A stretch of 64,000 nt of DNA, from NCBI RefSeq assembly GCF_007745175.1, contig NZ_CP036271.1, forward strand, positions 930,001 through 994,000, in the 5' to 3' direction. A model generated the notes under the pieces. That model had not been told where the DNA came from and did not search any database. It was given only the letters and a program-made list of their open reading frames with translations. Positions 1-64,000 of this stretch are shown here, in pieces. This DNA is from Caulifigura coniformis (lineage in GTDB: Bacteria; Planctomycetota; Planctomycetia; Planctomycetales; Planctomycetaceae). The position numbers and the translations under genes are program-made. How positions within the stretch are numbered: position 1 is the first letter of the stretch; the number at the start of each line of letters is the position of its first letter.

Positions 1-2
1 AC

Positions 3-1097
3 CCCGGCGATCGCGTCGTCACTCAGGGCGGCCACGAACTGGCTGTCTTCTTCACCAAGGGATCGTTGCGCCTGAACGAGGAGACTGCAAAGGATATCGG
101 GCTTTCCCTGGCCAGTGTCTCCGGACGACTCATCGAAGATGTGTTTGACGCCGACGGCGCAGTTGATGTCCCGACGGACCGGCGATTCATTGCTTCATCC
201 CCGCTCAATGGAGTCATCGAACGCATTCGGATCGACCGGTCACACGCCGTCCGGAAAGGCGATGTCATCGCAGAAGTGAAGTCCTTGGAGTTTCACAATC
301 TGCAACTTGAACTTCTGGGAGCGACACTGGATCAACAACTGCAGTCGACTGTTCTCGAAAAACTGAAGCTTTCTGGCGACAGCATCGCGAGACGGCGTTT
401 CCTTGATGTTGAAGCCGCAGAGCGTGATGCAGCGTTTCGGATTGAAGGAACCAGGCGCCGTTTGGCTGCGCTTGGAGTGACAGAAGAGGAGCTGAGAAAG
501 ATCCAGACTGACAGCCAACTTATGCCGACGCTTCCACTGCGTGCGCTGATTGACGGTACCGTTGTCACCTTCACCAAAGTGCTCGGTCAGGTGGTGCGGC
601 CGGAAGAACCACTCTTTGAGATCCATGATTTGTCAAAGAGCTTCGTGGAGGCGTTCGTCGCCGAGCGGGATTCAGGACGCGTGCAAGTCGGCCAGCCAGT
701 CCGCATTCGCCTGGTTTCTGATCCGGAGGCGGTGCTTACCGGGCGGGTGATCCGGCTCGGCCACACCGTCGGCACGGCGAGCCGCACTCTCTCGGCGTGG
801 ATTGAAGTTGAAGGCGACGGCATGCAGCAGCGTCCACACAATTCCCTTGCTCGTGTGACGTTTAAGGCCGGAGAGTCCCCAGCCAGGACGACAGTTCCGT
901 TGAGCGCCCTGCTTCAAGAGGGGAATCGACGCTTCGTCTTCGTTAAAGGTGGAGACGGGACGTTTGCTCGCCGGCCGATTTCAGTCGGCCGCAAAGATGA
1001 CCGCTTCGCAGAGATTACCCATGGATTGGCTGGGGGAGAGACGGTCGCCGTACGCGGCGTCTTCCAGCTTCAGACGGGATACGCAGCGATTCGCTGA
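3..1097 (+). CDS. RND efflux periplasmic adaptor (HlyD/CusB family), 5' truncated
   Basis: Membrane-fusion (adaptor) subunit of a tripartite RND metal exporter. It would link the inner-membrane pump encoded just downstream to a TolC-type channel. The reading frame is open from the left edge of the window, so the true N-terminus is missing; 364 residues are visible. The visible protein has a lipoyl/barrel-sandwich half, a short helical hairpin (about residues 95-150) and beta-barrel and membrane-proximal strands ending in a GETVAVRGVFQL motif, which is typical of CzcB/CusB C-termini. Oddly, the first visible residues (GDRVVTQGGHELA) also look like an adaptor C-terminus, followed by a fresh adaptor-like start (LRLNEETAKDIGL). 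This may be a two-module adaptor. The stop lies 9 bp before the pump gene, so the two are probably co-transcribed. The family call is secure; the metal is unknown. Confidence 0.88.
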   Translation, partial: PGDRVVTQGGHELAVFFTKGSLRLNEETAKDIGLSLASVSGRLIEDVFDADGAVDVPTDRRFIASSPLNGVIERIRIDRSHAVRKGDVIAEVKSLEFHNLQLELLGATLDQQLQSTVLEKLKLSGDSIARRRFLDVEAAERDAAFRIEGTRRRLAALGVTEEELRKIQTDSQLMPTLPLRALIDGTVVTFTKVLGQVVRPEEPLFEIHDLSKSFVEAFVAERDSGRVQVGQPVRIRLVSDPEAVLTGRVIRLGHTVGTASRTLSAWIEVEGDGMQQRPHNSLARVTFKAGESPARTTVPLSALLQEGNRRFVFVKGGDGTFARRPISVGRKDDRFAEITHGLAGGETVAVRGVFQLQTGYAAIR

Positions 1098-1106
1098 GAG
1101 GCCTCG

Positions 1107-4100
1107 ATGTTGAATGCGATCATATCGTGGTCCCTCCACAACCGCGGAATCGTTCTGATTCTGGCGGCGACCGTCTTGATTGCGGGCGGCTACCAGCTCT
1201 CGCAGATGCCGGTCGATGTGTTTCCCGACCTGAATCGGCCTACGGTCACCATCATGACCGAGGCGCCGGGCCTGGCTCCTGAAGAGGTCGAAGTCCTGGT
1301 CACTCGTCAGCTGGAATTCCTTCTGAACGGGTCCACTGGCGTTCAACGTGTCCGCTCAGCTTCGGGCATCGGCCTCTCGATTGTCTGGGTCGAATTCGAA
1401 TGGGGTACCGACATCTACCGCGACCGACAAATCGTGGCAGAAAAGCTGCAGGTCGCTCGCGACCGTTTGCCCCAGGACGTGAACCCCGTTCTTGCCCCGA
1501 TCTCTTCCATCATGGGCGAGATCATGTTGCTCGGCTTGCGGTCGACCAAACCTACCTCCACGCCAGATGAAGCGTCGTCAGTCGGCATGGAGCTTCGAAC
1601 CTTGGGCGAATTTGAGGTCAGAAACCGGCTGTTGGCCGTCGAAGGAGTTTCCCAAGTCACGGTCATGGGAGGCGTGTTCAAGCAGTATCAAGTCGTCACG
1701 TCTCCAGCGCGTCTTGCGGCACAGAACGTCACGCTACAGCAGCTTGTCGATGCAGCCACAAAGGCAAACGTGCTGGCCGGCGGCGGCATTGTCGTCCGGG
1801 AGCCCCAGGAATCACTGCTTCGAATCAGCGGACAGAGCCTGGCACTTGAGGATCTGGAAAACACGCCAGTGGTCTGGAGAGAACCACGGCCGGTGTTGAT
1901 TAAAGATGTCGCGAGTGTGCAGTTCTCGGGCCCGGTCAAACGAGGCGACGGAAGCGTGCAGGTTAAGGAAGGCGAGCGGGTGGTTGGCGGTCCGTCGGTC
2001 ATCCTCACTGTTCAAAAGCAGCCCGGAGCTGACACGCTTGTCCTTGATCGCAAAATCTCAGAAGTCCTCGATCAGCTTGAGCTGGAATTACCGGAGGATG
2101 TCGAGATCGAGCGGCGGATTTTCAAGCAAGCCGATTTCATTCGCGCGGCCGTCGACAACGTCATTGAAGCCGTCCGTGACGGGGCCATCTGGGTAGTCGT
2201 GGTGCTGTTCCTTTTCATGTGGAACTTCCGAACGAGTATCAGCTCGTTAACGGCGATGCCGCTTTCGATCCTGCTGACCGTGCTTTGCTTCTGGTGGTTT
2301 GGCATCACGATCAACACGATGACACTCGGCGGGATTGCTGTCGCAATTGGCGACCTTGTGGACGACAGCATTGTCGACATCGAGAACATCTACCGCCGCC
2401 TAAAAGAGAACATCCACAAGGCCGCTCCTGAGCCGGCGCTCAAAGTCATTTATGACGCTTCCAGCGAGGTCCGAAATTCGATCGTCTACGCAACGTTGAT
2501 CGTGATCCTAGTTGTCTTTCCACTCTTCTCGATGGGCGGATTGGAAGGGCGAATGTTCGCCCCTTTGGGAATTGCGTACATCACCTCACTACTTTGCTCG
2601 CTGGCAATCTCACTCACCGTCACTCCTGTCCTCGGCTATTACCTGCTGCCGGGTGCGAAGTTTCTTGAGGAGCGAAGCGATCCACTGCTGCTCAGGTGGC
2701 TTAAAGCTGTGACTTCGAGGGTGCTCCATATCACCCTTCGCCACTCAACGGCCGTCCTGCTGACAACGTGCATTGGCGTGCTGTTGTCAGTGACGTTGAT
2801 CTTCTGGATGGGCGGTGAGTTTCTTCCCCCCTTCAATGAGGGAACGCTCACGATCAGCCTGCAGACCGAGCCCGGAACAAGCCTCGATGAGAGCCAACGA
2901 ATTGCCGCCCGTGCGGAAAGGCTGCTGCTTGAAGTTCCGGAAGTATTGGCCGTTTCGAGACGAACCGGCCGGGCAGAACTGGATGAGCATGCCGAGGGCG
3001 TCAACTCTTCCGAGATTGACGTACGCCTTCTCGAACACGAACGGCCGAAGCCCGGTGTACTGGCCGGCATTCTGCGTCTGATTCCAGTTGCTCATCTCTG
3101 GGGGTTCGAATCCCAAGGCCGCGACCGCGAGGTTGTCCTAGCGGATGTGCGAGACCGGATCACGGCGATTCCCGGAGCAAAGGTGAATATTGGCCAGCCA
3201 ATTTCCCATCGCCTTGATCACATCATGTCAGGCGTGCGCGCTCAGATTGCGGTCAAGGTTTTCGGTACGGATCTTCAGGAGCTTCGCATCGCCGCACAGG
3301 ACGCCTTCACCGAGATGCAGAAAGTCAAAGGTGTTGTGGATCTGCAAATGGAGCCTCAGGTCGAGATCCCGCAAATCCGCCTCCAGGTAAAACGCGAGGC
3401 GGCCGCGCGACACGGGCTTGCTCCAGGAGATGTCGCGGAGCTGTTGGAGATTGCTTACAAGGGGCGAGTCGTCTCGCAAGTTCTCGACGAAGACCGCTAC
3501 TTCCAACTTATGGTCTGGTTCGATGAACCATCGCGGAGCAATCCTGAAGTCATCGGACAAACCATCCTTCAGACCCCGTCCGGCAGGATGGTCGCGCTGA
3601 GCGAAGTGGCTGAAGTCCTGGACACCACCGGTCCGAACACGATCAATCGAGAGCACGTTCGCCGCCGAATCGTGGTGTTCTGCAATGTGCACGATCGCGA
3701 TTTGGCCGGTGTCGTTGCCGACATTCGGCAATCCCTGAAGCCCCTGGAGGAACGACTCCGTTTGTTGCCGGGGAACTACTACATCGAGTACGGAGGCCAG
3801 TTCGAGGCGCAACAGGACGCGAGCTTTCGACTGCTCGTTCTTGGCGGAGCGTCTGTCATCGGCGTCTTCTTATTGCTTTGGAAATGCCTGGATTCCTGGC
3901 AGGCAGCACTGCAGGTGTTGGCCAACATCCCGCTGGCCGCGATGGGATCGGTTCTGACCCTGCTGATTGTCAACTGGCCGGAAGCAAGCAAATTGGCTGC
4001 AGTGCACTGGTGGCAGTGGCCGCGAGTGTGGGCAGAAGCGACCAGTCTGTCAGTCGCCCATTGGGTCGGCTTCATCACCCTGATCGGGATTGTCAGCCGC

Positions 4101-4511
4101 AACGGCATCATGATGATTTCGCACTACATTCATCTGATGCAAAACGAGGGGGAGTCGTTCTCGGAACACATGATCATCCGGGGCAGCCTAGAGCGTCTTG
4201 CGCCGGTGATGATGACCGCAGCGACCAGCTTTATTGGTCTCCTGCCATTACTGTTCGGGGCCGGACAAACAGGCAAAGAGATCCTGCACCCACTGGCCCT
4301 GGTCGTCTTTGGGGGGATGTTGACGTCCACGCTGCTCGACCAACTCGTGACGCCAGCGTTGTTCCTGCGATTCGGCAGGCGCATCTCCGAATCGCGAAGT
4401 TCGACCATGAGTTCGCTGAGCAGGGACAGCCACGGCGGTGTCTCTCCACCGCAACCAGGGCAAGAGCCCGCTGGCGAGCAGGGAGCGGAATTTCGCAATC
4501 CTTCAGTGTGA
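1107..4511 (+). CDS. CzcA/CusA-type heavy-metal RND transporter
   Basis: Proton-driven inner-membrane pump of the heavy-metal efflux RND family, 1134 residues, a normal length. The N-terminus runs MLNAIISWSLHNRG, then a first membrane segment, then QMPVDVFPDLNRPTVTIMTEAPG, as in CzcA. The fourth membrane segment carries the charged relay motif GDLVDDSIVDIENIYRRL, with the Asp-Asp pair expected for metal-RND proteins. A second half follows from about residue 535. The loop before the segment that precedes SRNGIMM has about 25 extra residues rich in Trp, and the C-terminal tail is Gly/Pro/Gln rich. ATG at 1107 follows the adaptor stop closely. The substrate is probably a divalent cation (Co/Zn/Cd/Ni or Cu) but cannot be read from the sequence. 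Confidence 0.95.
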   Translation: MLNAIISWSLHNRGIVLILAATVLIAGGYQLSQMPVDVFPDLNRPTVTIMTEAPGLAPEEVEVLVTRQLEFLLNGSTGVQRVRSASGIGLSIVWVEFEWGTDIYRDRQIVAEKLQVARDRLPQDVNPVLAPISSIMGEIMLLGLRSTKPTSTPDEASSVGMELRTLGEFEVRNRLLAVEGVSQVTVMGGVFKQYQVVTSPARLAAQNVTLQQLVDAATKANVLAGGGIVVREPQESLLRISGQSLALEDLENTPVVWREPRPVLIKDVASVQFSGPVKRGDGSVQVKEGERVVGGPSVILTVQKQPGADTLVLDRKISEVLDQLELELPEDVEIERRIFKQADFIRAAVDNVIEAVRDGAIWVVVVLFLFMWNFRTSISSLTAMPLSILLTVLCFWWFGITINTMTLGGIAVAIGDLVDDSIVDIENIYRRLKENIHKAAPEPALKVIYDASSEVRNSIVYATLIVILVVFPLFSMGGLEGRMFAPLGIAYITSLLCSLAISLTVTPVLGYYLLPGAKFLEERSDPLLLRWLKAVTSRVLHITLRHSTAVLLTTCIGVLLSVTLIFWMGGEFLPPFNEGTLTISLQTEPGTSLDESQRIAARAERLLLEVPEVLAVSRRTGRAELDEHAEGVNSSEIDVRLLEHERPKPGVLAGILRLIPVAHLWGFESQGRDREVVLADVRDRITAIPGAKVNIGQPISHRLDHIMSGVRAQIAVKVFGTDLQELRIAAQDAFTEMQKVKGVVDLQMEPQVEIPQIRLQVKREAAARHGLAPGDVAELLEIAYKGRVVSQVLDEDRYFQLMVWFDEPSRSNPEVIGQTILQTPSGRMVALSEVAEVLDTTGPNTINREHVRRRIVVFCNVHDRDLAGVVADIRQSLKPLEERLRLLPGNYYIEYGGQFEAQQDASFRLLVLGGASVIGVFLLLWKCLDSWQAALQVLANIPLAAMGSVLTLLIVNWPEASKLAAVHWWQWPRVWAEATSLSVAHWVGFITLIGIVSRNGIMMISHYIHLMQNEGESFSEHMIIRGSLERLAPVMMTAATSFIGLLPLLFGAGQTGKEILHPLALVVFGGMLTSTLLDQLVTPALFLRFGRRISESRSSTMSSLSRDSHGGVSPPQPGQEPAGEQGAEFRNPSV

Positions 4512-4681
4512 CTATGCAACGCGTGCGAACTCGCACACATCCTCAGGTCGCTTCGCCTCCGTACAAGAAAGGTGGGTGCACAATGTATTGACACCAGCGC
4601 GTAGGACAAACATCCCTGACTCTTTCGTCAACCGGCATTCCGCCCGTTCCGGACATTTTTGATCTACTTGGAGAAAAGCAC

Positions 4682-5254
4682 ATGTCATGTCGCGTCCTGA
4701 TGATCACTCTCGTAACCGTTGGTGCGGTCCTTTCCACGTCCCTCGCTAACGCCCAGCAAAAGTCCAATTTCCCTGGGAAGCCCGCAAATCCGGGCCGCCA
4801 GGAAATGAGCAACTCGTATCGTGCACAGGGGTCTTTCTCACGGGGCTACCGTCCTTCAATGACGTATAGCTACCAGAATTCGGCTCGCTCGCACGCCCAA
4901 GCCCTGTCGTCGCAGGGGCAGGCGGTGAAGAAGATCGATCCACAGACCGCGAAGGAGCATGTCGCTGAGGTCAAGAAAAACGTTGCGGCCGCGAAGACGG
5001 AATTGACCAAGATCGACATGGAAGCAGCCAAGAAGGCGGAGATCGTGCAGCACATTGACGCCATGAAGAAGCATTATGAAGCGGCCGAAAAGTGCTGCAG
5101 CGATGCCGATCACCACATCGAAGCGAATGCGGAAAGCGGGACCATTGCCTCGTGCTGTGCGGACATGGATAAGCACCTGGCCGCGGCGGAGGCGGAGCAC
5201 AAGAAGCTGATGGAGCTGCTGCACATTGAGCTGCCGAAGCCGGCTGCAAAATAG
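4682..5254 (+). CDS. Small exported coiled-coil protein with Cys/His cluster
   Basis: A 190-residue protein of unknown function. A signal peptide is clear at residues 1-24 (MSCRVLMITLVTVGAVLSTSLANAQ, cut after ANA). A Ser/Tyr/Arg-rich linker follows, then a helical segment rich in Ala/Lys/Glu (about 80-125). Next comes a Cys/His stretch with CCSDADHHIEANAE and CCADMDKHLAAAE, followed by a final helix. The paired CC and HH motifs suggest metal binding in the periplasm. It lies 170 bp downstream of the pump gene and upstream of a strong terminator, so it probably belongs to the efflux unit. A short Tyr/Ser/Gly-rich part resembles the small exported protein at 17752-18042. Function is inferred from context only. 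Confidence 0.75.
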   Translation: MSCRVLMITLVTVGAVLSTSLANAQQKSNFPGKPANPGRQEMSNSYRAQGSFSRGYRPSMTYSYQNSARSHAQALSSQGQAVKKIDPQTAKEHVAEVKKNVAAAKTELTKIDMEAAKKAEIVQHIDAMKKHYEAAEKCCSDADHHIEANAESGTIASCCADMDKHLAAAEAEHKKLMELLHIELPKPAAK

Positions 5255-5329
5255 GGGAGCGCAATGTCGGACGACGCTCTGCGAGAGCACGACAAACCCG
5301 TCGACTCCTTGACTGAGCGCTGTTAACAG

Positions 5330-5363
5330 ACCTTCCGGCGGCTGGCCGGAAGGTCCCTTTCTT
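5330..5363 (+). terminator. Rho-independent terminator
   Basis: A perfect 10-bp stem (ACCTTCCGGC / GCCGGAAGGT, 5330-5339 and 5345-5354) with a 5-nt loop, followed by CCCTTTCTT. It closes the first efflux unit. Confidence 0.85.
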
Positions 5364-5509
5364 AGTCAGACAAACAGGCGAAGTCCTCAACGTTGTCATA
5401 GTGTTGTCAGGCAGCGACGACCAGAAACACGCTCGCACTCAGTCAGCATGCTTGTCGACGGCGAGTGTGGGACCTCGTTCTTCTCCGTTTCGTTTCCGGA
5501 TGGTCGCCG

Positions 5510-8272
5510 ATGCCGGGTCACACGCTTTTTAGCCTCTCGACCGAACAGGCTGTATTGCAGCTTCGCGCCAATGCTGAGCAGGGACTTTCCACAGTGGAGG
5601 CCGTGGAGCGCCAGAAGCAAAGCGGCTTCAATCAGCTCACGGAAGCAGCACCTGAGCCAGCGTGGAAGCGACTCTTTCGTCAGTTCCAGGATCTGGTCAT
5701 CTGGATCTTGATCGCCGCGGCAGTCATCTCTGGACTGCTGGGGGAATGGGTCGACACGTTGGCCATTCTCGCAATCGTCGTCCTCAATGGCGTGATCGGG
5801 TTTCTTCAGGAGCAACACGCGGAGCTGGCGATGTCGGCCTTGAAAAAACTGTCGGCGCCGACCGCCAAGGCGCTCCGAGATGGCGTTCTGCAGTCCTTGC
5901 CCGCTCGGGAGCTCGTCCCTGGCGACATCATTGAAATCGAGGCCGGGGACAACGTCCCGGCCGATGTGCGGTTGCTGAAGGCGTTCAGCGTGAGCGTGCA
6001 GGAAGCAACGCTGACAGGAGAGTCCACGTCTGTCGAGAAGGAGGCTGATGTCGTTCTCCCGGCCGAGACGCAACTCGGTGACCGTCGAAACATGGTTCAC
6101 ATGGGCACCATCCTGACGACCGGCAAGGCTTCAGGCATGGTGGCCGCCATAGGCATGGAGACAGAGCTGGGACAAATAGCTGGGATGCTGGCTCGCCATG
6201 AACTGGAACTCACTCCACTTCAAAAGCGGCTGGCGAAGTTAGGACAAGTCTTGATTGGAGTCTGCCTGGCGATCGTTGCGCTCATCTTTGCCTTGCAAGT
6301 GATGCGTGGCGGCAGCCTCCTGGAGGCACTGCTTGTGTCGGTGAGTCTCGCTGTCGCCGCCGTTCCAGAAGGTCTACCGGCTGTCGTCACGATCACTCTC
6401 GCACTTGGCCTGCAACGCATGGTGAAACGTAAGGCACTGGTGAGAAAACTGCCCAGCGTGGAAACGCTCGGTTCGGTCTCGGTGATTTGCTCTGATAAGA
6501 CTGGCACCCTGACTCGCAACGAAATGACCGTCAAGGCGATCGTGACGAGCTCCAAATCCTACCAGGTGACCGGAGGCGGTTACGCGCCCCGTGGCGACTT
6601 CTATCAGACGTCCGATTCAACTCTGGTCGACGACGAGGCTCTTCCCAAAGTCGCCCGGACGGTGAATCCCGAGACGGATCTCGACCTCCGTCTGGCGCTC
6701 AAAATTGGCGCCTGGTGCAATGGCGCGCAGGTCGCGCCGCAATCGGACGGAGATGGCGTCTGGCAGGTCATCGGCGATCCGACGGAAGGTGCACTGGTCG
6801 TCGCGGCCATGAAAGGCGGACTGAGTCCGTCTGCTCGGAGCGGCGAAATCACGTATGAGCTGCCGTTTGATTCGAACCGAAAGATCATGTCCGTGGTCGT
6901 TCGGGAACCCGGAGGCACGTCGCTCTACACAAAAGGCGCTCCCGAAAGCGTCCTGGCTCGCTGCGACCGTATCCATCGGTGGGGTGTGGCGGAGCCGCTG
7001 AGTGAAGATGATCGCAGGCGGGTCCTGGCCTCAAGCATTTCTTTGTCATCGCAAGCGTTGCGTGTGCTCGGGGTGGCCTACGGTCCAGATCCACGGGAAC
7101 CGGGCAGTACCGATCTCGAACGGGAGCTGGTGTTCTGCGGGTTAGTGGGAATGATCGATCCGCCTCGCGAAGAGGTAAAAACCGCGATTGCAACCTGCCG
7201 CTCGGCCGGAATACGACCGGTGATGATCACAGGCGACCATCCGGCAACCGCACTGGCGATTGCCAAGCAACTCGGACTGACAACCGGCCCTGAACATTTG
7301 CTGGCCGGTCAGGAGCTGGCCCAGATGACGGATGCTGATTTGGCCGGCGTGATCCACGACATCTCCGTGTACGCGCGGACAACGGCAGAACACAAATTGC
7401 GAATCGTCCGAGCCTGGAAATCACGCGGAGACGTCGTCGCCATGACTGGCGACGGTGTCAACGACGCACCGGCGGTGAGAGCCGCCGACATTGGCATCGC
7501 GATGGGCATCACCGGAACTGATGTCACCAAAGAGGCATCCGACATGGTGCTGCTGGATGACAACTTTGCATCAATCGTCAGCGCCGTCGAGGAAGGGCGG
7601 GGGATCTACGACAACATCCAGAAGGCGCTCGTATTTCTGTTGTCGTGCAACTGTGGTGAGATCCTGTTGATGCTCGGTGCCAGCCTGCTCGGCTGGCCCG
7701 CACCGCTTCTGCCGATCCAATTGCTATGGATCAATCTTGTGACGGATGGCTTGCCTGCTCTAGCCCTGTCCTTCGAGCCGCCCGAACCCGGCGTGATGAA
7801 TCACCCGCCGCGCCAAGCGAACGAATCAATCCTGTCCCGAAAACTGGGCATTGCAATCCTATTCCAAGGCCTGCTGGTCGGACTGGTCGGCCTGCTCGCC
7901 TTCGGTCTGAGCTTGCGGCACCGGCCTGACGATGTTGATCGCGCGCGAGCAATGGCATTCTGCGTACTCGTCTACGCCGAACTCTTCCGTGCACTCGGCG
8001 CTCGGAGCCAGACGCTGACGCTACGGCAGCTCGGATTCTGGAAGAATCCTCATCTTCTGCTGGCGATCCTGGTTTCTGGACTCCTGCAAGTGAGTGTGGC
8101 CATTGTTCCGTTTACCGGGCGCGTGTTTGATGTCCCCCCTCATACGTGGTCCGAATGGGGCACAATCATTCTGCTGGCACTCACGCCCTTGATCGTGGTC
8201 GAACTCGTCAAAGAGCTCCGTCAGGTCATCCACGTCGATCATGTCATCACTCCGGATGGAGTCACCTCATGA
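5510..8272 (+). CDS. P2-type cation-transporting ATPase (Ca2+-ATPase-like)
   Basis: An ATP-driven cation pump of the P2 class, about 920 residues. Visible motifs are the actuator TGES (ATLTGESTSVEKEAD), the PEGLPA motif of membrane helix 4, the phosphorylation site DKTGTLT with Asp329, the hinge TGDGVNDAPAV and the P2-type C-terminal half (QLLWINLVTDGLPALALSFEP). There is no CPC motif and no HMA domain, so it is not a P1B heavy-metal ATPase; Ca2+ or a related ion is more likely. The frame is open from 5465, but ATG 5510 gives a start (MPGHTLFSLSTEQAV) that fits the cation-ATPase N-terminal domain. The stop overlaps the next start (ATGA at 8269-8272), so translation with the adaptor is coupled. 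Confidence 0.92.
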   Translation: MPGHTLFSLSTEQAVLQLRANAEQGLSTVEAVERQKQSGFNQLTEAAPEPAWKRLFRQFQDLVIWILIAAAVISGLLGEWVDTLAILAIVVLNGVIGFLQEQHAELAMSALKKLSAPTAKALRDGVLQSLPARELVPGDIIEIEAGDNVPADVRLLKAFSVSVQEATLTGESTSVEKEADVVLPAETQLGDRRNMVHMGTILTTGKASGMVAAIGMETELGQIAGMLARHELELTPLQKRLAKLGQVLIGVCLAIVALIFALQVMRGGSLLEALLVSVSLAVAAVPEGLPAVVTITLALGLQRMVKRKALVRKLPSVETLGSVSVICSDKTGTLTRNEMTVKAIVTSSKSYQVTGGGYAPRGDFYQTSDSTLVDDEALPKVARTVNPETDLDLRLALKIGAWCNGAQVAPQSDGDGVWQVIGDPTEGALVVAAMKGGLSPSARSGEITYELPFDSNRKIMSVVVREPGGTSLYTKGAPESVLARCDRIHRWGVAEPLSEDDRRRVLASSISLSSQALRVLGVAYGPDPREPGSTDLERELVFCGLVGMIDPPREEVKTAIATCRSAGIRPVMITGDHPATALAIAKQLGLTTGPEHLLAGQELAQMTDADLAGVIHDISVYARTTAEHKLRIVRAWKSRGDVVAMTGDGVNDAPAVRAADIGIAMGITGTDVTKEASDMVLLDDNFASIVSAVEEGRGIYDNIQKALVFLLSCNCGEILLMLGASLLGWPAPLLPIQLLWINLVTDGLPALALSFEPPEPGVMNHPPRQANESILSRKLGIAILFQGLLVGLVGLLAFGLSLRHRPDDVDRARAMAFCVLVYAELFRALGARSQTLTLRQLGFWKNPHLLLAILVSGLLQVSVAIVPFTGRVFDVPPHTWSEWGTIILLALTPLIVVELVKELRQVIHVDHVITPDGVTS

Positions 8273-9915
8273 AATGGAAACCGTTCGTCCTGAAGACGGC
8301 GACTGGTCTGGGGCTGTTGGCCGGGCTGGTGGCGTTGATTGCGTGGTGGCCAAAGGCCACTGGGAAGGCGACGACCAGCGACACGTGGACGTGCTCGATG
8401 CATCCGCAGATTCGATTGCCGAATCCTGGCCCCTGTCCGATCTGCGGGATGCAGTTAATCCCCGTGTCCCAGTTGCCAAACGCGAGAGAGGACCTGGAAA
8501 CGCGAGCCGGGTTGGAAGTCGAGCAGATCCAGACGCGCAAGCTGTTCAAGGAGATTCGAACAGTTGGCAAGCTCGACTACAGCGAACGGCAGGTGGAGCT
8601 GATCACGGCGCGCGTCGCAGGGCGCGTTGATCGCGTCTACGCCGACTTCACCGGACTGGATGTCAAAAAGGGCGACCACCTCGTCTCGATTTACAGCCCG
8701 GAATTGTATTCGGCTCAGAACGAATTGCTGCTGGGGCTGGACGCCAAGGAAAAGGAGAAGGCGACAGCGCTGAGTCCGCGCAGCTTGGCCGAGTCCCGAC
8801 TGGAGGCGTCGCGGACCAAGTTGCGGTTGCTGGGAATTCTCGACGAGCAGATCAAAACGATTGAGTCGACGCGGGAAATCGCCCCCCACCTCACAATCTA
8901 CGCGCCGCTCGGTGGCACGGTGATCGAAAAGAATATTCGCGTCGGCCAGTATGTCGACGCCGGAGATCAGCTGTATCGCATCGCCAATCTCGATCCGATC
9001 TGGCTGTATCTCAACATCTACGAGTACGACGTCGCCTGGGTGCGTTTCGGGCAGGCTGTCGACATCACTCTGGAGGCTTTTCCGGGCGAGACATTCCACG
9101 GCACGGTCACGTTCATCGATCCGTTTCTCGATGATGCAACGCGAACGATTCGCGTTCGCGTGAACATCAAGAACACGGAACGTCTCCTGAAACCGCAGAT
9201 GTTCGCGACGGCCACGATCCATGTGGGACTGGGAGATGACGGCACTCCCGAACCCACCGGTCTCGAAGGGATGTATGTGTGCCCGATGCATCCGGAGGTC
9301 AAGCAGCCGGATCCGGGCAAGTGTCCCTTCTGCGAAATGCCCCTGGAGAAAGTTCCCGAGCGACGCCGCGAATCACGAAGAGAGCGCGCTGCACCAGGGC
9401 CGTCGCCGTCGAATCACCGGCATGCCGCTGGTAGTCCAGATCAGACGGTCCCCACTCAATCGACAGATCCGACTCCTCCAGCAGTCACGCCGACGACCCC
9501 GTCGAAGCAGACGCACGTTGGCCACGAAGAGCACAAGGATGCACCGCCCCTAACACAGGCACCTGCAGGCGATGGGCTGCTCGCGATTCCGGTTTCGGCC
9601 GTGCTCGATACCGGACGGAGGCGGATTACCTACCGGTTGACTGGGGCCGGTGCATACGAACTGGTTGAACTGAAGCTTGGACCACGAGCCCGATCGACCG
9701 ACGAGTCGGGTAAGGAACGCGAATACTTCCTGGTGCTGGAGGGAGTCACCGAGGCAGATCGCGTCGTCACACAAAGCGGTTTTCTGCTGGACAGTCAGCG
9801 GCAGATTGAAGGCATGCCGAGTTTGCTGTTTCCGACGGGACAATCGGGAACGAACTTGCATGCGGGCCACGGCGGTCAACCGAACCCGGCCCCCGCAGCG
9901 GCACACCAGCATTGA
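8269..9915 (+). CDS. RND efflux adaptor with two heavy-metal-binding motifs
   Basis: CusB-type periplasmic adaptor, 548 residues. After an N-terminal membrane anchor (about 11-30) comes a heavy-metal-binding motif CSMHPQIRLPNPGPCPICGM. Barrel-sandwich, helical-hairpin and beta-barrel parts follow. A second copy, CPMHPEVKQPDPGKCPFCEM, then sits inside the C-terminal half, ahead of a His/Pro/Thr-rich low-complexity linker and a final adaptor domain (GVTEADRVVTQSGFLLDS). The double motif and the inserted linker are unusual for the family and point to copper- or zinc-type ions. ATG 8269 overlaps the ATPase stop by 4 bp. A longer frame exists upstream, but it lies inside the ATPase gene and has no adaptor features. 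Confidence 0.92.
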   Translation: MKWKPFVLKTATGLGLLAGLVALIAWWPKATGKATTSDTWTCSMHPQIRLPNPGPCPICGMQLIPVSQLPNAREDLETRAGLEVEQIQTRKLFKEIRTVGKLDYSERQVELITARVAGRVDRVYADFTGLDVKKGDHLVSIYSPELYSAQNELLLGLDAKEKEKATALSPRSLAESRLEASRTKLRLLGILDEQIKTIESTREIAPHLTIYAPLGGTVIEKNIRVGQYVDAGDQLYRIANLDPIWLYLNIYEYDVAWVRFGQAVDITLEAFPGETFHGTVTFIDPFLDDATRTIRVRVNIKNTERLLKPQMFATATIHVGLGDDGTPEPTGLEGMYVCPMHPEVKQPDPGKCPFCEMPLEKVPERRRESRRERAAPGPSPSNHRHAAGSPDQTVPTQSTDPTPPAVTPTTPSKQTHVGHEEHKDAPPLTQAPAGDGLLAIPVSAVLDTGRRRITYRLTGAGAYELVELKLGPRARSTDESGKEREYFLVLEGVTEADRVVTQSGFLLDSQRQIEGMPSLLFPTGQSGTNLHAGHGGQPNPAPAAAHQH

Positions 9916-9933
9916 CGCCTTGAGAGTGAGCCC

Positions 9934-12900
9934 ATGGTCAACCTCGTGATTGGCTGGTGTCTACGGAATCGGTTTTTCGTGATGCTCGTGACCGTCATTG
10001 TGATGGCCATCGGGTACTACGCGATCACCAATATTCCGATCGACGCCATTCCGGACATCGGTGAGAAGCAGGTCATCGTGCTGGCCGAGTGGCCGGGCCG
10101 CTCCCCGCAGGACGTCGAAGACCAGATCACGTATCCGCTGACGGTCGGCCTGTCCGGGACTCCCGGCGTGAAGACAATCCGGTCGTTCTCGGGCTTCGGC
10201 TTTTCGATGGTGTTTATCGTCTTCAAAGATGAAGTCGATTACTACTGGGCTCGATCGCGCGTGCTGGAGCGCATGAATGTTGCTGCGGGCCGCTTGCCTC
10301 AAGGCGTGTTGCCAACACTGGGCGCGGACGCGACTGCCCTCGGGCAAGTGTTCTACTACACGCTGGAAGCCGAAGGGGCCGATCTGGCGAGCCTCCGGTC
10401 GCTGCAGGACTGGTACATCCGCTACCAGCTTCAGGCCGTGGAAGGCGTCACGGAAGTGGCGACGCTCGGCGGATATGTCCGCGAATACCAGATCGACGTC
10501 ATTCCAGAGAAACTCCGAGCGCATCGGGTGAGTCTGATGGACGTCTTCGAAGCGGTTCGACGCAGCAACATCGACGTCGGAGCCAAGGTCGTCGAAGCCA
10601 ACCGCTATGAGTTCTTCGTTCGCGGCAAAGGCTTTGTCCGCGGCGTGCAGGATCTTGAAAACGTCGTGATTCGGCAGGAGGAGGGGACGCCGATCTACGT
10701 CAAGAATGTGGCGACGGTCCAGCTCGGCCCCGAATTTCGGCGCGGCGCGCTCGACAATGCCGGTCGTGAGGCCACGGGCGCCGTCGTGTTGATGCGGTAC
10801 GGCGAGAACCCGTTGGCGGTCATCAATCGCCTCAAGCAAAAGATCTCCGAGATCGCGCCCGGGCTGCGCGTGACCTTGCCGTCTGGAAAGTCGGTGCCGG
10901 TCAAACTTGTGCCGTATTACGACCGTACGGACATCATCCACGAAACCATGGCGACGCTCCGCGATAACCTGATCGAAGAGTCGATCGTCGTGACGCTGAT
11001 TGTCGCCCTGTTTCTGCTGCATCTGCGCAGCACGCTTACAATTGTTCCGACGCTGCCTGTGGCACTCGCCATGAGTTTTGCGGCGATGTACTGGCTGGGC
11101 GTGGACAGCAACATCATGTCGCTGGCCGGATTGGCCATTGCGATCGGTGATGTCAGCGACATGGGCATCATCATGACGGAGAACATCTATCGCCGGCTGA
11201 CGACAGATCGCGGTCGGCCCTACTTCGACGTTGTGTACGACGCCGCCACAGAAGTCGGCGGGGCCATCGTGACCGCGGTCGTCAATACCGTCGTCTCCTT
11301 CATTCCGGTGTTCGCGTTGACGGGCTCTGAAGGCAAGATGTTTCGGCCGCTCGCTTATACCAAGACATTTGCAATCGCGGCGTCGGTGATTCTCGCCATC
11401 ACCGTCGTTCCAGTTCTTTGCTACTACCTGTTGAAACCGGTCTCCTGGCCTCGCCGACGTGCGCTGTTGTTCGGCGGCGGGGCAGCGCTGGCCACATTGA
11501 TCGTCATGCGGCTGACGATCACAGGTTTTTTCCAGCTTCCATCCGCGTGGAGCGGCTGGCCGACGACGCTCGGCGTGGCCTGCATGGTTGGCTTAATGGT
11601 TTACCGGATGGGACGCGAGCGACTCATTCCGCTCGATGAGAACCCCGTCTCGCGCGGGATCTTCCGGATCTACAGACCAATCCTGAGCTGGGTGCTGAAC
11701 AATAAGGCGACGTTTCTGGTGCTCCCCACGGCGGTCATCGCCCTCGGTTTTACGGTGTGGCTGGGTCTGGATGTCGTCGGTGCCCCCGTGTCATCGCTGT
11801 CGAGATCGATGGGCTACGACGTCACCATGACCGTCGCCTGGCAACGACTCAAGCAAACCTTTCCGGGCATCGGGCGGGAATTCATGCCTCCGCTGGACGA
11901 AGGCTCGTTCCTCTATATGCCTTCAGTGCTTCCCTCGGCTTCCTTAACGATCGCGGAGGAAGTGGTGAGGCGGCAGGACATTGCCATTCGCGATGTGCCG
12001 GAAGTGAAGGACGTTGTTGGCAAAGTGGGACGAGCGGAGTCATCGCTCGACCCCGCCCCCATCAGCATGATCGAGACGATCGTGACGCTGCGGCCGGAAG
12101 AGGAATGGCGAGTGCTGCCGGATCCGCGTTGGCACAGCGACACGAGCTGGCTGGACTGGTGCCGGCCTGCTCTGCGAACTGTCTGGCCGGAAGAGCGCCG
12201 GATCACCAAAGCAGAGATTCTTCAGGACCTGAACCGACAGGCCGCGATTCCCGGTGTCCTGCCCACCTGGCTCCAGCCCATTCAGACGCGACTCGTGATG
12301 CTGCAGACGGGATTCCGCGCAATGATGGGCGTGAAGATCTATGGCTCCGACCTCCACGAGATTGAACGAGTCGGGCTGCAGATGGAGCAGATCCTCAAAA
12401 AGGTGCCGGGGACCGTCGATGTCGTTGCCGACCGGCTCGTGGGCAAGCCGTATCTGGAGTACGAGATCAACCGCGAGGCCGCCGCGAGGTATGGCGTCAG
12501 CATCCGCGATATTCAGGACGTCATTGAAATTGCCATTGGCGGCGAACAAATCACATCCACCGTGGAAGGGCGGGAACGATACCCGGTTCGTGTTCGTTAT
12601 CCACGCGAAATGCGAGAACGATTCGATGATCTCGAGCACGTCCTCGTCCCAACGGCGTCAGGGGCGCAGGTTCCGATCGCCCAGGTCGCGAAGTTGGCCT
12701 ACAGCATCGGACCACAGGAGATAAAGAGCGAGGATGGCCTGCTCGTCGGATACGTGACGTTGAACACGCGAGATCGCGATGAGATCAGCGTCGTTGAAGA
12801 TGCCGAACGACTGCTGCAAGCCGAACGAACACGCAGCGACGGACAGGTGGCCGCGGGTCGGCACGCAGAGGCAACGCTCATCGTGCCGCCAGGTTATTAC

Positions 12901-13497
12901 TGGAAATGGTCAGGACAGTTTGAGAATCAACAGCGAGCGATGGAGCGGCTCTCGATTCTGATGCCGCTGGTTCTCCTGGCCATGGTTTTCTCGGTGTATT
13001 TTGCCTTTGGAAAATGGTGGCTGGTCTTGCTGGTCCTGATGGACATCGCGGTCTCCATCTCGGGAGGGTTTATCGGCCTGCAGCTTTATGGTGCAAATCT
13101 GAGCGTCGCAGTGTGGGTGGGCTTCATCGCTCTGGTGGGCGTCTCAGACGACGACAGTGTGGTGATGCTGACCTATCTCGAAGACCTGTTTCGTGAGAGA
13201 CATCCGGAGACCGTCCAAGGCGTTCGAGACCTCGTCATTGAGGCGGGACTGAAGCGGATTCGCCCCTGTCTGATGACCACGGTGACGACGGTCTTCGGCC
13301 TGGCCCCAATTTTCCTGCACGCGGGACGTGGCTCGGACATCATGCAGCCCATGGCCATCCCGAGCGTTGGTGGCATGTCCGTGGCTCTGATCACGCTGTT
13401 CGTGATTCCCTGCCTGTACTGCCTTGTCAAAGAGTGGCAGCTCAAGCAGCGAATACGAAACAGAACACCGCAGAACGGCGAGGTCGCGCACTCATGA
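9934..13497 (+). CDS. CusA/CzcA-type heavy-metal RND transporter
   Basis: Second inner-membrane metal-RND pump, 1187 residues, 18 bp after its adaptor. The start (MVNLVIGWCLRNRFFV) and NIPIDAIPDIGEKQVIVLAEWPG are typical of CusA. The relay in membrane segment 4 reads AIGDVSDMGIIMTENIYRRL, in which the Asp and Glu positions differ from the first pump, so the two probably differ in substrate. An insertion after segment 6 (about residues 500-560) adds two hydrophobic stretches (LFGGGAALATLIVM and TTLGVACMVGLMVYRM), which may raise the membrane count above the usual 12. The ending KEWQLKQRIRN is cytosolic. Family call firm; copper or silver export is inferred from its MHP-motif adaptor. Confidence 0.95.
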   Translation: MVNLVIGWCLRNRFFVMLVTVIVMAIGYYAITNIPIDAIPDIGEKQVIVLAEWPGRSPQDVEDQITYPLTVGLSGTPGVKTIRSFSGFGFSMVFIVFKDEVDYYWARSRVLERMNVAAGRLPQGVLPTLGADATALGQVFYYTLEAEGADLASLRSLQDWYIRYQLQAVEGVTEVATLGGYVREYQIDVIPEKLRAHRVSLMDVFEAVRRSNIDVGAKVVEANRYEFFVRGKGFVRGVQDLENVVIRQEEGTPIYVKNVATVQLGPEFRRGALDNAGREATGAVVLMRYGENPLAVINRLKQKISEIAPGLRVTLPSGKSVPVKLVPYYDRTDIIHETMATLRDNLIEESIVVTLIVALFLLHLRSTLTIVPTLPVALAMSFAAMYWLGVDSNIMSLAGLAIAIGDVSDMGIIMTENIYRRLTTDRGRPYFDVVYDAATEVGGAIVTAVVNTVVSFIPVFALTGSEGKMFRPLAYTKTFAIAASVILAITVVPVLCYYLLKPVSWPRRRALLFGGGAALATLIVMRLTITGFFQLPSAWSGWPTTLGVACMVGLMVYRMGRERLIPLDENPVSRGIFRIYRPILSWVLNNKATFLVLPTAVIALGFTVWLGLDVVGAPVSSLSRSMGYDVTMTVAWQRLKQTFPGIGREFMPPLDEGSFLYMPSVLPSASLTIAEEVVRRQDIAIRDVPEVKDVVGKVGRAESSLDPAPISMIETIVTLRPEEEWRVLPDPRWHSDTSWLDWCRPALRTVWPEERRITKAEILQDLNRQAAIPGVLPTWLQPIQTRLVMLQTGFRAMMGVKIYGSDLHEIERVGLQMEQILKKVPGTVDVVADRLVGKPYLEYEINREAAARYGVSIRDIQDVIEIAIGGEQITSTVEGRERYPVRVRYPREMRERFDDLEHVLVPTASGAQVPIAQVAKLAYSIGPQEIKSEDGLLVGYVTLNTRDRDEISVVEDAERLLQAERTRSDGQVAAGRHAEATLIVPPGYYWKWSGQFENQQRAMERLSILMPLVLLAMVFSVYFAFGKWWLVLLVLMDIAVSISGGFIGLQLYGANLSVAVWVGFIALVGVSDDDSVVMLTYLEDLFRERHPETVQGVRDLVIEAGLKRIRPCLMTTVTTVFGLAPIFLHAGRGSDIMQPMAIPSVGGMSVALITLFVIPCLYCLVKEWQLKQRIRNRTPQNGEVAHS

Positions 13498-13541
13498 CAA
13501 CGTCGCCGAACCCCAGTTGAGACGACAATCACCGTTGGAGA

Positions 13542-14570
13542 ATGAAGCGACCCCCCATGTCCTTACTTCGCCAGGATGTGACCACACACGACTGGGTCAT
13601 TTTCGCTCCGGAACGAGTGCGGCGCCCGCACGACTGGAAGAAGTCAGAGCACGACAGCGAAGCGCCGGGTGCCTCTCAGGAGGGGTGTCCGTTCTGTCCC
13701 GGAAACGAATCGCGGACAGGCCCGGAGATCTATGCCGTGCGCGGTGGTTCCGCTCGCGATACACCGGGCTGGAGCGTCCGCGTCGTTGCCAACAACTTTC
13801 CGGCACTCCGGATCGAAGAAGACCATCGGCGGAGCGAACAACGACTGCTGTTTCGTGCCATGGGCGGCTGCGGAGCCCACGAGGTCATCATCGAGTCGCC
13901 TGACCATGAGCGGTCACTTGCTGACCAGCCTGTTGACCAAGTCGAGCGACTGCTGCAGACGCTGCGGTTCCGATACATCGACCTGCTGGAGGATCACCGT
14001 TTTCAGGCGATCGTAATCTTCAGGAATCATGGTGAGCTCGCCGGGACATCGCTTCGGCATCCTCACTGTCAACTCATCGCGACTCCCGTCGTGCCGCAAC
14101 TACTCCGGATCAAGCATCAGGTGGCGACGGAGTTTTTTGATCAAACAGGCGACTGCCTGTACTGCCGGCTGCTGCTTGAGGAACTTCGGGAGCCGGATCG
14201 AGTCGTCGTAGAAAACGCCGAGTTTGCTGCGATCGTTCCCTTCGCATCCCGGTTGCCCTTCGAAGTCTGGATCCTCCCCAAACACCATCAAGCGTCATTC
14301 GCCGGGGTTGACCCGCAACACTTGGGGCCACTCGCGGAAATCCTTCAAAGCGTCCTGCTCAGGCTGCATCGAGGACTCGACAATCCCGCCTATAACCTGA
14401 CGTTCAACACAGCGCCTCGCGGTGACGAGAACAAGGCCTATTTCCTCTGGCACGTTCAAATCCTGCCGCGACTGACGACTTCTGCCGGCTTCGAATTAGG
14501 CAGTGGGATGTCGATCAACACGGTGCTGCCTGAAGTCGCAGCGAAGTTTTTACGGAACGTTGCAATCTGA
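13542..14570 (+). CDS. galT: Galactose-1-phosphate uridylyltransferase family protein
   Basis: A HIT-superfamily nucleotidyltransferase, 342 residues, a normal GalT length. It would transfer UMP between UDP-glucose and galactose-1-phosphate in the cytoplasm. The N-terminal zinc pair is CPFC (49-52), followed by GAHEVIIESPDH. The catalytic segment is NHGELAGTSLRHPHCQLIA, with the nucleophile in HPH (173-175) and Gln177. The usual Gly of HPHGQ is Cys here, as in some GalT-like phosphorylases, so a related sugar-nucleotide phosphorylase is an alternative. It lies 44 bp after the pump and converges with the TolC-type gene (21 bp between stops). A sugar enzyme inside a metal locus is unexplained. 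Confidence 0.88.
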   Translation: MKRPPMSLLRQDVTTHDWVIFAPERVRRPHDWKKSEHDSEAPGASQEGCPFCPGNESRTGPEIYAVRGGSARDTPGWSVRVVANNFPALRIEEDHRRSEQRLLFRAMGGCGAHEVIIESPDHERSLADQPVDQVERLLQTLRFRYIDLLEDHRFQAIVIFRNHGELAGTSLRHPHCQLIATPVVPQLLRIKHQVATEFFDQTGDCLYCRLLLEELREPDRVVVENAEFAAIVPFASRLPFEVWILPKHHQASFAGVDPQHLGPLAEILQSVLLRLHRGLDNPAYNLTFNTAPRGDENKAYFLWHVQILPRLTTSAGFELGSGMSINTVLPEVAAKFLRNVAI

Positions 14571-14591
14571 CGCGAACGAGATCACCGCCGC

Positions 14592-16115
14592 TTACGGCAG
14601 AGTCTCCTCGGGCGCGTCCGGTGCCGAAGGGGACGCAGCAGGCACTGGCCCGTGCGTCTCCAGAATCGGTTGGGCAACCAGCCGTTCCAATTCTGCGAGT
14701 CTTGACCGGTACTCCGTGACCGCCTCGTGGTACTGTTCCCGCAAATCGATTAGTTGGCGTTGGGCCTCCACCAATCGGAGGAAGTCCACGGTTCCGGCGA
14801 CATAGCCAGCCTCTGCGGACTCAATGTTCGATTCCGCCGTCTTGAGTATGGACTGCTCATACAGTGCGACGACCTGACGACTGGCATCGAGTTTTTCCCA
14901 CGTCGCTTGGACGTCATTCCGTGTCGCATCAACGGCCGCGGAGTACTCCGCACACATCTTGTTCAACCGGAACGTCGCCTCGTTGACTGCCGCGTGCCGT
15001 CGTGATTGGTTCAACGGGATGTTGACGTTCATTCCCACCATCGGCCGAAGCGGCTTCTCCTGCCAAAAAGCGTCGTAACGAGCCATGACTTCGAAGTCGG
15101 GATAAAACTCCTTGCAGGCAAGCTCGATCGCAGTGCGTTCGGACTGAATCCTCGCGGACATCGCCGTCAGATCCGGACGACAGCGAACCGCAATCTGGTG
15201 TAGCGCGGTCGCCGATAACACCGCCCGATCGGCGTCCAGACGCATGGGGGCCGGTGGCAGTGCAGTCTCCGGAGGACGATGCAGCAGCGTGTTGATCTTC
15301 GCCGCGGCGATCTGTTGTTCGCGCTGAAGCTCAATCCGTCGCCGTTCCAGCTGCGCCAGCTCCACATCGGTCTGCAACACATCCTGCTGAGTGACCTGGG
15401 CGGTCTCATACTTGGACAGGGCGGTTTCACGGTAGGCCTTCAACCGCTGCTCGCTGTCGTGCCGTACTTCGAGCTTTCGCGTGGCGAGATAGTACTCGTA
15501 GAAAGCCAGCTTGGCCGCCTCTGTCAGCCGCAGTTCGACATCTGCAACATCCCACTGGGCGGCCGTTTGTTCCCACAGAGCCGATTCTCCGCGAAGTGCC
15601 CGCTTCCCGGTCCAAGGGAGCTTTTGCGAGACGCCCACCATGTAAGCGCCGTTGACCTGATCCGATGCAAGCCCACGTGGTCCAATGATCGTTTCGAACA
15701 TTGGATCGTCGAGAGCGATCTCCTGCGGATACCGTTGCGAGGTCGCTTGCCACGCCGCGATGGCGGCCTGCCGGGTTGGATTGCGGCGCAATACTTCCGA
15801 CACCATCCAGTCGACAGAGAGCTCATCTACTCCGTCAAGGTGCGATACTTGATCTTGCGAGCTCTTCAGAGAGTCGCTTTCGAAGCTGATGGAGCGAGCC
15901 CGCTCGACGGAGTCTGACGGACGAGAAGCCCCGGCAAGTTCACCATCCGACGCCCTTTCGACGGGGGCTTCATCGGCAATCGAAGTGCTCTCCGGCGTCT
16001 GGCGGGGCTGACCAGCGAGCGGGATCGTTGGGCGCGCGGAGCGACACCCGGCGCAAACGAACAGGATCGCCAGCAGGGGGGCACGCATGCCGGTAGCGAG
16101 AAGGCCGCACATCAA
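14592..16115 (-). CDS. TolC-family outer-membrane efflux lipoprotein
   Basis: Outer-membrane channel subunit of tripartite efflux pumps, 507 residues. A lipoprotein signal with lipobox FVCAGC is visible near residues 19-24. The rest is the long alpha-helical duplicated architecture of TolC/CusC proteins, with typical segments such as LELQREQQIAAAKIN and VAGTVDFLRLVEAQRQLIDL. A low-complexity Ser/Asp-rich segment (about 30-95) precedes the first helix, and the C-terminus is Pro/Ala rich. It is convergent to galT. It is the only outer-membrane channel in the window, so it probably serves both RND pumps. ATG 16115 gives the whole frame; an internal ATG at 16088 would also leave an intact signal. 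Confidence 0.9.
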   Translation of the reverse strand: MMCGLLATGMRAPLLAILFVCAGCRSARPTIPLAGQPRQTPESTSIADEAPVERASDGELAGASRPSDSVERARSISFESDSLKSSQDQVSHLDGVDELSVDWMVSEVLRRNPTRQAAIAAWQATSQRYPQEIALDDPMFETIIGPRGLASDQVNGAYMVGVSQKLPWTGKRALRGESALWEQTAAQWDVADVELRLTEAAKLAFYEYYLATRKLEVRHDSEQRLKAYRETALSKYETAQVTQQDVLQTDVELAQLERRRIELQREQQIAAAKINTLLHRPPETALPPAPMRLDADRAVLSATALHQIAVRCRPDLTAMSARIQSERTAIELACKEFYPDFEVMARYDAFWQEKPLRPMVGMNVNIPLNQSRRHAAVNEATFRLNKMCAEYSAAVDATRNDVQATWEKLDASRQVVALYEQSILKTAESNIESAEAGYVAGTVDFLRLVEAQRQLIDLREQYHEAVTEYRSRLAELERLVAQPILETHGPVPAASPSAPDAPEETLP

Positions 16116-16383
16116 TCCGTCCTTGGATTGGGCTCCTGGGCGTTAGCGACAGGTGGGTTCGGGAGAGACCGTTCATCTCCGTCCCTCTCTAAAGATCGAC
16201 TATCCGAGTTCATCAGCGCGGCAGTTTCGGCGCCGCCATCACAATCGGCACAACCGGAACCGGTTTTGATGACGCTTTCGGGGGACTGGCGTGTGCAAAT
16301 TGCCACCAGTTCGCTCCCGAGAGGGTAAACGCAGCGACGAGTTGGATCGGTACCTGTCGCTGTCGTTGCGTCTAGGACGATTG

Positions 16384-16410
16384 GGCAAGGAGGTCCTGCA
16401 TCTCCTTGCC
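16384..16410. other. Inverted repeat in a 368-bp intergenic region
   Basis: A perfect 9-bp inverted repeat, GGCAAGGAG / CTCCTTGCC, with a 9-nt loop. It sits between the DUF305 stop and the TolC-type gene start. There is no clear U-tract on the minus strand; on the plus strand CTTTT follows 7 nt later. It may be a weak terminator or a regulator site. I see nothing else in 16116-16483. Confidence 0.5.
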
Positions 16411-16483
16411 TGATCGCCTTTTGGGATTCTCGACTGCTCGCTACGACCAGTCGAGTAAGCGGTCCTCACCAAGGACAAGGATG

Positions 16484-16879
16484 CTAAGGCTGCTTCTGAC
16501 CGTACCAGTCGCGGCGCCATTTCTTCAGCTGCTCAATCTCCTTTTCCTGCGCAGCAATGATCTCCTCGGCCATCTTCTTTAGCTCCGGCCGATTAGCTTC
16601 CTTAAGCGCCTGCTGTGCCATCACCACAGCACCTTCGTGATGGGGAATCATCAGGTCGATAAAGCGCTTCTCGAACTCCGGATCTTTCTTGCCAAGGTGC
16701 TTGGCCATCATGTCGTTCATTTCCGACATACTTTTGACCATGTCTCCCTGCCCATGCGTCGCGTGCGGTTGAGTAGCTTGCGGGGCAGGAGCTATTCCAG
16801 CCGGCTTCTTGTCCTGGGCAACAACGGACGCGAGTAGAGTGAGCACGGCCAACGCGCTGGCAGCAAAAATAGTTCGCAC
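16484..16879 (-). CDS. DUF305 exported protein
   Basis: A small periplasmic DUF305 protein, 131 residues. A signal peptide (VRTIFAASALAVLTLLASVVAQ) is followed by a Pro/Gln/His linker and a four-helix DUF305 domain. The hallmark segments are visible: DPEFEKRFIDLMIPHHEGAVVMAQ and EEIIAAQEKEIEQLKKW. The PHHEGA histidines and Met residues are thought to bind metal, often copper, in this family. I chose GTG at 16879 because AAGGAGG lies just upstream (16885-16891); the open frame runs on to 16969 but without a signal-like start. It sits among efflux genes, which fits a metal-handling role. Confidence 0.88.
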   Translation of the reverse strand: MRTIFAASALAVLTLLASVVAQDKKPAGIAPAPQATQPHATHGQGDMVKSMSEMNDMMAKHLGKKDPEFEKRFIDLMIPHHEGAVVMAQQALKEANRPELKKMAEEIIAAQEKEIEQLKKWRRDWYGQKQP

Positions 16880-17092
16880 GACTTCCTCCTTACGTTGCAA
16901 AACCGCAGCGGCTCCCCAAGCCCCGGAAGATTCCAGGATTGCACAATCTATGCCGACCTTGGCCATCAATCAGGTTAATTCAGAGCGATCGCGAAAAGCT
17001 TTCACAGCGTAGAAAAAAACCAAGCCTCCGCCGTAGACCGTCGATATACTCTGAGTGGGGAGCGATCGCGGCCGGAAAGGCGACGCGACGTC

Positions 17093-17557
17093 ATGATTTC
17101 AACACTGGCGCTTCTGCGGGCCTCATGCGCTTGCTTTCTACTGGCGCTGACCGTCGTTTCTGGCATCCCGCAAGTGCGTTGTCGCTGTGTGGAAGCAAGC
17201 GGTAACAGCTTCTGCGGCTGTAACTTCGCCACTGAACACGCCGCTCCTTGCAGCCTCTTGGCTCCATGCTGTCGTGCGGCATTGTCTGCATCGCAACGGC
17301 GGACACACCAGTCCGACTCGGATACGCGCGGCAGTGAGCTGAACACTCACCACTGCAGAGGATGTTTCTACTTCCGCGACGGTTCAGCCCGAGACTCGGT
17401 CTCGCGCGCTGAAGCTGGTGAACAGACCGCCGGGTGCGCCGTCTCAGTCGCAGATTCTTCGACGGCATTAGAACAGCGGATTGTTCATGTTGTCTCGCCA
17501 GCCGATCTGCCGCCGCCTCCGGATCGGATCATTCTGCTTGGCCATTTGCTGATCTAG
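17093..17557 (+). CDS. Cys-rich exported protein (family shared with 26425-27033)
   Basis: An unrecognised 154-residue protein. A hydrophobic N-terminus (ISTLALLRASCACFLLALTV) ends near SGIPQVRCRC and looks like a signal peptide or anchor. Many cysteines follow: CRCVEASGNSFCGC, CSLLAPCC and HHCRGCFYF. The C-terminal third is Asp/Ser/Val rich and ends LPPPPDRIILLGHLLI. The order of motifs (hydrophobic helix, P-x-V-x-C-x-C, then CC or CxxC clusters, then a short hydrophobic end) matches the protein at 26425-27033 at the other end of the minus-strand efflux block. Periplasmic metal binding is plausible but inferred. Confidence 0.6.
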   Translation: MISTLALLRASCACFLLALTVVSGIPQVRCRCVEASGNSFCGCNFATEHAAPCSLLAPCCRAALSASQRRTHQSDSDTRGSELNTHHCRGCFYFRDGSARDSVSRAEAGEQTAGCAVSVADSSTALEQRIVHVVSPADLPPPPDRIILLGHLLI

Positions 17558-17751
17558 AAGCGCTGCACTGCAGAGGCGACCCAACCTCGCCTCCCGCGTT
17601 GCCGTTTCCGCTCTCTTACTCTCGCTAGCGCTCCGCGGTGGACTCCCGTCCCTGTGCGAGCCGTTATCGAACTTTTCCCATCGACCGCTCGGAGCTTGTG
17701 GCAAATCTCTGGGGAGACGCGTTACACGCTCATTTCCTGAAAGGCAGTTCC

Positions 17752-18042
17752 ATGTTTTCCTTCAAGTCCATATCAACGACAGCTGCGCTTGTGACCGCAG
17801 GGCTGCTCACGACCTCCAGCCCGGCCTCAGCACAGTGCGGCCGCGTCCAGGGTTCAGAGGGCTCGGCGTATTCGGTACCGAACGCCGGGGGTAGTCAGGT
17901 ATATCGCTACCGCAGCGGATACCAATTTGGCGGGTCACCGGCCGCCACGGGCGGGTATAGATACTCAGCCCGACCGTACGCATCGCCTGGCTTCATCGGT
18001 GAACAGAGTGCCTACCGTCGATCGCTTGGAAAGCCGCTGTAA
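17752..18042 (+). CDS. Small exported Gly/Ser/Tyr-rich protein
   Basis: A 96-residue hypothetical protein. A signal peptide (residues 1-27, ending SPASAQ) is followed by a low-complexity Gly/Ser/Tyr/Arg region (YRYRSGYQFGGSPAATGGYRY). There is no recognised domain. AAGGC upstream of ATG 17752 is a modest ribosome site; longer frames start inside noncoding sequence. A strong terminator follows at once. It slightly resembles the N-terminal linker of the exported protein at 4682-5254, and both lie next to metal-efflux genes. Confidence 0.6.
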   Translation: MFSFKSISTTAALVTAGLLTTSSPASAQCGRVQGSEGSAYSVPNAGGSQVYRYRSGYQFGGSPAATGGYRYSARPYASPGFIGEQSAYRRSLGKPL

Positions 18043-18066
18043 GAGCGAGGTGAGTTAAACCAGCGG

Positions 18067-18100
18067 GCCCGCGACTGAGATCCAGTCGCGGGCTCCCTTT
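18067..18100 (+). terminator. Rho-independent terminator
   Basis: An 11-bp perfect stem (GCCCGCGACTG / CAGTCGCGGGC, 18067-18077 and 18083-18093), a 5-nt loop, then TCCCTTT. It ends the small exported gene just upstream. Confidence 0.85.
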
Positions 18101-18132
18101 CTCAGCGAAGCATGACGCCAGATCAGCGAAAT

Positions 18133-18279
18133 CTTCTGATCGGCTTCGGAGATCACACGCTGCGCGGCTCTCAGCCCATACAACCAGAACCGCGCTGAGT
18201 GCACAAAGAAGTCAAGTAGTGCCGAACTGATGACACCGCCAAGAATCGCGGTCGCGATCGGATACAGGCGATTCCTTCT
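18133..18279 (-). pseudogene. Remnant of a CzcA-type RND pump C-terminus
   Basis: Read on the minus strand, this stretch encodes NRLYPIATAILGGVISS followed by ALLDFFVHSARFWLYG. This is the last membrane segment and tail of a heavy-metal RND pump; the intact pump at 1107-4511 has HPLALVVFGGMLTSTLLD at the same place. Nothing upstream in the frame is RND-like, and the rest of the gene is absent. It is therefore a decayed fragment about 49 codons long. It lies just downstream of the Zn/Cd-type ATPase, suggesting that a third RND pump once stood here and was lost by deletion. Confidence 0.7.
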
Positions 18280-18358
18280 GTCAGAGCGTTCATCAACACA
18301 AGGGCCAGACGTTCCGCTGGAAGCAGTTACTAACTCCCCTGCTGTTGTCCAGAGGACT

Positions 18359-20527
18359 TTACAATTGCGCACGCGGACTTGAGTTGAGTAATCGCAGGCC
18401 ATTGAAGATTACGAGCAGCGATGCCCCCATGTCGGCGGCGATCGCAGCCCACAGGGAAGCGCGCCCGAACATGGTGAGCAGCAAAAACAGCGCTTTGACC
18501 CCGAGTGAGAAATAGATGTTCTGACGGATGATCGTCAGCGTTCTTCGAGAGTGGTGGATCAGCCAGCCCACCATCGACAAGTCGTCTCGCATCAAAGCCA
18601 CGTCCGCCGTCTCCAGTGCCGCGTCTGTGCCGACAGTTCCCATAGCGATCCCCAGGCTCGCCAGCGCCATCGCCGGGGCATCGTTGACGCCGTCACCAAC
18701 CATCGCGACATGTCCATATTTCGCGACAAGTTCCTTAATGGCGGCCACCTTATCCTCGGGCAGTAACTCGGTCCGCACCTCGTCGACGGCCGCGAGCCGC
18801 CCGATCGCTTCGCCAGTTCCCCGGTTGTCGCCCGTTAGCATAATGACATGCTCGACTCCGGCCTCACGAATCGACTCGACTGCCGCGCGAGCTTCCGGGC
18901 GAATCGAATCGGCCAGTGCAATCCAACCCAGGATTAGAGTGTTCGTGCCGAGAACAATGACACTGGAGCCGTCGTTCTCGACTTGAAGAATTCGCTCGTG
19001 CAGATTCCCTTCATCAAGCCGTCGTTCATCCAGCATCCGATGCGATCCCAGCCAGTACTCCACTCCGTCGACCTTGGCTGTGGCGCCTTTCCCTTTGATG
19101 GCTTGGAAGTCGTCGGCTGCGGCGGGCTCGATGCCCCGTGCAGACGCCGCCCTAAGCACCGCTCGCGCCAGCGGGTGCTCGGAGCGTCGCTCAATCGCTG
19201 CCGCAATCCGTAACACGTCTTCCGAATCATGGCCGGCGAGGGCCTCGACTTGCCGCACGCCGGGCTGTCCGATCGTCAACGTTCCCGTCTTGTCGATGGC
19301 CACCGCTTTCAGGTGAGCCGGTGCTTCGAGTGCCGGCCCACCCTTTACCAGCACTCCAGCCTTCGCCGCCGATGTCAATGCGGCGACGATGCTCACCGGT
19401 GTCGAAATGACGAGCGCACAAGGGCACGCAATGACTAGCAGAACTAGTCCGCGGTAAAACCACAGTCCCCAGATCCCGCTGAAGAGCGGCGGAAGAATCA
19501 TCACCGCTAGAGCAGTCGCGAAAATCGCAGGTGTGTAATAGCTCGCAAACTTCTCAACCCACTGCTCGCTTGGTGAACGCTGGCTTTGGGAATCGCCTAC
19601 CATTCGGATGATTCGCGAAAGCGTCGTATCGTTGGCCGGCTTCGTCGATTCGATTTCCAGAGCGCCTTCCTCGTTAATCGTGCCTGCAAAGACGACGGCA
19701 CCCGGCGCCTTGGCGACCGGCAGCGACTCCCCGGTAATGGGAGCCTGATTGACTGTCGACTCTCCCTTGATGACTTTTCCGTCGAGCGGGACTTTTTCCC
19801 CCGGGCGCACGATGAGGCGGCTTCCGACCATCACGTCCGCGACCGGAAGAGTGCACTCTTGACCCGCGCTATCAATCTGCGTCGCGGTGTCCGGCGCGAG
19901 CGTCATAAGCGCCGCAATGGCATGCCGCGCCCGGGCGATACTCCACGATTCCAGTGCCAGCGACACGGCGAACAAGAAGGCCACCATTGCCGCTTCGAGG
20001 TATTCGCCGATCAGAACTGCACCGGTAACGGCGACGATCATCAGAAGGTTGACATCAGGCCGACAGCGGCGAAGAGCGTGCCAGGCCTTCGGCGCAACGA
20101 ACCATGCTCCGCAGATGGCAGAGACCACATAAAGCAGTTTCACGGCCGGGGGCAAAGCCACCTCTTCGCCGCCACGAAAGGCCGATGAGAAACCTCGAAT
20201 GGCTGTGTGCGCGAGAAAACCTGCTGCCAGCAATGCGCCGCTGGCGACTGTCATCGTCGTCCGACCCCAGCGTGTCCAGCCTCCCGCATCGCCGCCCGTC
20301 GGACCTTCCCCGTTCCATTGTTCCAATCTCAAACCGGTCAGCTGTGCGGCAATCTTTCCGATGTCATCCCGTGTGATCTGTGACTGGTCGAAGTCGACCG
20401 TCATTTTGCCGTTCAGAATGTCGAAGCCGAAGTTTTGCACGCCATTGAGTGAGTCCAACGCCCCCCGCAGCGCGGTTACCTCCTCAGCGCAGTCCATTCC
20501 GAACACGCGAAATTGCACTTGCTCCAT
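18359..20527 (-). CDS. P1B-type heavy-metal ATPase (Zn/Cd/Pb-like)
   Basis: ATP-driven heavy-metal exporter, 722 residues. An N-terminal HMA domain (about 1-70) carries GMDCAEEV in place of GMxCxxC, a variant seen in the ZntA/CadA branch. Then come membrane helices, TGES (PITGESLPVAKAPG), the CPC metal motif (VIACPCALVIS), the phosphorylation site DKTGTLT with Asp412, the HP motif (SEHPLARAVL) and GDGVNDAPA. ATG 20527 starts directly at the HMA domain; the frame is open upstream, but that part overlaps a hairpin and the next gene. CPC with the CAEE motif suggests Zn, Cd or Pb rather than Cu. An RND fragment follows it. Confidence 0.92.
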   Translation of the reverse strand: MEQVQFRVFGMDCAEEVTALRGALDSLNGVQNFGFDILNGKMTVDFDQSQITRDDIGKIAAQLTGLRLEQWNGEGPTGGDAGGWTRWGRTTMTVASGALLAAGFLAHTAIRGFSSAFRGGEEVALPPAVKLLYVVSAICGAWFVAPKAWHALRRCRPDVNLLMIVAVTGAVLIGEYLEAAMVAFLFAVSLALESWSIARARHAIAALMTLAPDTATQIDSAGQECTLPVADVMVGSRLIVRPGEKVPLDGKVIKGESTVNQAPITGESLPVAKAPGAVVFAGTINEEGALEIESTKPANDTTLSRIIRMVGDSQSQRSPSEQWVEKFASYYTPAIFATALAVMILPPLFSGIWGLWFYRGLVLLVIACPCALVISTPVSIVAALTSAAKAGVLVKGGPALEAPAHLKAVAIDKTGTLTIGQPGVRQVEALAGHDSEDVLRIAAAIERRSEHPLARAVLRAASARGIEPAAADDFQAIKGKGATAKVDGVEYWLGSHRMLDERRLDEGNLHERILQVENDGSSVIVLGTNTLILGWIALADSIRPEARAAVESIREAGVEHVIMLTGDNRGTGEAIGRLAAVDEVRTELLPEDKVAAIKELVAKYGHVAMVGDGVNDAPAMALASLGIAMGTVGTDAALETADVALMRDDLSMVGWLIHHSRRTLTIIRQNIYFSLGVKALFLLLTMFGRASLWAAIAADMGASLLVIFNGLRLLNSSPRAQL

Positions 20528-20591
20528 CAGGCGTTCTACCTTGTAGGCCGCAGAGTGAAATGTCAGCTTGGTGTGCGTGCTTAAGGAAATT

Positions 20592-20625
20592 GAAAGGCCC
20601 CCGGACTGCTGAGGCCTTTCCTTTC
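20592..20625 (-). terminator. Hairpin between HMA protein and P1B ATPase
   Basis: An inverted repeat GAAAGGCC / GGCCTTTC (20592-20599 and 20613-20620) lies between the HMA gene stop and the ATPase start. The U-tract on the minus strand is weak. It could partly terminate HMA transcription and lower ATPase expression. Confidence 0.5.
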
Positions 20626-20651
20626 GCTCGCATCGGCTGACCGAGGACCTA

Positions 20652-20990
20652 TTAGCTCTTGGGCCGGGTTGTAAACGTCCCAGCCGGACTGACCATCTTT
20701 TTGGGGGTCTTGCTAATCTCCGCCATCGCATCCCAAAGAGTTGTTGCTTTTAGTTCTTTACCGGCGGCCGGCGTGACAGTCACCGTTTTCATCGGGATGT
20801 CGCATTCAATCTTGGCGACTCCGGGCACCTTCTCTAGCCGGGTCGTGATCTTCTTCACGCACCCGCCGCACATCTCGCCAACAGTCACTACGGTCGACTT
20901 TGCCGTATCCGAGGCGTTGCTGGGTAGACCGGTGAGACCAACGATCAGGCCGACCGTCATCAGGAGAATTCCTCGTCGACTTGAAGTCAT
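20652..20990 (-). CDS. Exported heavy-metal-associated (HMA) domain protein
   Basis: A periplasmic metal chaperone-like protein of 112 residues. A signal peptide (about 1-27, LLMTVGLIVGLTGLPSNASD) precedes one HMA domain. The domain carries GEMCGGCVKKI, with the CxxC metal site, followed by VPGVAKIECDIPMKTVTV. The spacing matches CopZ/MerP-type domains. It lies upstream of the P1B ATPase in the same orientation, and it may pass metal to an exporter or sequester it. The family call is good; the metal is not determined. Confidence 0.85.
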   Translation of the reverse strand: MTSSRRGILLMTVGLIVGLTGLPSNASDTAKSTVVTVGEMCGGCVKKITTRLEKVPGVAKIECDIPMKTVTVTPAAGKELKATTLWDAMAEISKTPKKMVSPAGTFTTRPKS

Positions 20991-21054
20991 TGCATTTCCA
21001 TTCAGTGCATCCGTACTGAAACCATCCGTGCACCTCGCACGGATTTGAAAGAAG

Positions 21055-22194
21055 TTAACTGCGAAGAGCTGAAACGATGTCCGCTCGTCCCGCTTGCCAT
21101 GCCGGAATCAAGCCGGCAACAACTCCCACCGCGGCTGAAACGACCACTCCCGTAATCGCAAGACGAGTGGACGGCAGAAACGAGATCAAGATTCCTTCGG
21201 TCCCCAGCGACAGTTGTGTGGCGTGCAAGGTGATCAGGGCAGCGGCAACGCCGACGAGTCCACCGATCAGGCTCACCAAGCTGCTTTCGGCGAGGACGAG
21301 CCGGAAGATGCGAAGACTCGTGCAGCCCAGTGTCTGCAGGACCGCGTGCTCATTGATGCGGTCCTGAACGCCCATTATCGTTGTCGTCGACACCAGAGCG
21401 AGCACCAATCCAACGCAGGCGAATCCCAGCAATTGCGTGAATCCAACCAGCTCGACCAGATCACCAACGGTTTTCGCCTGAAACACGCCCCGAGTACGAG
21501 TGTCCGTCGGTACCGGTCCGCCACGGTACAAGTCGTCGATGGTCGCTGCGATTTTCTTGGGATCAGCTCCCGGTGCGAGCGCCACTTCGACCTGCGTGCA
21601 CGTGCCCACCGAAGCGAGACCTTTCGTCCGCTGCAGAAACTCCAGATGCGTGAAGATCATCGCGTCTTCACCGGGGGACGTGGATTTGAACACACCGGAA
21701 ACGGTGACCGTCAACATGCCAATCGAAAACTTCTGGCCCAGCTTGAGTTTCCGGCGGTTGAACACCGATTGGCCCACGAGCGCCGCATCGCGCTGCTTCT
21801 CAAAGGTCGCCCAATCTCCTTGCAGGAGCGTGAGGTCGCGAAACGTGCGCAGCTTCTCCGGCGGCATGCCGTTGAAGACCACGACGTCCAGGCTCGCCCG
21901 ACAATTGTTCATGTAGACCTTGATGGGAACCGCGTCCTTGACTCCTTCAATCTTGCGAATGCGATCGGCGTAACCGTCCTGCAGTTTGCTCGTGCTCGGA
22001 CAAAAGCGATTGGCCTGAAAGACAATCAGCGACTGATCGGCAGCCTGATCGTTGGCCAGTCGGTCCATCCCCTCTTGGATTGCACTCACAAAGGCGAAAA
22101 CGAAGAGCGCGACGGCAGTGCCGCTGACGGTGAGCGCCGTCCGCGTCCGGTGACGCCACAATGTTTTCAGGACGTACGGGGCAAATCGAAACAT
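21055..22194 (-). CDS. MacB/FtsX-type ABC transporter permease (second)
   Basis: Permease subunit of a MacB-like ABC exporter, 379 residues. It begins MFRFAPYVLKTLWRHRTRTALTVSG, with the first membrane helix after it. A long extracytoplasmic domain follows (about 45-250), then three C-terminal FtsX membrane helices ending QAGRADIVSALRS, a typical FtsX end. ATG 22194 is 3 bp after the ATPase stop; the frame is open far upstream, but that part overlaps the ATPase gene. With the permease at 25184-26353 it probably forms a heterodimer driven by the ATPase at 22197-22895. Confidence 0.9.
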   Translation of the reverse strand: MFRFAPYVLKTLWRHRTRTALTVSGTAVALFVFAFVSAIQEGMDRLANDQAADQSLIVFQANRFCPSTSKLQDGYADRIRKIEGVKDAVPIKVYMNNCRASLDVVVFNGMPPEKLRTFRDLTLLQGDWATFEKQRDAALVGQSVFNRRKLKLGQKFSIGMLTVTVSGVFKSTSPGEDAMIFTHLEFLQRTKGLASVGTCTQVEVALAPGADPKKIAATIDDLYRGGPVPTDTRTRGVFQAKTVGDLVELVGFTQLLGFACVGLVLALVSTTTIMGVQDRINEHAVLQTLGCTSLRIFRLVLAESSLVSLIGGLVGVAAALITLHATQLSLGTEGILISFLPSTRLAITGVVVSAAVGVVAGLIPAWQAGRADIVSALRS

Positions 22195-22196
22195 GG

Positions 22197-22895
22197 TCAC
22201 ACCTCCACCAACTCGCGCGACGCTTGCTCGACCAGCTGTCCGTTGATCAGCCGCAGGCGACGCGAAGCTGTCTGCGCTGCTTGGGCATCGTGCGTCACCA
22301 TCAGCAGCGTCATTCCAAGCTCGGTGTTGAGCTGCTGAAGTAACTCCAGGATTTGCTGCGTAGTTTCCGAGTCGAGGTCCCCTGTTGGTTCGTCGCCGAC
22401 GATGATCGTCGGGTTCGCGACGAGTGCCCGGGCGATGCCAACTCGCTGCTCCTGACCGCCGGACAACTGCCTGGGATAGTGGTCCGCACGGTCGGAAAGG
22501 CCGACTGCTTCCATTGCGATTTGCACTCGGCGCTCTCGCTCCGCCCGTGATAGGGGCAGCAGAAGTAGCGGCAACTCCACGTTTTCCCAGGCGGTGAGGA
22601 CAGGCACCAGATTGTGCATCTGGAAGATGTAGCCCACGTTCTCGGCCCGCCACTTAGCGAGCCTGGTTCGTGAAAGCTGCGTGATCTCTGTGCCGTTCAC
22701 CACGATTCGTCCCTTAGTCGGACGATCAATGCCTGCGAGCAGATTCAAGAGCGTGCTCTTACCGGAACCACTCGCTCCCATCAGGGACAGGAACTGTCCG
22801 CGCTCGACCTGAAGGCAGGCTTCCTTCAACGGCGTGATGATCTGGTCACCTTTGCGGTATTCCTTGGTGACGTGATCGACTTCAACCAGTGACAT
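22197..22895 (-). CDS. ABC transporter ATP-binding protein (MacB/LolD type)
   Basis: ATPase of a MacB/LolD-like exporter, 232 residues. Walker A is GASGSGKST, the Q-loop lies in [10 protein letters not shown], the signature is [15 protein letters not shown], Walker B is [12 protein letters not shown] and the H-loop is MVTHD. The signature has Glu-Gln-Arg where Gln-Gln-Arg is more common. It lies between the adaptor (19 bp upstream) and the permease (3 bp downstream), so it is part of one transcription unit from 26353 to 21055. Confidence 0.95.
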
Positions 22896-22913
22896 GATCG
22901 GTTTCCTTCATTC

Positions 22914-24497
22914 CTACAGTCGCGATGGCGTGGCAGTCACCGGCTTTGCAGTGGTTGCGGAGTTTGACGCTGATTCCTCGCCGCGAATCTGGATTCGCTG
23001 GCGGTCCTTCACCAGTTCGCGGCCGGAGGCGATCAGCCGGTCGCCAACGCTCAGGCCGGCAGTGACTTCCACGAGGTCGTTTTGAACCGCCTGCCCGAGC
23101 GTCACGAGCCGTCGTCGGGCAGTGCCGGTATGCCGATCCGCAATCCAGACCATCGGTTCCGGGGAACTCGTATCGACCAGCGATCGTGGAATCACTAGGC
23201 GCAACGGCGGCTCACCGACATGCAAGGTCGGCGTCGGCGGCGCGAGAAACACCGCCTCGACCAGCATGTCGGGCTTCAGGACGGCGGGCGGCGTCTCGAG
23301 AGCGATCTTGACCTGCAGCGTGTTCTTCTGAATGTCAGTGAGCGACGTAATCGCCAGGACTCGGCCTGTCACCGAGCCGGAGACCGCCGGCGTGGCAATC
23401 TGAACCTTCTGGCCGGGCAGGACCTGAGAAACATTTTCAAGACGCACATCAGCGCGAACCTGTAGCTGCGCGGGATCGTACATCGTGACGACGGTGCTCG
23501 CGTCCTGCAGTGCGCCCGGTGCGAGCCCCATCAGCTTGGTACCCGGCCGGGCTGCAAGGGACAGAACCTTTCCGGTGATCGGAGCAGTAATCACTGTACG
23601 TGACAGCTGCAGTTCAGCTGCGGCCAACTTGGCTTCGGCTTGTTCGACCTGAGCCTTGGCGGCGTCCACGGCCGCCAGGCCTTCCGAAAACTGACGCTGC
23701 TCCTCGATCTTCAATTCCAGCTGACGGCGTAGCGTGTCCCGCCGCCGCTCCAAAGCGGCCCGCTCTCTGGCCAGTGACTCTTGCTGGGCTTTGAGTTCGG
23801 CGATGTTGGCATTCGCCACAGCGAGCTCGCTTTCGGCCCGAGTCACCATGATCGAAGCCACCGCCTGCCCGGCTTTCGTCTTGCTCTCGACTTCATTCCG
23901 AGCCTGCTCTGCTCTAGCCTCGGCTGCCTGCAACATTGCCGGAATACGGTTGAGCATCGACTCGGTCTTGGCAACTTCCGAGTCGGCCGCCGCGACCATC
24001 GAGATCCGTTCGATCGGCTCCTTGAGGTAGGTCTCAGCGGCCTTCAGCTTGGCCTGAGCGGAGTCCATTCCGGATCGCTGCAGGGCCAGTTCCGCTCTAG
24101 CTTGCCTGACTGCAATCTCCGCATCGGCCCGAAGAAGCTTTGCAACCGGATCTCCGGCTTTCACTTCCTGGCCTTCAACGACAGACAGCTCTTCGACAAT
24201 GCCGTCAATGAGTGAGCTCACAATGACAGGAGTCGGCCGCGGCTCGATCCAGCCTGCCGACCGAAAGAGCGGTGTGTCCATCGCCTGTACCTCCGCGCGG
24301 ATGGCGATGACCGGCAGAACGGTCACCGGCGTTGCGGCAAGCAAGCTGTCGCGAAGTGACCAGGCCGTGACCGCCGCAAATCCAAGCAGGATGCCGATTG
24401 GGATCAGCAGGCGCAGCAGCGACCTACGAGGCCGCCGGATGCTTGCAGGTCCGGCGGCTCGATCGAGGGCCAACTCTCGCAGATTGAGGGCGCTCAT
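22914..24497 (-). CDS. ABC exporter periplasmic adaptor (HlyD/MacA family)
   Basis: Membrane-fusion subunit, 527 residues. One N-terminal membrane anchor (about 27-50) is followed by a lipoyl half (SSLIDGIVEELSVVEGQEVKAGD). A very long coiled-coil hairpin (about 120-290, rich in Ala/Glu/Arg) comes next, then the second lipoyl half (VITAPITGKVLSL) and beta-barrel domains. The length is greater than MacA because of the hairpin. ATG 24497 overlaps the lipoprotein stop by 4 bp (ATGA), showing translational coupling. Metal or peptide export is not decided by the sequence. Confidence 0.92.
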   Translation of the reverse strand: MSALNLRELALDRAAGPASIRRPRRSLLRLLIPIGILLGFAAVTAWSLRDSLLAATPVTVLPVIAIRAEVQAMDTPLFRSAGWIEPRPTPVIVSSLIDGIVEELSVVEGQEVKAGDPVAKLLRADAEIAVRQARAELALQRSGMDSAQAKLKAAETYLKEPIERISMVAAADSEVAKTESMLNRIPAMLQAAEARAEQARNEVESKTKAGQAVASIMVTRAESELAVANANIAELKAQQESLARERAALERRRDTLRRQLELKIEEQRQFSEGLAAVDAAKAQVEQAEAKLAAAELQLSRTVITAPITGKVLSLAARPGTKLMGLAPGALQDASTVVTMYDPAQLQVRADVRLENVSQVLPGQKVQIATPAVSGSVTGRVLAITSLTDIQKNTLQVKIALETPPAVLKPDMLVEAVFLAPPTPTLHVGEPPLRLVIPRSLVDTSSPEPMVWIADRHTGTARRRLVTLGQAVQNDLVEVTAGLSVGDRLIASGRELVKDRQRIQIRGEESASNSATTAKPVTATPSRL

Positions 24498-25147
24498 GGC
24501 TTCGCAGCCGGCTCCTTGGCGTGGTCATGCTTGTGATCGTGGTCGTGGTCATGATCGTGTCCATGAGCAGCCTTCTTCGCCTTCGGGGCGGTAGCCGGAT
24601 GCACGTAGACGCTCGAAGCAAGCACGGTGAGATTGCCGGCCTCGTCGCGTTGAGCCTTGCCCTTCACGACAACGCTCATCAGTTCCTTAACGCCGAGGAG
24701 TTTCCGGGCATCGGTCTCCAGTGTCTTGCCAGATTCGTCGACGAACTTGACCGTGGCCATCGACTTAGGAAGACGGTCTGTATCGCAGCAGTAGTCCCAG
24801 GGTGTTTCGCAACTATCCCCTTCAATCTCGTTGCACGGCACTAGAGTCGGGTCGACAATTTGGAACGCGGCACGACCCTTCACCCAGGGATCAGTGCTTC
24901 CGCCAATGCGGCCGAGAACCGCGACTTCATCTCCGTCTTTGACTTTCTCACGGGCCTGGACCACGGTCTGATGCTGCTCGGGCATTGCTGCAAGGATGAG
25001 CTTTTCCCCTTCCGGTGATGGCTTCAAGGGAGCTTCGACGGCCGCGTCCTTCTTCGCTTCTGGGGTACTGGACGAGCACCCTCCCACGCTGAGGGTGGAA
25101 CCAAGCGCAAGAAGCATCGCGAACTGTTTGAGTGAAAGATTTCGCAT
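24494..25147 (-). CDS. Lipoprotein with His-rich C-terminal tail
   Basis: A 217-residue lipoprotein with signal and lipobox LSVGGC (near residues 19-24). The middle has an OB-fold-like look (GDEVAVLGRIGG, ATVKFVDESGK, MSVVVKGKAQRD) and a Cys-rich insert (CNEIEGDSCETPWDYCCDTD). The C-terminus is an alternating His/Asp run (HGHDHDHDHDHKHDH) typical of metal-binding tails. It lies inside the ABC exporter operon and its stop overlaps the adaptor start. A metal-sensing or buffering partner of the exporter is a fair inference; I do not recognise the family. Confidence 0.75.
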   Translation of the reverse strand: MRNLSLKQFAMLLALGSTLSVGGCSSSTPEAKKDAAVEAPLKPSPEGEKLILAAMPEQHQTVVQAREKVKDGDEVAVLGRIGGSTDPWVKGRAAFQIVDPTLVPCNEIEGDSCETPWDYCCDTDRLPKSMATVKFVDESGKTLETDARKLLGVKELMSVVVKGKAQRDEAGNLTVLASSVYVHPATAPKAKKAAHGHDHDHDHDHKHDHAKEPAAKP

Positions 25148-25183
25148 TTCGTTCTCCTGAGTGATGCCTGCCCACGCAGGCGA

Positions 25184-26353
25184 CTAGACCGCTTTCAACG
25201 CATCAACAACTGGAAGCTTAAGCACACGCCACGCAGGCGGGATGGAGCCGACGACGCCCGTGGCGACGCCGACACACAGACCGGTCAAGATGGCTACGCC
25301 GTCGACGCGAAGCGCAAACGCCGACATCGTGAATCGCACGGCAAAGCCGTTGAGCAGCAGGATCGCAAGCGCTGCGGCAATGATGGATCCTGCTGCCGAC
25401 AGAATCAGTCCTTCCTGGATCACGCTCAAAGCGATGGCTCGCCTGGAGAAGCCGAGCGTCTGCAGCATCGCTAGTTCGCGGACGCGACCGACGACTGCTC
25501 CGAACATGGTGTTCATGCCGGCGAAGACCCCGGCGCCTGAGACGAGTGCCACGATCAGCCAGGCAACCGTTCGAACCGGGCCATAGTGCCGATTGAGCGA
25601 CGCGTAATACGCAGCTTCGGGCGTCGCCTGCCATTCCAGATCAACCCGTTCCTTGCAGAACTCCTGCAGATCGCTCAGAGCGGACTCGCTTTCCACGGCG
25701 ACCGAAATCAGGCTCAGATCCTGGCGTTTCATCGCCTGCTGCAGGTCGTCAACGGGACACCAGACTTCGGATTCGAAAGCCGATCCTCCCGCTGAGAATG
25801 TTCCACTGATCACCCAGTCCCGGCCTTCGAAGCGGACCGTCTTGCCAACCACCAGATCTTCCAGCGGCCGGCCGAGCTTGGCCCCGGCCATGCGTCCGAT
25901 GATCGCTTCGCCGGTGACAGGCCACTTCCCTTCCTGCAGCTGAAACATTCGCCGAACGAGTGGCGCTCCAAGCGTCACTCCTCTGACGATTCCCATGGCC
26001 GCTTCAGGAGAGCTCTCGGTGATGACTTCTGTTCCGAGATAAAGCTCGGGCGAGACATACTTCTGGCCTTCGCGTTGTTTGACGCCGCTGACGCTGGCCG
26101 AAATCACCGCAGCGCCTTTCCCGGGAACCGTGGAATTCTCAATGTTTTCCTGGGCACCCAAGGCATGGATCAAAATGACGCCCGCGTCACCACTCACAGC
26201 GAGTGACGTCTCCAGTCCGCGAACGAAAGCAACGACCAACAGCACCAGGAGCACAACCGTGGCCAGGCCCAGGAGCGTCAACAGACTGCGCCCTGGCCGG
26301 CGAAACAGATTGCGAATGCCGTAGTCCCACGGCAGAAGTCGAATACCAAGCAT
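25184..26353 (-). CDS. MacB/FtsX-type ABC transporter permease (first)
   Basis: Permease of 389 residues. It starts MLGIRLLPWDYGIRNLFRRPGRSLLTLLG, the usual MacB-permease opening, with the first helix after it. A long extracytoplasmic domain with MGIVRGVTLGAPLV and ISGTFSAGGSAFESEVWCP follows. The last three helices end PPAWRVLKLPVVDALKAV, the FtsX consensus. It is the first gene of the exporter unit, and 36 bp separate it from the lipoprotein gene. Confidence 0.9.
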   Translation of the reverse strand: MLGIRLLPWDYGIRNLFRRPGRSLLTLLGLATVVLLVLLVVAFVRGLETSLAVSGDAGVILIHALGAQENIENSTVPGKGAAVISASVSGVKQREGQKYVSPELYLGTEVITESSPEAAMGIVRGVTLGAPLVRRMFQLQEGKWPVTGEAIIGRMAGAKLGRPLEDLVVGKTVRFEGRDWVISGTFSAGGSAFESEVWCPVDDLQQAMKRQDLSLISVAVESESALSDLQEFCKERVDLEWQATPEAAYYASLNRHYGPVRTVAWLIVALVSGAGVFAGMNTMFGAVVGRVRELAMLQTLGFSRRAIALSVIQEGLILSAAGSIIAAALAILLLNGFAVRFTMSAFALRVDGVAILTGLCVGVATGVVGSIPPAWRVLKLPVVDALKAV

Positions 26354-26424
26354 AAAGTGATCAACCGGCTGGGGCGGGCTCGAAAGAACGGCACAGGCCG
26401 TTCACCGCGAACTCAGCGCAGGAT

Positions 26425-27033
26425 CTACACGCGCAGCAATTGCCCTAAATCCAGCAAAGCACTGAGCCAGTGTGTGCCAGAATCATCAGCAGGGACCCGC
26501 AGCTCGGCTGCCGCAACTTCTGGACACCGACTAACGAGTAAGACTTCTTCGGAAAGTGCCGGGGCTGGTGCATCCAAGACATCAACGAGCGTGGTAGGGC
26601 TGGCCGACGTAATGACCGCCTCGCAGGGCAGACCCGACACCGGACAAGTCGGGACCTCGCTGCTGGTAGATTCAGCGCCATCACAACAATGGCAGCCCAC
26701 ACAGCAGGCTTGAGTTTCTACCTCATCGTATTGCGCGAACAAACTGACAGCCGCCGAAGCACAGTACGGCAATGTCGTGCCATCCGAGCAGGTGCAGCCG
26801 ACCCGCGGCATTGACGCGATTAATGCCGTCCACAACGCGAGTCCTCGCGTCAACGTGTTGCAGAGTGTGTCCGCTTGAGAGAGCAAGTCGATTCGACCAT
26901 ATCCAATGACTCGGGGAAGTCTACGGTGCCCGTCGAGGGCGTCACAACACCAAAGTGCCAGCGGGCTTCCACAACGAGGAGCGAGGAAAGTCGCGCCGAC
27001 CGTCCGATCGGAGCGGAATCCACCAGCCATCAA
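26425..27033 (-). CDS. Cys-rich exported protein (family shared with 17093-17557)
   Basis: An unrecognised Cys-rich protein. The open frame from 27033 gives 202 residues, but the true start is uncertain. The probable export segment is LTRGLALWTALIASMPRVGC, which could begin at an internal TTG. After it come CTCSDGTTLPYC, then CCVGCHCCDG, then CPVSGLPC, then an Ala/Val/Leu-rich end LLDLGQLLRV. This order parallels the protein at 17093-17557. It lies 71 bp upstream of the ABC exporter operon on the same strand and may be its first gene. Periplasmic metal binding is inferred. Confidence 0.55.
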   Translation of the reverse strand: MMAGGFRSDRTVGATFLAPRCGSPLALWCCDALDGHRRLPRVIGYGRIDLLSQADTLCNTLTRGLALWTALIASMPRVGCTCSDGTTLPYCASAAVSLFAQYDEVETQACCVGCHCCDGAESTSSEVPTCPVSGLPCEAVITSASPTTLVDVLDAPAPALSEEVLLVSRCPEVAAAELRVPADDSGTHWLSALLDLGQLLRV

Positions 27034-27203
27034 GAGCTTACCGTTTTACCGATCCAATGCCGATCGGTTTCAGACTGTGCGTAGGACGTGCAGTGGAGCT
27101 AGGAATTCGGCCGGAGTGATATTGATCCGGCGCAGGAAGCTGTTGGCGGCCCCATCCAGACCTCCGGCAGGGACCACTCGCCAGATCAGAGTCTAAACCA
27201 TCC

Positions 27204-27249
27204 GACTGTCCTTGACAGTCGACTCACCCTCGATATTTTGATTAATCAA
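27204..27249 (+). promoter_or_regulatory. AT-rich upstream region with hairpin and palindrome
   Basis: Ahead of the DUF1559 gene lie a 7-bp hairpin (GACTGTC, 3-nt loop, GACAGTC, 27204-27220) and a perfect 12-bp palindrome TTGATTAATCAA (27238-27249), followed by an AT-rich run. The palindrome could be a regulator site in a promoter that stands out as AT-rich. The rest of 27034-27295 shows nothing. Confidence 0.45.
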
Positions 27250-27295
27250 ACTTATGTATTTAATTAACCAAATTCATGGATTGTCGGTTCGAAAC

Positions 27296-28309
27296 ATGCT
27301 TCGCACTCATCGCGCGTTTACGTTGATCGAGCTTTTGGTCGTCATTGCCATCATCGCGATTCTGATTGCACTGCTTTTACCGGCTGTCCAGCAGGCCCGT
27401 GAAGCGGCGCGCCGGACGTCGTGCAAGAATAACATCAAGCAGATCGGGCTCGGGCTGCACAACTACCTGGATTCGTTCTCGGCCTTCCCGCCCAGCTATT
27501 GCACTGTCCCGGGAGTGACGACCACGGTCGGAGGCCAGTGGTCGGTATTCGCCCGGATCCTCCCGTATCTCGAGCAGGCTAATCTCCAGAGTCTGATCAA
27601 CTGGGGCGTCGCCTACTCCACACAGGTGAACGTTGCCACAACCCGAGTTCCGACGTACTTGTGCCCGAGCGAACCGAACGATGTTGTCAGGATCAACCCG
27701 TCAACTGGCGTCCCTCGCGATTATCCCGCCAGCTACGTCGTCAATTTCGGGACCTGGAAGATCTATGACCCGACGAACGGCAGTGGCAGCGACGGGGCCT
27801 TCTTTCCAAACAGCCGGATGCGCGCCGCTGATTTCAGTGACGGCATGAGCAACACCTTGTGTGCTTCGGAAGCCAAGACGTTTACGCCCTACCTGCGGAA
27901 TATTTCGACCGATCCCGGCGCGACTCCCCCGGCCAGCCCGTCATTTGCCTCCGGGCTCAGCGGAGACGGCTGTTGCATCGGGAATTCATTACAGCTGAAT
28001 ACCGGTCACACCGAATGGGCCGACGGGTTGTGTCAGCAGAGCGGCTTCACGACCACCTTCGGACCGAACACTCGCATTCCCCATTCCGTGGGCGGCGTCG
28101 AGTACGACATCGACTTCGTTTCCTGGCGGGAAGGAACGCATGCCACGCGCGTCGCCTACGCCGCGCTCCCGGCTCGCAGTCACCACGAGGGAATCGTCCA
28201 GACGCTCTTGGTGGATGGGTCCGTCAGAGCCGTTAGCGAGAACATCGACTTACAGGTCTGGCGCAGGCTGGGAACTCGCTCGGGCGGTGAGGTTGTTGGG
28301 GAGTTTTAG
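27296..28309 (+). CDS. DUF1559 protein with type IV pilin-like N-terminus
   Basis: A planctomycete-type pseudopilin (DUF1559), 337 residues from ATG 27296. The prepilin cleavage and methylation motif is [19 protein letters not shown], followed by [22 protein letters not shown], the standard DUF1559 start. The C-terminal domain ends with the usual segment on a product-like line ([22 protein letters not shown]). An earlier in-frame ATG at 27254 would add 14 residues ahead of the motif; 27296 fits homologues better. These proteins are abundant in Planctomycetes and their role (surface or secretion pseudopilins) is not settled. It marks the lineage of the window. Confidence 0.93.
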
Positions 28310-28534
28310 GACCAACTCAAAGCCGGCCACTTTTCAACGCCTCGTTACTCAGGGTGCCAGGGCTGACCTGAGTCACACCACTTTTACGGTCATCGCTGAC
28401 CGCTCGTCCGACTCTCCAGTACTGACTCCCGCGTTTCTTCTCGCCAATAGAGGCGCCTGCAGGAAGCGCGCCGGCGAGGTGAACCTCCGTCGTCACCTGT
28501 TGCGAGAGCCATCGCACCGGCTTCATCAAAGCGA

Positions 28535-28639
28535 TTACTTCCCGGCGCTTTTCGCAGCGCCTTTGCGGCCGCTCTTCCCTCCGTTGCCTGTGGACTTCGC
28601 AGCGATCTTTTTGCCGTGGGGGTGACTGCCATTGGTCAT
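28535..28639 (-). CDS. 34-residue basic Lys/Ala/Gly-rich protein
   Basis: A very small gene with a strong ribosome site: AGGAG lies 6 nt before ATG 28639 on the minus strand. The product is 34 residues, starts MTNGSHPHGKKIAAKS and continues with Gly/Lys/Ala repeats (GNGGKSGRKGAAKSAGK). Such composition is found in small nucleic-acid-binding or histone-H1-like proteins. It is divergent to the XRE regulator, with the candidate operator between them, so it may be controlled by it. Function is unknown. Confidence 0.55.
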   Translation of the reverse strand: MTNGSHPHGKKIAAKSTGNGGKSGRKGAAKSAGK

Positions 28640-28679
28640 GTGAAGCTCCTGACGGAGAAGGCGAGAGAACATACCCGTT

Positions 28680-28709
28680 AGTCCATTTTGGACTATTCCA
28701 GATTGGACT
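28680..28709 (+). promoter_or_regulatory. Candidate operator (three TGGACT half-sites)
   Basis: An inverted repeat AGTCCA-TTT-TGGACT (28680-28694) is followed by a third half-site TGGACT (28704-28709). It sits between the divergent basic-protein gene and the XRE gene and is a good candidate for the XRE protein's own binding site. Confidence 0.55.
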
Positions 28710-28744
28710 TTAGTGTCCGCAGAAACCTTCAGCAACGGTCTTCT

Positions 28745-29047
28745 GTGGAAAAGTCAGTCTTCACGGCCGAGTACGAAGTTCTCCGAACTATGCTGCGGGG
28801 CGTTCGCGTCAGCGCCGGTGTCACCCAGCAGGAACTGGCTGTTCTCCTCGATGAGACCCAGTCCTACGTCAGCAAGTGCGAACGAGGGGAGCGACGCCTG
28901 GACTTAGTGCAGCTCCAGGCGTTCTGCAGGGCGTTGAATCATCCGCTCGACGTATTCGTCTCCGAATACCTGCGGCGGTCCAAGCGAGTATCTGCTCACT
29001 CGACAAGCTCGTCTCGTGTTCCCAAGACCAGCCCCACTCGTGAGTAG
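28745..29047 (+). CDS. XRE-family helix-turn-helix regulator
   Basis: A short DNA-binding protein of about 100 residues. The HTH_3 domain is complete: LRGVRVSAGVTQQELAVLL, then DETQSYVSKCERGERRLDL, with the recognition helix in SYVSKCE. The open frame begins at TTG 28688, but that start lies inside the inverted repeat, so GTG 28745 is preferred; it gives the short arm before the HTH that is usual in this family. No clear ribosome site precedes it. Its last 52 bp overlap the end of the convergent membrane-protein gene. Confidence 0.8.
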   Translation: MEKSVFTAEYEVLRTMLRGVRVSAGVTQQELAVLLDETQSYVSKCERGERRLDLVQLQAFCRALNHPLDVFVSEYLRRSKRVSAHSTSSSRVPKTSPTRE

Positions 29048-29523
29048 AAGCGTCCGAGTGAGTCCCGTGAGGCGGCGATCAGGACCGTTTCCAGTCCGAG
29101 GAAGCCGAGCCAGCCTGGCCATGACCACAGGCCCAGAGCCGCTTGATGGCACACGCTGAAAACGACCAGTGCGACTGCCATGTTGGCGTAGAACTGAAAG
29201 TACCGGTAGTTGTGTTCGACGGCCAGTTGGAAGGCCAGCAGATGTTCCGTCAGCCTCGAGAAATTGAAGTCGGGCAGACTCAGCCCGGTTGCGTGGTGGA
29301 TCTGGTCAATGACGGCCCACCGCACGGCGCTCACAGTGAGGCCAGCCGCCAGCGAGCCCATCACCACGTACAAAAAACCGCCCACGCTCGGGTCACGACT
29401 TGGTTCGCTGGACATCCAGGCGGTGAGAGTTGGGGAGAAGTTGCTGAAGCCGCACAGGCAGACGAAGCCCGGCAGCAGAAAGGCGATGGTAAGTCCAAAG
29501 CTGCGATCGAGCGATTCCGTCAT
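28996..29523 (-). CDS. Membrane protein of unknown function
   Basis: A 175-residue integral membrane protein with about four hydrophobic segments: LTIAFLLPGFVCLCGF, FLYVVMGSLAAGLTVS, ANMAVALVVFSVCHQAALG and WLGFLGLETVLIAAS. No family recognised. Its C-terminal coding end overlaps the XRE gene on the other strand by 52 bp, an arrangement that could couple the two by antisense transcription. The 268 bp between its start and the helicase stop (29524-29791) contain no gene I can support. Confidence 0.7.
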   Translation of the reverse strand: MTESLDRSFGLTIAFLLPGFVCLCGFSNFSPTLTAWMSSEPSRDPSVGGFLYVVMGSLAAGLTVSAVRWAVIDQIHHATGLSLPDFNFSRLTEHLLAFQLAVEHNYRYFQFYANMAVALVVFSVCHQAALGLWSWPGWLGFLGLETVLIAASRDSLGRFYSRVGLVLGTRDELVE

Positions 29524-29791
29524 GGCCCGGCCCGTGGTGTCATGTCGCGATGACTACCATGTCCGGCGTCGTCGCGCCAGCACTTCAGTGAAGTGAAGAC
29601 CAGCGAGTGAAATGCAATCGGACTTGGAGGCCGACGCTTGCACTTGTTTGAGGCCAAGTCCAGAGACGTCGTAACCCGCGAATGCGACATGGCTTGGTGT
29701 TCCGTACACATCCATAGACCGGATGCCGATTTAGCCGATGCTTTAACTGTCACACAGTTGGGACTCCCGCCGAAGAGCGCGATAGCTGCCT

Positions 29792-31420
29792 TCATTCAGA
29801 GCCTTCTGCACTCACCTTAGTGACCTTTGCACTGAACTCTTTCGGGTTGGCTTCAATGCTCTGAAGCAGGCGAGCACATTTATCGCTTTCCTCAGTCCTC
29901 CGAAAGACGAGGACGAAGGCCGGCTTTACGCGTTTTCGTGTACTCCGGATTCGCAGCGCCTCTTGCCACATCGCCTCATGTGAAGATTTCGGACTCACGA
30001 AGATGGCCTCGTCGATGAACGGCAGGTCGAAGCCGCGGCCTCCCATGTTTCGATTCACAATCGCAACCCGGACCGAACCATTACGAAGGCGTGCAATTGC
30101 ATTCCTGCGTTCCGAGTCGCCCATCTCGCCCCACAATCGGACACACGCTACTCCCGCGGCGGCACAACGAGCACTGAGATACGCACCAACGTCTGTGTTG
30201 CGCACCATGACTATCGTTCGAACATGGCGACCGTGTTCTAGTCGGCTCACAATCCAGCGGACTTTGGCCGTGTCAACAGCGGCGGTGCTGTATTCGACGG
30301 ACCTGACTGACTCCACGCGCAATCGAGTGCCGTCGTCGCTCGTTGCGATCCGCTCATAAACCTGGCATGCCACGTGTGCCAGACGTCCCTCGAAAAGGAA
30401 CAGCCGTTCTGCGAACGCCTTCATGAGGCGACCAAGCAGACTTCGCAATGCCCGGTTCACCGGCACACGCTGCGGCATTCCGGACGCACCTGCAAAATCG
30501 AGATGCTGACGTTTGCCCACCGCGATCTGCGACCCCTGGCGAGACAATGAGGCCGGATCCAATCCCGGCTCAACGAGAAACTCGCGCGTCACATTGTGCC
30601 GGATTTTCCTGAGCGTGTCAGTAACCACTAGCCCGACGCGCTCGGCCATGGCTGCGACCTCGACGTCCTCGATGTCGACGATTCGGAAATCTAGAAACGC
30701 CGAGAACTGCGCGATGGCTGTCCTTGGTGGGGTGATCTCAGTGAATGTGAACAAGCTTTCCCAAATCTCGGCAGCCTGCCTTTTCGTGGCGCTCATGCAC
30801 AAGAACCTCGCATTTGAGGTACGCAGTTCGTTTATCAACCTGCTACAGGCTTCACTGAGACGTCCGACGGGTTCTCCTTCGGAATCCAGATCCTCAGCCG
30901 CGTGTGCGTCAAATTCGTCAACCACACAAAGCGGTATCGACTGAACCAGCTTCCGAAGGCGGAAGTCACGGTTCATCGCATTAGCGAGGCGTTTCGGCGT
31001 CGAGATGACGATTCGTGCACGTTCACACGCCTTCAGCAACTTCCCGGCAGATCGACACGTCAGATCATCGACATTTGCCGCGGGAAGAATCCCCGCCAAC
31101 CACTCCGCGGCCAAGAAGTGCTGATCCCGAAGCAGTCGACTGGGAACTAAAATCAGACATCGTTGCCAGAAGTCCGGATCTCTCTCATGAAGTGCAGCGA
31201 AGGTGAGTTGACTGACCAGCGTCTTTCCGAGTCCTGGATCGAGCAAGAGAAGCCCATCGCCGTTTTTGGCAAGTAGATCCGTCGCATCCTGCACGACAAG
31301 TGCTTGGTAACCGCGAGGCTTGAAGCCAAGGAACCGATCACGCAGTGCCTGGTAGACCTCGTCTCCGACGAGGGCGCGCAACGCCTTTTCCGGAGCCTTG
31401 AGAGGATTGGGACGAGGCAC
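29792..31420 (-). CDS. SF2 DEAD/DEAH-like helicase, divergent
   Basis: A nucleic-acid helicase or translocase of 542 residues. Motif I is DPGLGKT (61-67), motif Ia is LILVPSRLLRDQH, motif II is DEFD (168-171), motif III is CMSATKR (209-214) and motif VI is QEALRIRSTRKR. A segment NRNMGGRGFDLPFIDEAIFV corresponds to motif V. DEFD and the weakly conserved motif VI are unusual, and no extra nuclease domain is visible. It is the third gene of a tight operon, 3 bp after the membrane-protein gene. Together with its partners it looks like a defence or DNA-processing module; that role is inferred. Confidence 0.85.
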   Translation of the reverse strand: MPRPNPLKAPEKALRALVGDEVYQALRDRFLGFKPRGYQALVVQDATDLLAKNGDGLLLLDPGLGKTLVSQLTFAALHERDPDFWQRCLILVPSRLLRDQHFLAAEWLAGILPAANVDDLTCRSAGKLLKACERARIVISTPKRLANAMNRDFRLRKLVQSIPLCVVDEFDAHAAEDLDSEGEPVGRLSEACSRLINELRTSNARFLCMSATKRQAAEIWESLFTFTEITPPRTAIAQFSAFLDFRIVDIEDVEVAAMAERVGLVVTDTLRKIRHNVTREFLVEPGLDPASLSRQGSQIAVGKRQHLDFAGASGMPQRVPVNRALRSLLGRLMKAFAERLFLFEGRLAHVACQVYERIATSDDGTRLRVESVRSVEYSTAAVDTAKVRWIVSRLEHGRHVRTIVMVRNTDVGAYLSARCAAAGVACVRLWGEMGDSERRNAIARLRNGSVRVAIVNRNMGGRGFDLPFIDEAIFVSPKSSHEAMWQEALRIRSTRKRVKPAFVLVFRRTEESDKCARLLQSIEANPKEFSAKVTKVSAEGSE

Positions 31421-31423
31421 GGA

Positions 31424-31840
31424 CTAGCCCTTAAGTTTGTCGAGCTCGTGAGTGCTCTCCTTGATCGTCGATCGCCCATGACAGAAGTGGAGAACCATTA
31501 GGACCAACGCTGGCAGTATCAGGTATAAGGAAACCTCAATTCTGTTGACGCCATTACTTGCCTTGTAAATTGCGTAGCCACCAAGTGACGCGAAGAGAGC
31601 TGCCAGCCCTAGGGGAGCCCACAATGCGAACAAAGGAGCCACGTTGAGCAACCGCTTCTTCTTCCTATCTTGCTGTCGTTTTACAAGAGAATTCGACTTT
31701 TGCTGCGCCGGATCCCAGTCATCACAGAATTCAAGCACTTCATTCGCCCATTCATCAATCCGGGCTGTGAACAAGGCAAAGAGGAATGCAATTATCCCCA
31801 TGTAATAGCCAAACAACGACAACAAATCTGAAGTGCCCAT
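31424..31840 (-). CDS. Small membrane protein of the helicase operon
   Basis: A 138-residue protein with about three membrane segments: LFGYYMGIIAFLFALFTA (8-25), APLGLAALFASLGGYAIY and LYLILPALVLMVLHFC. A charged cytosolic loop rich in Lys/Arg/Gln (PAQQKSNSLVKRQQDRKKKR) lies between the first two. Its start codon overlaps the stop of the upstream gene by one base (TAATG at 31838-31842), so translation is coupled. I do not recognise a family; membrane anchoring of the helicase complex or an abortive-infection effector are possible roles. Confidence 0.75.
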   Translation of the reverse strand: MGTSDLLSLFGYYMGIIAFLFALFTARIDEWANEVLEFCDDWDPAQQKSNSLVKRQQDRKKKRLLNVAPLFALWAPLGLAALFASLGGYAIYKASNGVNRIEVSLYLILPALVLMVLHFCHGRSTIKESTHELDKLKG

Positions 31841-32451
31841 TACTCGTACCTCTTAAGCTGTTGTTCGCAGCGGACCAACACCTCTTTCGCCTCCTCGACC
31901 ACAAATGTGTAGCTGTAATATCCGTTGACGGCACTGGAGCGTTCCGATGGAGCCATGGTAAGACCTTGCTCTTTGGCGTCTTGCATCAGCGCTTGCAGCA
32001 AATTCTGACCATACTTGTCGACTTCCACCGTAAACTGCTGAGTTTGCTCACGTTGCTCGACTGGCGTCTCACCCCACTCCTTGAGCTGTTCGCCTAACTC
32101 AGTCTTAATCGCTTTCAGGGCGGTGCGAATGAGGTGAGGAAGCTCCATCTCGGCGAACACACGTTCGATATACGAAGCTTCACCGTACGGAATGTTCCAC
32201 TGATTAAACAACGTTCCGCGTTTGACGGACTTCCCAGCGTAAAGGTCTGGGTGGGCGAAGATCGCGCGGATTCGCGCTTGATGCATCGCCGAGATGGTTC
32301 GGTGTCGCGTGTGCGCGCTCAACCAGTCGGCCCAGTCGTGGAAGGCAAGTTGAGCGACCGCCGCTGCGACGGCCTTTTTGTTATTCTTGTCGGGGAACCG
32401 CTTTGCTACTGCGTCAACGACGTCATCGGGCACGGACAGCTTGATCTCCAT
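31840..32451 (-). CDS. Unknown protein, first gene of the helicase operon
   Basis: A 203-residue protein of no recognised family. It starts MEIKLSVPDDVVDAVAKRFPDK, with an AAGGAA ribosome site before ATG 32451; the open frame extends further but without coding character. The N-terminal helix-rich part (AAAVAQLAFHDWADWLSAHTRHRT) resembles small DNA- or protein-binding helical domains. The C-terminal half is a charged helical stretch (KTELGEQLKEWGETPVEQREQT) that may be coiled. It leads a three-gene operon with a membrane protein and an SF2 helicase. Confidence 0.7.
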   Translation of the reverse strand: MEIKLSVPDDVVDAVAKRFPDKNNKKAVAAAVAQLAFHDWADWLSAHTRHRTISAMHQARIRAIFAHPDLYAGKSVKRGTLFNQWNIPYGEASYIERVFAEMELPHLIRTALKAIKTELGEQLKEWGETPVEQREQTQQFTVEVDKYGQNLLQALMQDAKEQGLTMAPSERSSAVNGYYSYTFVVEEAKEVLVRCEQQLKRYE

Positions 32452-33403
32452 TGGCCGTTCCTTCACTGGGTCATAGTTGCGCGAATGATAATACAGATGG
32501 ATTCTGGCGCAGAGTCGTAAGACGAAGGCATGCTCGAGCGATTCCGACGATAGCAAGCCCGCAATCCGCCCCTGGACAATGTAGCGTCGTGCGGTCCTAG
32601 CGGTCGAACGACTCGGCCGGAATATCAGGGTGACTATGGGATGGCCGGCGATTCGGTGAGCTTGATCTCCCTCCAAGACGACGGACGGATGACCGTGGAG
32701 TCCGAGTTCGTGCGGCACTGATGGCGGGTGCCGTCGGCCGTCACGAAGTGGGAAGACAATAGTGAGTATGGACACTGCCGACCGGCCAAGTGTTACGTCA
32801 GAACGGCAGCGTCGATTGTCCATCGACACGAAGAATACTTTCTCTGGACAGCTTCTTCCCGGGGCTCTGCCCCGGCCCCCGGGATTTTCCGAGGGACCTC
32901 TCGCATCAGAGAGTGTTCCTGGAATGAATGTGGACGTGTTTGGTCGGCACACGTTCACCCAAGCCGAAAACCGCTTGCCCAAAACCTCTCGGGTCCAGAC
33001 CGATCGCCACAGCGTCACGCCGGAGAATCCAGGTTCCTCGTCCTCTGGACTGTTCTGTTCGCGAGTATCCCTGACTTCGATCGAATGGGGAGACGAACAG
33101 ACGAGGGGAGGCGGCCCGGGCGAGAAATCCTGCGCCCGGGCTCGCCCCTCTCTGACGCGAGATCCAGCTATTCCTTGCCAGGTTGGGTCCCCCCAGAGCC
33201 TGACTCCGCTTCACTGGACCATGACAGCCTGCCACAGCGGCCGCCGCTACTCAAATTGAGTTAGAGCACGCGGGGACACGGTCCCTCCATAACTCTGTCA
33301 GCAGGCCGATCCGCCCTGCTCGGTGAGTCCGTTCAGCGGCCTGACCGAGAGGCGGAAGCGCGTGGAAGGTTTCATTCTCAGTTGGACCCGCAAGGAGTTT
33401 CCG
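32452..33403. other. Gene-poor stretch at the left edge of the mobile element
   Basis: About 950 bp without a gene I can support. Open frames here (for example 32762-33259) are Ser/Pro/Arg-rich with no ribosome site and no family look. The stretch holds the left copy of the flanking repeat (32861-32910) and probably marks the old junction between host DNA and the element. Confidence 0.6.
32861..32910 (+). repeat. Left flanking direct repeat of the mobile element
   Basis: Three blocks, GGGGCTCTGCCCC, CCCCCGGGATTTT and CTCGCATCAGA, separated by 2 and 11 nt. The same blocks in the same order and orientation recur at 58360-58408. The first block folds as GGGGC-TCT-GCCCC. Confidence 0.75.
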
Positions 33404-33721
33404 ATGGCGAACGATCGACCTATCCATGAGATTCGGTTGGGGAAATGTAAAGCTGCGATCTGGGCAAATCCGACGGAACAGGGGACGCGTTACAACGTCA
33501 CCTTTCTCCGGATTTACAAGCAGGACGACCAGTGGGAGACAACCAGCTCCTTTGGCCGTGATGACCTGCCGCTCGTCGCCAAGCTCGCGGATCAGGCTCA
33601 CACCTGGATCTACGAGAAACTGGCGCACGAACGAGACGATGCTGCGAACGAGAAGGCCCCTGCGTCCGATCGTCGTTCCGACCGTTCCCCAAGAACGGCG
33701 GCCACGACGTCCCGGCGGTAA
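33404..33721 (+). CDS. Small element protein, paralogue family member 1
   Basis: A 105-residue protein; ATG 33404 follows CAAGGAG. The core is IRLGKCKAAIWANPTEQG, then RYNVTFLRIYKQDDQW, then LPLVAKLADQAHTWIYEK. The C-terminus is basic and disordered (SDRRSDRSPRTAATTSRR). The same layout is found at 37962-38282 and 51872-52147 in this element. The beta-rich core with a final helix looks like a small single-stranded-DNA or transcription-related fold, but that is inference. It is the first gene inside the left repeat. Confidence 0.7.
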   Translation: MANDRPIHEIRLGKCKAAIWANPTEQGTRYNVTFLRIYKQDDQWETTSSFGRDDLPLVAKLADQAHTWIYEKLAHERDDAANEKAPASDRRSDRSPRTAATTSRR

Positions 33722-33984
33722 TTGATGTTGTTGATCTGACGGTTTTGTCAGCACGCACTTCCCGCCTCTCTTCTTTCCTGGGCCCTGTTCTTTCAGCGGT
33801 CTGACAATTTGGCTTCCGGGTAGACGGGAACTGCCCGTCGGCTCCGACGTCGCCGTGCTGCGGCCAGGTCGGAGACCGATGGCGTGCATTCCACGGTTTT
33901 GGACGCGGCTCGATCGTCGAGTGCGTCCTGTTCTTTCCCGAAGGCTCTCTCTCGGAGCTTTCCTGACCCAGAAAGTCCATTCCC

Positions 33985-34884
33985 ATGACCACACGTGAAG
34001 AGATTCAGGAACGTGCCACAGCGGCGTTCGAGGAACTCGTGGCAGCCCTGGCGCAAGGCAACAGCGAACAGCTGACGGCTTATCTCCAGACGATGTCCCG
34101 GTTCCACCAGTATTCCTTCGGCAACTGCATGTGGATTGTTCTCCAGCGTCCCGATGCCACGCATGTCGCCGGGTTTCAGCGCTGGAAACAGCTCGGCCGA
34201 TTCGTGAAGTCGGGCGAGAAGGGGATTGCGATCCTTGCTCCGTTGGCGTTTCGCAAGAAACGCACTGCGGAGGAGGAAAGAGGGGAGGACCAGTCCCCGG
34301 CCGACGAAGACAATCCCGAGAAGCCATCACGGCGGGTTGCCGGATTTAAGGTGGCCTACGTGTTCGATGTCAGCCAGACCGACGGGAAACCGCTGCCAGA
34401 GTTTGCCGCGGTGAACGGAGATCCGGGTGACAGGCTGGAGCGACTCGAAGATGTGATTCGAGGCTACGGCATCGAGTTGAACTATGAGCCGATTTCAGGG
34501 GGCGCCCTGGGCGTCTCGGAAGGGGGCGTCATTCGGGTGCTTCCGACGTTGCTGCCAGCCGAAGCATTTTCAGTCCTGGCTCACGAACTGGCCCATGAAC
34601 TGTTGCATCGCGGGGAGCGAAGAAAGGAGACGACGAAGACGGTTCGAGAGACGGAAGCGGAAGCGGTGGCCTTTGTTGTTTGTCAGGCGAGTGGGATCGA
34701 AAGTCGAACCCGGTCGAGCGACTACATTCGGCTGTATGCGGGTGACAAGGAACTGTTGCAGCAATCACTGGAGCACATCCAGCGAGTGTCGACGGCAATC
34801 TTGTTGCAACTTCAGGAGGAACCGAAGGCCGTAGCCGCTGTGACCGAGTTTCCAGCGGAGGCTCACGAGTCTGTCGCGGTTTGA
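33985..34884 (+). CDS. ArdC-like antirestriction protein with metallopeptidase motif
   Basis: A 299-residue ArdC-like protein. The N-terminal ArdC-type single-stranded-DNA-binding domain is visible: YLQTMSRFHQYSFGNCMWIV, QRWKQLGRFVKSGEKGIAIL and GFKVAYVFDVSQTDGKPLP. The C-terminal zincin domain carries HELAHELLH (His200, Glu201, His204), followed by a downstream ETEAEAVAFVV with the third ligand region. Such proteins protect incoming plasmid DNA from host restriction. Its place in a mobile element with relaxase and Rep fits this. Confidence 0.9.
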   Translation: MTTREEIQERATAAFEELVAALAQGNSEQLTAYLQTMSRFHQYSFGNCMWIVLQRPDATHVAGFQRWKQLGRFVKSGEKGIAILAPLAFRKKRTAEEERGEDQSPADEDNPEKPSRRVAGFKVAYVFDVSQTDGKPLPEFAAVNGDPGDRLERLEDVIRGYGIELNYEPISGGALGVSEGGVIRVLPTLLPAEAFSVLAHELAHELLHRGERRKETTKTVRETEAEAVAFVVCQASGIESRTRSSDYIRLYAGDKELLQQSLEHIQRVSTAILLQLQEEPKAVAAVTEFPAEAHESVAV

Positions 34885-35036
34885 TGAGGGAGGTTCTGCT
34901 TTGCACGCCATCGAGCCTCCATCTTTTTCTGGCTGTGACTCTGCCGCCGATCCTCGTCAACAGTAGCGCCCGGAGGAGATCGCGCTGGGAAGGCCTGCCG
35001 ACCGTCACCTGTTGTCGAGAAGTTTGCCTCTCGGCT

Positions 35037-35837
35037 TCAGGATGAAAAGCGTGAATCGTCAGCACCGGTCTCGGTATTGAACCGATATTCCTTCTCACCG
35101 AGGGTAATCGTGGTTTGGATACCCATGTCGATCAGCTGCATTGCGATGTTTCCGGGCAGTCGACTTCCCTCAGGCATCAGGGCAACGTACACGTCGAGTC
35201 CGCCGTAGAATTGAAGGTGAACCAAGAAGACACCGAACTGGTCGGGCTCAGTAAACTGAAAGTTGAATACCTCTGGATTACGCCCGAGTCGAGGTTTGCC
35301 TTGCAGCTCCAGTCCAACCTTGTCGCGAACAAAGCGTTGGAACTCTGCCGGATTCGGTGAATCACTGGGAACGTAGCCAAGTACCGTCTTCGTTGTCCCT
35401 CGAAATGTGCGGCCGAAATGGGCTAAGTGGATACCGCGGGCGACTCGATCAAAACACCTCAGCAGCCTTTCGTAGTCAGGGGTTCCCCAGACGACGTCTA
35501 TGAACTTGTTCGGCCCGAATTCGATGGTTGACCATTTCTGGTTACCCATCGCTCGATTCAATAGCGAAAACGAACTGCGATAGATCGCCCGATTCACCTT
35601 TGTGAACTTGTGAGCGTATCCGATTGAGTTGTTGCCGATGATGCCAGCGAGACTGACCATCAGGAATTCATCGTCCCCGGACTTTCCGCTGTTGTGGTCG
35701 TGACAGGAGGGCACTGTCAGAAGATTCTGCCGATAGTCCTTCCCAACATCCTTCGACTCAGGAAAGAGGCATCGGGGAGGAACGTGCTCACGAGATGTGC
35801 TCGGAAGATCGCACATGTAGCAGATGGTTGATTCCAT
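35037..35837 (-). CDS. HNH endonuclease-like protein
   Basis: A 266-residue protein; ATG 35837 puts the zinc-type motif at the N-terminus. The motif is CYMCDLPSTSREHVPPRCLF, with Cys6, Cys9 and His18, followed by TVPSCHDHNSGKSGDDEF, with Cys45, His48 and Asn49. This is the layout of HNH-type nucleases (CxxC, EHVxP, SCxxHNxxxSxxDE). The remaining 200 residues are not recognised. It stands alone on the minus strand between ArdC and the recombinase, where it may act in element defence or mobility. Confidence 0.7.
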   Translation of the reverse strand: MESTICYMCDLPSTSREHVPPRCLFPESKDVGKDYRQNLLTVPSCHDHNSGKSGDDEFLMVSLAGIIGNNSIGYAHKFTKVNRAIYRSSFSLLNRAMGNQKWSTIEFGPNKFIDVVWGTPDYERLLRCFDRVARGIHLAHFGRTFRGTTKTVLGYVPSDSPNPAEFQRFVRDKVGLELQGKPRLGRNPEVFNFQFTEPDQFGVFLVHLQFYGGLDVYVALMPEGSRLPGNIAMQLIDMGIQTTITLGEKEYRFNTETGADDSRFSS

Positions 35838-36059
35838 TTGTTGAATCCAGCAAACAACTTGACGGTCCCACAAGCCATTCGATCGAGGACACGACATTTG
35901 ACGCTCTGGTTCTGAGGGTCAGGCGACAATTCATTGACCCAGTGTCCGGCCATGTAAAGCTTTTCCGACCCACAATCAATCCCTGTAAAAATGGCGTCTG
36001 TCGCATCCCCGCATTCCGATCCATAAAGGACGTTCTGAATCACGATCCACCGTCACGGA

Positions 36060-37040
36060 ATGACAAGTCGCCGAACCGTTTCAAGAACTCCGCTCCCCAT
36101 TTCTCGGTCGACGTTGCGGCTGCCAGCTGTAATTCGTGCCTCTGGGGCCAAGGCGGCCCGGCGCTTCCTGGAGTTCTTCACTGCTCAGATCCGCAACCGT
36201 AACACGCGAGAGGTCTACCATCGGGCCGTGTCTGACTTTCTTGCCTGGGTTGCTGATCAGAACGGCTCACTCGACCTGATCGAGCCAATCCATGTGGCGG
36301 CCTACATCGAGTACATGGCGACGATCTACGCGCCGCCGACTGTGAAGCAGCACCTGGCCGCGATCCGAATGTGTCTTGATTGGCTCGTCACGGGCCAAAT
36401 CATTGCCAGTAATCCCGCCGCCTCAGTCCGCGGACCGAAGCACATCGTCAAACGGGGCAAGACACCCGTCATTACGGCCGACGAAGCGAGGCAACTGCTC
36501 GACAGCATCGACACGTCGACGCTGATCGGGCTCCGCGACCGGGCGCTCATCGCCACCATGCTCTTCACGTTCGGCCGCGTCAGTCCGGTCGTCGGGATGA
36601 AGGTCGACGACTACTACCAGATCGGCAAACGGTCCTGGATTCGGCTCCACGAGAAAGGGGGAAAGTTCCACGAGGTCCCGGCCCACCACACGGCGGTCGA
36701 GTATCTGGACGCCTACCTCACCGCGGCAGGTCATACTTACGCCCCCGACTCTCCCCTCTACCGGACGGCCCGCGGCAGGAGCGGGGAACTAACCAACCAG
36801 CCCATGTCGCGGCAGGACGCCCTGCGGATGGTCAAACGCCGGGCTCGCACGGCTGGCCTCTCTGATCGGGTTTGCTGCCACACGTTCCGGGCGACGGGGA
36901 TCACCGTCTACCTGTCGAATGGTGGCGTGATCGAAAAGGCCCAGGCCCTGGCCGGGCATGAATCGCCCCGGACGACGAAACTGTATGACCGAACCAGCGA
37001 CGAAGTCAGCCTGGACGAGGTCGAGCGGATTCTAATTTGA
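36060..37040 (+). CDS. Tyrosine recombinase/integrase
   Basis: A 326-residue integrase of the XerC/phage family. A SAM-like N-terminal core-binding domain (about 35-125) precedes the catalytic domain. Catalytic residues are in place: Arg173 (FTFGRVSPVVGMKV), Lys near 199 (HEKGGKF), His274 and Arg277 (HTFRATG), His300 (AGHESPRTT) and Tyr309 (KLYDR). The AR of typical XerC box I is GR here. It is the obvious candidate for inserting the element between the two flanking repeats. Confidence 0.9.
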   Translation: MTSRRTVSRTPLPISRSTLRLPAVIRASGAKAARRFLEFFTAQIRNRNTREVYHRAVSDFLAWVADQNGSLDLIEPIHVAAYIEYMATIYAPPTVKQHLAAIRMCLDWLVTGQIIASNPAASVRGPKHIVKRGKTPVITADEARQLLDSIDTSTLIGLRDRALIATMLFTFGRVSPVVGMKVDDYYQIGKRSWIRLHEKGGKFHEVPAHHTAVEYLDAYLTAAGHTYAPDSPLYRTARGRSGELTNQPMSRQDALRMVKRRARTAGLSDRVCCHTFRATGITVYLSNGGVIEKAQALAGHESPRTTKLYDRTSDEVSLDEVERILI

Positions 37041-37127
37041 GGGCCCTCCCCTCCATGCCCATCCGGAATTCCAAGCACCTGCACATCGTTCTGGCCTGCT
37101 AGTTGTCAGTCGTGGTAGAATACCCCC

Positions 37128-37397
37128 ATGGAAACGATCATCCGGAACGTCCGCGACCTCCCCGAAGTCGACCGCTCGGCGGCTGAGCAACTGGTCGGCC
37201 ACGAGCTGACGCCGGACCAGCAGCTGGTGATCGTCGTGCAATACTCCCGCGGTCAAGCGCTGGCACCCAAGTCGACGGGATCGACTCCCAAGCTTCCGGA
37301 CTGGTGCAATGTCTTCTCCGGGCTCAATGACCAGGAAGTAGCTGACCTGGAGGAGGTCATTCTGAGCCGCGCCGATCTTTCTCGCGCGACCGAGTAA
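37128..37397 (+). CDS. Probable antitoxin of a PIN-domain toxin
   Basis: An 89-residue protein directly upstream of the PIN toxin (3 bp between stop and start). The start METIIRNVRDLPEVDRSAAEQLVGHEL suggests a short beta/helix domain, and the end ADLEEVILSRADLSRATE is helical. No known DNA-binding fold is certain. Antitoxin identity is inferred from gene pairing and size. Confidence 0.65.
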   Translation: METIIRNVRDLPEVDRSAAEQLVGHELTPDQQLVIVVQYSRGQALAPKSTGSTPKLPDWCNVFSGLNDQEVADLEEVILSRADLSRATE

Positions 37398-37400
37398 TCG

Positions 37401-37814
37401 ATGTCGCCTGCGGTTCTCATCGACACCGATACGCTCTCGGAAGTTCTCAAACAGAAGAACGCGCTCGTTGTCGCGCAGGCTGCGGCCTATCTCGACGAGC
37501 ATGGGCGGTTCAGTTTCTCGGCGCTGACCCGGTATGAAGTCCTACGCGGTCTGACCAGCAAAGGGGCCGCTGTTCAAATCGCCCAGTTCGAAGCCTTCTG
37601 TGCTCGGTCCGAGATCCTGGCGATCGATGACGCCGTGCTGACCCGGGCCGCCCGTCTGTGGGCGCTGGCTCGACAGATGGGCCAGTCCCGGTCCGATGCC
37701 GACCTGATCATCGCCGCCACGGCCCTGGTCCACGGTCGGCCGCTGGTCAGCGGCAACACGCCGCACTTCGCCTGGATCCCGGACCTGATGCTGCTGAACT
37801 GGCGAGTGGGCTGA
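37401..37814 (+). CDS. PIN-domain toxin (VapC-like)
   Basis: A 137-residue PIN-domain ribonuclease. It begins VLIDTDTLSEV with acidic residue Asp8; Glu46 lies in RYEVLRG, Asp99 and Asp101 lie in SRSDADLIIAA and the last polar site is in LVSGNTPHF. This is the VapC arrangement for Mg2+-dependent RNA cleavage. It is paired with the small upstream gene. Such pairs stabilise mobile elements by post-segregational killing. Confidence 0.88.
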   Translation: MSPAVLIDTDTLSEVLKQKNALVVAQAAAYLDEHGRFSFSALTRYEVLRGLTSKGAAVQIAQFEAFCARSEILAIDDAVLTRAARLWALARQMGQSRSDADLIIAATALVHGRPLVSGNTPHFAWIPDLMLLNWRVG

Positions 37815-37961
37815 GTCCTCAGGGGACGGCGACATCCAGTTCCATTCCCTCCATTGACCACCGGCCCACGTCAGGGGCCCGATGGCCACAGAACGCTGTT
37901 TGAGTAGCGGTGCGATTCATGGCAGTCTCGGTGCATCAACCTATGTGCACGGAGGTGCTGT

Positions 37962-38282
37962 ATGACCGAAGAATCGACCACGAAGAAGAAGACGACGAAG
38001 GATCAAGACACCGCGAGTGTGGAGCCCGCAAAGGTGATCCGCCAGGGCGCGATTGCCGCCTCGATCTGGAAACGGCAGAGCCCGTCGGGGTTCGCCTACT
38101 ACGACTTCACGATCAGCCGTAGCTGGAAGACCCAGACGGGGAAGACGGGCTATTCCAGGTCCTTCTTCGGAGCCAATCAGGAGGCCCTGCTGCACGTCGT
38201 CACCGAGACGACGAAGTGGATTGCGGAGAACACTCAGGAGCAGCCGGAACTGGCTTCGGAACCGGCCGCGATGGCGGCCTAA
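37962..38282 (+). CDS. Small element protein, paralogue family member 2
   Basis: A 106-residue protein with GGAGGT 9 nt before ATG 37962. After a Lys/Thr-rich N-terminus the core is VIRQGAIAASIWKRQSPSG, then YYDFTISRSWKTQ, then VVTETTKWIAEN. It aligns along its length with the products of 33404-33721 and 51872-52147. It converges with the unknown gene at 38490-39221. Function is unknown. Confidence 0.7.
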   Translation: MTEESTTKKKTTKDQDTASVEPAKVIRQGAIAASIWKRQSPSGFAYYDFTISRSWKTQTGKTGYSRSFFGANQEALLHVVTETTKWIAENTQEQPELASEPAAMAA

Positions 38283-38285
38283 TCA

Positions 38286-38325
38286 CGCGGAGACCGCGGC
38301 TCCTTCAGGGGCCGCTCTTCCCTTC
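38286..38325 (+). terminator. Weak terminator-like hairpins
   Basis: CGCGG-AGA-CCGCG (38286-38298) and an overlapping GCGGC / GCCGC stem precede TCTTCCCTTCT, just after the small element protein stop. Confidence 0.4.
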
Positions 38326-38489
38326 TCCCCCATTTCCCATGGGCCTCATCGAACTCCAAATCACCCTCTTGGTGCTGAACCTGTCGGGCCTGATCCGCTG
38401 GCCGTTGCCGCTCGTCCTGGCACCGTCGTGGATCTTGTTGACGCTCTTCCTACTCCTATCCCACATCGCAAGACTCCCCTGAGTCTTCG

Positions 38490-39221
38490 TCAGACGCTCA
38501 TCGCCGAACGGGCATCCTCTGTCGATCCCTGCGGCAACCACTCGCCGCGATCAATGACCTCGAACGGCTTCACGATCTGGCGTTTATACCGCAGCACGGT
38601 TGTCGGCAGTTTCGACAGGCCCGCCTCGCCCCGTTGTTCGTTGACCAGCCGCAGGATGTTCAGCATCTGCCGCCGAACCGGAGCGTAGGGCTCAAACGGG
38701 ACCGAATACAGGAGCTTTGACAGCTCTTCCGCCGACCGGCGACAGGCCACGCTCAGGAGATCGGCCCGCAGGTCCTTGAACCGCTCGCGGGCAATCTGCA
38801 CCCGGACCCGCCGTTTCCCGTCCGCCACCGGTTCCCCGTCGGCGTCGTCCTTCCGCAGAAAGCCCCCCTGCTTCACGGAGAGCGAGTAACCTTCGATAGC
38901 GATCGGTGACTTCCTGGCGTCGCGGATGTTGTCGGCCTCCTCGGCGAAGAACGGGTGCTCCCCCTTCGTCGCAAGTAGGACCCAGTGGCGCCCGTATCGG
39001 AGGTAATGAACGTTCGCATGACCGACCAGCTTGCGGCGGGCCCGCTGCTGACGGGACAGGTCGACGCCGTACTTCTCGATCAGCTTCGCATCGATGGCTC
39101 GCGGATCTTTGCCATCAGGAACGTACCCACCCACCCAGAACCAGTATCCGTGCGGCAAGATGTTGCTTGCCAGTTGTTGAACGAAGCCTTCCAGGCTCGT
39201 GGCCTCACATCGATAGTCCAT
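38490..39221 (-). CDS. Unknown protein beside a large structured-RNA region
   Basis: A 243-residue protein of no recognised family; ATG 39221 follows AGGAGGAG. Clear features are HGYWFWVGGYVPDGKDPRA, KYGVDLSRQQRARRKLVGHA, NVHYLRYGRHWVLLATKGEH and, near the end, a helical part with EPYAPVRRQMLNILRLVNEQ. The many Arg/Lys residues suggest nucleic-acid binding. It is not a reverse transcriptase, LAGLIDADG or HNH protein. It lies directly downstream, on the same strand, of the hairpin-rich noncoding tract, in the place where an intron-encoded protein would sit. Confidence 0.7.
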   Translation of the reverse strand: MDYRCEATSLEGFVQQLASNILPHGYWFWVGGYVPDGKDPRAIDAKLIEKYGVDLSRQQRARRKLVGHANVHYLRYGRHWVLLATKGEHPFFAEEADNIRDARKSPIAIEGYSLSVKQGGFLRKDDADGEPVADGKRRVRVQIARERFKDLRADLLSVACRRSAEELSKLLYSVPFEPYAPVRRQMLNILRLVNEQRGEAGLSKLPTTVLRYKRQIVKPFEVIDRGEWLPQGSTEDARSAMSV

Positions 39222-39391
39222 GCGCGTCTCCTCCTGCTGAACGGCCAAACTGCAGCCGCTCAGAAGAAGGGGCTTGATCCTCAGCCAAGCCCCGACGTTG
39301 AAACCCTTCAGCGAACCAAATTCGCAAACCTCAACGGACAAACCTCGTCCTTTGACTGAAACCTCCGAAAGCGGACAAGACTCGTCGACTT

Positions 39392-40023
39392 GGCGTCGGA
39401 ACTACATTTCAATTCCGACGCCGCCAATTCCATAGGCGTACCGCATTGCTCAAAACCTCGGTGAACCGACCGGGTGCAAGGCACACCGGTCCTGTTCACC
39501 GTCAATTCGCTGCGAAAGCACACGCTCACTCCCGTGAACGTCTGGTTTCACCGCATTGCTTCCCACCAAGGAAACGGCACGAGGTGTCGCTCACGCGATT
39601 CCCCTCGTTCCTGCCTTCGTCACCCATTGCTGTCATCCCTTTCGTGGAGTTCCTCTGCCCCGGCACCACCCGGTCGGCCAACTCACGGGATCGGACTGCC
39701 TTGCCCGATGCACCGCTCAACGTCAGGACCTGCTCCCGCAAGTCCCTCGGTCGACTCCTACTCAGGACACACTCCCCCTCATCAGGCGTTTCACTCGACA
39801 GTGTTCCGCTCTTCGCACGGACTGACCGGAGACCGGTCAGAGGTGTGCGAACGGAGCACCGCAAGCTGTTGTCACCCTGCACATCAGCAGGGCACCGGCT
39901 TACCAGGCCGGAAGCCTGAGAGGTTCCTGCGTTCGTCCTGCACTTCATCGCTCAAGTCTCGTGGCTGAGGGGGTGTGATCCCCCGAACCCTCCGTCGCAC
40001 GTGCACCCGTCAGGGTGTCGCAC
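39392..40023 (-). ncRNA. Group II intron domain I-like structured RNA (partial?)
   Basis: On the minus strand the tract starts GTGCGAC at 40023, matching the GUGYG 5' end of group II introns. It continues with many compact stems: CACCC-GTCA-GGGTG, GGGGGATCACACCCCC, CCGGC/GCCGG, CCCTGC/GCAGGG and GACCGG-TCT-CCGGTC. Segments such as GTGAAACGCCTGATGAGGGG and GTAGGAGTCGACC look like conserved group II domain I sequence. A perfect 10-bp hairpin (39392-39422) ends the tract before the ORF. I found no reverse transcriptase and no domain V, so it may be an intron fragment or another large ncRNA. Confidence 0.5.
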
Positions 40024-40746
40024 TCACGCGGCCACTTTGGACCGCCTTTCCCCGGGCAAAACGTAGAAACTCCCGGGTATCGCTCGACGGAAAGCGTGTC
40101 GCCGTGAGGGACGGCCTGTCGGCCCTCCCTCACTGTCTCGGCATCGACTCTTGAGCAACTCACTGGCAAGCCCTTCCGGGCCTTTCATGGTTGAGCTCTT
40201 CACGGCCGATGGATTTGCCATCGGTCCCCGGAGTGATCAACTCCGGCAGGTCGTGTCACCACGACGCTGGCTCCCCACGCCAGACGGGTTCAACGGACGG
40301 TTCTCGCCCGAAGCCCCTCGTTACGGATTCGAGGCCATTAGCCTCCCACCGCTTTGAGCATGACGGCTCCGGCCAGCGAACATCGCTGGACCGAAGTTTT
40401 CCCGCATCGCCCACGTTCGGCGGCTACGGGCTCTGTGGAGGGCCCTTCGCCGCTGTCAGTATCGGATAGAACGCTGAGATTGGACTGGTTGGTGACCAGG
40501 ATTACTTCAGCGAGCCTCCGTCGATCTGGACAAGCACCTCTCGATGCATCCAGCTCTACAGCAGACAGCCTGACGGTGGTAAATCTCCGTCCCCTTCGCC
40601 GATTGGTGATCGGTTCCCGGGTGCTGTCTCGTGACCAAAGGCACTCATCAAAGCTTTTACGACCATTGACAGTCGTTCGGCCTATCCCCGCCGAACCGGA
40701 CGAGCGTAGCGCGGGGCCGATCGCTACTCAAATCGCCGGACCCGCG
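40024..40746. other. Hairpin-rich noncoding tract upstream of the intron-like RNA
   Basis: No credible protein gene; the open frames are Ser/Arg/Pro-rich. The tract carries a series of near-perfect hairpins: GTGAGGGA.../...TCCCTCAC, GCCGATGG/CCATCGGT, CCGGAGT-GATCA-ACTCCGG, CCAGCGA-ACA-TCGCTGG and GAGGC-CATTA-GCCTC. Stems follow each other with short linkers over 700 bp. This density is far above ordinary intergenic DNA, and the strand is undecided. Confidence 0.55.
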
Positions 40747-40770
40747 AAATGCGACAGCCCTGTCGCATTT
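40747..40770. repeat. Palindromic repeat copy 1 (ATGCGACA/TGTCGCAT)
   Basis: AAATGCGACA-GCCC-TGTCGCATTT, a perfect 10-bp inverted repeat 13 bp beyond the Rep gene stop. Related copies lie at 45997-46015, 47982-47999, 51759-51781 and 53278-53296. It could double as the Rep terminator. Confidence 0.75.
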
Positions 40771-40783
40771 GCAGACCGGCGGC

Positions 40784-42193
40784 TCAGGCCAGCGTCTTGA
40801 AGTGGCTGATGACGATCTGCCGCAGCAGCATCTCGGCGAACGGGGTGTTTTCGAGCTTGCGGTACTGGGCGACGGCTTCGGAATCGCCGGTCGCCAGGGC
40901 CGCTTCGGCCGCTACGGCCCGCTGCTCCGATGACGCTTCGTCCCAGGCTCGAATGGCCGCCTGATGGGCGTCGGCATCGACGACCGCCGCCGCGGCCGTC
41001 TTCTGTTCGGCCAGTCGTCGCTGCTGGGCCTTCCGTGTTCGCTCGTCGCAGGCGGCCTTCGTGACGAAGCCCCTGGGCGGCTGGTAGTCCTCGCGAATGG
41101 CGGCCGCCAGATACCCCGCCGGGTTCTGGGAGATCCGGGCATCTTTCCGCTCCAGCATCCAGTCGTGGAGTTCGATCTTTTCGGCAATGCGTGACGCTGG
41201 GAACTCCCGAACCAACGCCGCTGCCATGCTGGTGCGGAGACCGCGATCGGTCAGCTCGACGACGAGTGGCTCCTGGGATTCGGCCACAGCCGAGACGGCG
41301 TCGCCTTTCGACTGCCGCAGGAGCGAGATCGTCCATTCCCCGTGGCGACGGCGAACGAACCGCGTCTGAGTCGGCTCCGGGACCAGGAACCCGATCGACT
41401 CCAGTTCTTCGAGGGCCGGTTGCAGCTTGCGTTTGAGCTGGGCGCTGTCGTAGTTCCGCCCCAGCCCGACGTGTTCACAGGCAAACACCCGCAGATCCAT
41501 CTCGAATCGCTTGGAGCGATAGAACCGTTTGTCGAGGAACCGGTACGCCTGACGGGCCGCCGGGATCTGCAGTCGAAAGTAGGTGTTGAGGTCGAGCCGC
41601 TTGAGGTGATTCGACTGGAACGACGAGAACAGCATCGAGTTCCACGAGAACGTCGACTGCCCATCATCGGAGGGGCCACTGCGCCCTTCTTTGCCGCGGA
41701 GATCGAGCGATTCCAGGATGTGGAACGTCTGGCTCTTCCAGCGTCGGTGACTGCGGTCCCACCAGGCCCGGTTGTAATACAGTGTGACGCTGGCCCAGCG
41801 TTGCAGCGATTCTTCGAGACGGCGATAGGATTTTCCGGAGTTGTCCCAGCCCAGGAACTTCACCAGTTCGTACCGAGTGAACGACACGGTCGGCGACTGG
41901 AACCGGGTCCGGCAGTTCGTGAGATGCATCAGGACCAGCAGAACGTCGCTGTCGACGGGCGTCGGCAGGCCGAAAGCATCGCTGGCCGAGATAATCAGCT
42001 TGCGATGCACCAGTTGCTGATTGCCCTCGTCGAAGATCTCATCTTCGAACGTCAGCGTCTTCTGATTGGGATTCGTGCGGTGTCCGCACGCCGCGAGCGG
42101 AAACTCGGCCAAATTCAGCTCGTCGGTGCCGAGCGTCCGGTTCGAGTCGTCGAACTCGATCGTCTTGAGATTGGCCCGTTCTGTCTCGCCCAC
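40784..42193 (-). CDS. Plasmid replication initiator (RPA/RepA-type)
   Basis: A replication initiator of about 469 residues. The RPA-type domain is clear: IFDEGNQQLVHRKLIISASD, VLLVLMHLTNCRTRFQSPTV, FTRYELVKFLGWDNSGKSYR and a second winged-helix part with LRLQIPAARQAYRFLDKRFY-like sequence. The C-terminal third is Ala/Glu-rich and helical. I chose GTG 42193, which follows GGAAGGG at 8-14 nt; TTG 42232 is possible but lies in an inverted repeat. Six iteron-like repeats stand just upstream (42318-42528), as expected for an iteron-controlled origin. Confidence 0.88.
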   Translation of the reverse strand: MGETERANLKTIEFDDSNRTLGTDELNLAEFPLAACGHRTNPNQKTLTFEDEIFDEGNQQLVHRKLIISASDAFGLPTPVDSDVLLVLMHLTNCRTRFQSPTVSFTRYELVKFLGWDNSGKSYRRLEESLQRWASVTLYYNRAWWDRSHRRWKSQTFHILESLDLRGKEGRSGPSDDGQSTFSWNSMLFSSFQSNHLKRLDLNTYFRLQIPAARQAYRFLDKRFYRSKRFEMDLRVFACEHVGLGRNYDSAQLKRKLQPALEELESIGFLVPEPTQTRFVRRRHGEWTISLLRQSKGDAVSAVAESQEPLVVELTDRGLRTSMAAALVREFPASRIAEKIELHDWMLERKDARISQNPAGYLAAAIREDYQPPRGFVTKAACDERTRKAQQRRLAEQKTAAAAVVDADAHQAAIRAWDEASSEQRAVAAEAALATGDSEAVAQYRKLENTPFAEMLLRQIVISHFKTLA

Positions 42194-42223
42194 AAATCCC
42201 TTCCGTTGTTCCTTCGTCCAAAA

Positions 42224-42248
42224 GAACAACAACCGTCTGTTGTTGTTC
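42224..42248. promoter_or_regulatory. Inverted repeat ahead of the Rep gene
   Basis: GAACAACAAC-CGTCT-GTTGTTGTTC, a perfect 10-bp inverted repeat between the iterons and the Rep start. It could be an operator for Rep autoregulation or an mRNA leader hairpin. Confidence 0.6.
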
Positions 42249-42317
42249 TTTGATGATCTTTATTAACAGATCTTTGCCCCCCGCCAAACCCCCGAAATGA
42301 TAGGCGAATCAGGGGCC

Positions 42318-42528
42318 AAGTCTGCCTCGCATCCCGGTAGTTTGCCCTCGAAGTCTGCCGTCCGCCCCGGCATTTGGCTGCTGTCAATCCCGCGAAATCC
42401 CTGCCCTCAGTCCCGGTCCTGCTGCCCTGAATCCCGGCCTGAAATCACGTGAAGTCTGTCTCAGATCCCGGTACTCGCAATTCGGCCCGGAACTCCGCTC
42501 GTTCCAAAGTCTGCCCTGAGTCCCGGTT
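42318..42528 (+). other. Iteron array, probable replication origin (oriV)
   Basis: Six degenerate direct repeats close to AAGTCTGCCCTGAGTCCCGG begin near 42318, 42351, 42397, 42418, 42452 and 42507. The best copy is 42507-42528, and the spacing is 21 to 55 bp. They lie directly upstream of the plasmid Rep gene and downstream of nothing else that is coding. This is the standard layout of an iteron origin. The rest of 42529-42932 shows no gene. Confidence 0.75.
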
Positions 42529-42932
42529 CCGAGGGCCCCGTTCGACACATCGGCATCTGATGCACATCGGATGGAGAACGATTCCGCTTCAACCGACTTG
42601 AAGTTCAGGCTTATCGCGCCGCTTTCCACGGAGCAAGCACTTTCGTGCGGACTGGCCAGTGGCGTTGCCGCCTGGACCGCTGCCCAGGTTGATGCTCGGC
42701 CGCTCAACAATCTGGCATGCTGTCTAAACGTCATGCTGACATGATGGCCTGCAATCAAGATTGCCGTGAGCAAAGGTGACTGGACGAGGAGCCGGACGCA
42801 CAACCAGGCCGCTGCGTACCGGGAATGCAGGCAGAGTTCCTGAACACGTTTCCCGACGGCCGGTCAGTCGAATGACAACCTGCGTGAAAAAGCCTCTTGC
42901 CGGAATGCTGGCGGCGTGAGATGCCAGAGGGC

Positions 42933-43613
42933 ATGAAACTCGTCTTCGCAAATTCCAAAGGTGGTGTCGGCAAAAGCACGCTGGCTGTGCACGCGGCCGT
43001 GTGGCTCCGCGACCGAGGCTTTTCAACCTGCGTTCTGGATCTCGACCCGCAGCGCAGCTCGGCCGCCTGGATCGCCGAAGTCGCCCCCGACATCACGGTT
43101 CACATCGCTGACACGCCGGAGGAATGCCTCTTAAAGGTCCAAATTGCCTCGGAGCAGGGCGATCTCCTGGTAATGGATGCTCCGGGCGGGCTCGATGAAT
43201 TGACACGCGCGGCGATGATGATGGCGGATGTGGCGTTGCTGCCGATTACGCCTTCCATCCTCGACCTGCGAAGCGTTCAGACGGCCACGAACACCCTTCG
43301 CTACGCCCAGCAGCTGAATGGCGGTCGCCCTGAGGGCGTCCTGATCCTGAACCGTATGAAGAGCCGGGATTCCATCAGCCGTGATCTGAAAGAAGCGGCG
43401 TTGTCGCTCGGAGTGACGGTCGCTCGGACGTCCGTTCGTGATCTCCAGGCGTTTCGTGACGCACCGCAGCAGGGGACCGTCGTGTCCCGCATGGGACGTC
43501 GCGCCGCGTCGTCCGCCGCCGAGATCGACGCGTTGTTCGATGAGCTCTTGGGTACACGTATCAGGAAATTGCAGGAACAAATGGTTGTGAACAGGGAGGT
43601 GGGAAATGGTTGA
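42933..43613 (+). CDS. parA: ParA-family partition ATPase
   Basis: A Walker-type partition ATPase of about 226 residues. It starts MKLVFANSKGGVGKSTLAVH, with the deviant Walker A KGGVGKST, then VLDLDPQRSSAAW and VMDAPGGL (Walker B). The length and motifs fit small plasmid ParA/MinD-like proteins without an N-terminal HTH. ATG 42921 would add four residues. It overlaps the next gene by 8 bp. It would segregate the element before cell division, on the side of the iterons opposite to Rep. Confidence 0.92.
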   Translation: MKLVFANSKGGVGKSTLAVHAAVWLRDRGFSTCVLDLDPQRSSAAWIAEVAPDITVHIADTPEECLLKVQIASEQGDLLVMDAPGGLDELTRAAMMMADVALLPITPSILDLRSVQTATNTLRYAQQLNGGRPEGVLILNRMKSRDSISRDLKEAALSLGVTVARTSVRDLQAFRDAPQQGTVVSRMGRRAASSAAEIDALFDELLGTRIRKLQEQMVVNREVGNG

Positions 43614-44049
43614 TCGCAGAGGATTGAGTCAGGCGATGGGATTGTCGTCCGACAAGCTGGCCTTCATCACGGGGAAAGCGCCCTCGCCAGAAGTTGAAGA
43701 CTCCACATCGGAACTGACCTTCGACGTTGAGACGTCTGTCTCCAGTGCCCCGGTGGCCGAGATTGAAACGCCGGGAACATCGAAACCCGAGCATGCCACG
43801 GCGAGAACACGACGGCCGCACCGACCGCGAAGCTCATCGCGTCAGGCTGACATCAAATTCACGCCGGAACCGGTCGGGCTGTATGGCCCGATCAAGGTTC
43901 CGCTCACGATCCGCCTGAATCCCCAGACGGCCGACGCACTGCGTCGGGCCTGTCTCGAACAGAAACTCGCCCGTCGCACGCCGAATTCCCAACAGGAGAT
44001 TGCCGAAATCGCCATCGCTGGTTGGCTTCGCGAGCAGGGCCATCTGTGA
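43606..44049 (+). CDS. Probable ParA partner (ParB-like accessory)
   Basis: A 147-residue protein, translationally coupled to ParA (8-bp overlap). The N-terminal half is low-complexity (Glu/Ser/Thr/Pro, then Arg-rich). The C-terminal 50 residues (VPLTIRLNPQTADALRRACL, then QQEIAEIAIAGWLREQGHL) form a compact helical domain like ribbon-helix-helix or plasmid CopG-type domains. A DNA-binding partition partner is the natural reading; the family is not certain. Confidence 0.75.
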   Translation: MVDRRGLSQAMGLSSDKLAFITGKAPSPEVEDSTSELTFDVETSVSSAPVAEIETPGTSKPEHATARTRRPHRPRSSSRQADIKFTPEPVGLYGPIKVPLTIRLNPQTADALRRACLEQKLARRTPNSQQEIAEIAIAGWLREQGHL

Positions 44050-44162
44050 TTCACCCGCGGTCTCGGGATCTCTCGCGCATCACGGGCGGGAGCGCTGGAG
44101 GCCGTTGGATGGTCCAAAGGTTGACTCCGATTCGAAAGGAATTGAGAGCAGGAGGTTCTAAG

Positions 44163-44357
44163 ATGTCTCATCGCTTCGAGACGTCGATGCTGGAGCAACG
44201 AGTCGTTGTCAGCCCGGAAATCCGGCGGATGTTGACGCGGCCCCACCGAAAACGACAGGCGCCGTCCCTGTGGCAGCGACTTGTTGCATTCTTCGGCCTC
44301 GGTTGCCGCCCGCGGTCGGTCGTCTGGTGCTCGCATTGCCACCGCATCGCGAACTGA
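44163..44357 (+). CDS. 64-residue basic protein
   Basis: A small gene with an excellent ribosome site: AGGAGG lies 7 nt before ATG 44163. The product is 64 residues, rich in Arg and His, with MSHRFETSMLEQRVVVSPEI at the start and CRPRSVVWCSHCHRIAN at the end. The last part has three Cys and two His that could bind zinc. It is alone in the 403 bp between the ParB-like gene and the kinase. No family recognised. Confidence 0.6.
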   Translation: MSHRFETSMLEQRVVVSPEIRRMLTRPHRKRQAPSLWQRLVAFFGLGCRPRSVVWCSHCHRIAN

Positions 44358-44452
44358 AGGCATCGTGTGCGGGCGGTGCGAGGAGCTTCGACTCCCACAT
44401 CGTCCGCCAGTTCACTTCCTGAAGGTTGTTCCGACCATCCAACGCCCCTCAC

Positions 44453-46285
44453 TCAGCTGCGGGACGGCAGCACATCATCTGCCGGTTCATCGTAGCGCAA
44501 CCATTTGCCGACGTCATAGTCGAGTCGCATCAGGGCTGACCGCCATTCCTCCGCCTCCTGGAGGTCGTCGAACCGGCCCGCGAATGACGCGCGAATCACT
44601 TCCGGCAAACCGGTCTGCTCCGCCAACAGCCGCCACGTCGCCCGGGCCGTTTTCGACCGCGGCGCAAATCGGGACTGCAGCGCCACCGTCGCCATCAAGG
44701 CTTCTCGTGGCTGCTCTGGTGTGATCCGCTGCTCGATACCCCGCCACAATGTGCGGAACCAAACCTCGACCGCATCGAGCGACTCTTCCAGTGCCGGAAG
44801 ATCGGAGGCCCGCAGGTGAGGAGCGCGATACGCCGCCGTTCTTAGTCCCTCGATGTCTGGTGGCGAAGGCAGCTCCCAGCTCAGCCGTTCGACTGCGCTC
44901 TGGGCATCTTCTGCGGCCAGGGCGACGCCCATCCCATAACCGATCCGATCGCGCACCGGTCTTGGCAGCTTGTCGGATGGATCGAGTTCGCGTGTGGCCG
45001 CGAATGCCTCCTGCATGGTTCGCAGCCGCGTCAGACAGAGCCCCAGCGACGTTCCAAACTGCCACGCAATCAGTCGGCGACGCGGGGGCGGAATCATTTC
45101 CTTGGCCAGCGTTGCCTCAAGGTAGTGTTCCAGCGTGTCGGCGAAATCGACCGCTGTTGCAAATCGCCGGTCCACGTGCCGTGTTGTCGCCGTCCCGCAG
45201 ATGGTTTTTAGCAACTCGGACGTTTCGTCAGGGAACTCGGGTTCGTGAACGTCGCCCATGAGAATCGAAGCGACGAGGGCCTCTTCGCGACTGGCGGCCC
45301 GTACGAAGGGACGACTGGCAATCAGTTCGTACAACAGGACGCCCAACGCGTAGATGTCCTGTGAGACCCCCGCGTCAGCCGCGACGCCGACGAGGGATTC
45401 CTGGCTCATCATCCCGAGCGTTCCTGGCAGCGGACCGTCGGTGTTCTGGTCCGGGGGAGCAGCCCGGCTGATGTTGAAATCGGTGAGCCACACCCGCTGC
45501 TGCCGATCAACCAGAATGTTCTCGAGTTTCACGTCTCCATGGATCAGATCTTGACGGTGAAGTCGATCGAGAGACCGAGCCGTCTGGACGATCAGCCTCA
45601 ACTGTGAACCCTGATCGAGATGCGGCGGAAGACCTGGGCCGCCCTCCGTATCGATCCAGTCGATGACGAGAACTGGACCGAACTCCGCCTCCTGGAAATC
45701 GAGCCGCCGCGGCACGCCGTCTCCCGCGACCTGTTTCAGGATCGCCGCCTCCTCACGAATCCGGTCGGCATACTCGCTATCGCTTTTGTCATCCGTTCCC
45801 CTCCGTGGAATCTTGACGGCGGCGACGGAACCATCCGTCAACGACACTCCTCGGTAGACGACGGCCACGCCGCCGGAGGCGACTCGCTCCTCCAGACGCC
45901 AAGTTCCGAAAAGGACTTGTCCAAGGAAGGCCCGGTCGATGGGACGGGAGAGCTCAAGGTCCTCCGCTGGGAAACCAAAGACTTCGATGTCGCTCCATGC
46001 GACACCGTGTCGCATTTCGACCCGGGACTCAAAGAGATTTCTCAGGCTGGCGATCAGATCCTCAGGTCTCACATCGAGACCTGAACTCGTCCAGCACTGA
46101 TGCAGCCAGCCGAGATCGTAGTCATGACAGGCCGCCGCGATCTCCAACATCAAGGCTGCGGCCTGCGAACGCTCCACTGGCTGTGATGAACCAGGCAGCA
46201 GATCGATCGGAAGCTCGTCGGGATCGACGGCCAGTCGTTCATCAAAACGAAAAGCCAGATCGGACAGCTGCGCCGGTGTCAGCAT
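44453..46285 (-). CDS. Serine/threonine protein kinase with DFN motif
   Basis: A 610-residue Hanks-type kinase. The N-terminal 120 residues are unrecognised. The kinase domain (about 128-395) has the P-loop VASGGVAVVYRG (135-146), Lys158 in AAVKIP, the catalytic loop HGDVKLEN (249-256) and DFN (269-271) in place of DFG. APE is not obvious. The C-terminal 200 residues are helical and unrecognised; no membrane segment is seen. The metal-binding Asp is kept, so it may still be active. It is 32 bp after the sigma-factor gene, a pairing common in Planctomycetes. Confidence 0.88.
   Translation of the reverse strand: MLTPAQLSDLAFRFDERLAVDPDELPIDLLPGSSQPVERSQAAALMLEIAAACHDYDLGWLHQCWTSSGLDVRPEDLIASLRNLFESRVEMRHGVAWSDIEVFGFPAEDLELSRPIDRAFLGQVLFGTWRLEERVASGGVAVVYRGVSLTDGSVAAVKIPRRGTDDKSDSEYADRIREEAAILKQVAGDGVPRRLDFQEAEFGPVLVIDWIDTEGGPGLPPHLDQGSQLRLIVQTARSLDRLHRQDLIHGDVKLENILVDRQQRVWLTDFNISRAAPPDQNTDGPLPGTLGMMSQESLVGVAADAGVSQDIYALGVLLYELIASRPFVRAASREEALVASILMGDVHEPEFPDETSELLKTICGTATTRHVDRRFATAVDFADTLEHYLEATLAKEMIPPPRRRLIAWQFGTSLGLCLTRLRTMQEAFAATRELDPSDKLPRPVRDRIGYGMGVALAAEDAQSAVERLSWELPSPPDIEGLRTAAYRAPHLRASDLPALEESLDAVEVWFRTLWRGIEQRITPEQPREALMATVALQSRFAPRSKTARATWRLLAEQTGLPEVIRASFAGRFDDLQEAEEWRSALMRLDYDVGKWLRYDEPADDVLPSRS
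45997..46015. repeat. Palindromic repeat copy 2
   Basis: ATGCGACA-CCG-TGTCGCAT, a perfect 8-bp inverted repeat inside the kinase coding sequence, of the same family as 40747-40770. Confidence 0.7.
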
Positions 46286-46317
46286 CGGAGCGACGAACGC
46301 GGAACCAGGTGGAAAGC

Positions 46318-46929
46318 TTACTCGGGATTCACGGCTTCTCGGACTCGGTCTCGAGCCCGCTTGATCTGGGACCGGATTGTCGGTTGTCGATAGCCCTTGA
46401 ATCGCTCCGGGTGACGGCTCAGGACATCCTCGATCTCCGCGGCGTTCATGCCAACGACCAACCCGAGCAGATTGTGCAGCATTCGCTCGATCTCGTCTTC
46501 ATTGAGCAGCTCGCTGATCGTGGCCCGGACCACTTCTCGCATCGCCGCCTTTTCATCGGGAGCGATCACATCTCGGGTGACGTGCACCACCGCGTCTGAG
46601 CCACCGACATCGCGCCGCGCATCCCGTTGTTTCGCCTTCTCGTATCGAATCGCATTGCACCGAACGCGCTGGGCGATTCGGAACAACAGCGCGCGAAACA
46701 CATCAGAACTCTGAATATAGGCTTGGTCTCGCTTCGCACGCTCGATGGCTCGACGCAACGACGTTTCCGCCATCGCCCTCGCGGTGACTCGGCTGTTGAG
46801 TTCTTCTGGGAGGTGCTTTTCGACCGAGGCCTCGACCTCCGCAATCAGCTGGTCGTAGAGCCAGCGAATGTTGTCGTTGTCGCTGAGATCGCCCTGGAGG
46901 ACATCGGTGATCGTGCGTTCGGACATCAC
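46318..46929 (-). CDS. ECF-like RNA polymerase sigma factor
   Basis: A 203-residue sigma-70-family protein of the planctomycete ECF type. Region 2 is recognisable (SDVFRALLFRIAQRVRCNAIRYEKAK). Region 4 is the C-terminal HTH part (GLVVGMNAAEIEDVLSRH, then PTIRSQIKRARDRVREAV). It lies upstream of the Ser/Thr kinase on the same strand. The kinase may control the sigma factor or its targets. Sequence similarity to canonical ECF factors is modest, so the exact group is open. Confidence 0.7.
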   Translation of the reverse strand: MMSERTITDVLQGDLSDNDNIRWLYDQLIAEVEASVEKHLPEELNSRVTARAMAETSLRRAIERAKRDQAYIQSSDVFRALLFRIAQRVRCNAIRYEKAKQRDARRDVGGSDAVVHVTRDVIAPDEKAAMREVVRATISELLNEDEIERMLHNLLGLVVGMNAAEIEDVLSRHPERFKGYRQPTIRSQIKRARDRVREAVNPE

Positions 46930-47060
46930 ACTCGCGGCTTTTCAGACTGGTGGAACAATTTCAGAAAACTTGCAGAAAAAACACGTTCTCTCTTTTCGAT
47001 CCGCCGGGCCGTTCGGGACGGAGGGGCAGGAAGACGCCATCCCCCTCAGGAGTTCCGAAC

Positions 47061-48080
47061 ATGTCGCCCGAAACCCCGTCCCAGGAGCTGATTCTTGCTC
47101 CTCCCCTCGAACTGCTCTGCGGGCCCGCAGAAATCATGATTCCCGCCGCCCAAGCCGACAACCCTGACGTCGACTGGCTGCACGATCGCAGCCTGCAGAT
47201 CCGTAAGCACCACCGCCTCTGCCTGGGGCGGACTCTGGAGTCGGACCTGCACGCGATTGCCAGCGGGTTCGGCTTCTGCGAGGTGCGCCCTTACTACCCC
47301 CGCAGCTTTAACAAGTGGATCAAGACAACGTTTCGAGGCGAATTCGGTCTCAGCGTCCGCACGGCGCAGCGGTACATGGCGAAGTACGAAGCGTTCGTCG
47401 CGTTCCTGAAAGAACACGGTCACCCGCACGACGCCGCCGCGATGCAGGAGCTTCTGAACTCGCCGAAGGAGTTCCGGCGGCTCTGCGCCGAATTCTTCCA
47501 GACGCCGAACAAGATCGCACGTCGTGACGCCAATGAGTGGCTGACATCCGCGACCGTCATCGACGCCATGGTGCGGATCCTGGAGGGGATCGAATGCGAC
47601 CCCTGTTCGCACTCGTCGCCCAACGCGCCGCGGATCGCCGAAGTCAACTACGCCAAAGAGGATGACGGCCTCGCAGAATCGACCGAATGGCCCGGAACGG
47701 CCTGGGTCGCGGCGGGCCACACGAAACGTTCGGCCCCCTGGTGCCGGAAGGCGCTCTCGGAACTCCATGCGGGTCATCTGAAGGCAGCGGTGCTCTGCCT
47801 GCCGCTGAATGGCGAGGCGTTGCCGACTGAGATGTTTCAGTATCCGATCGCGATCTCGAAGGCTCCGTTGACCGTGGGCTATTTCGAGGGCGAGCAGATT
47901 GTGCCCAGCGTTCTGCCGAAGCACAGCCTGTTTGTCTACCTGGCCGAGAAACCCGACGTCGACCGCTTCTCGACTGAGATTCGCGACACGGCTGTCGCGT
48001 TTGCTCCCGTTGCGTCCCTGCCGCTCTTGCCGGCCACCGACCTGGTCACGCCGCGGCTCTCCTTTCCGTCTGCCGACTGA
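47061..48080 (+). CDS. Degenerate phage-type N6-adenine methyltransferase-like protein
   Basis: A 339-residue protein; CAGGAG precedes ATG 47061. The first half has a DUF3102-like helical segment (EFGLSVRTAQRYMAKYEAF). The second half follows the phage Dam (DNA_N6A_MTase) plan: WLTSATVIDAMVRILEGIECDP, then NYAKEDDGLAESTEWPGTAW and KAAVLCLPLNGEALPTEMFQ. The catalytic NPPY/DPPY position reads VAAGHTKRS, so the enzyme motif is lost. It is probably not an active methyltransferase but may still bind DNA or sense methylation. It starts a plus-strand cluster that runs on through the next two genes. Confidence 0.7.
   Translation: MSPETPSQELILAPPLELLCGPAEIMIPAAQADNPDVDWLHDRSLQIRKHHRLCLGRTLESDLHAIASGFGFCEVRPYYPRSFNKWIKTTFRGEFGLSVRTAQRYMAKYEAFVAFLKEHGHPHDAAAMQELLNSPKEFRRLCAEFFQTPNKIARRDANEWLTSATVIDAMVRILEGIECDPCSHSSPNAPRIAEVNYAKEDDGLAESTEWPGTAWVAAGHTKRSAPWCRKALSELHAGHLKAAVLCLPLNGEALPTEMFQYPIAISKAPLTVGYFEGEQIVPSVLPKHSLFVYLAEKPDVDRFSTEIRDTAVAFAPVASLPLLPATDLVTPRLSFPSAD
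47982..47999. repeat. Palindromic repeat, degenerate copy
   Basis: CGCGACA-CGGC-TGTCGCG, with one base changed on each arm relative to the ATGCGACA/TGTCGCAT repeats. It is inside the Dam-like gene. Confidence 0.5.
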
Positions 48081-48169
48081 CCGGTCGCAGGCTTCTGAAT
48101 TCTCCAAGTTCCGGCGTGCCCCGCCGTAGGGGCGCGCTCCGTTTCCCTCTGTGTTCCAGGAGTCGTTTC

Positions 48170-50341
48170 ATGTCTCTCGATATTCGCTACGCCGACCGTC
48201 CCATTCGCACACCGATCGACAATGCCGTCTTCTGGCTGGTCTTTCTATTCGGCGGTTCCAAGGCTGAGCTCGCTCGGTACTACGCACGCTTTCCCAACGC
48301 CTGCATCGTGCTGGTCGACAACGACTGCGAGTTGACGGAGTTTCGACAGCGAAACCCCTCGCTCACCTATCACGCGATCGCGATGGGAAGCGGGACCACC
48401 ACCCGCATGCTGCATCGCGCCAGTGCCGAACCCGTCCGGCAGGCGTCTCAACAGACCGGCAGCAGCAACAACGGAAAAGGCTTCGGCGGACGTGCAGCCA
48501 ACGCCCACGCCGCCGCCCTGGAGACGATCGCGCGTCCCGATATCGCGGAGTTCCTCCGCTCCCTGCCGAACGAAGCGATTGTTCGCACGCAAGGGCTGTT
48601 GAAATCGATCCGGATCGACGTTCTCGGCAGCACCGGCGGCGCCGGTTTTCACGGGGGACATCGGCCGATCCTCGCCGCTGCGGTTCAGCAACTGGAGACG
48701 TGTGGACGTGTTATCAGCGTCCACACGAATGCCCTGGAGTCGCTGACTTACGTTCAGATTGCCAAGCGCGCGCGGCCCAATGGCGCCGCATCGCTGCTGT
48801 CGATGGTCAACGATCTCATCGATGGCGTGGGAGACGACCAGAACCTCCTTGTCACCAAGCACCTCCTGCTGCACGAGCTGACGCCCTTCCTGGACGACGC
48901 CGAGCGTCGGACGAAATTCACGCTGCTCGACGCGGCCATGATGAACTGCCGCCAGATCGACCAGTATTTCAGCGTCATCGAGCCGAACGACCTCAACGAC
49001 GGTCCGCTGGGTGGCGTGGTCAGCCGGGAGGTTGACTTCATGGAGGGGATCGACCAGGACGCCCTCGCGCCCCAGGTCGCATTCAACCTCCTGCCGACGT
49101 TCCGCGCGGCGTTCGCCGACATCCAGCCCAATCCGGCACTGCTCGACAGCTTGCGGTGGGACAACCTTAGTGTTCCGTTGAACCAGGAACCGATCGACAG
49201 CCTGATCGGTCGGAATGAGGAGCTGACGACCGACGAATTGATCGCGGCCATCTGCAAACCGTCCTCACGGCACCGCTTCCGGTTGTTCGCGCTCGGTGCT
49301 CATGGGGGCGAGTTCGAGCTGGCCTATCTGCGCGATGAGTTCTCCCGCACACCGGATCGGCTCGACGAGTTCGTCGATCGTCTCCGGTTACTGGAGACCT
49401 TCCGTGCCCATCTGGAGTCTGAGGCTGATTGGGTCGGCGAAAACCTGGTCGTGCTGACGACCGAAGCGAGCGCGTTGCAGCAGTCAATCCGGACCAACCA
49501 CAGCTTCATCCAGCAGGGAAAGCGGTGGAGGCGTAGCGGCCGTCGACTCGCGTTGCAGGAAGACATTCGAGACCTGCGTGACTTGAGCGATCGTCTGCAT
49601 GTTCGCACGGCCGAGGCCGGAGCGCTCGGCCTGGCTTTGGAGGCCACGCGCCGCGAGCTGACGCATCACCGCAGCATCATCTCGAATGTGGACCAGGTTC
49701 TCGATCGGTTCATCCCTCGTGGTTCGCTGGTCAAGGTGCCGCAGTATTTCGCGTGCGAGCTGCTGGAGAACGCCTTTCCGCATCTGCTCCGACTGCCGGG
49801 GCTCCCTGTCCATGAGCAACTGGATCGGCTGTGCGGCCTGGCCGGCGTGATCGACGCCGAAGGGCTGGCTCACATCGTCCATTCGAAGAGCGACCGCCTG
49901 GACGTTCTGGCCCGCACCATCGTGAACGGGGCCTATGACGTCGTCGGCCCGCCGCACGGGGCGCAGCCCACGCAGTGCGCCTCGCGTCCGATCTTTGCAC
50001 TGCCCCCGATGGCGCCTCGCACGGAGAAGGACCTGAAGGCCGAGATTCTGAAGGTGCTTCCGGGCGCCAAGGTCGTGTTCATGGACACGCTGGCGTTCGG
50101 TGCGACGGTGATGCAGATCCGCCTGAGGCGGTTCTCGAAGGTTGGCGAACTGTTCGTCGGCCTGCCGGGGCATGACCTCAAGGTGGCCAAAGACGACCCG
50201 CTGTCGCCGCTCAATTCGGTTGACGGATTTCTGGGCCTGGACCGGCTCGGCGCTCGTGTCGTCGGTAACCGCATCGTGTTTCCAGACGTGTTGCCCGCTG
50301 ACGGCGAAGCGGCAGACCTTCAGGCCAACGGCCACCAGTGA
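48170..50341 (+). CDS. Large protein with tubulin/FtsZ-like glycine motif
   Basis: A 723-residue protein; CCAGGAG precedes ATG 48170. The N-terminal part (about 10-60) is a Rossmann-like alternation of strands and helices. The segment DVLGSTGGAGFHGGHRPILA, then VISVHTNALESLTYVQIAKR, then NGAASLLSMVNDLID resembles the glycine loop and following strand/helix of FtsZ/tubulin-type GTPases (GGGTGTGAAP...). The last 300 residues are long helices with charged heptads, then a globular end. No hit is claimed; the assignment rests on the glycine loop and order of elements. If right, it would be a plasmid cytoskeletal or partition protein. Confidence 0.5.
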   Translation: MSLDIRYADRPIRTPIDNAVFWLVFLFGGSKAELARYYARFPNACIVLVDNDCELTEFRQRNPSLTYHAIAMGSGTTTRMLHRASAEPVRQASQQTGSSNNGKGFGGRAANAHAAALETIARPDIAEFLRSLPNEAIVRTQGLLKSIRIDVLGSTGGAGFHGGHRPILAAAVQQLETCGRVISVHTNALESLTYVQIAKRARPNGAASLLSMVNDLIDGVGDDQNLLVTKHLLLHELTPFLDDAERRTKFTLLDAAMMNCRQIDQYFSVIEPNDLNDGPLGGVVSREVDFMEGIDQDALAPQVAFNLLPTFRAAFADIQPNPALLDSLRWDNLSVPLNQEPIDSLIGRNEELTTDELIAAICKPSSRHRFRLFALGAHGGEFELAYLRDEFSRTPDRLDEFVDRLRLLETFRAHLESEADWVGENLVVLTTEASALQQSIRTNHSFIQQGKRWRRSGRRLALQEDIRDLRDLSDRLHVRTAEAGALGLALEATRRELTHHRSIISNVDQVLDRFIPRGSLVKVPQYFACELLENAFPHLLRLPGLPVHEQLDRLCGLAGVIDAEGLAHIVHSKSDRLDVLARTIVNGAYDVVGPPHGAQPTQCASRPIFALPPMAPRTEKDLKAEILKVLPGAKVVFMDTLAFGATVMQIRLRRFSKVGELFVGLPGHDLKVAKDDPLSPLNSVDGFLGLDRLGARVVGNRIVFPDVLPADGEAADLQANGHQ

Positions 50342-50346
50342 TAACC

Positions 50347-50370
50347 GGACGGCGGACCGCCGTCCCTTTT
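50347..50370 (+). terminator. Rho-independent terminator
   Basis: GGACGGCGG-A-CCGCCGTCC (50347-50365), a long perfect inverted repeat, followed by CTTTT. It lies between the tubulin-like gene and the vWA gene. Confidence 0.75.
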
Positions 50371-50394
50371 CTCAACCTCCGAAAGGATCGACTC

Positions 50395-51774
50395 ATGTCC
50401 ACGCATATTCCTCAACGCCCTTCAGCGGGCTCGCCCGCCAAGATCGCTCCTCGACGCTTCCCGACACCCGGGCGGCGATCGACGGGTCACCTCCTCATCG
50501 TGACCGGCCTCCTTGGTCTGCTTGCCGTGGGCTCCGCGTTCAGTTGGATGTTCTACGCTCAACAGCAACAACTGGCCGCCCTTCACCTGGAACAGCGGAC
50601 GCTCCAGGACTCTCACGCCGAATTGGAACGACGGCGACAGGAGACCGCCGATCGCCTCGACGCTCGGACGTCCGAGCTTCGGGAGCGAACAGAGGAACTC
50701 GACGCGTCCCGATCCCAGGCCCGGTCACTGACGAGCGACCGCGACGTGGCCCTGGCCGCAGGCCGTGCCGCTCGCGAAGCCACACAGCGTCTGGCCGCAC
50801 GAGCACTGACGCAGTGGTCGTCGCTCGCCCCCCAACTTAAGACCGATCCGGCCCTATGTCGCGACGTCTGGTCCCACGCTCAGGAACTCGCAGTGGCGCA
50901 GGGACTCGACGGCACGGCCGCAGCCGAGGCGCTGAAGCGGTTACCAGCCAGCCGGACGCTTCCGCCGGGGACTCGGGTGACAGTGCTGGGACTGAAACGC
51001 GATGCCGAATCGTGGCTGATGGATGTCGCAGTCACCGGTCCGCGAGGCGAGTTGATTGGCGGCCTGAGACGCGCGGATTTCGAGGTCAATCACGGTGAGC
51101 GACGGCTGCACGCCGTCACCGTGTCCGAGACGAATCGAAGCTCTGGGCGCGTCGACATTGCCCTGTTGCTCGACGGGTCATCCTCGACGACCGGAGCAGC
51201 CAACGAGGCGCTCAAGGCAGCCGCAATTCCTTTTGTCGAGCAGTTGGCGAATCCCTCACGGCTCAAACTGTGGCGGTTCGCCGACACCGTGGAACCGCTG
51301 ACTCCGTGGACGTTCGATCCCGACGTTCATGCCGCGGCGATCCGAACGCTGACTGCCAAGGGTGGAACGCCGCTCTACCAGGCGATTCGAACGGCAGCCG
51401 AGGAACTGCGGGGAAGGCCAGGCTCACGGGCCATCGTCCTTTTCACAGATGGCAACGACAGCTCCCGGCAGGACTCCGTCGATGCGGTGCTGACACTCTG
51501 CCGCCAGGCGGAGATCCCCGTGCATGTCGTCGCTCTTCAAAGCCGTGAGACGAACGTCGACGTGCTCCAGCGCATCGCGTCAACAACGGGCGGCACGTAT
51601 CACGCCGCCGCTCATCCGGAACAGCTGATCGACGAGTTTCAGGCTCTCGCCCGGTCATTCCAGCGGCCGGTTTATCAACTGCGGATCGACGAACGGCTTG
51701 ACGTCTCGCCCCTGACGGTCCGCGTGGGCGGACTTCCCGCCGTCTCGATCCCCGTCGAAACGCGACAGCCGTGA
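50395..51774 (+). CDS. Membrane-anchored von Willebrand factor A protein
   Basis: A 459-residue protein; GAAAGGA precedes ATG 50395. One membrane segment (about 33-53, LLIVTGLLGLLAVGSAFSW) is followed by a coiled coil (about 60-140), a linker and a vWA domain (about 240-420). The MIDAS motif is DGSSSTTG; the later metal residues lie in GGTPLYQAI and FTDGND. The domain would face the periplasm and bind a protein partner through a divalent ion. Its place in the mobile element next to the relaxase genes is unexplained. The stop falls in a degenerate copy of the palindromic repeat. Confidence 0.88.
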   Translation: MSTHIPQRPSAGSPAKIAPRRFPTPGRRSTGHLLIVTGLLGLLAVGSAFSWMFYAQQQQLAALHLEQRTLQDSHAELERRRQETADRLDARTSELRERTEELDASRSQARSLTSDRDVALAAGRAAREATQRLAARALTQWSSLAPQLKTDPALCRDVWSHAQELAVAQGLDGTAAAEALKRLPASRTLPPGTRVTVLGLKRDAESWLMDVAVTGPRGELIGGLRRADFEVNHGERRLHAVTVSETNRSSGRVDIALLLDGSSSTTGAANEALKAAAIPFVEQLANPSRLKLWRFADTVEPLTPWTFDPDVHAAAIRTLTAKGGTPLYQAIRTAAEELRGRPGSRAIVLFTDGNDSSRQDSVDAVLTLCRQAEIPVHVVALQSRETNVDVLQRIASTTGGTYHAAAHPEQLIDEFQALARSFQRPVYQLRIDERLDVSPLTVRVGGLPAVSIPVETRQP

Positions 51775-51781
51775 CGCATTT
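51759..51781. repeat. Palindromic repeat, degenerate copy at vWA stop
   Basis: AACGCGACAGCCGTGACGCATTT; it includes the TGA stop of the vWA gene and is a decayed copy of the ATGCGACA/TGTCGCAT family. Confidence 0.45.
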
Positions 51782-51871
51782 CAGGACGGCCAGAACACCA
51801 TGGCACGATCTTGAGCGATCAGCCGCTGATGAGCGTGCCACATCAACAACGAACGAAAAGGAGAAACACCA

Positions 51872-52147
51872 ATGAAAACCAACAACAGCAACAAAGCCGC
51901 TCCGGTCTTTGAACAGAGGTTGCACCAGATCCGGATCAGCGTCTGGGAGAACACGGACGGCAACGGCCGCACGTTCTTCAACACCAGCCTCGTCCGCCGC
52001 TATCAGGCAGGGCAGGAGTGGAAGGAGTCGAACCAGCTGACCGGCGCGAGTGACGTGATCCTGGCCATCGAGGGCCTCCGCATGGCGCTCGACTTCGTGC
52101 GGAAGCAGGACGCGGGTAGCCGCGGCCAGTACGACAGCGGCGAGTAG
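51872..52147 (+). CDS. Small element protein, paralogue family member 3
   Basis: A 91-residue protein; AAGGAG precedes ATG 51872. The core is QIRISVWENTDGNGRTFFNT, then SLVRRYQAGQEWKES, then LAIEGLRMALDFVRKQ. It is the most diverged of the three related proteins (33404-33721, 37962-38282). It begins a run of short genes ahead of the relaxase. Function is unknown. Confidence 0.7.
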   Translation: MKTNNSNKAAPVFEQRLHQIRISVWENTDGNGRTFFNTSLVRRYQAGQEWKESNQLTGASDVILAIEGLRMALDFVRKQDAGSRGQYDSGE

Positions 52148-52159
52148 GGAGAGCGCGTC

Positions 52160-52528
52160 ATGGACGACACGACCTACAACGGCTGGACGAACTACGAGAC
52201 CTGGGCCACGGCGCTTTGGCTCGACAACGACGCGGGAAGTTACGCGTTCTGGAACGCGGAAGCCCGCGACTGCTGGGAGGCCGCTCCGGCCTCCCAGCAT
52301 GTCCGGGAACTCGGTTTCTCACGCGGCAAAGCCGCAACCCTCGAACTCGGGAACCGGCTGAAGTCGGCCATCCACGATCAGAGCCCGGAACTCGGCGCGT
52401 GCCTGTATTCCGATCTGCTGTGGGCGGCCCTGTCCGAGGTCCAGTGGTTCGAGATCGCGGAGCACTACATCAACGAACTGCCACACGAAACCGCGCAGGA
52501 GCGGAAAGGAGAGAACGACCATGGATGA
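52160..52528 (+). CDS. DUF7249-type protein
   Basis: A 122-residue protein with the signature YNGWTNYETWATALWLDND near the N-terminus, as in DUF7249-type proteins of plasmids and phages. The remainder is helical (LGNRLKSAIHDQSPELGACL). It overlaps the next gene by 8 bp and follows the small paralogue gene by 12 bp. Function of the family is unknown. Confidence 0.8.
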   Translation: MDDTTYNGWTNYETWATALWLDNDAGSYAFWNAEARDCWEAAPASQHVRELGFSRGKAATLELGNRLKSAIHDQSPELGACLYSDLLWAALSEVQWFEIAEHYINELPHETAQERKGENDHG

Positions 52529-52886
52529 CCTACTTCATGCCTACACCCGGAAAGAAGCCATCGCGGACGGCGTCTTGATCGACGTCAGCCACACGGCCGA
52601 GGAAGCAGGGTTTCGGTATCCGGTCGCTCTCACATCGGGCGTCTGGGCCGAGTGTGTTCGCGTTCCGGAAGAGGTTTCCTACCAGGATGAATCGGGCCGA
52701 TTGTGGGACATTCTCACAATGCTGCGCTACTTCATTCAGAAGGATCCGAATCAGAGCCTGGTCCGGTTCATCGTGCAGGTGCAGAACGATGAACGTCCCC
52801 CGCAACCCGTGCACCTCAAGGCCTTGTGTGGCCCCGGTGACAACGGCGAGCCCGTCATCACCGTCCTGCTGCCTCACGAAGACTGA
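52521..52886 (+). CDS. DUF6573-type protein
   Basis: A 121-residue protein with YTRKEAIADGVLIDVSHTAE, EAGFRYPVALTSGVWAEC and an ending VITVLLPHED, as in DUF6573-type plasmid proteins. It is translationally coupled to the preceding gene. Function of the family is unknown; its place points to the conjugation or plasmid accessory set. The 220 bp that follow show no gene. Confidence 0.8.
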   Translation: MDDLLHAYTRKEAIADGVLIDVSHTAEEAGFRYPVALTSGVWAECVRVPEEVSYQDESGRLWDILTMLRYFIQKDPNQSLVRFIVQVQNDERPPQPVHLKALCGPGDNGEPVITVLLPHED

Positions 52887-53106
52887 TCCCTGAACTCTCC
52901 GAGGCGGGCTGCGTTGTTGCTCAACCGGCCCGCTTCCCAAACGACTCCGAAGGCTCTCAGCCCTTCGGATTCAAGGTCAAAAGAAACTGCTTGACCAACC
53001 CGACACACCATGGCACCCGCGTGCAAGCGGCGAGTGCGAAATCGCTGCGCAACCTCCGTCCCATCATCACGTTGAACCGCAAGCAGTCTTGTTTGCACGA
53101 CCGACC

Positions 53107-53436
53107 ATGAAAACCGACTCTCCCACGATCGCTTTTCGCGTCACTCCCGAAGTCGCCCAGCAGATCGACACGCTGCGTCTGCCGCTCAAGTTGTCACGCG
53201 GCGAATGGGTGCGGCTGGCGGCCGTCACGCAGTTGCAGCAGACCGATGTCGCGCTGCTCTCCGACCAGATCGACGAAATGCGACAGGCTGTCGCATCACT
53301 CAATGACGACCTCCAGGAACTCGCGCGCAAGCTCGCGAAGACAGCCTACCTGATCCTGACGAACGAGCGGCTGTCACCCGATGAGGCGAAGAGCGTCATC
53401 CGGCGTTACCTCACCAGCGAGGAGGGGACGCCATGA
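53107..53436 (+). CDS. Relaxosome accessory protein (MobC/RHH-like)
   Basis: A 109-residue protein; ATG 53107 (an upstream TTG start is less likely). The N-terminus TIAFRVTPEVAQQIDTLRL looks like a ribbon-helix-helix DNA-binding part. The rest is helical (LSDQIDEMRQAVASLNDDLQ, then LARKLAKTAYLILTN), as in MobC-type relaxosome accessories. It overlaps the relaxase start by 4 bp (ATGA at 53433), so the two are translated together. It probably helps the relaxase bind oriT. Confidence 0.75.
   Translation: MKTDSPTIAFRVTPEVAQQIDTLRLPLKLSRGEWVRLAAVTQLQQTDVALLSDQIDEMRQAVASLNDDLQELARKLAKTAYLILTNERLSPDEAKSVIRRYLTSEEGTP
53278..53296. repeat. Palindromic repeat copy 3
   Basis: ATGCGACA-GGC-TGTCGCAT, a perfect 8-bp inverted repeat inside the relaxosome accessory gene. 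Confidence 0.7.
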
Positions 53437-56111
53437 CAACCGTCGAGCCGGTGTCAGGGGCTGACTACTACCTGAAGAATATCAGCTTCAACTACCTCAA
53501 CGAAGGTGGAGAGTCTCCGGGGCAGTGGTCCGGCCTTGGTGCCGAGACGCTGGGACTGGCCGGTCTGCTCGACGGAGAACATTTCCAGCGCGTTCTCGCC
53601 GGATATCATCCGCGGCAGAACAAAGCCCTCGTCCAGATGAAGCGCTCGTCGCCGCCGGTCGTCAATCCGACTGACGGAGCGAACGCGGTCAAGGTGATCG
53701 CACCGCCGATCGCTCATCGTCCGGGTTTCGACGTCACGTTCCTGCCGCCGAAGAGTGTTTCTGCGCTGTGGGCGGTTTCCAATCAGTTGCTTCGACGGGA
53801 GATCGAGCAGGCGTTCGACCTTGCCGTGAAGGCGACGCTCGAATGGCTCGAACGGGAAGTCCACCTCACGCGTCGTGGGCAAGGAGGCTGGCGTCGTGAG
53901 CTGGCCAAGCTGGTCCTCGCCAGTTTCGATCACGTCCAGAACCGCAACGGGGAACCGTTGCTCCACCGGCATGTCGTGTTCTGCAACGTCTGTCAGCGCG
54001 AAGACGGGACATTCGGGACGCTCGATTCGAAGACCCTGCACAATTGGGTCCGCACGCTGGGACCGATGTTCCGGGCCAACCTGGCCAAGAACCTGCGGGA
54101 TGACCTCGGACTGGAACTGGTCGCGGCCAACGGCGAGGAACGCGGGGGCAAAGCGGCGGGCTGGTTCGAGATCGCGGGTGTTCCCGAGTCACTGACGAAG
54201 CAGTGGTCGTCGCGCCGCGCGGAGATCGTCGAAGCCATTGAGGGCCAGGGAACGCCGATCGGCCAGAGTTCGGCCAAGGCCCGGTCGAACGCCACGCTGA
54301 CCACGCGCAAGGCCAAAGACCTGGCCGTCCCGCGCGAGCAGCTGCACGAGCGGTGGCAGAAGGAGGCGGCTCAGCACGGGTTCACGCCGGAGAAGGCGGC
54401 GCAGCTCGTCGGGCAGGCCCGGGAAGTTCCGCAGTCCGATCTCTACGCCCAGGCGTGGGCGGAGTCGCTGAAGGAACTGACGCACGGCGAGGCTCACTTC
54501 ACGGAGCGGTTGGTGATCCAGAAAGTCTGCGAGAAGTTGCAGACGGGCCACCTGTGCGGCATCGACATTGCCGACCGGGTGCGGCACGACCTGCGGTACT
54601 CGCCCGAGATCGTTCCGCTGCAGGATCAGGGGGCCGACAAGCAGTTCACCACGAAGGAGATGTGGGACCTCGAAGAGAAATTGCTCCAGCAGGTCGATGC
54701 GCTGAAGAACCGCACCGGAGCCCAGGTCTCCGACAAGGTCGTCGCCAAGACGCTCAAGCAGAGTTCCCATCTCGATGAGGAACAGGCCGCGGCCGTTCGC
54801 CGGTTGCTGACCAGCGACAGTGCCATCCGCACGATGACGGGCGTGGCGGGGGCGGGGAAGAGCACGACGCTCGATACCGTCAAAGACGGCTTCGAACTTG
54901 CCGGATACCGAGTGATCGGAGGCGCTCTGTCCGGCGTGGCCAAAGAGGAACTGGCCGAGAAGACCGGCATGTCGGCCCGCACGGTCGAGTCGTATCTGTA
55001 TCACCTCGACAAGACGCCCGAGGAGCGTCTCAAGGAGCGGGCCAAGCACGAGTTCCGCCAGATCTGGAGAGCGGCCACCGGCAAATCAACCTGGAAGAAG
55101 GAGAGTGTCTCGCTCGATGCCAAGACGGTGCTCGTCCTCGACGAGGCCTCGATGCTCGATACGCGCTCGATGCAGCGGTTGGTCCAGCATGTCGAGAAGG
55201 CGGGCGCCACGCTGATCCTGGTCGGCGACAACAAGCAGCTGCAGCCGATCCTGGCCGGGATGCCGATGCGGGGACTGGTCGAGACGACGCCGAATTCTCA
55301 TCTGACCGTCAATCGCCGCCAGTTGGACATTCAGGATAAGGCGGCCGTCCAGGCGGTTCGCGAAGGCAACGCAGCCGAAGCCATCAAGAACTACGCCGAC
55401 CGCGGCCGGGTGACGGTGGGCGAGGATCGTCGGGACACGATTGAGAAGCTGGTCGAGACCTGGACGAAGGAGGGGGGCGCTCGCCGTCCCGAAGACATCG
55501 CCGTCTATGTTCAGACGAAGAAGGAAGCCGCGGAGATCAATCGCCTCTGTCAGGAGCAGCGTCTGAAGGCCGCGCGAACGCCGCACCTCGTCTTCGTGAA
55601 GAACGGCCACGAGCGGTACTTCCGCGGCGACCGCGTGATGTTCCATAAGCCCAATCGCATGTATGGCGGCATCGAAAATGGCCATAAGGCCACCGTGATC
55701 TCTGTCGATCCGATTCGCAGCGAAATCAAAGTTCGCCTGGATCGGATGCCTGCGAATCCGTTCGGCGGAAAGACGCCGACGAACATCGTCACGATCCCGG
55801 TCCGGAAGTTCGGCGACGCGGTCTCCTTGGGCTATGCCTCGACGACGCATAAGGGGCAATCGCAGACAGTCAAGAATTCGCTCGTGCTTATGGGCGGGCC
55901 CATGACGGACCAGCCGCTGGCCTACGTGCAGCTCACGCGGGCCAAGAAGTCGACGCAGATCTTCGTCGACAAGTCGCACGCCGGTGAAGACCTCAAAGAC
56001 CTCGTTGCGGCGATCGAGAAACCCCGAGCGAAGACGATGGCCCACGACCACGCTCGGCGTCCTTCTCAGGGCCCAGAACTCACACACGAACACAGTCACG
56101 AACCGAGGTAG
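53433..56111 (+). CDS. MobF-type relaxase with helicase domain
   Basis: A TrwC/TraI-like conjugative relaxase of 892 residues. The relaxase domain (about 1-290) has the catalytic tyrosine pair Tyr12-Tyr13, SPGQWSGLGAETLGL, then FDVTFLPPKSVSALW. The metal site is built by His167 (FDH) and HRH (178-180), where HTH is usual. The helicase domain (about 440-870) has Walker A GVAGAGKST (470-478) and DEAS (570-573), followed by late motifs (GYASTTHKGQSQT). The C-terminal tail is Arg/His-rich. It nicks and unwinds DNA at oriT. An oriT was not located. Confidence 0.95.
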   Translation: MTTVEPVSGADYYLKNISFNYLNEGGESPGQWSGLGAETLGLAGLLDGEHFQRVLAGYHPRQNKALVQMKRSSPPVVNPTDGANAVKVIAPPIAHRPGFDVTFLPPKSVSALWAVSNQLLRREIEQAFDLAVKATLEWLEREVHLTRRGQGGWRRELAKLVLASFDHVQNRNGEPLLHRHVVFCNVCQREDGTFGTLDSKTLHNWVRTLGPMFRANLAKNLRDDLGLELVAANGEERGGKAAGWFEIAGVPESLTKQWSSRRAEIVEAIEGQGTPIGQSSAKARSNATLTTRKAKDLAVPREQLHERWQKEAAQHGFTPEKAAQLVGQAREVPQSDLYAQAWAESLKELTHGEAHFTERLVIQKVCEKLQTGHLCGIDIADRVRHDLRYSPEIVPLQDQGADKQFTTKEMWDLEEKLLQQVDALKNRTGAQVSDKVVAKTLKQSSHLDEEQAAAVRRLLTSDSAIRTMTGVAGAGKSTTLDTVKDGFELAGYRVIGGALSGVAKEELAEKTGMSARTVESYLYHLDKTPEERLKERAKHEFRQIWRAATGKSTWKKESVSLDAKTVLVLDEASMLDTRSMQRLVQHVEKAGATLILVGDNKQLQPILAGMPMRGLVETTPNSHLTVNRRQLDIQDKAAVQAVREGNAAEAIKNYADRGRVTVGEDRRDTIEKLVETWTKEGGARRPEDIAVYVQTKKEAAEINRLCQEQRLKAARTPHLVFVKNGHERYFRGDRVMFHKPNRMYGGIENGHKATVISVDPIRSEIKVRLDRMPANPFGGKTPTNIVTIPVRKFGDAVSLGYASTTHKGQSQTVKNSLVLMGGPMTDQPLAYVQLTRAKKSTQIFVDKSHAGEDLKDLVAAIEKPRAKTMAHDHARRPSQGPELTHEHSHEPR

Positions 56112-56115
56112 TCCA

Positions 56116-56568
56116 ATGACCAGGCCGCACCGCAGTCCATCCTCGCCCACCGGGCGTTCACCTCGCCCGTCACATGATTGGGCCGACATCGCGGCGCAGC
56201 TCTCCGGCTTCTACGGCGGGATCGGAACGCTCGTTCTGTACGGATTCTACTGTCTCCTCGCGCTCGGCTTTGCAGCCGTGATGACGTGGGGGATGGTCAA
56301 GTTCATCGGGATCATTCCCGGCGTGACATGGGGACTCATGCGATTGTTCGTCCTGCTCTGGGCGCTCCCCTGGATCTACAAGATCGTCGCGCCGTTCGCG
56401 CTGTTCTATGTCTTCTCACTCCTGTGGATTGAGTTCATGCGGGATCGTCCCCGCTCGGCCGATCCGCCGCTCCGCGGACGTCACGTTCTCACCGGCCACG
56501 ATGCCCGGCGTCGTGCGGCGGCACTCGTCGACGGACCGTCTTCCCGCAGCGCCCGCAGTCGATCCTGA
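56116..56568 (+). CDS. Small membrane protein between relaxase and coupling ATPase
   Basis: A 150-residue protein; ATG 56116 is 4 bp after the relaxase stop. A Pro/Ser-rich N-terminus precedes three hydrophobic stretches (LVLYGFYCLLALGFAAVMT, MVKFIGIIPGVTWGLM and YKIVAPFALFYVFSLLWI). The C-terminus is basic. No family recognised. Its place suggests the membrane part of the coupling complex, since the following ATPase has no membrane anchor of its own. Confidence 0.75.
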   Translation: MTRPHRSPSSPTGRSPRPSHDWADIAAQLSGFYGGIGTLVLYGFYCLLALGFAAVMTWGMVKFIGIIPGVTWGLMRLFVLLWALPWIYKIVAPFALFYVFSLLWIEFMRDRPRSADPPLRGRHVLTGHDARRRAAALVDGPSSRSARSRS

Positions 56569-56597
56569 CCCCGCTGATTCCTTTGAAAGGCTGACTC

Positions 56598-58031
56598 ATG
56601 AAGTCTCCCAGGCCCCCGTTGCGCTTCGGCTCCCTCGAATTGCCGGACGATGTCGCTCCCAACCACTTCCTCTATTCCGGGACAACCGGAAGCGGGAAGA
56701 CCACATTGCTTCGCCTCACGATGCAATCGGCGCTGCATCGAGTCGGTTTGGACGACGACCTTCGCGCCGTGGTGAACGACGACAAGCAAGACTTCGTGCC
56801 GATCCTGAAATCGATTGCGCCTCATGCTGACTTGATGATCATGCACCCGTTCGATGAGCGGGGATGTGCCTGGGATCTGCAGGCCGATATTCGTGAGCCG
56901 CAGACTGCCGTCGAGCTGGCCTTTACGCTCGTTCCGCAGCTTCCCGAATCGCAGCCGTTCTTCTCGGATGCCACGCGCCACCTCGTGCTGGGCGTCATGC
57001 TGAGCTTCCTGCTGAGCGGTGTCGAATGGACGCTGGCCGACCTGCTGCGTGTTCTGCAGTCCCGACGATTGCTGAAGGCCGTCCTTCGCAAGCATCCCGA
57101 AACCCGCGAGATCGTGGCTCTCTACCTTCGCGACGCGAAGCTGGCCGCGAACATCCTCAGCACGGTCGCCACCAAGTTCATGGCGTTCGGTCCCGTGGCG
57201 GCGGCGTGGGAGCATGCCAAGCGGCGCGTGTCGCTGACGGAATGGAGCCAGACCGGCAGTATCTGGGTGCTGGGCAATTCCGAGATCTCAAAGACTCCGA
57301 TCCGGACGCTGAACCGGGCGATGTTCAAGCGGGCGACGGACATCACCCTCAGTCAGCCCGAATCCTGGACTCGACGGAACTGGTTCTTCCTCGACGAACT
57401 GTCGGAAGCCGGAAAGCTGGATGGACTCGTGTCGTTCGCCAAGAAGGGCCGTTCCAAGGGGGGCTGCCTGGCGGTGTCGTTTCAGTCCATCGAGGGCCTC
57501 CGCGACAGCCAGTTGTACGGCCAGCACGTCAGCGAAGACTTTCTCGGTCAGCTGGGACACAAGTTCATCGGCCGCGTTGAAAGCGCTGCCAGCGCCGAGT
57601 GGGCTTCGCAGCTCATCGGTGACCAGGAGATCGAACAGATCAGCACCAGCCGCACGAGTTCCAAGGATGGGACGTCGCGGACGGTGTCACGTCAGAACGC
57701 GATCCGTCGCGCCGTGCTACCCGGCCAGTTCATGGACTTCCCGCCCTGCAATCGGCGAAACGGACTGACGGGCGTGTTCTTCGTCCCCGAAGTGGGCGTG
57801 TTTGGCGACGCGCTCGACGGCGAAGTTCTGTTCGATGAACTGCTGTGGCCACCAGCCGACGTTCCGGCGTTTGTGTCGCGTCCGGTGGATTGCCAGTACC
57901 TCCGGCCGTGGACAGCCGAACGTGCCACGTACTTCGGAATTCCGGAGCGGCGTCCGCCGAGTCCGAAGCCACCCGAGCAGGAGCGTCGTCCCGAGATCGA
58001 TCGTGACGATCTCGACGACCTGTTCTCGTAA
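56598..58031 (+). CDS. TraD-like coupling ATPase (T4CP/VirD4 group)
   Basis: A 477-residue ATPase of the conjugative coupling type. Walker A is GTTGSGKT (28-35) and Walker B is WFFLDELSEAGKL (262-274). QTGSIWVLGNSEISKTPIRT and SFQSIEGLRDSQLYG are typical of TraD/VirD4 ATPase cores. There is no N-terminal membrane segment, unlike most VirD4 proteins; the small membrane gene just upstream may supply it. It would pump the relaxase-bound strand to the transfer channel. Confidence 0.88.
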   Translation: MKSPRPPLRFGSLELPDDVAPNHFLYSGTTGSGKTTLLRLTMQSALHRVGLDDDLRAVVNDDKQDFVPILKSIAPHADLMIMHPFDERGCAWDLQADIREPQTAVELAFTLVPQLPESQPFFSDATRHLVLGVMLSFLLSGVEWTLADLLRVLQSRRLLKAVLRKHPETREIVALYLRDAKLAANILSTVATKFMAFGPVAAAWEHAKRRVSLTEWSQTGSIWVLGNSEISKTPIRTLNRAMFKRATDITLSQPESWTRRNWFFLDELSEAGKLDGLVSFAKKGRSKGGCLAVSFQSIEGLRDSQLYGQHVSEDFLGQLGHKFIGRVESAASAEWASQLIGDQEIEQISTSRTSSKDGTSRTVSRQNAIRRAVLPGQFMDFPPCNRRNGLTGVFFVPEVGVFGDALDGEVLFDELLWPPADVPAFVSRPVDCQYLRPWTAERATYFGIPERRPPSPKPPEQERRPEIDRDDLDDLFS

Positions 58032-58097
58032 CGGAGTGCCGACGTTGTGCCCCGTTTCTGGGCCAATGCGCTTTCCTGTTGTCTCTCGTGTGTTCCC

Positions 58098-58337
58098 ATG
58101 GGTTCCGATCGTCGACCTGCCGATCATCGCCCGTCGCCCGTTCCGGCGGGAGCTCCGGACTGGGTGACGGCGGAACTCATTGCGCACACGATCCGTGTTT
58201 GGCAGCCGTACTATTCAGAGCCACTCTCGGCCGATGATGCCTTTGAGATGCTGATGGCGACCGGGCGTCTGGTGACACTTCTCAGTCCAACTCGGCTCAA
58301 CTCATTTCATGCAGACGGCGATGCTCGACCGGGCTAG
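58098..58337 (+). CDS. Small protein at the end of the element
   Basis: A 79-residue protein, MGSDRRPADHRPSPVP at the start, then APDWVTAELIAHTIRVWQPY and SADDAFEMLMATGRLV. The C-terminal helical part is compact; no family identified. ATG 58098 is chosen over 58047 because the extra N-terminus is Cys/Leu-rich and lacks a ribosome site. It is the last gene before the right flanking repeat. Confidence 0.6.
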   Translation: MGSDRRPADHRPSPVPAGAPDWVTAELIAHTIRVWQPYYSEPLSADDAFEMLMATGRLVTLLSPTRLNSFHADGDARPG

Positions 58338-58359
58338 CGCCGAATCGAGGCTTATCGAT

Positions 58360-58408
58360 GGGGCTCTGCCCCAACCCCCGGGATTTTTGAGGCAATACTC
58401 GCATCAGA
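58360..58408 (+). repeat. Right flanking direct repeat of the mobile element
   Basis: The same three blocks as at 32861-32910 (GGGGCTCTGCCCC, CCCCCGGGATTTT, CTCGCATCAGA), separated by 2 and 10 nt, same orientation, 25.5 kb from the left copy. The rest of 58409-58603 shows no gene. Confidence 0.75.
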
Positions 58409-58603
58409 ATTTTCACACCAGTCGGGAGGACACGCGCTGAACGTCTTTCCGGTCGTCCCCGGTCACCCGAAATCCTCTGCAGGTGAATCTCGTCAGGATT
58501 CCTGCAGCTGAACAGTCACGTTGCGTCCCGCGACACGATACGCTGAGGTCCTAATCGGGCGATCAGTTCTTTGACGACGTTAAAAATTGCGGGGCAGGGG
58601 CCG

Positions 58604-61600
58604 ATGCAGTCAATTAATGAATCCCTGGCATCGGAGCCGCAGGACAACGGCTGCACGGCGGTTGGTTCTGTGGATGCGCCGTCAGCCTCGGCTACGTCAG
58701 GCAATAATGGATTGCCAATCCATTCGATCGAGGAAAAGCTCCGGGGCCAGATTGAGGGCTGGCGTCGGCGACTGCTGGATTTGGGCAATCGGAATGCACT
58801 GATCAAGTGCTCCTTTGACAAGTCGCGAGGTGTCGTCGAGATCGTCCATCCGTCGTGCGAAACGGTCTGGCAGGAGTTGGTGACCGATTCCGAAGCCGGG
58901 AGCGTCTCGATGCGGCTTCCCTGGCGTCGCGATCTCGTTCCTCCTCCAGCGGACTGGAGCGCCACGTCGTCGATGGCGGCTGAAGGGAGCAATCCGGCGA
59001 GTGGGGCCGAGACCAAGAAGCCAAAGGAGAAGGAGTGGGATCCCCCGCTGTCGGAATGCCTGGCATCCGATCGCCTCCAAGAGACGGACCTTATTGCCGA
59101 CTTTTCGGACAAGACACTCGACCGACGGCTCCGAACTCTGAACGGATACGCGGCGCTGTCGCTCTCCGAGCAAGGCGTACATTGCCTCTACATGGTGTTT
59201 GGATTCTTGAAGTGGTTTGAGAGCATCGACAGTGAAGAGCCGATCTTCTCACCGCTGATGCTCGTTCCGGTCTCGCTTTCCCGGCGAACTGCAGATGCGC
59301 CCTGGGAGATCTTCGAAGCGGAAGACGACGCCATCGAGAACCGCTGCCTCCGCGAGCGATTGAGGCAGGATTTCAAATTGACGTTGCCGCCGCTGCCGGA
59401 CATCGACCAATTGGAGGCCGACGGATCAAGGCTGGACTATCTCGCTTCAATTCGGCAGGCCATTGCTGGCAACGATCGCTGGGAGGTGGTTGATCGCTGC
59501 GTCCTCGGCCGCTTCGCATTTCCGAAAGTTGCGATGTGGCAAGACCTCGGTGATCACGGGCCCGCCGTGTTGTCGCACCTTCTCTGTCGCTCAATCGGCG
59601 GCGACACGGCAATCGGACCGGGACAAGTGTTTGGAGCCGCGGACGGACTGCCGGAGGCTCGCCGCCTGGATGACGAAATTGCGCCAGGCGAAATCAAGGC
59701 CATTCTCGACTGCGATTCGAGCCAATTGGAGGCCGTTGTTGCCGCACGGAGAGGCGTGAGTTTCGTCCTCGACGGTCCACCCGGCACCGGAAAAAGTCAG
59801 ACGATCGCCAACATCATCGCCGATGCGCTGGCAGAAGGGCGCAAAGTCCTATTTGTCAGCGAAAAGGTCTCGGCGCTTGAGGTCGTCAAGCGCCGACTTG
59901 ATGACGCTGGGCTGGGAGAGTTCTGCCTTGAGTGTCATTCCAGCAAGGCGAATCGAAAAGCCATCCTCGACGAGTTGAAGTGGTGCCTCGATCTGCCGAC
60001 TGAGGTCTACAACGACGCCAGGCCCAAACTCAAGGAGGCCCATGATCGGCGCCGCGCACTGAATGATTACGTTCGTTCGATTCACCGCGCCAGAGAACCT
60101 CTCGGATTATCGGCGTTCGAGTTGTTTGGGCGAGTTAGTCACCTCAATCGACAAGGATTGAGTACAAAGACTCGCTGCAATCTTCCCGCCGTTTCGACCG
60201 TCGATCCGTCAACGATGAGTCGGTGGCTGGATCTTCTGGGGCAGGCCAAGGATGTCACGGAGGTCCTCGAAAATCACGATGCCCACCCTTGGCGTGGCTG
60301 CTTGCTGACTGCAAGAACGCTGTCGCTCACGGACGATCTGCAATATCACCTCTCGACGCTCATTCGGGCTTTCCGATTGATCGATGAATCGACTCGTCGT
60401 CTTTCAACGGCAGGACTCCTCCCATTCCCCGTGTCTCCTGGACGCATGGGAGAACTGTCCAAACTGTTGAAGGAGACTTTGTCGATCCCCGAGGTCCCGC
60501 AGAGCTGGTTTCTGAATCCGCAGCGCATTTCCGGCGCGGTACTTCAGCGGATCGAGGCCGATGGCACGATCCTTGACCAGCTGGGCAGACTCGAGAGTTA
60601 TGTCACCGATGTCGCTGACCACTTTCCAATAGAGGCCGCAGAATGGCTGTCTCAGCCGGTCGCATTGGCTTCATTGGAACGTATAAAATCGCCGGTTCCT
60701 TCAACGCTCAGGGCCCAGCGGGACGCCCTCGCAGCGATTCGGTCAACAATCGCGGAGTTGGAGTCGGCGTCGATCGATTCCAATTCCTCGCTGACGACTC
60801 TCATTCAGAGACTGACGCTGCCGTTGCGTGCCGCACTCCCGATCGGCTCGATTCCGAAGTTCGCGAAGCTTGCGCGCATCATCGCGGACAGCCTGCCGAT
60901 GCGGCCGGCCTGGTTCGACGCAGACAGAGTGCCCGCCATTCGCCGTTTGGTTGAGGATTCGCTCTCAAAGGTCGGACGTCTCAAACAGATTCAGGCGGCC
61001 TCGACTTCAGTCACTACGGATCAACTGGGCCTGCTTGGCCGTTCTTCGCTGGATCTGGACTCACTGCGGGGCGCATGGAAGCAGGTCTCGCCCCACTGCC
61101 CCGGCATCGACCACGCTTCGCTGATTCAGCTTAAGACAATCCTCGCTTCCGCTACAGGAATGCTGCGGCGCATTCAGCCCGCGACAACGGCCTTGCTCGG
61201 CAGCGTCGGCGTTTCAACGCCTGTGCCACTCAATCTGTCGCGACTCAAGGCGCTGCTCGAAGCCACCCCATCCGTACTGTCGGCGGCACCGATCCATGGG
61301 GCTTGGAACGATGCGACCGTACGAGCCCGTCTCAAACACGCCAGTGAATCGGCGATCGGCGATCTGGCCGAAGCCGCAGAGATTCGAGAACGATTGCAGG
61401 AAAGGATGTCACATCGGGCGTTCAAGTCGAGTGCTGCTGACCTGGCGGTTCGGGGAGCCCAGTACGGATCGATTGTCCGTCGATGGACCGGCGGATTCGG
61501 AGCATTTCAGAAGGAAGTGTCAGAGCTGTACAAAAACGGTGTCCCCAGTGCGAAGCAACTCTTGGGAGATCTCAGCGATCTGAGGAAGCACCACGCACGA

Positions 61601-64000
61601 GTCAATGACTGCCGGGAGGCAGCCTCCGAATTGTCAGACTCGTTGCCAAGCAGCCACTCGGCTGAGGACGTAACGGCGTGGACGAAAATCGGTCACGGTG
61701 TCACCGCGGTCGAGTTGTTAGCAAGCACTGTTCCAGAGATCGCGACCGCGTTGCCGAAAGCGTCGATTGCCTGTGATGCGGCGAGCGCGAATCGCAGTCT
61801 GGAGTCGCTTCAAGCAGATGTCGCTCAAATCGAGTGCCTGCTCCAGGGAACTCCACTTCAGCACACGCTGAACCAAGCGGATGAACTGGAAGTGGTCCTC
61901 GCGAAGATCGAAAGGCAGCTGGAGGATGCTGAGACCGTGCTGGAGGGATTCGCGGCGACGCGACACCAGTTTTCTCCGGAGCCGGATCTCAATTCCTGGC
62001 TCTCAACTCTGGAGTTGGCAAAGGAGCACGCGAGTCTCAAAGACCAATTAGCCGCAAGTGCCGATTTGAATCCGGAAGTCATGCCTTCCGGGGACAGCGC
62101 CGAAGATGCGACTTGGAAACGCATTCGGAGCGGCGTTGAACTCGCCGAAAAGGTTCGCCCGCTGGTCAAGTCGCCAGATCCTGTCATCGAATCCTTTTGT
62201 GGCCAGGCTGAGATCGATCCGACAACGATTCATGAGACGGCAGATCGCCTTGAGGAGACACACCAGCGATTTATTCAAGCGCTACAGCAAGCCCTGGAGG
62301 TCGTGAATCTTTCTACGACGGAGGCTACCTCAGAGGAGACTCAGCGCCAGACGCTGGAATCACTCTTGGCGAGGGTTCGAGGGATTGGCAGCGGCCTCGA
62401 CGAGCGCCTCGGCCGTCTCACTCCGCTGGAGAGACTTATCCGAGAGAATACCGACGTTGCCGTTGAGGATCTCCATCAGCATTCCCTAATCGTTGGGGAC
62501 ATCCGCGCTGCACGTTTCCGGAGAATCGAGGCCGACGAGATTCTGACGACCCTGCAGGCTACCCGTCCGGACGAACTTGAGGCTGGTGGATTCGACGCCG
62601 CGGACTGGTTGGCAGCAGCAACCGTCACGCCGATTTGCAAATCGGTTGCGACCGACCCACAGGTGCGGAATGAAGTGTCGATCGCCAGCGAAAAGATTCG
62701 AGTCGCGGGAAGTCCGGAGTTTGCGGCGGCGTGGAAGTTCTTGCGTTCACTTTTTGATGTGAAGGCCAGCGTCTCCGTCGGCTTCGTCCCTTTCGAGACA
62801 CCGGTCGGCGAACTCGCCGAACGACTGCAGTCGCTCATTGAGAGTGCGCCAGCCCTCGATGAGTGGTTGAAGTTTTCGCGGTGGCAGCAAGAGATGATTG
62901 CAGCAGGCTTCGGCGAGGTCGTATCGGAGTTGATTCGTGGGAGTTTCTCGCCCGAAGAGGCGGTCGACGTCGTCACCGCACGATTCTACCGACAGGTGTT
63001 CGATCACCTTGCCGAGAATGATCCACTGCTGCGAGACTTCGATCTCGAAGCTCATGACCGTTTGAGAAAGCGCTTCCGTGAACTCGACGAATGGGAAGTG
63101 CGGGCAGCTGCAACCCAGATTCGGCAATACCAACTGGGACGCTCTGATCGTCCGCGGCCAGGTTGGAACATCCCCGTTACTTCGGAATTGGGGATTCTTC
63201 AGAAGGAAATCCAGAAGAAGCGACGTCACTTGCCGCTACGCAGGTTGTTTGCCGAGATTCCAGGGGTTCTTCAGCGGCTGAAGCCGTGCATCATGATGAG
63301 CCCCCTGTCGGTCAGTACCTTTCTGCAAAGTGAGACCATTCGCTTTGACTTGGTCATCTTCGATGAGGCATCTCAAGTGTTTCCATGGGATGCGATCGGA
63401 GCGATTTACCGAGGCTCTCAATTGATCGTCGCGGGGGACGAGCAACAACTTCCGCCGACCGATTTCTTTAGCCGTTCGGAAGGAGAAACGGACGACGAGA
63501 ACGAGGAAGGGGACGAGATCGGCGACTTTGGAAGCATCTTGAGCGTTTGCAAGAGCATCAACATGCCTGGGAAACGACTACGGTGGCACTACCGTAGTCG
63601 GCGCGAACCGCTCATTACTTTCTCGAATCGCCATTTTTACGAAGGCGAACTCGTTACGTTCCCAAGTGTTCGCGACGCCAGTCACGACGCGGTCACGCTA
63701 GACCTCGTTCCGGATGGCAAATGGCTCGACCAGAAAAACATCCCTGAGGCGGAGCGCATTGCCGACCTGATCATCGCTCACCATCGGAGCTCTCGGCATG
63801 CCTCGTTGGGAGTGATCGCATTCAATCGCAGCCAGCAGCGAGCGATCGAGGACATCCTATTCGAGCGGCGCAAGAAGGACCCCGAGATCGATTCTCTGCT
63901 CTCAGCAGGGCTCTCCGAACCCTTGTTCATCAAGAATCTGGAGAACGTTCAGGGAGATGAACGGGACGTCATCCTGCTGTCGATGGGGTTTGCCAGAAAT
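58604..64000 (+). CDS. DUF4011-type SF1 helicase, 3' truncated by window
   Basis: A very large helicase, open from ATG 58604 to the end of the window (1799 residues seen, the C-terminus missing). The N-terminal DUF4011-like part begins EEKLRGQIEGWRRRLLDLGN (about residues 46-65). Walker A is GPPGTGKS (391-398), in VLDGPPGTGKSQTIANIIA. A long helical insert of about 1100 residues separates it from Walker B (LVIFDEASQVFPWDAI, Asp1587) and GDEQQLPPTDFF; QGDERDVILLSMGFA follows. This order is seen in DUF4011/AAA_11/AAA_12 proteins, which often end in a Vsr-like nuclease domain and sit in defence islands. Anti-phage function is inferred. Confidence 0.85.
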   Translation, partial: MQSINESLASEPQDNGCTAVGSVDAPSASATSGNNGLPIHSIEEKLRGQIEGWRRRLLDLGNRNALIKCSFDKSRGVVEIVHPSCETVWQELVTDSEAGSVSMRLPWRRDLVPPPADWSATSSMAAEGSNPASGAETKKPKEKEWDPPLSECLASDRLQETDLIADFSDKTLDRRLRTLNGYAALSLSEQGVHCLYMVFGFLKWFESIDSEEPIFSPLMLVPVSLSRRTADAPWEIFEAEDDAIENRCLRERLRQDFKLTLPPLPDIDQLEADGSRLDYLASIRQAIAGNDRWEVVDRCVLGRFAFPKVAMWQDLGDHGPAVLSHLLCRSIGGDTAIGPGQVFGAADGLPEARRLDDEIAPGEIKAILDCDSSQLEAVVAARRGVSFVLDGPPGTGKSQTIANIIADALAEGRKVLFVSEKVSALEVVKRRLDDAGLGEFCLECHSSKANRKAILDELKWCLDLPTEVYNDARPKLKEAHDRRRALNDYVRSIHRAREPLGLSAFELFGRVSHLNRQGLSTKTRCNLPAVSTVDPSTMSRWLDLLGQAKDVTEVLENHDAHPWRGCLLTARTLSLTDDLQYHLSTLIRAFRLIDESTRRLSTAGLLPFPVSPGRMGELSKLLKETLSIPEVPQSWFLNPQRISGAVLQRIEADGTILDQLGRLESYVTDVADHFPIEAAEWLSQPVALASLERIKSPVPSTLRAQRDALAAIRSTIAELESASIDSNSSLTTLIQRLTLPLRAALPIGSIPKFAKLARIIADSLPMRPAWFDADRVPAIRRLVEDSLSKVGRLKQIQAASTSVTTDQLGLLGRSSLDLDSLRGAWKQVSPHCPGIDHASLIQLKTILASATGMLRRIQPATTALLGSVGVSTPVPLNLSRLKALLEATPSVLSAAPIHGAWNDATVRARLKHASESAIGDLAEAAEIRERLQERMSHRAFKSSAADLAVRGAQYGSIVRRWTGGFGAFQKEVSELYKNGVPSAKQLLGDLSDLRKHHARVNDCREAASELSDSLPSSHSAEDVTAWTKIGHGVTAVELLASTVPEIATALPKASIACDAASANRSLESLQADVAQIECLLQGTPLQHTLNQADELEVVLAKIERQLEDAETVLEGFAATRHQFSPEPDLNSWLSTLELAKEHASLKDQLAASADLNPEVMPSGDSAEDATWKRIRSGVELAEKVRPLVKSPDPVIESFCGQAEIDPTTIHETADRLEETHQRFIQALQQALEVVNLSTTEATSEETQRQTLESLLARVRGIGSGLDERLGRLTPLERLIRENTDVAVEDLHQHSLIVGDIRAARFRRIEADEILTTLQATRPDELEAGGFDAADWLAAATVTPICKSVATDPQVRNEVSIASEKIRVAGSPEFAAAWKFLRSLFDVKASVSVGFVPFETPVGELAERLQSLIESAPALDEWLKFSRWQQEMIAAGFGEVVSELIRGSFSPEEAVDVVTARFYRQVFDHLAENDPLLRDFDLEAHDRLRKRFRELDEWEVRAAATQIRQYQLGRSDRPRPGWNIPVTSELGILQKEIQKKRRHLPLRRLFAEIPGVLQRLKPCIMMSPLSVSTFLQSETIRFDLVIFDEASQVFPWDAIGAIYRGSQLIVAGDEQQLPPTDFFSRSEGETDDENEEGDEIGDFGSILSVCKSINMPGKRLRWHYRSRREPLITFSNRHFYEGELVTFPSVRDASHDAVTLDLVPDGKWLDQKNIPEAERIADLIIAHHRSSRHASLGVIAFNRSQQRAIEDILFERRKKDPEIDSLLSAGLSEPLFIKNLENVQGDERDVILLSMGFARN

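Follow-up and report, generated by a model that had tools for sequence, protein, structure and literature searches.

Locus and features

The window, by which we mean the whole 64,000-nucleotide stretch of Caulifigura coniformis DNA analyzed here, carries on its minus strand a structured RNA that lies between two genes. Just upstream is a gene for replication initiator protein A (RPA), and downstream is acpG, whose start codon is located 170 nt past the RNA end. The RNA itself extends from approximately 40629 to 39392 (~1.24 kb). In the list below, D1 to D6 denote group II intron domains, RT denotes reverse transcriptase, and R1 and R2 are our models of D5-D6 and of D1, respectively. The window is among the training rows of both models, so its own scores are not independent, and the E-values of R1 and R2 are rough.

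40784-42232, minus strand: RPA gene (PF10134, 8.6e-15), just upstream of the ribozyme and outside it
40563-40629, minus strand: 5' domain (P1/P2-like), with a closing helix AGACAGC/GCUGUCU round an inner ACCA-loop hairpin; paired in the MFE fold
40461-40559, minus strand: D5 (~40556-40520) and D6 (~40519-40461), from RF00029 (38.6 bits), R1 (107.2 bits, the window being an R1 training row) and covariation
40413-40460, minus strand: linker, a predicted 48-nt RNA circle by the splice-site rule, with IBS1 GAACGU at 40418-40413
39880-40412, minus strand: 5' splice site GGGCGA at 40412, present in all 21 aligned rows, and D1 (3' limit approximate), with R2 scoring 154.4 bits at 40294-40133 (the window being an R2 training row)
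40046-40081, minus strand: EBS1 hairpin in D1, with EBS1 ACGUUU at 40064-40059; six of six pairs with IBS1, covarying over 63 loci
39796-39872, minus strand: extra stem of ~77 nt, missing from the other 33 aligned loci (column occupancy 0)
39392-39870, minus strand: region of D2, D3 and D4, which are placed solely by their order; conserved blocks to 39392, MFE fold, and a terminal 13-bp hairpin ending at 39392
38490-39221, minus strand: acpG, 243 aa, AGGAGG before ATG; palm and thumb predicted to be RT-like, catalytic Asp lacking

An earlier note on this DNA described the tract 39392-40746 as structured, without a credible ORF and without an RT, and our analysis agrees. The minus-strand MFE fold leaves almost nothing unpaired over 1,299 nt (-625.9 kcal/mol). 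The comparison with chance was made for covariation, where both D5-D6 and D1 exceed shuffled alignments, as detailed below. No ORF in the tract resembles a known gene, and none of those listed is RT-like. In an alignment of 34 sequences (33 loci and the window), conservation reaches the terminal 13-bp hairpin, whose end is at 39392, and falls beyond it, with a weaker block at ~39300-39255 before acpG. The layout of the 5' domain is kept in relatives, where its closing helix has compensating changes when read by eye.

Among 99 genomes searched for the tract, 15 gave a match, the source genome included; the other 14 matches are partial. The tract is single copy in its own genome, and a repeated element was therefore rejected as a candidate.

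The surroundings (33985-44049) hold a plasmid-like set of genes, namely ArdC-like, tyrosine recombinase, PIN, RPA and ParA. Because these genes are inside a 6.76-Mb single contig, they may belong to an integrated plasmid.

Domain order and splice sites

At Rfam gathering thresholds, the window gave no matches. When the 3-kb region around the tract was searched with an E limit of 5, the sole match was RF00029 (group II D5-D6) at 40558-40461 on the minus strand, with an E-value of 2.2e-5 and a score of 38.6 bits, which is under the gathering score of 40. The Infernal search recommended in the earlier note thus returned a match, albeit below threshold, and it overturns the statement in that note that domain V is absent. 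The proposal that the tract includes group II domain I-like sequence held up, in that a conserved, covarying D1 is present. Since D5-D6 is found upstream of the domain I-like sequence, the RNA has the permuted order D5-D6-D1 onward and is not a fragment. The canonical order of D1 to D6 is not observed, as D5-D6 sits 5' of D1.

The same order recurs row by row in a 21-row alignment that comprises 18 fetched loci with RNA similarity, the window and three plasmid loci, minus L023, which was left out of the core alignment as shown. Each row has D5 followed by D6, whose end is a version of UUCUAUCCGAU; after a linker that varies between rows come GGGCGA, found in 21 of 21 rows, and D1. Two loci, L016 and L027, were dropped from alignment A4 because their D5 is broken by an intron.

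Covariation was assessed on homologous loci, as the earlier note had suggested, and supports both conserved regions. For D5-D6 (19 sequences), 96.8% of cells are paired and 21 of 30 pairs show changes on both sides; slid controls reached at most 46.2%, and none of 500 shuffles was as high. The D1 core (21 sequences) behaves similarly, with 96.1% of cells paired, changes on both sides in 22 of 33 pairs, slid controls at or below 45.0%, and 0 of 500 shuffles as high.

The landmarks associated with catalysis are all intact in the window: the D5 stem and bulge, a bulged A in D6, GGGCGA, and a six-of-six EBS1-IBS1 pairing. The bulged A, at 40467, is seven bases before the end of D6 and is the predicted branch point, and the predicted 3' splice site follows 40461. 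IBS1 consists of the last six bases of the linker, and EBS1 occupies the loop of a hairpin that is conserved in D1.

We evaluated the EBS1-IBS1 interaction over 63 loci, including the window. In total, 291 of 378 positions are paired, compared with a shuffled mean of 249.3, and 0 of 5000 shuffles are as high; because kinship among loci inflates this test, it supports the pairing, and the shuffle figure is not to be taken as a probability. Taking the last rather than the first GGGCGA after D6 gives 284 of 378 (mean 244.3, 0 of 5000). The final position pairs least often (30 of 63 loci). Over 63 loci, predicted linkers range from 12 to 142 nt, with a median of 24. Three loci (L078, L079 and L093) have predicted circles of 110, 126 and 142 nt, and that of L031 seems longer still.

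This RNA architecture is that of circularly permuted (CP) group II ribozymes, or "T-large" RNA, described by Roth et al. in 2021 (PMC8637638); the class is mentioned in other papers as well. According to that paper, such RNAs average ~900 nt in length, have GGGCG and NU splice sites, and yield circles of 15-86 nt, and the splicing chemistry of representatives from five species has been published in vitro (PMC8637638). The RNA in the window is a member of this published class, now found in Planctomycetota; the main text of PMC8637638 names neither Planctomycetota nor Cyanobacteria. It shares with the class the placement of D5-D6 before D1, the GGGCG/NU splice sites, EBS1-IBS1, the bulged A of D6, and a linker (48 nt) within the published range, above which the predicted circles of L078, L079 and L093 fall. 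It also resembles the class in having no intron-encoded protein (IEP) ORF inside, a neighborhood of plasmid or rep genes, and AcpG alongside. It differs in being longer (~1.24 kb versus the ~900-nt average) and in that acpG comes directly after it and shares its strand.

Support that is independent of R1 and R2 training is provided by RF00029, BLAST matches and the Polaromonas plasmid pPNAP05. R1, built without pPNAP05, finds the published CP group II RNA of that plasmid at 40.5 bits, and the GGGCG rule applied there gives a 32-nt circle, which is the length published (PMC8637638). R2 found nothing convincing on pPNAP05, where its top score of 10.6 bits came from a different site, and no match on Thermus plasmid pTT8. 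The best R1 site on pTT8 is weak (17.6 bits); it adjoins, and is divergent from, an ORF that resembles TTHC007.

Among contacts specific to CP RNAs, the best supported is a loop-loop pseudoknot between P2 and D2, which is no more than a candidate here. Scores were obtained for 29 of 32 loci, the window not among them, and were equalled by 83 of 2000 shuffles. By eye, a CACCAA/UUGGUG pairing is possible in the window.

AcpG: distribution and predicted fold

AcpG has been reported as a protein of unknown function without homology to any known protein class (PMC8637638). The earlier note had drawn attention to an unrecognized Arg/Lys-rich ORF at 38490-39221, where an intron ORF would usually be expected. 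This ORF is present, matches no Pfam family, and, judged by its sequence, is AcpG, which PMC8637638 describes as a partner to CP group II RNAs. The identification derives from a profile of the AcpG family: among 534 ORFs of two published plasmids, one ORF of pTT8 alone scored above threshold (E 1.2e-5), which marks the window ORF as AcpG. From its place and size, this pTT8 ORF (6164-6943 of the record) appears to be TTHC007 of Thermus thermophilus. TTHC007 is similar to the window AcpG in size and in being adjacent to a CP group II RNA. It differs in that BLAST finds no match between the two proteins and in that TTHC007 is divergent from its RNA. Sequence searches of NCBIfam, PHROGs and PDB gave best E-values of 0.017, 0.37 and 0.025, which we judged to be chance.

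With tblastn (E 0.01), AcpG homologues were found on 20 plasmid records: 10 from Escherichia, four from Leptolyngbya, and one each from a planctomycete, Calothrix, Pandoraea, Planococcus, Paraburkholderia and Azotobacter. A protein search of named genomes produced 166 loci, and the best 80 of these consist, by title, of 60 from Planctomycetota, 13 from eight other phyla and seven from untitled bacteria; many of the records are MAGs. Because we used the best 80 of 166, the association counts that follow lean towards close relatives. AcpG was absent from phage and IMG/VR searches, and 15 IMG/VR stretches that share a D1 17-mer contain no R1, R2 or AcpG match.

Of the loci with at least 1.7 kb of upstream sequence (from the best 80 of 166, and mostly planctomycete), 60 of 63 have the RNA upstream of acpG on the same strand; it was not found in L066, L072 and L084. 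D5 is located 1089-1564 bases before the AcpG match, with a median of 1316 (59 loci with D5 found, from the best 80 of 166). Conversely, when loci were picked by RNA similarity, 16 of 18 carry acpG within the fetched stretch. Among 392 genomes of the phylum, the source genome included, acpG occurs in seven and the RNA in ten, and all seven acpG genomes have both. In these seven, acpG lies ~0.8-1.3 kb beyond the start of the D1 match, and both are on one strand. The remaining genomes are G363, with a strong RNA match (144.7 bits) and no acpG, and G182 and G204, whose RNA matches are borderline.

The same-strand arrangement is not universal. In the four Pseudomonadota plasmids examined, as well as pTT8, acpG is divergent from the RNA rather than downstream. 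For example, E. coli plasmid pSCU-171-2 (L172, one of ten E. coli records) has a CP D5-D6 match at 4601-4679 on the minus strand (35.5 bits, 20-nt circle) and a divergent acpG homologue at 4977-5669 on the plus strand. Plasmids of Azotobacter, Paraburkholderia and Pandoraea are similar (45.3, 42.2 and 24.2 bits). A Calothrix plasmid (plasmid5, L013) has tandem CP group II RNA matches (1630-2004 and 3781-4145) upstream of a single acpG.

To predict the structure of AcpG, we used AlphaFold2. The model of the window protein has a pLDDT of 90.4 and a pTM of 0.83. A second model, of a Thiocystis protein (32 sequences, pLDDT 96.0), was built on a subset of the sequences used for the first and is therefore a replicate, not an independent result. 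The 996 chains that Foldseek ranked highest for the window model were re-aligned by VIA. In this ranking, the first nine rows are RTs of group II introns or the group II-like G2L4 RT (Z 10.0-8.3), and all of the best 50 rows are RTs or spliceosome/U5 entries. For the spliceosome and U5 rows (Z 8.1-6.4), residue ranges indicate that the aligned chain is presumably Prp8. With the Thiocystis model, VIA ranks 1-10 are group II-type RTs (Z 9.8-8.6), followed by DGR, DRT9, Prp8, retron, telomerase and viral polymerases, and the first row that lacks a polymerase or RT fold is at rank 47 (Z 5.3). The top rows for the window and Thiocystis models superpose with rmsd values of 4.7 and 3.8 over 204 and 187 residues, respectively. 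The highest-scoring group II RT exceeds every match of a different kind by more than 1 Z unit; low-ranked group II rows tie with DRT9, DGR and Prp8 (Z within 1).

The four best Foldseek matches of the Thiocystis model are group II RTs (probability 0.94-0.99), and the window model has a group II RT at rank 1 only. For both models, no Foldseek match to PDB reached E <= 0.001 (TM 0.31-0.43), and a BFVD fold search with AcpG likewise gave no match at E 0.001. Support from sequence is marginal. Pfam RT families match none of 74 AcpG family members at E up to 10. Of the 80 loci, 73 entered AcpG alignment A6; six loci were left out for a stop in the match range, and L054 was also left out. The AcpG profile drew on 94 sequences. 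With hhalign, AcpG aligned to 21 to 24 RT rows at E 0.006-0.034 and a probability of at most 6.2%, and one of 200 column shuffles exceeded the real score. An earlier run with a less clean column set had one outlier in 60 shuffles, at 135.9 (138.1 in global mode).

The profile alignment places YLRYGRHWVL of AcpG on RT motif C (YVRYADDFLL) and IEGYSLSV on motif E (FLGYEV). Thus, the YADD of RTs corresponds to YGRH in the window AcpG. With positions mapped through this marginal alignment, D or E occupies position 77 in 31 of 74 family members and position 78 in four of 74, and so no acid is conserved. The alignment with 6ar1 covers RT residues 102-418, which suggests that an N-terminal part is missing in AcpG. 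Like group II IEPs (PDB 8h2h, 8t2r, 6me0 and 6ar1), AcpG is predicted to have a palm and a thumb, which align over 171-204 residues, and its gene is 3' of D1-D4. It differs from them in lacking the conserved catalytic Asp, in the apparent loss of the N-terminal part, and in being approximately half the size.

The new element of this report is that the predicted fold of AcpG is best matched by group II intron RTs. Our literature search on AcpG/TTHC007, which covered few subscription journals and almost no preprints, returned no report of an RT-like fold, and PMC8637638 was the sole paper on the subject. On the basis of the predicted structures, AcpG is quite probably a dead, shortened IEP. We likewise consider it probable that AcpG, once an IEP reverse transcriptase, has lost catalysis and now serves as a dedicated splicing cofactor. 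The RT fold predicted to be common to AcpG and group II RTs does not establish the function of AcpG.

Proposed splicing, origin and alternatives

We favor, with a probability of roughly 0.86, the following joint interpretation. The minus strand of ~40629-39392 encodes a CP group II ribozyme with its halves swapped and a predicted 48-nt circle, and the acpG product is predicted to have an RT/maturase-like palm and thumb whose catalytic aspartates are gone, the gene presumably having decayed from a D4 ORF. Based on the anatomy of the RNA and the published in vitro chemistry of its relatives, the first step of splicing would be an attack by branch-point A40467 in D6 on the 5' splice site at 40412, which lies downstream. 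The linker 3' end released in this step would be kept in place by EBS1-IBS1 and would attack the 3' splice site after 40461. As a result, the 48-nt linker would leave as an RNA circle, and the branched RNA would consist of D5-D6 joined 2'-5' to D1-D4. AcpG most likely would bind the ribozyme in the fashion of a maturase and aid its folding and back-splicing at cellular Mg2+ concentrations.

In an ordinary group II intron, the ORF sits in D4. If an intron were opened within D4, its ORF would come to lie right after D1-D4, which is the position of acpG here, and this consideration supports descent of AcpG from an IEP. The ORF would subsequently have decayed into AcpG. The divergent acpG genes of Pseudomonadota plasmids and pTT8 are not explained by this argument.

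The leading competing explanation accepts the CP ribozyme and disputes only the ancestry of AcpG: its RT-like fold could be convergent, or another RT (retron, DRT or plasmid RT) could have been recruited as an RNA-binding or plasmid protein. The divergent gene orientation just mentioned fits this idea, as do the marginal sequence comparison with group II RTs and the lack of a Pfam RT match. However, group II-type RTs fill the first nine and the first ten structural rows for the two models, the best of them more than 1 Z above any other kind, and the same-strand position after the RNA in 60 of 63 loci (from the best 80 of 166, mostly planctomycete) also argues against it. We regard this explanation as unlikely.

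Less likely still is the view that the CP ribozyme has decayed, has lost its activity and persists as a passenger of an island derived from a plasmid. Such a history would be compatible with the ~77-nt insertion found only in the window and with the plasmid-type genes (RPA and ParA) within a 6.76-Mb single contig, which may represent the remnant of an integrated plasmid. However, acpG is open, and the D5 stem and bulge, bulged A, GGGCGA and six-of-six EBS1-IBS1 pairing have all been retained.

Two readings that the earlier note offered now have almost nothing to recommend them. A fragment of a canonical group II intron with its 5' end at 40023 would draw on GTGCGAC, which resembles a group II 5' end and is followed by D1-like sequence, but that site is not conserved and falls within the 3' portion of D1. 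The 5' splice site that is conserved is GGGCGA at 40412, and D5 and D6 are present upstream of D1 in 21 aligned rows. The second reading, a hitherto undescribed type of large structured RNA with no relation to group II introns, would accord with the absence of an Rfam match at the gathering threshold, but is contradicted by the RF00029 match, by the D5/D6/EBS1 anatomy and by our D5-D6 model, which also detects a published CP group II RNA; the arrangement was itself published in 2021 (PMC8637638). Of the three readings in that note, an intron with a novel ORF was nearest the mark: its ORF, AcpG, would on the predicted fold be a degenerate IEP. The domain order is permuted.

The RTs of the host were considered as alternative helpers and rejected. 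Two RVT_1 proteins (L136 and L137, at G000:C1:2891693-2892325 and 4504600-4505238; 435 and 438 aa) are far from the window and are retron-like by eye, and the group II RT of L073 has no match in this genome.

If our preferred interpretation of the ribozyme and AcpG is correct, they constitute a bacterial parallel to the RNA core of the spliceosome and Prp8. Prp8 has lost polymerase activity, and the conversion of a mobile intron RT into a pure splicing factor has been proposed for it. Like AcpG, Prp8 keeps an RT fold beside a group II-like RNA active site, whereas Prp8 is far larger and serves a eukaryotic machine of many parts. The AcpG system could therefore be a small bacterial model for such a conversion. 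It would represent a group II machine that has lost mobility, whose maturase has become separate, and whose only output is RNA circles and branched RNAs. A relic maturase would give AcpG a testable job and would account for the permuted order through an intron opened in D4. PMC8637638, which states that CP group II RNAs never have IEP genes within or beside them, would also need revision on this point. Because homologous RNA-acpG pairs reside on complete plasmids, one of them from E. coli, laboratory tests are within reach.

A tie to plasmid maintenance is possible, given RPA-type genes upstream of the RNA. Such genes also occur in 15 of the best 80 of 166 acpG loci, and among those listed, 10 of 12 precede the RNA and share its strand. 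In pTT8, most of the CP RNA copy could be deleted with no significant effect on replication (PMC8637638).

Finally, five loci from four genomes have CP group II RNAs whose D5 hairpin is interrupted, at nearly the same site, by a canonical group II intron. These are L073 (554-2954), L077 (~2009-2675), L140 (~3525-4235), L142 (minus strand) and L064, in which only the 3' half is present near a contig end. An RT ORF is found inside the L073 intron and a 70%-identical RT in L142; none was seen in L077 and L140, whose introns are ~0.7 kb. The host CP ribozyme could act only after the inner intron splices. Joining the flanks restored D5 in all three cases checked (L140 being cut one base early).
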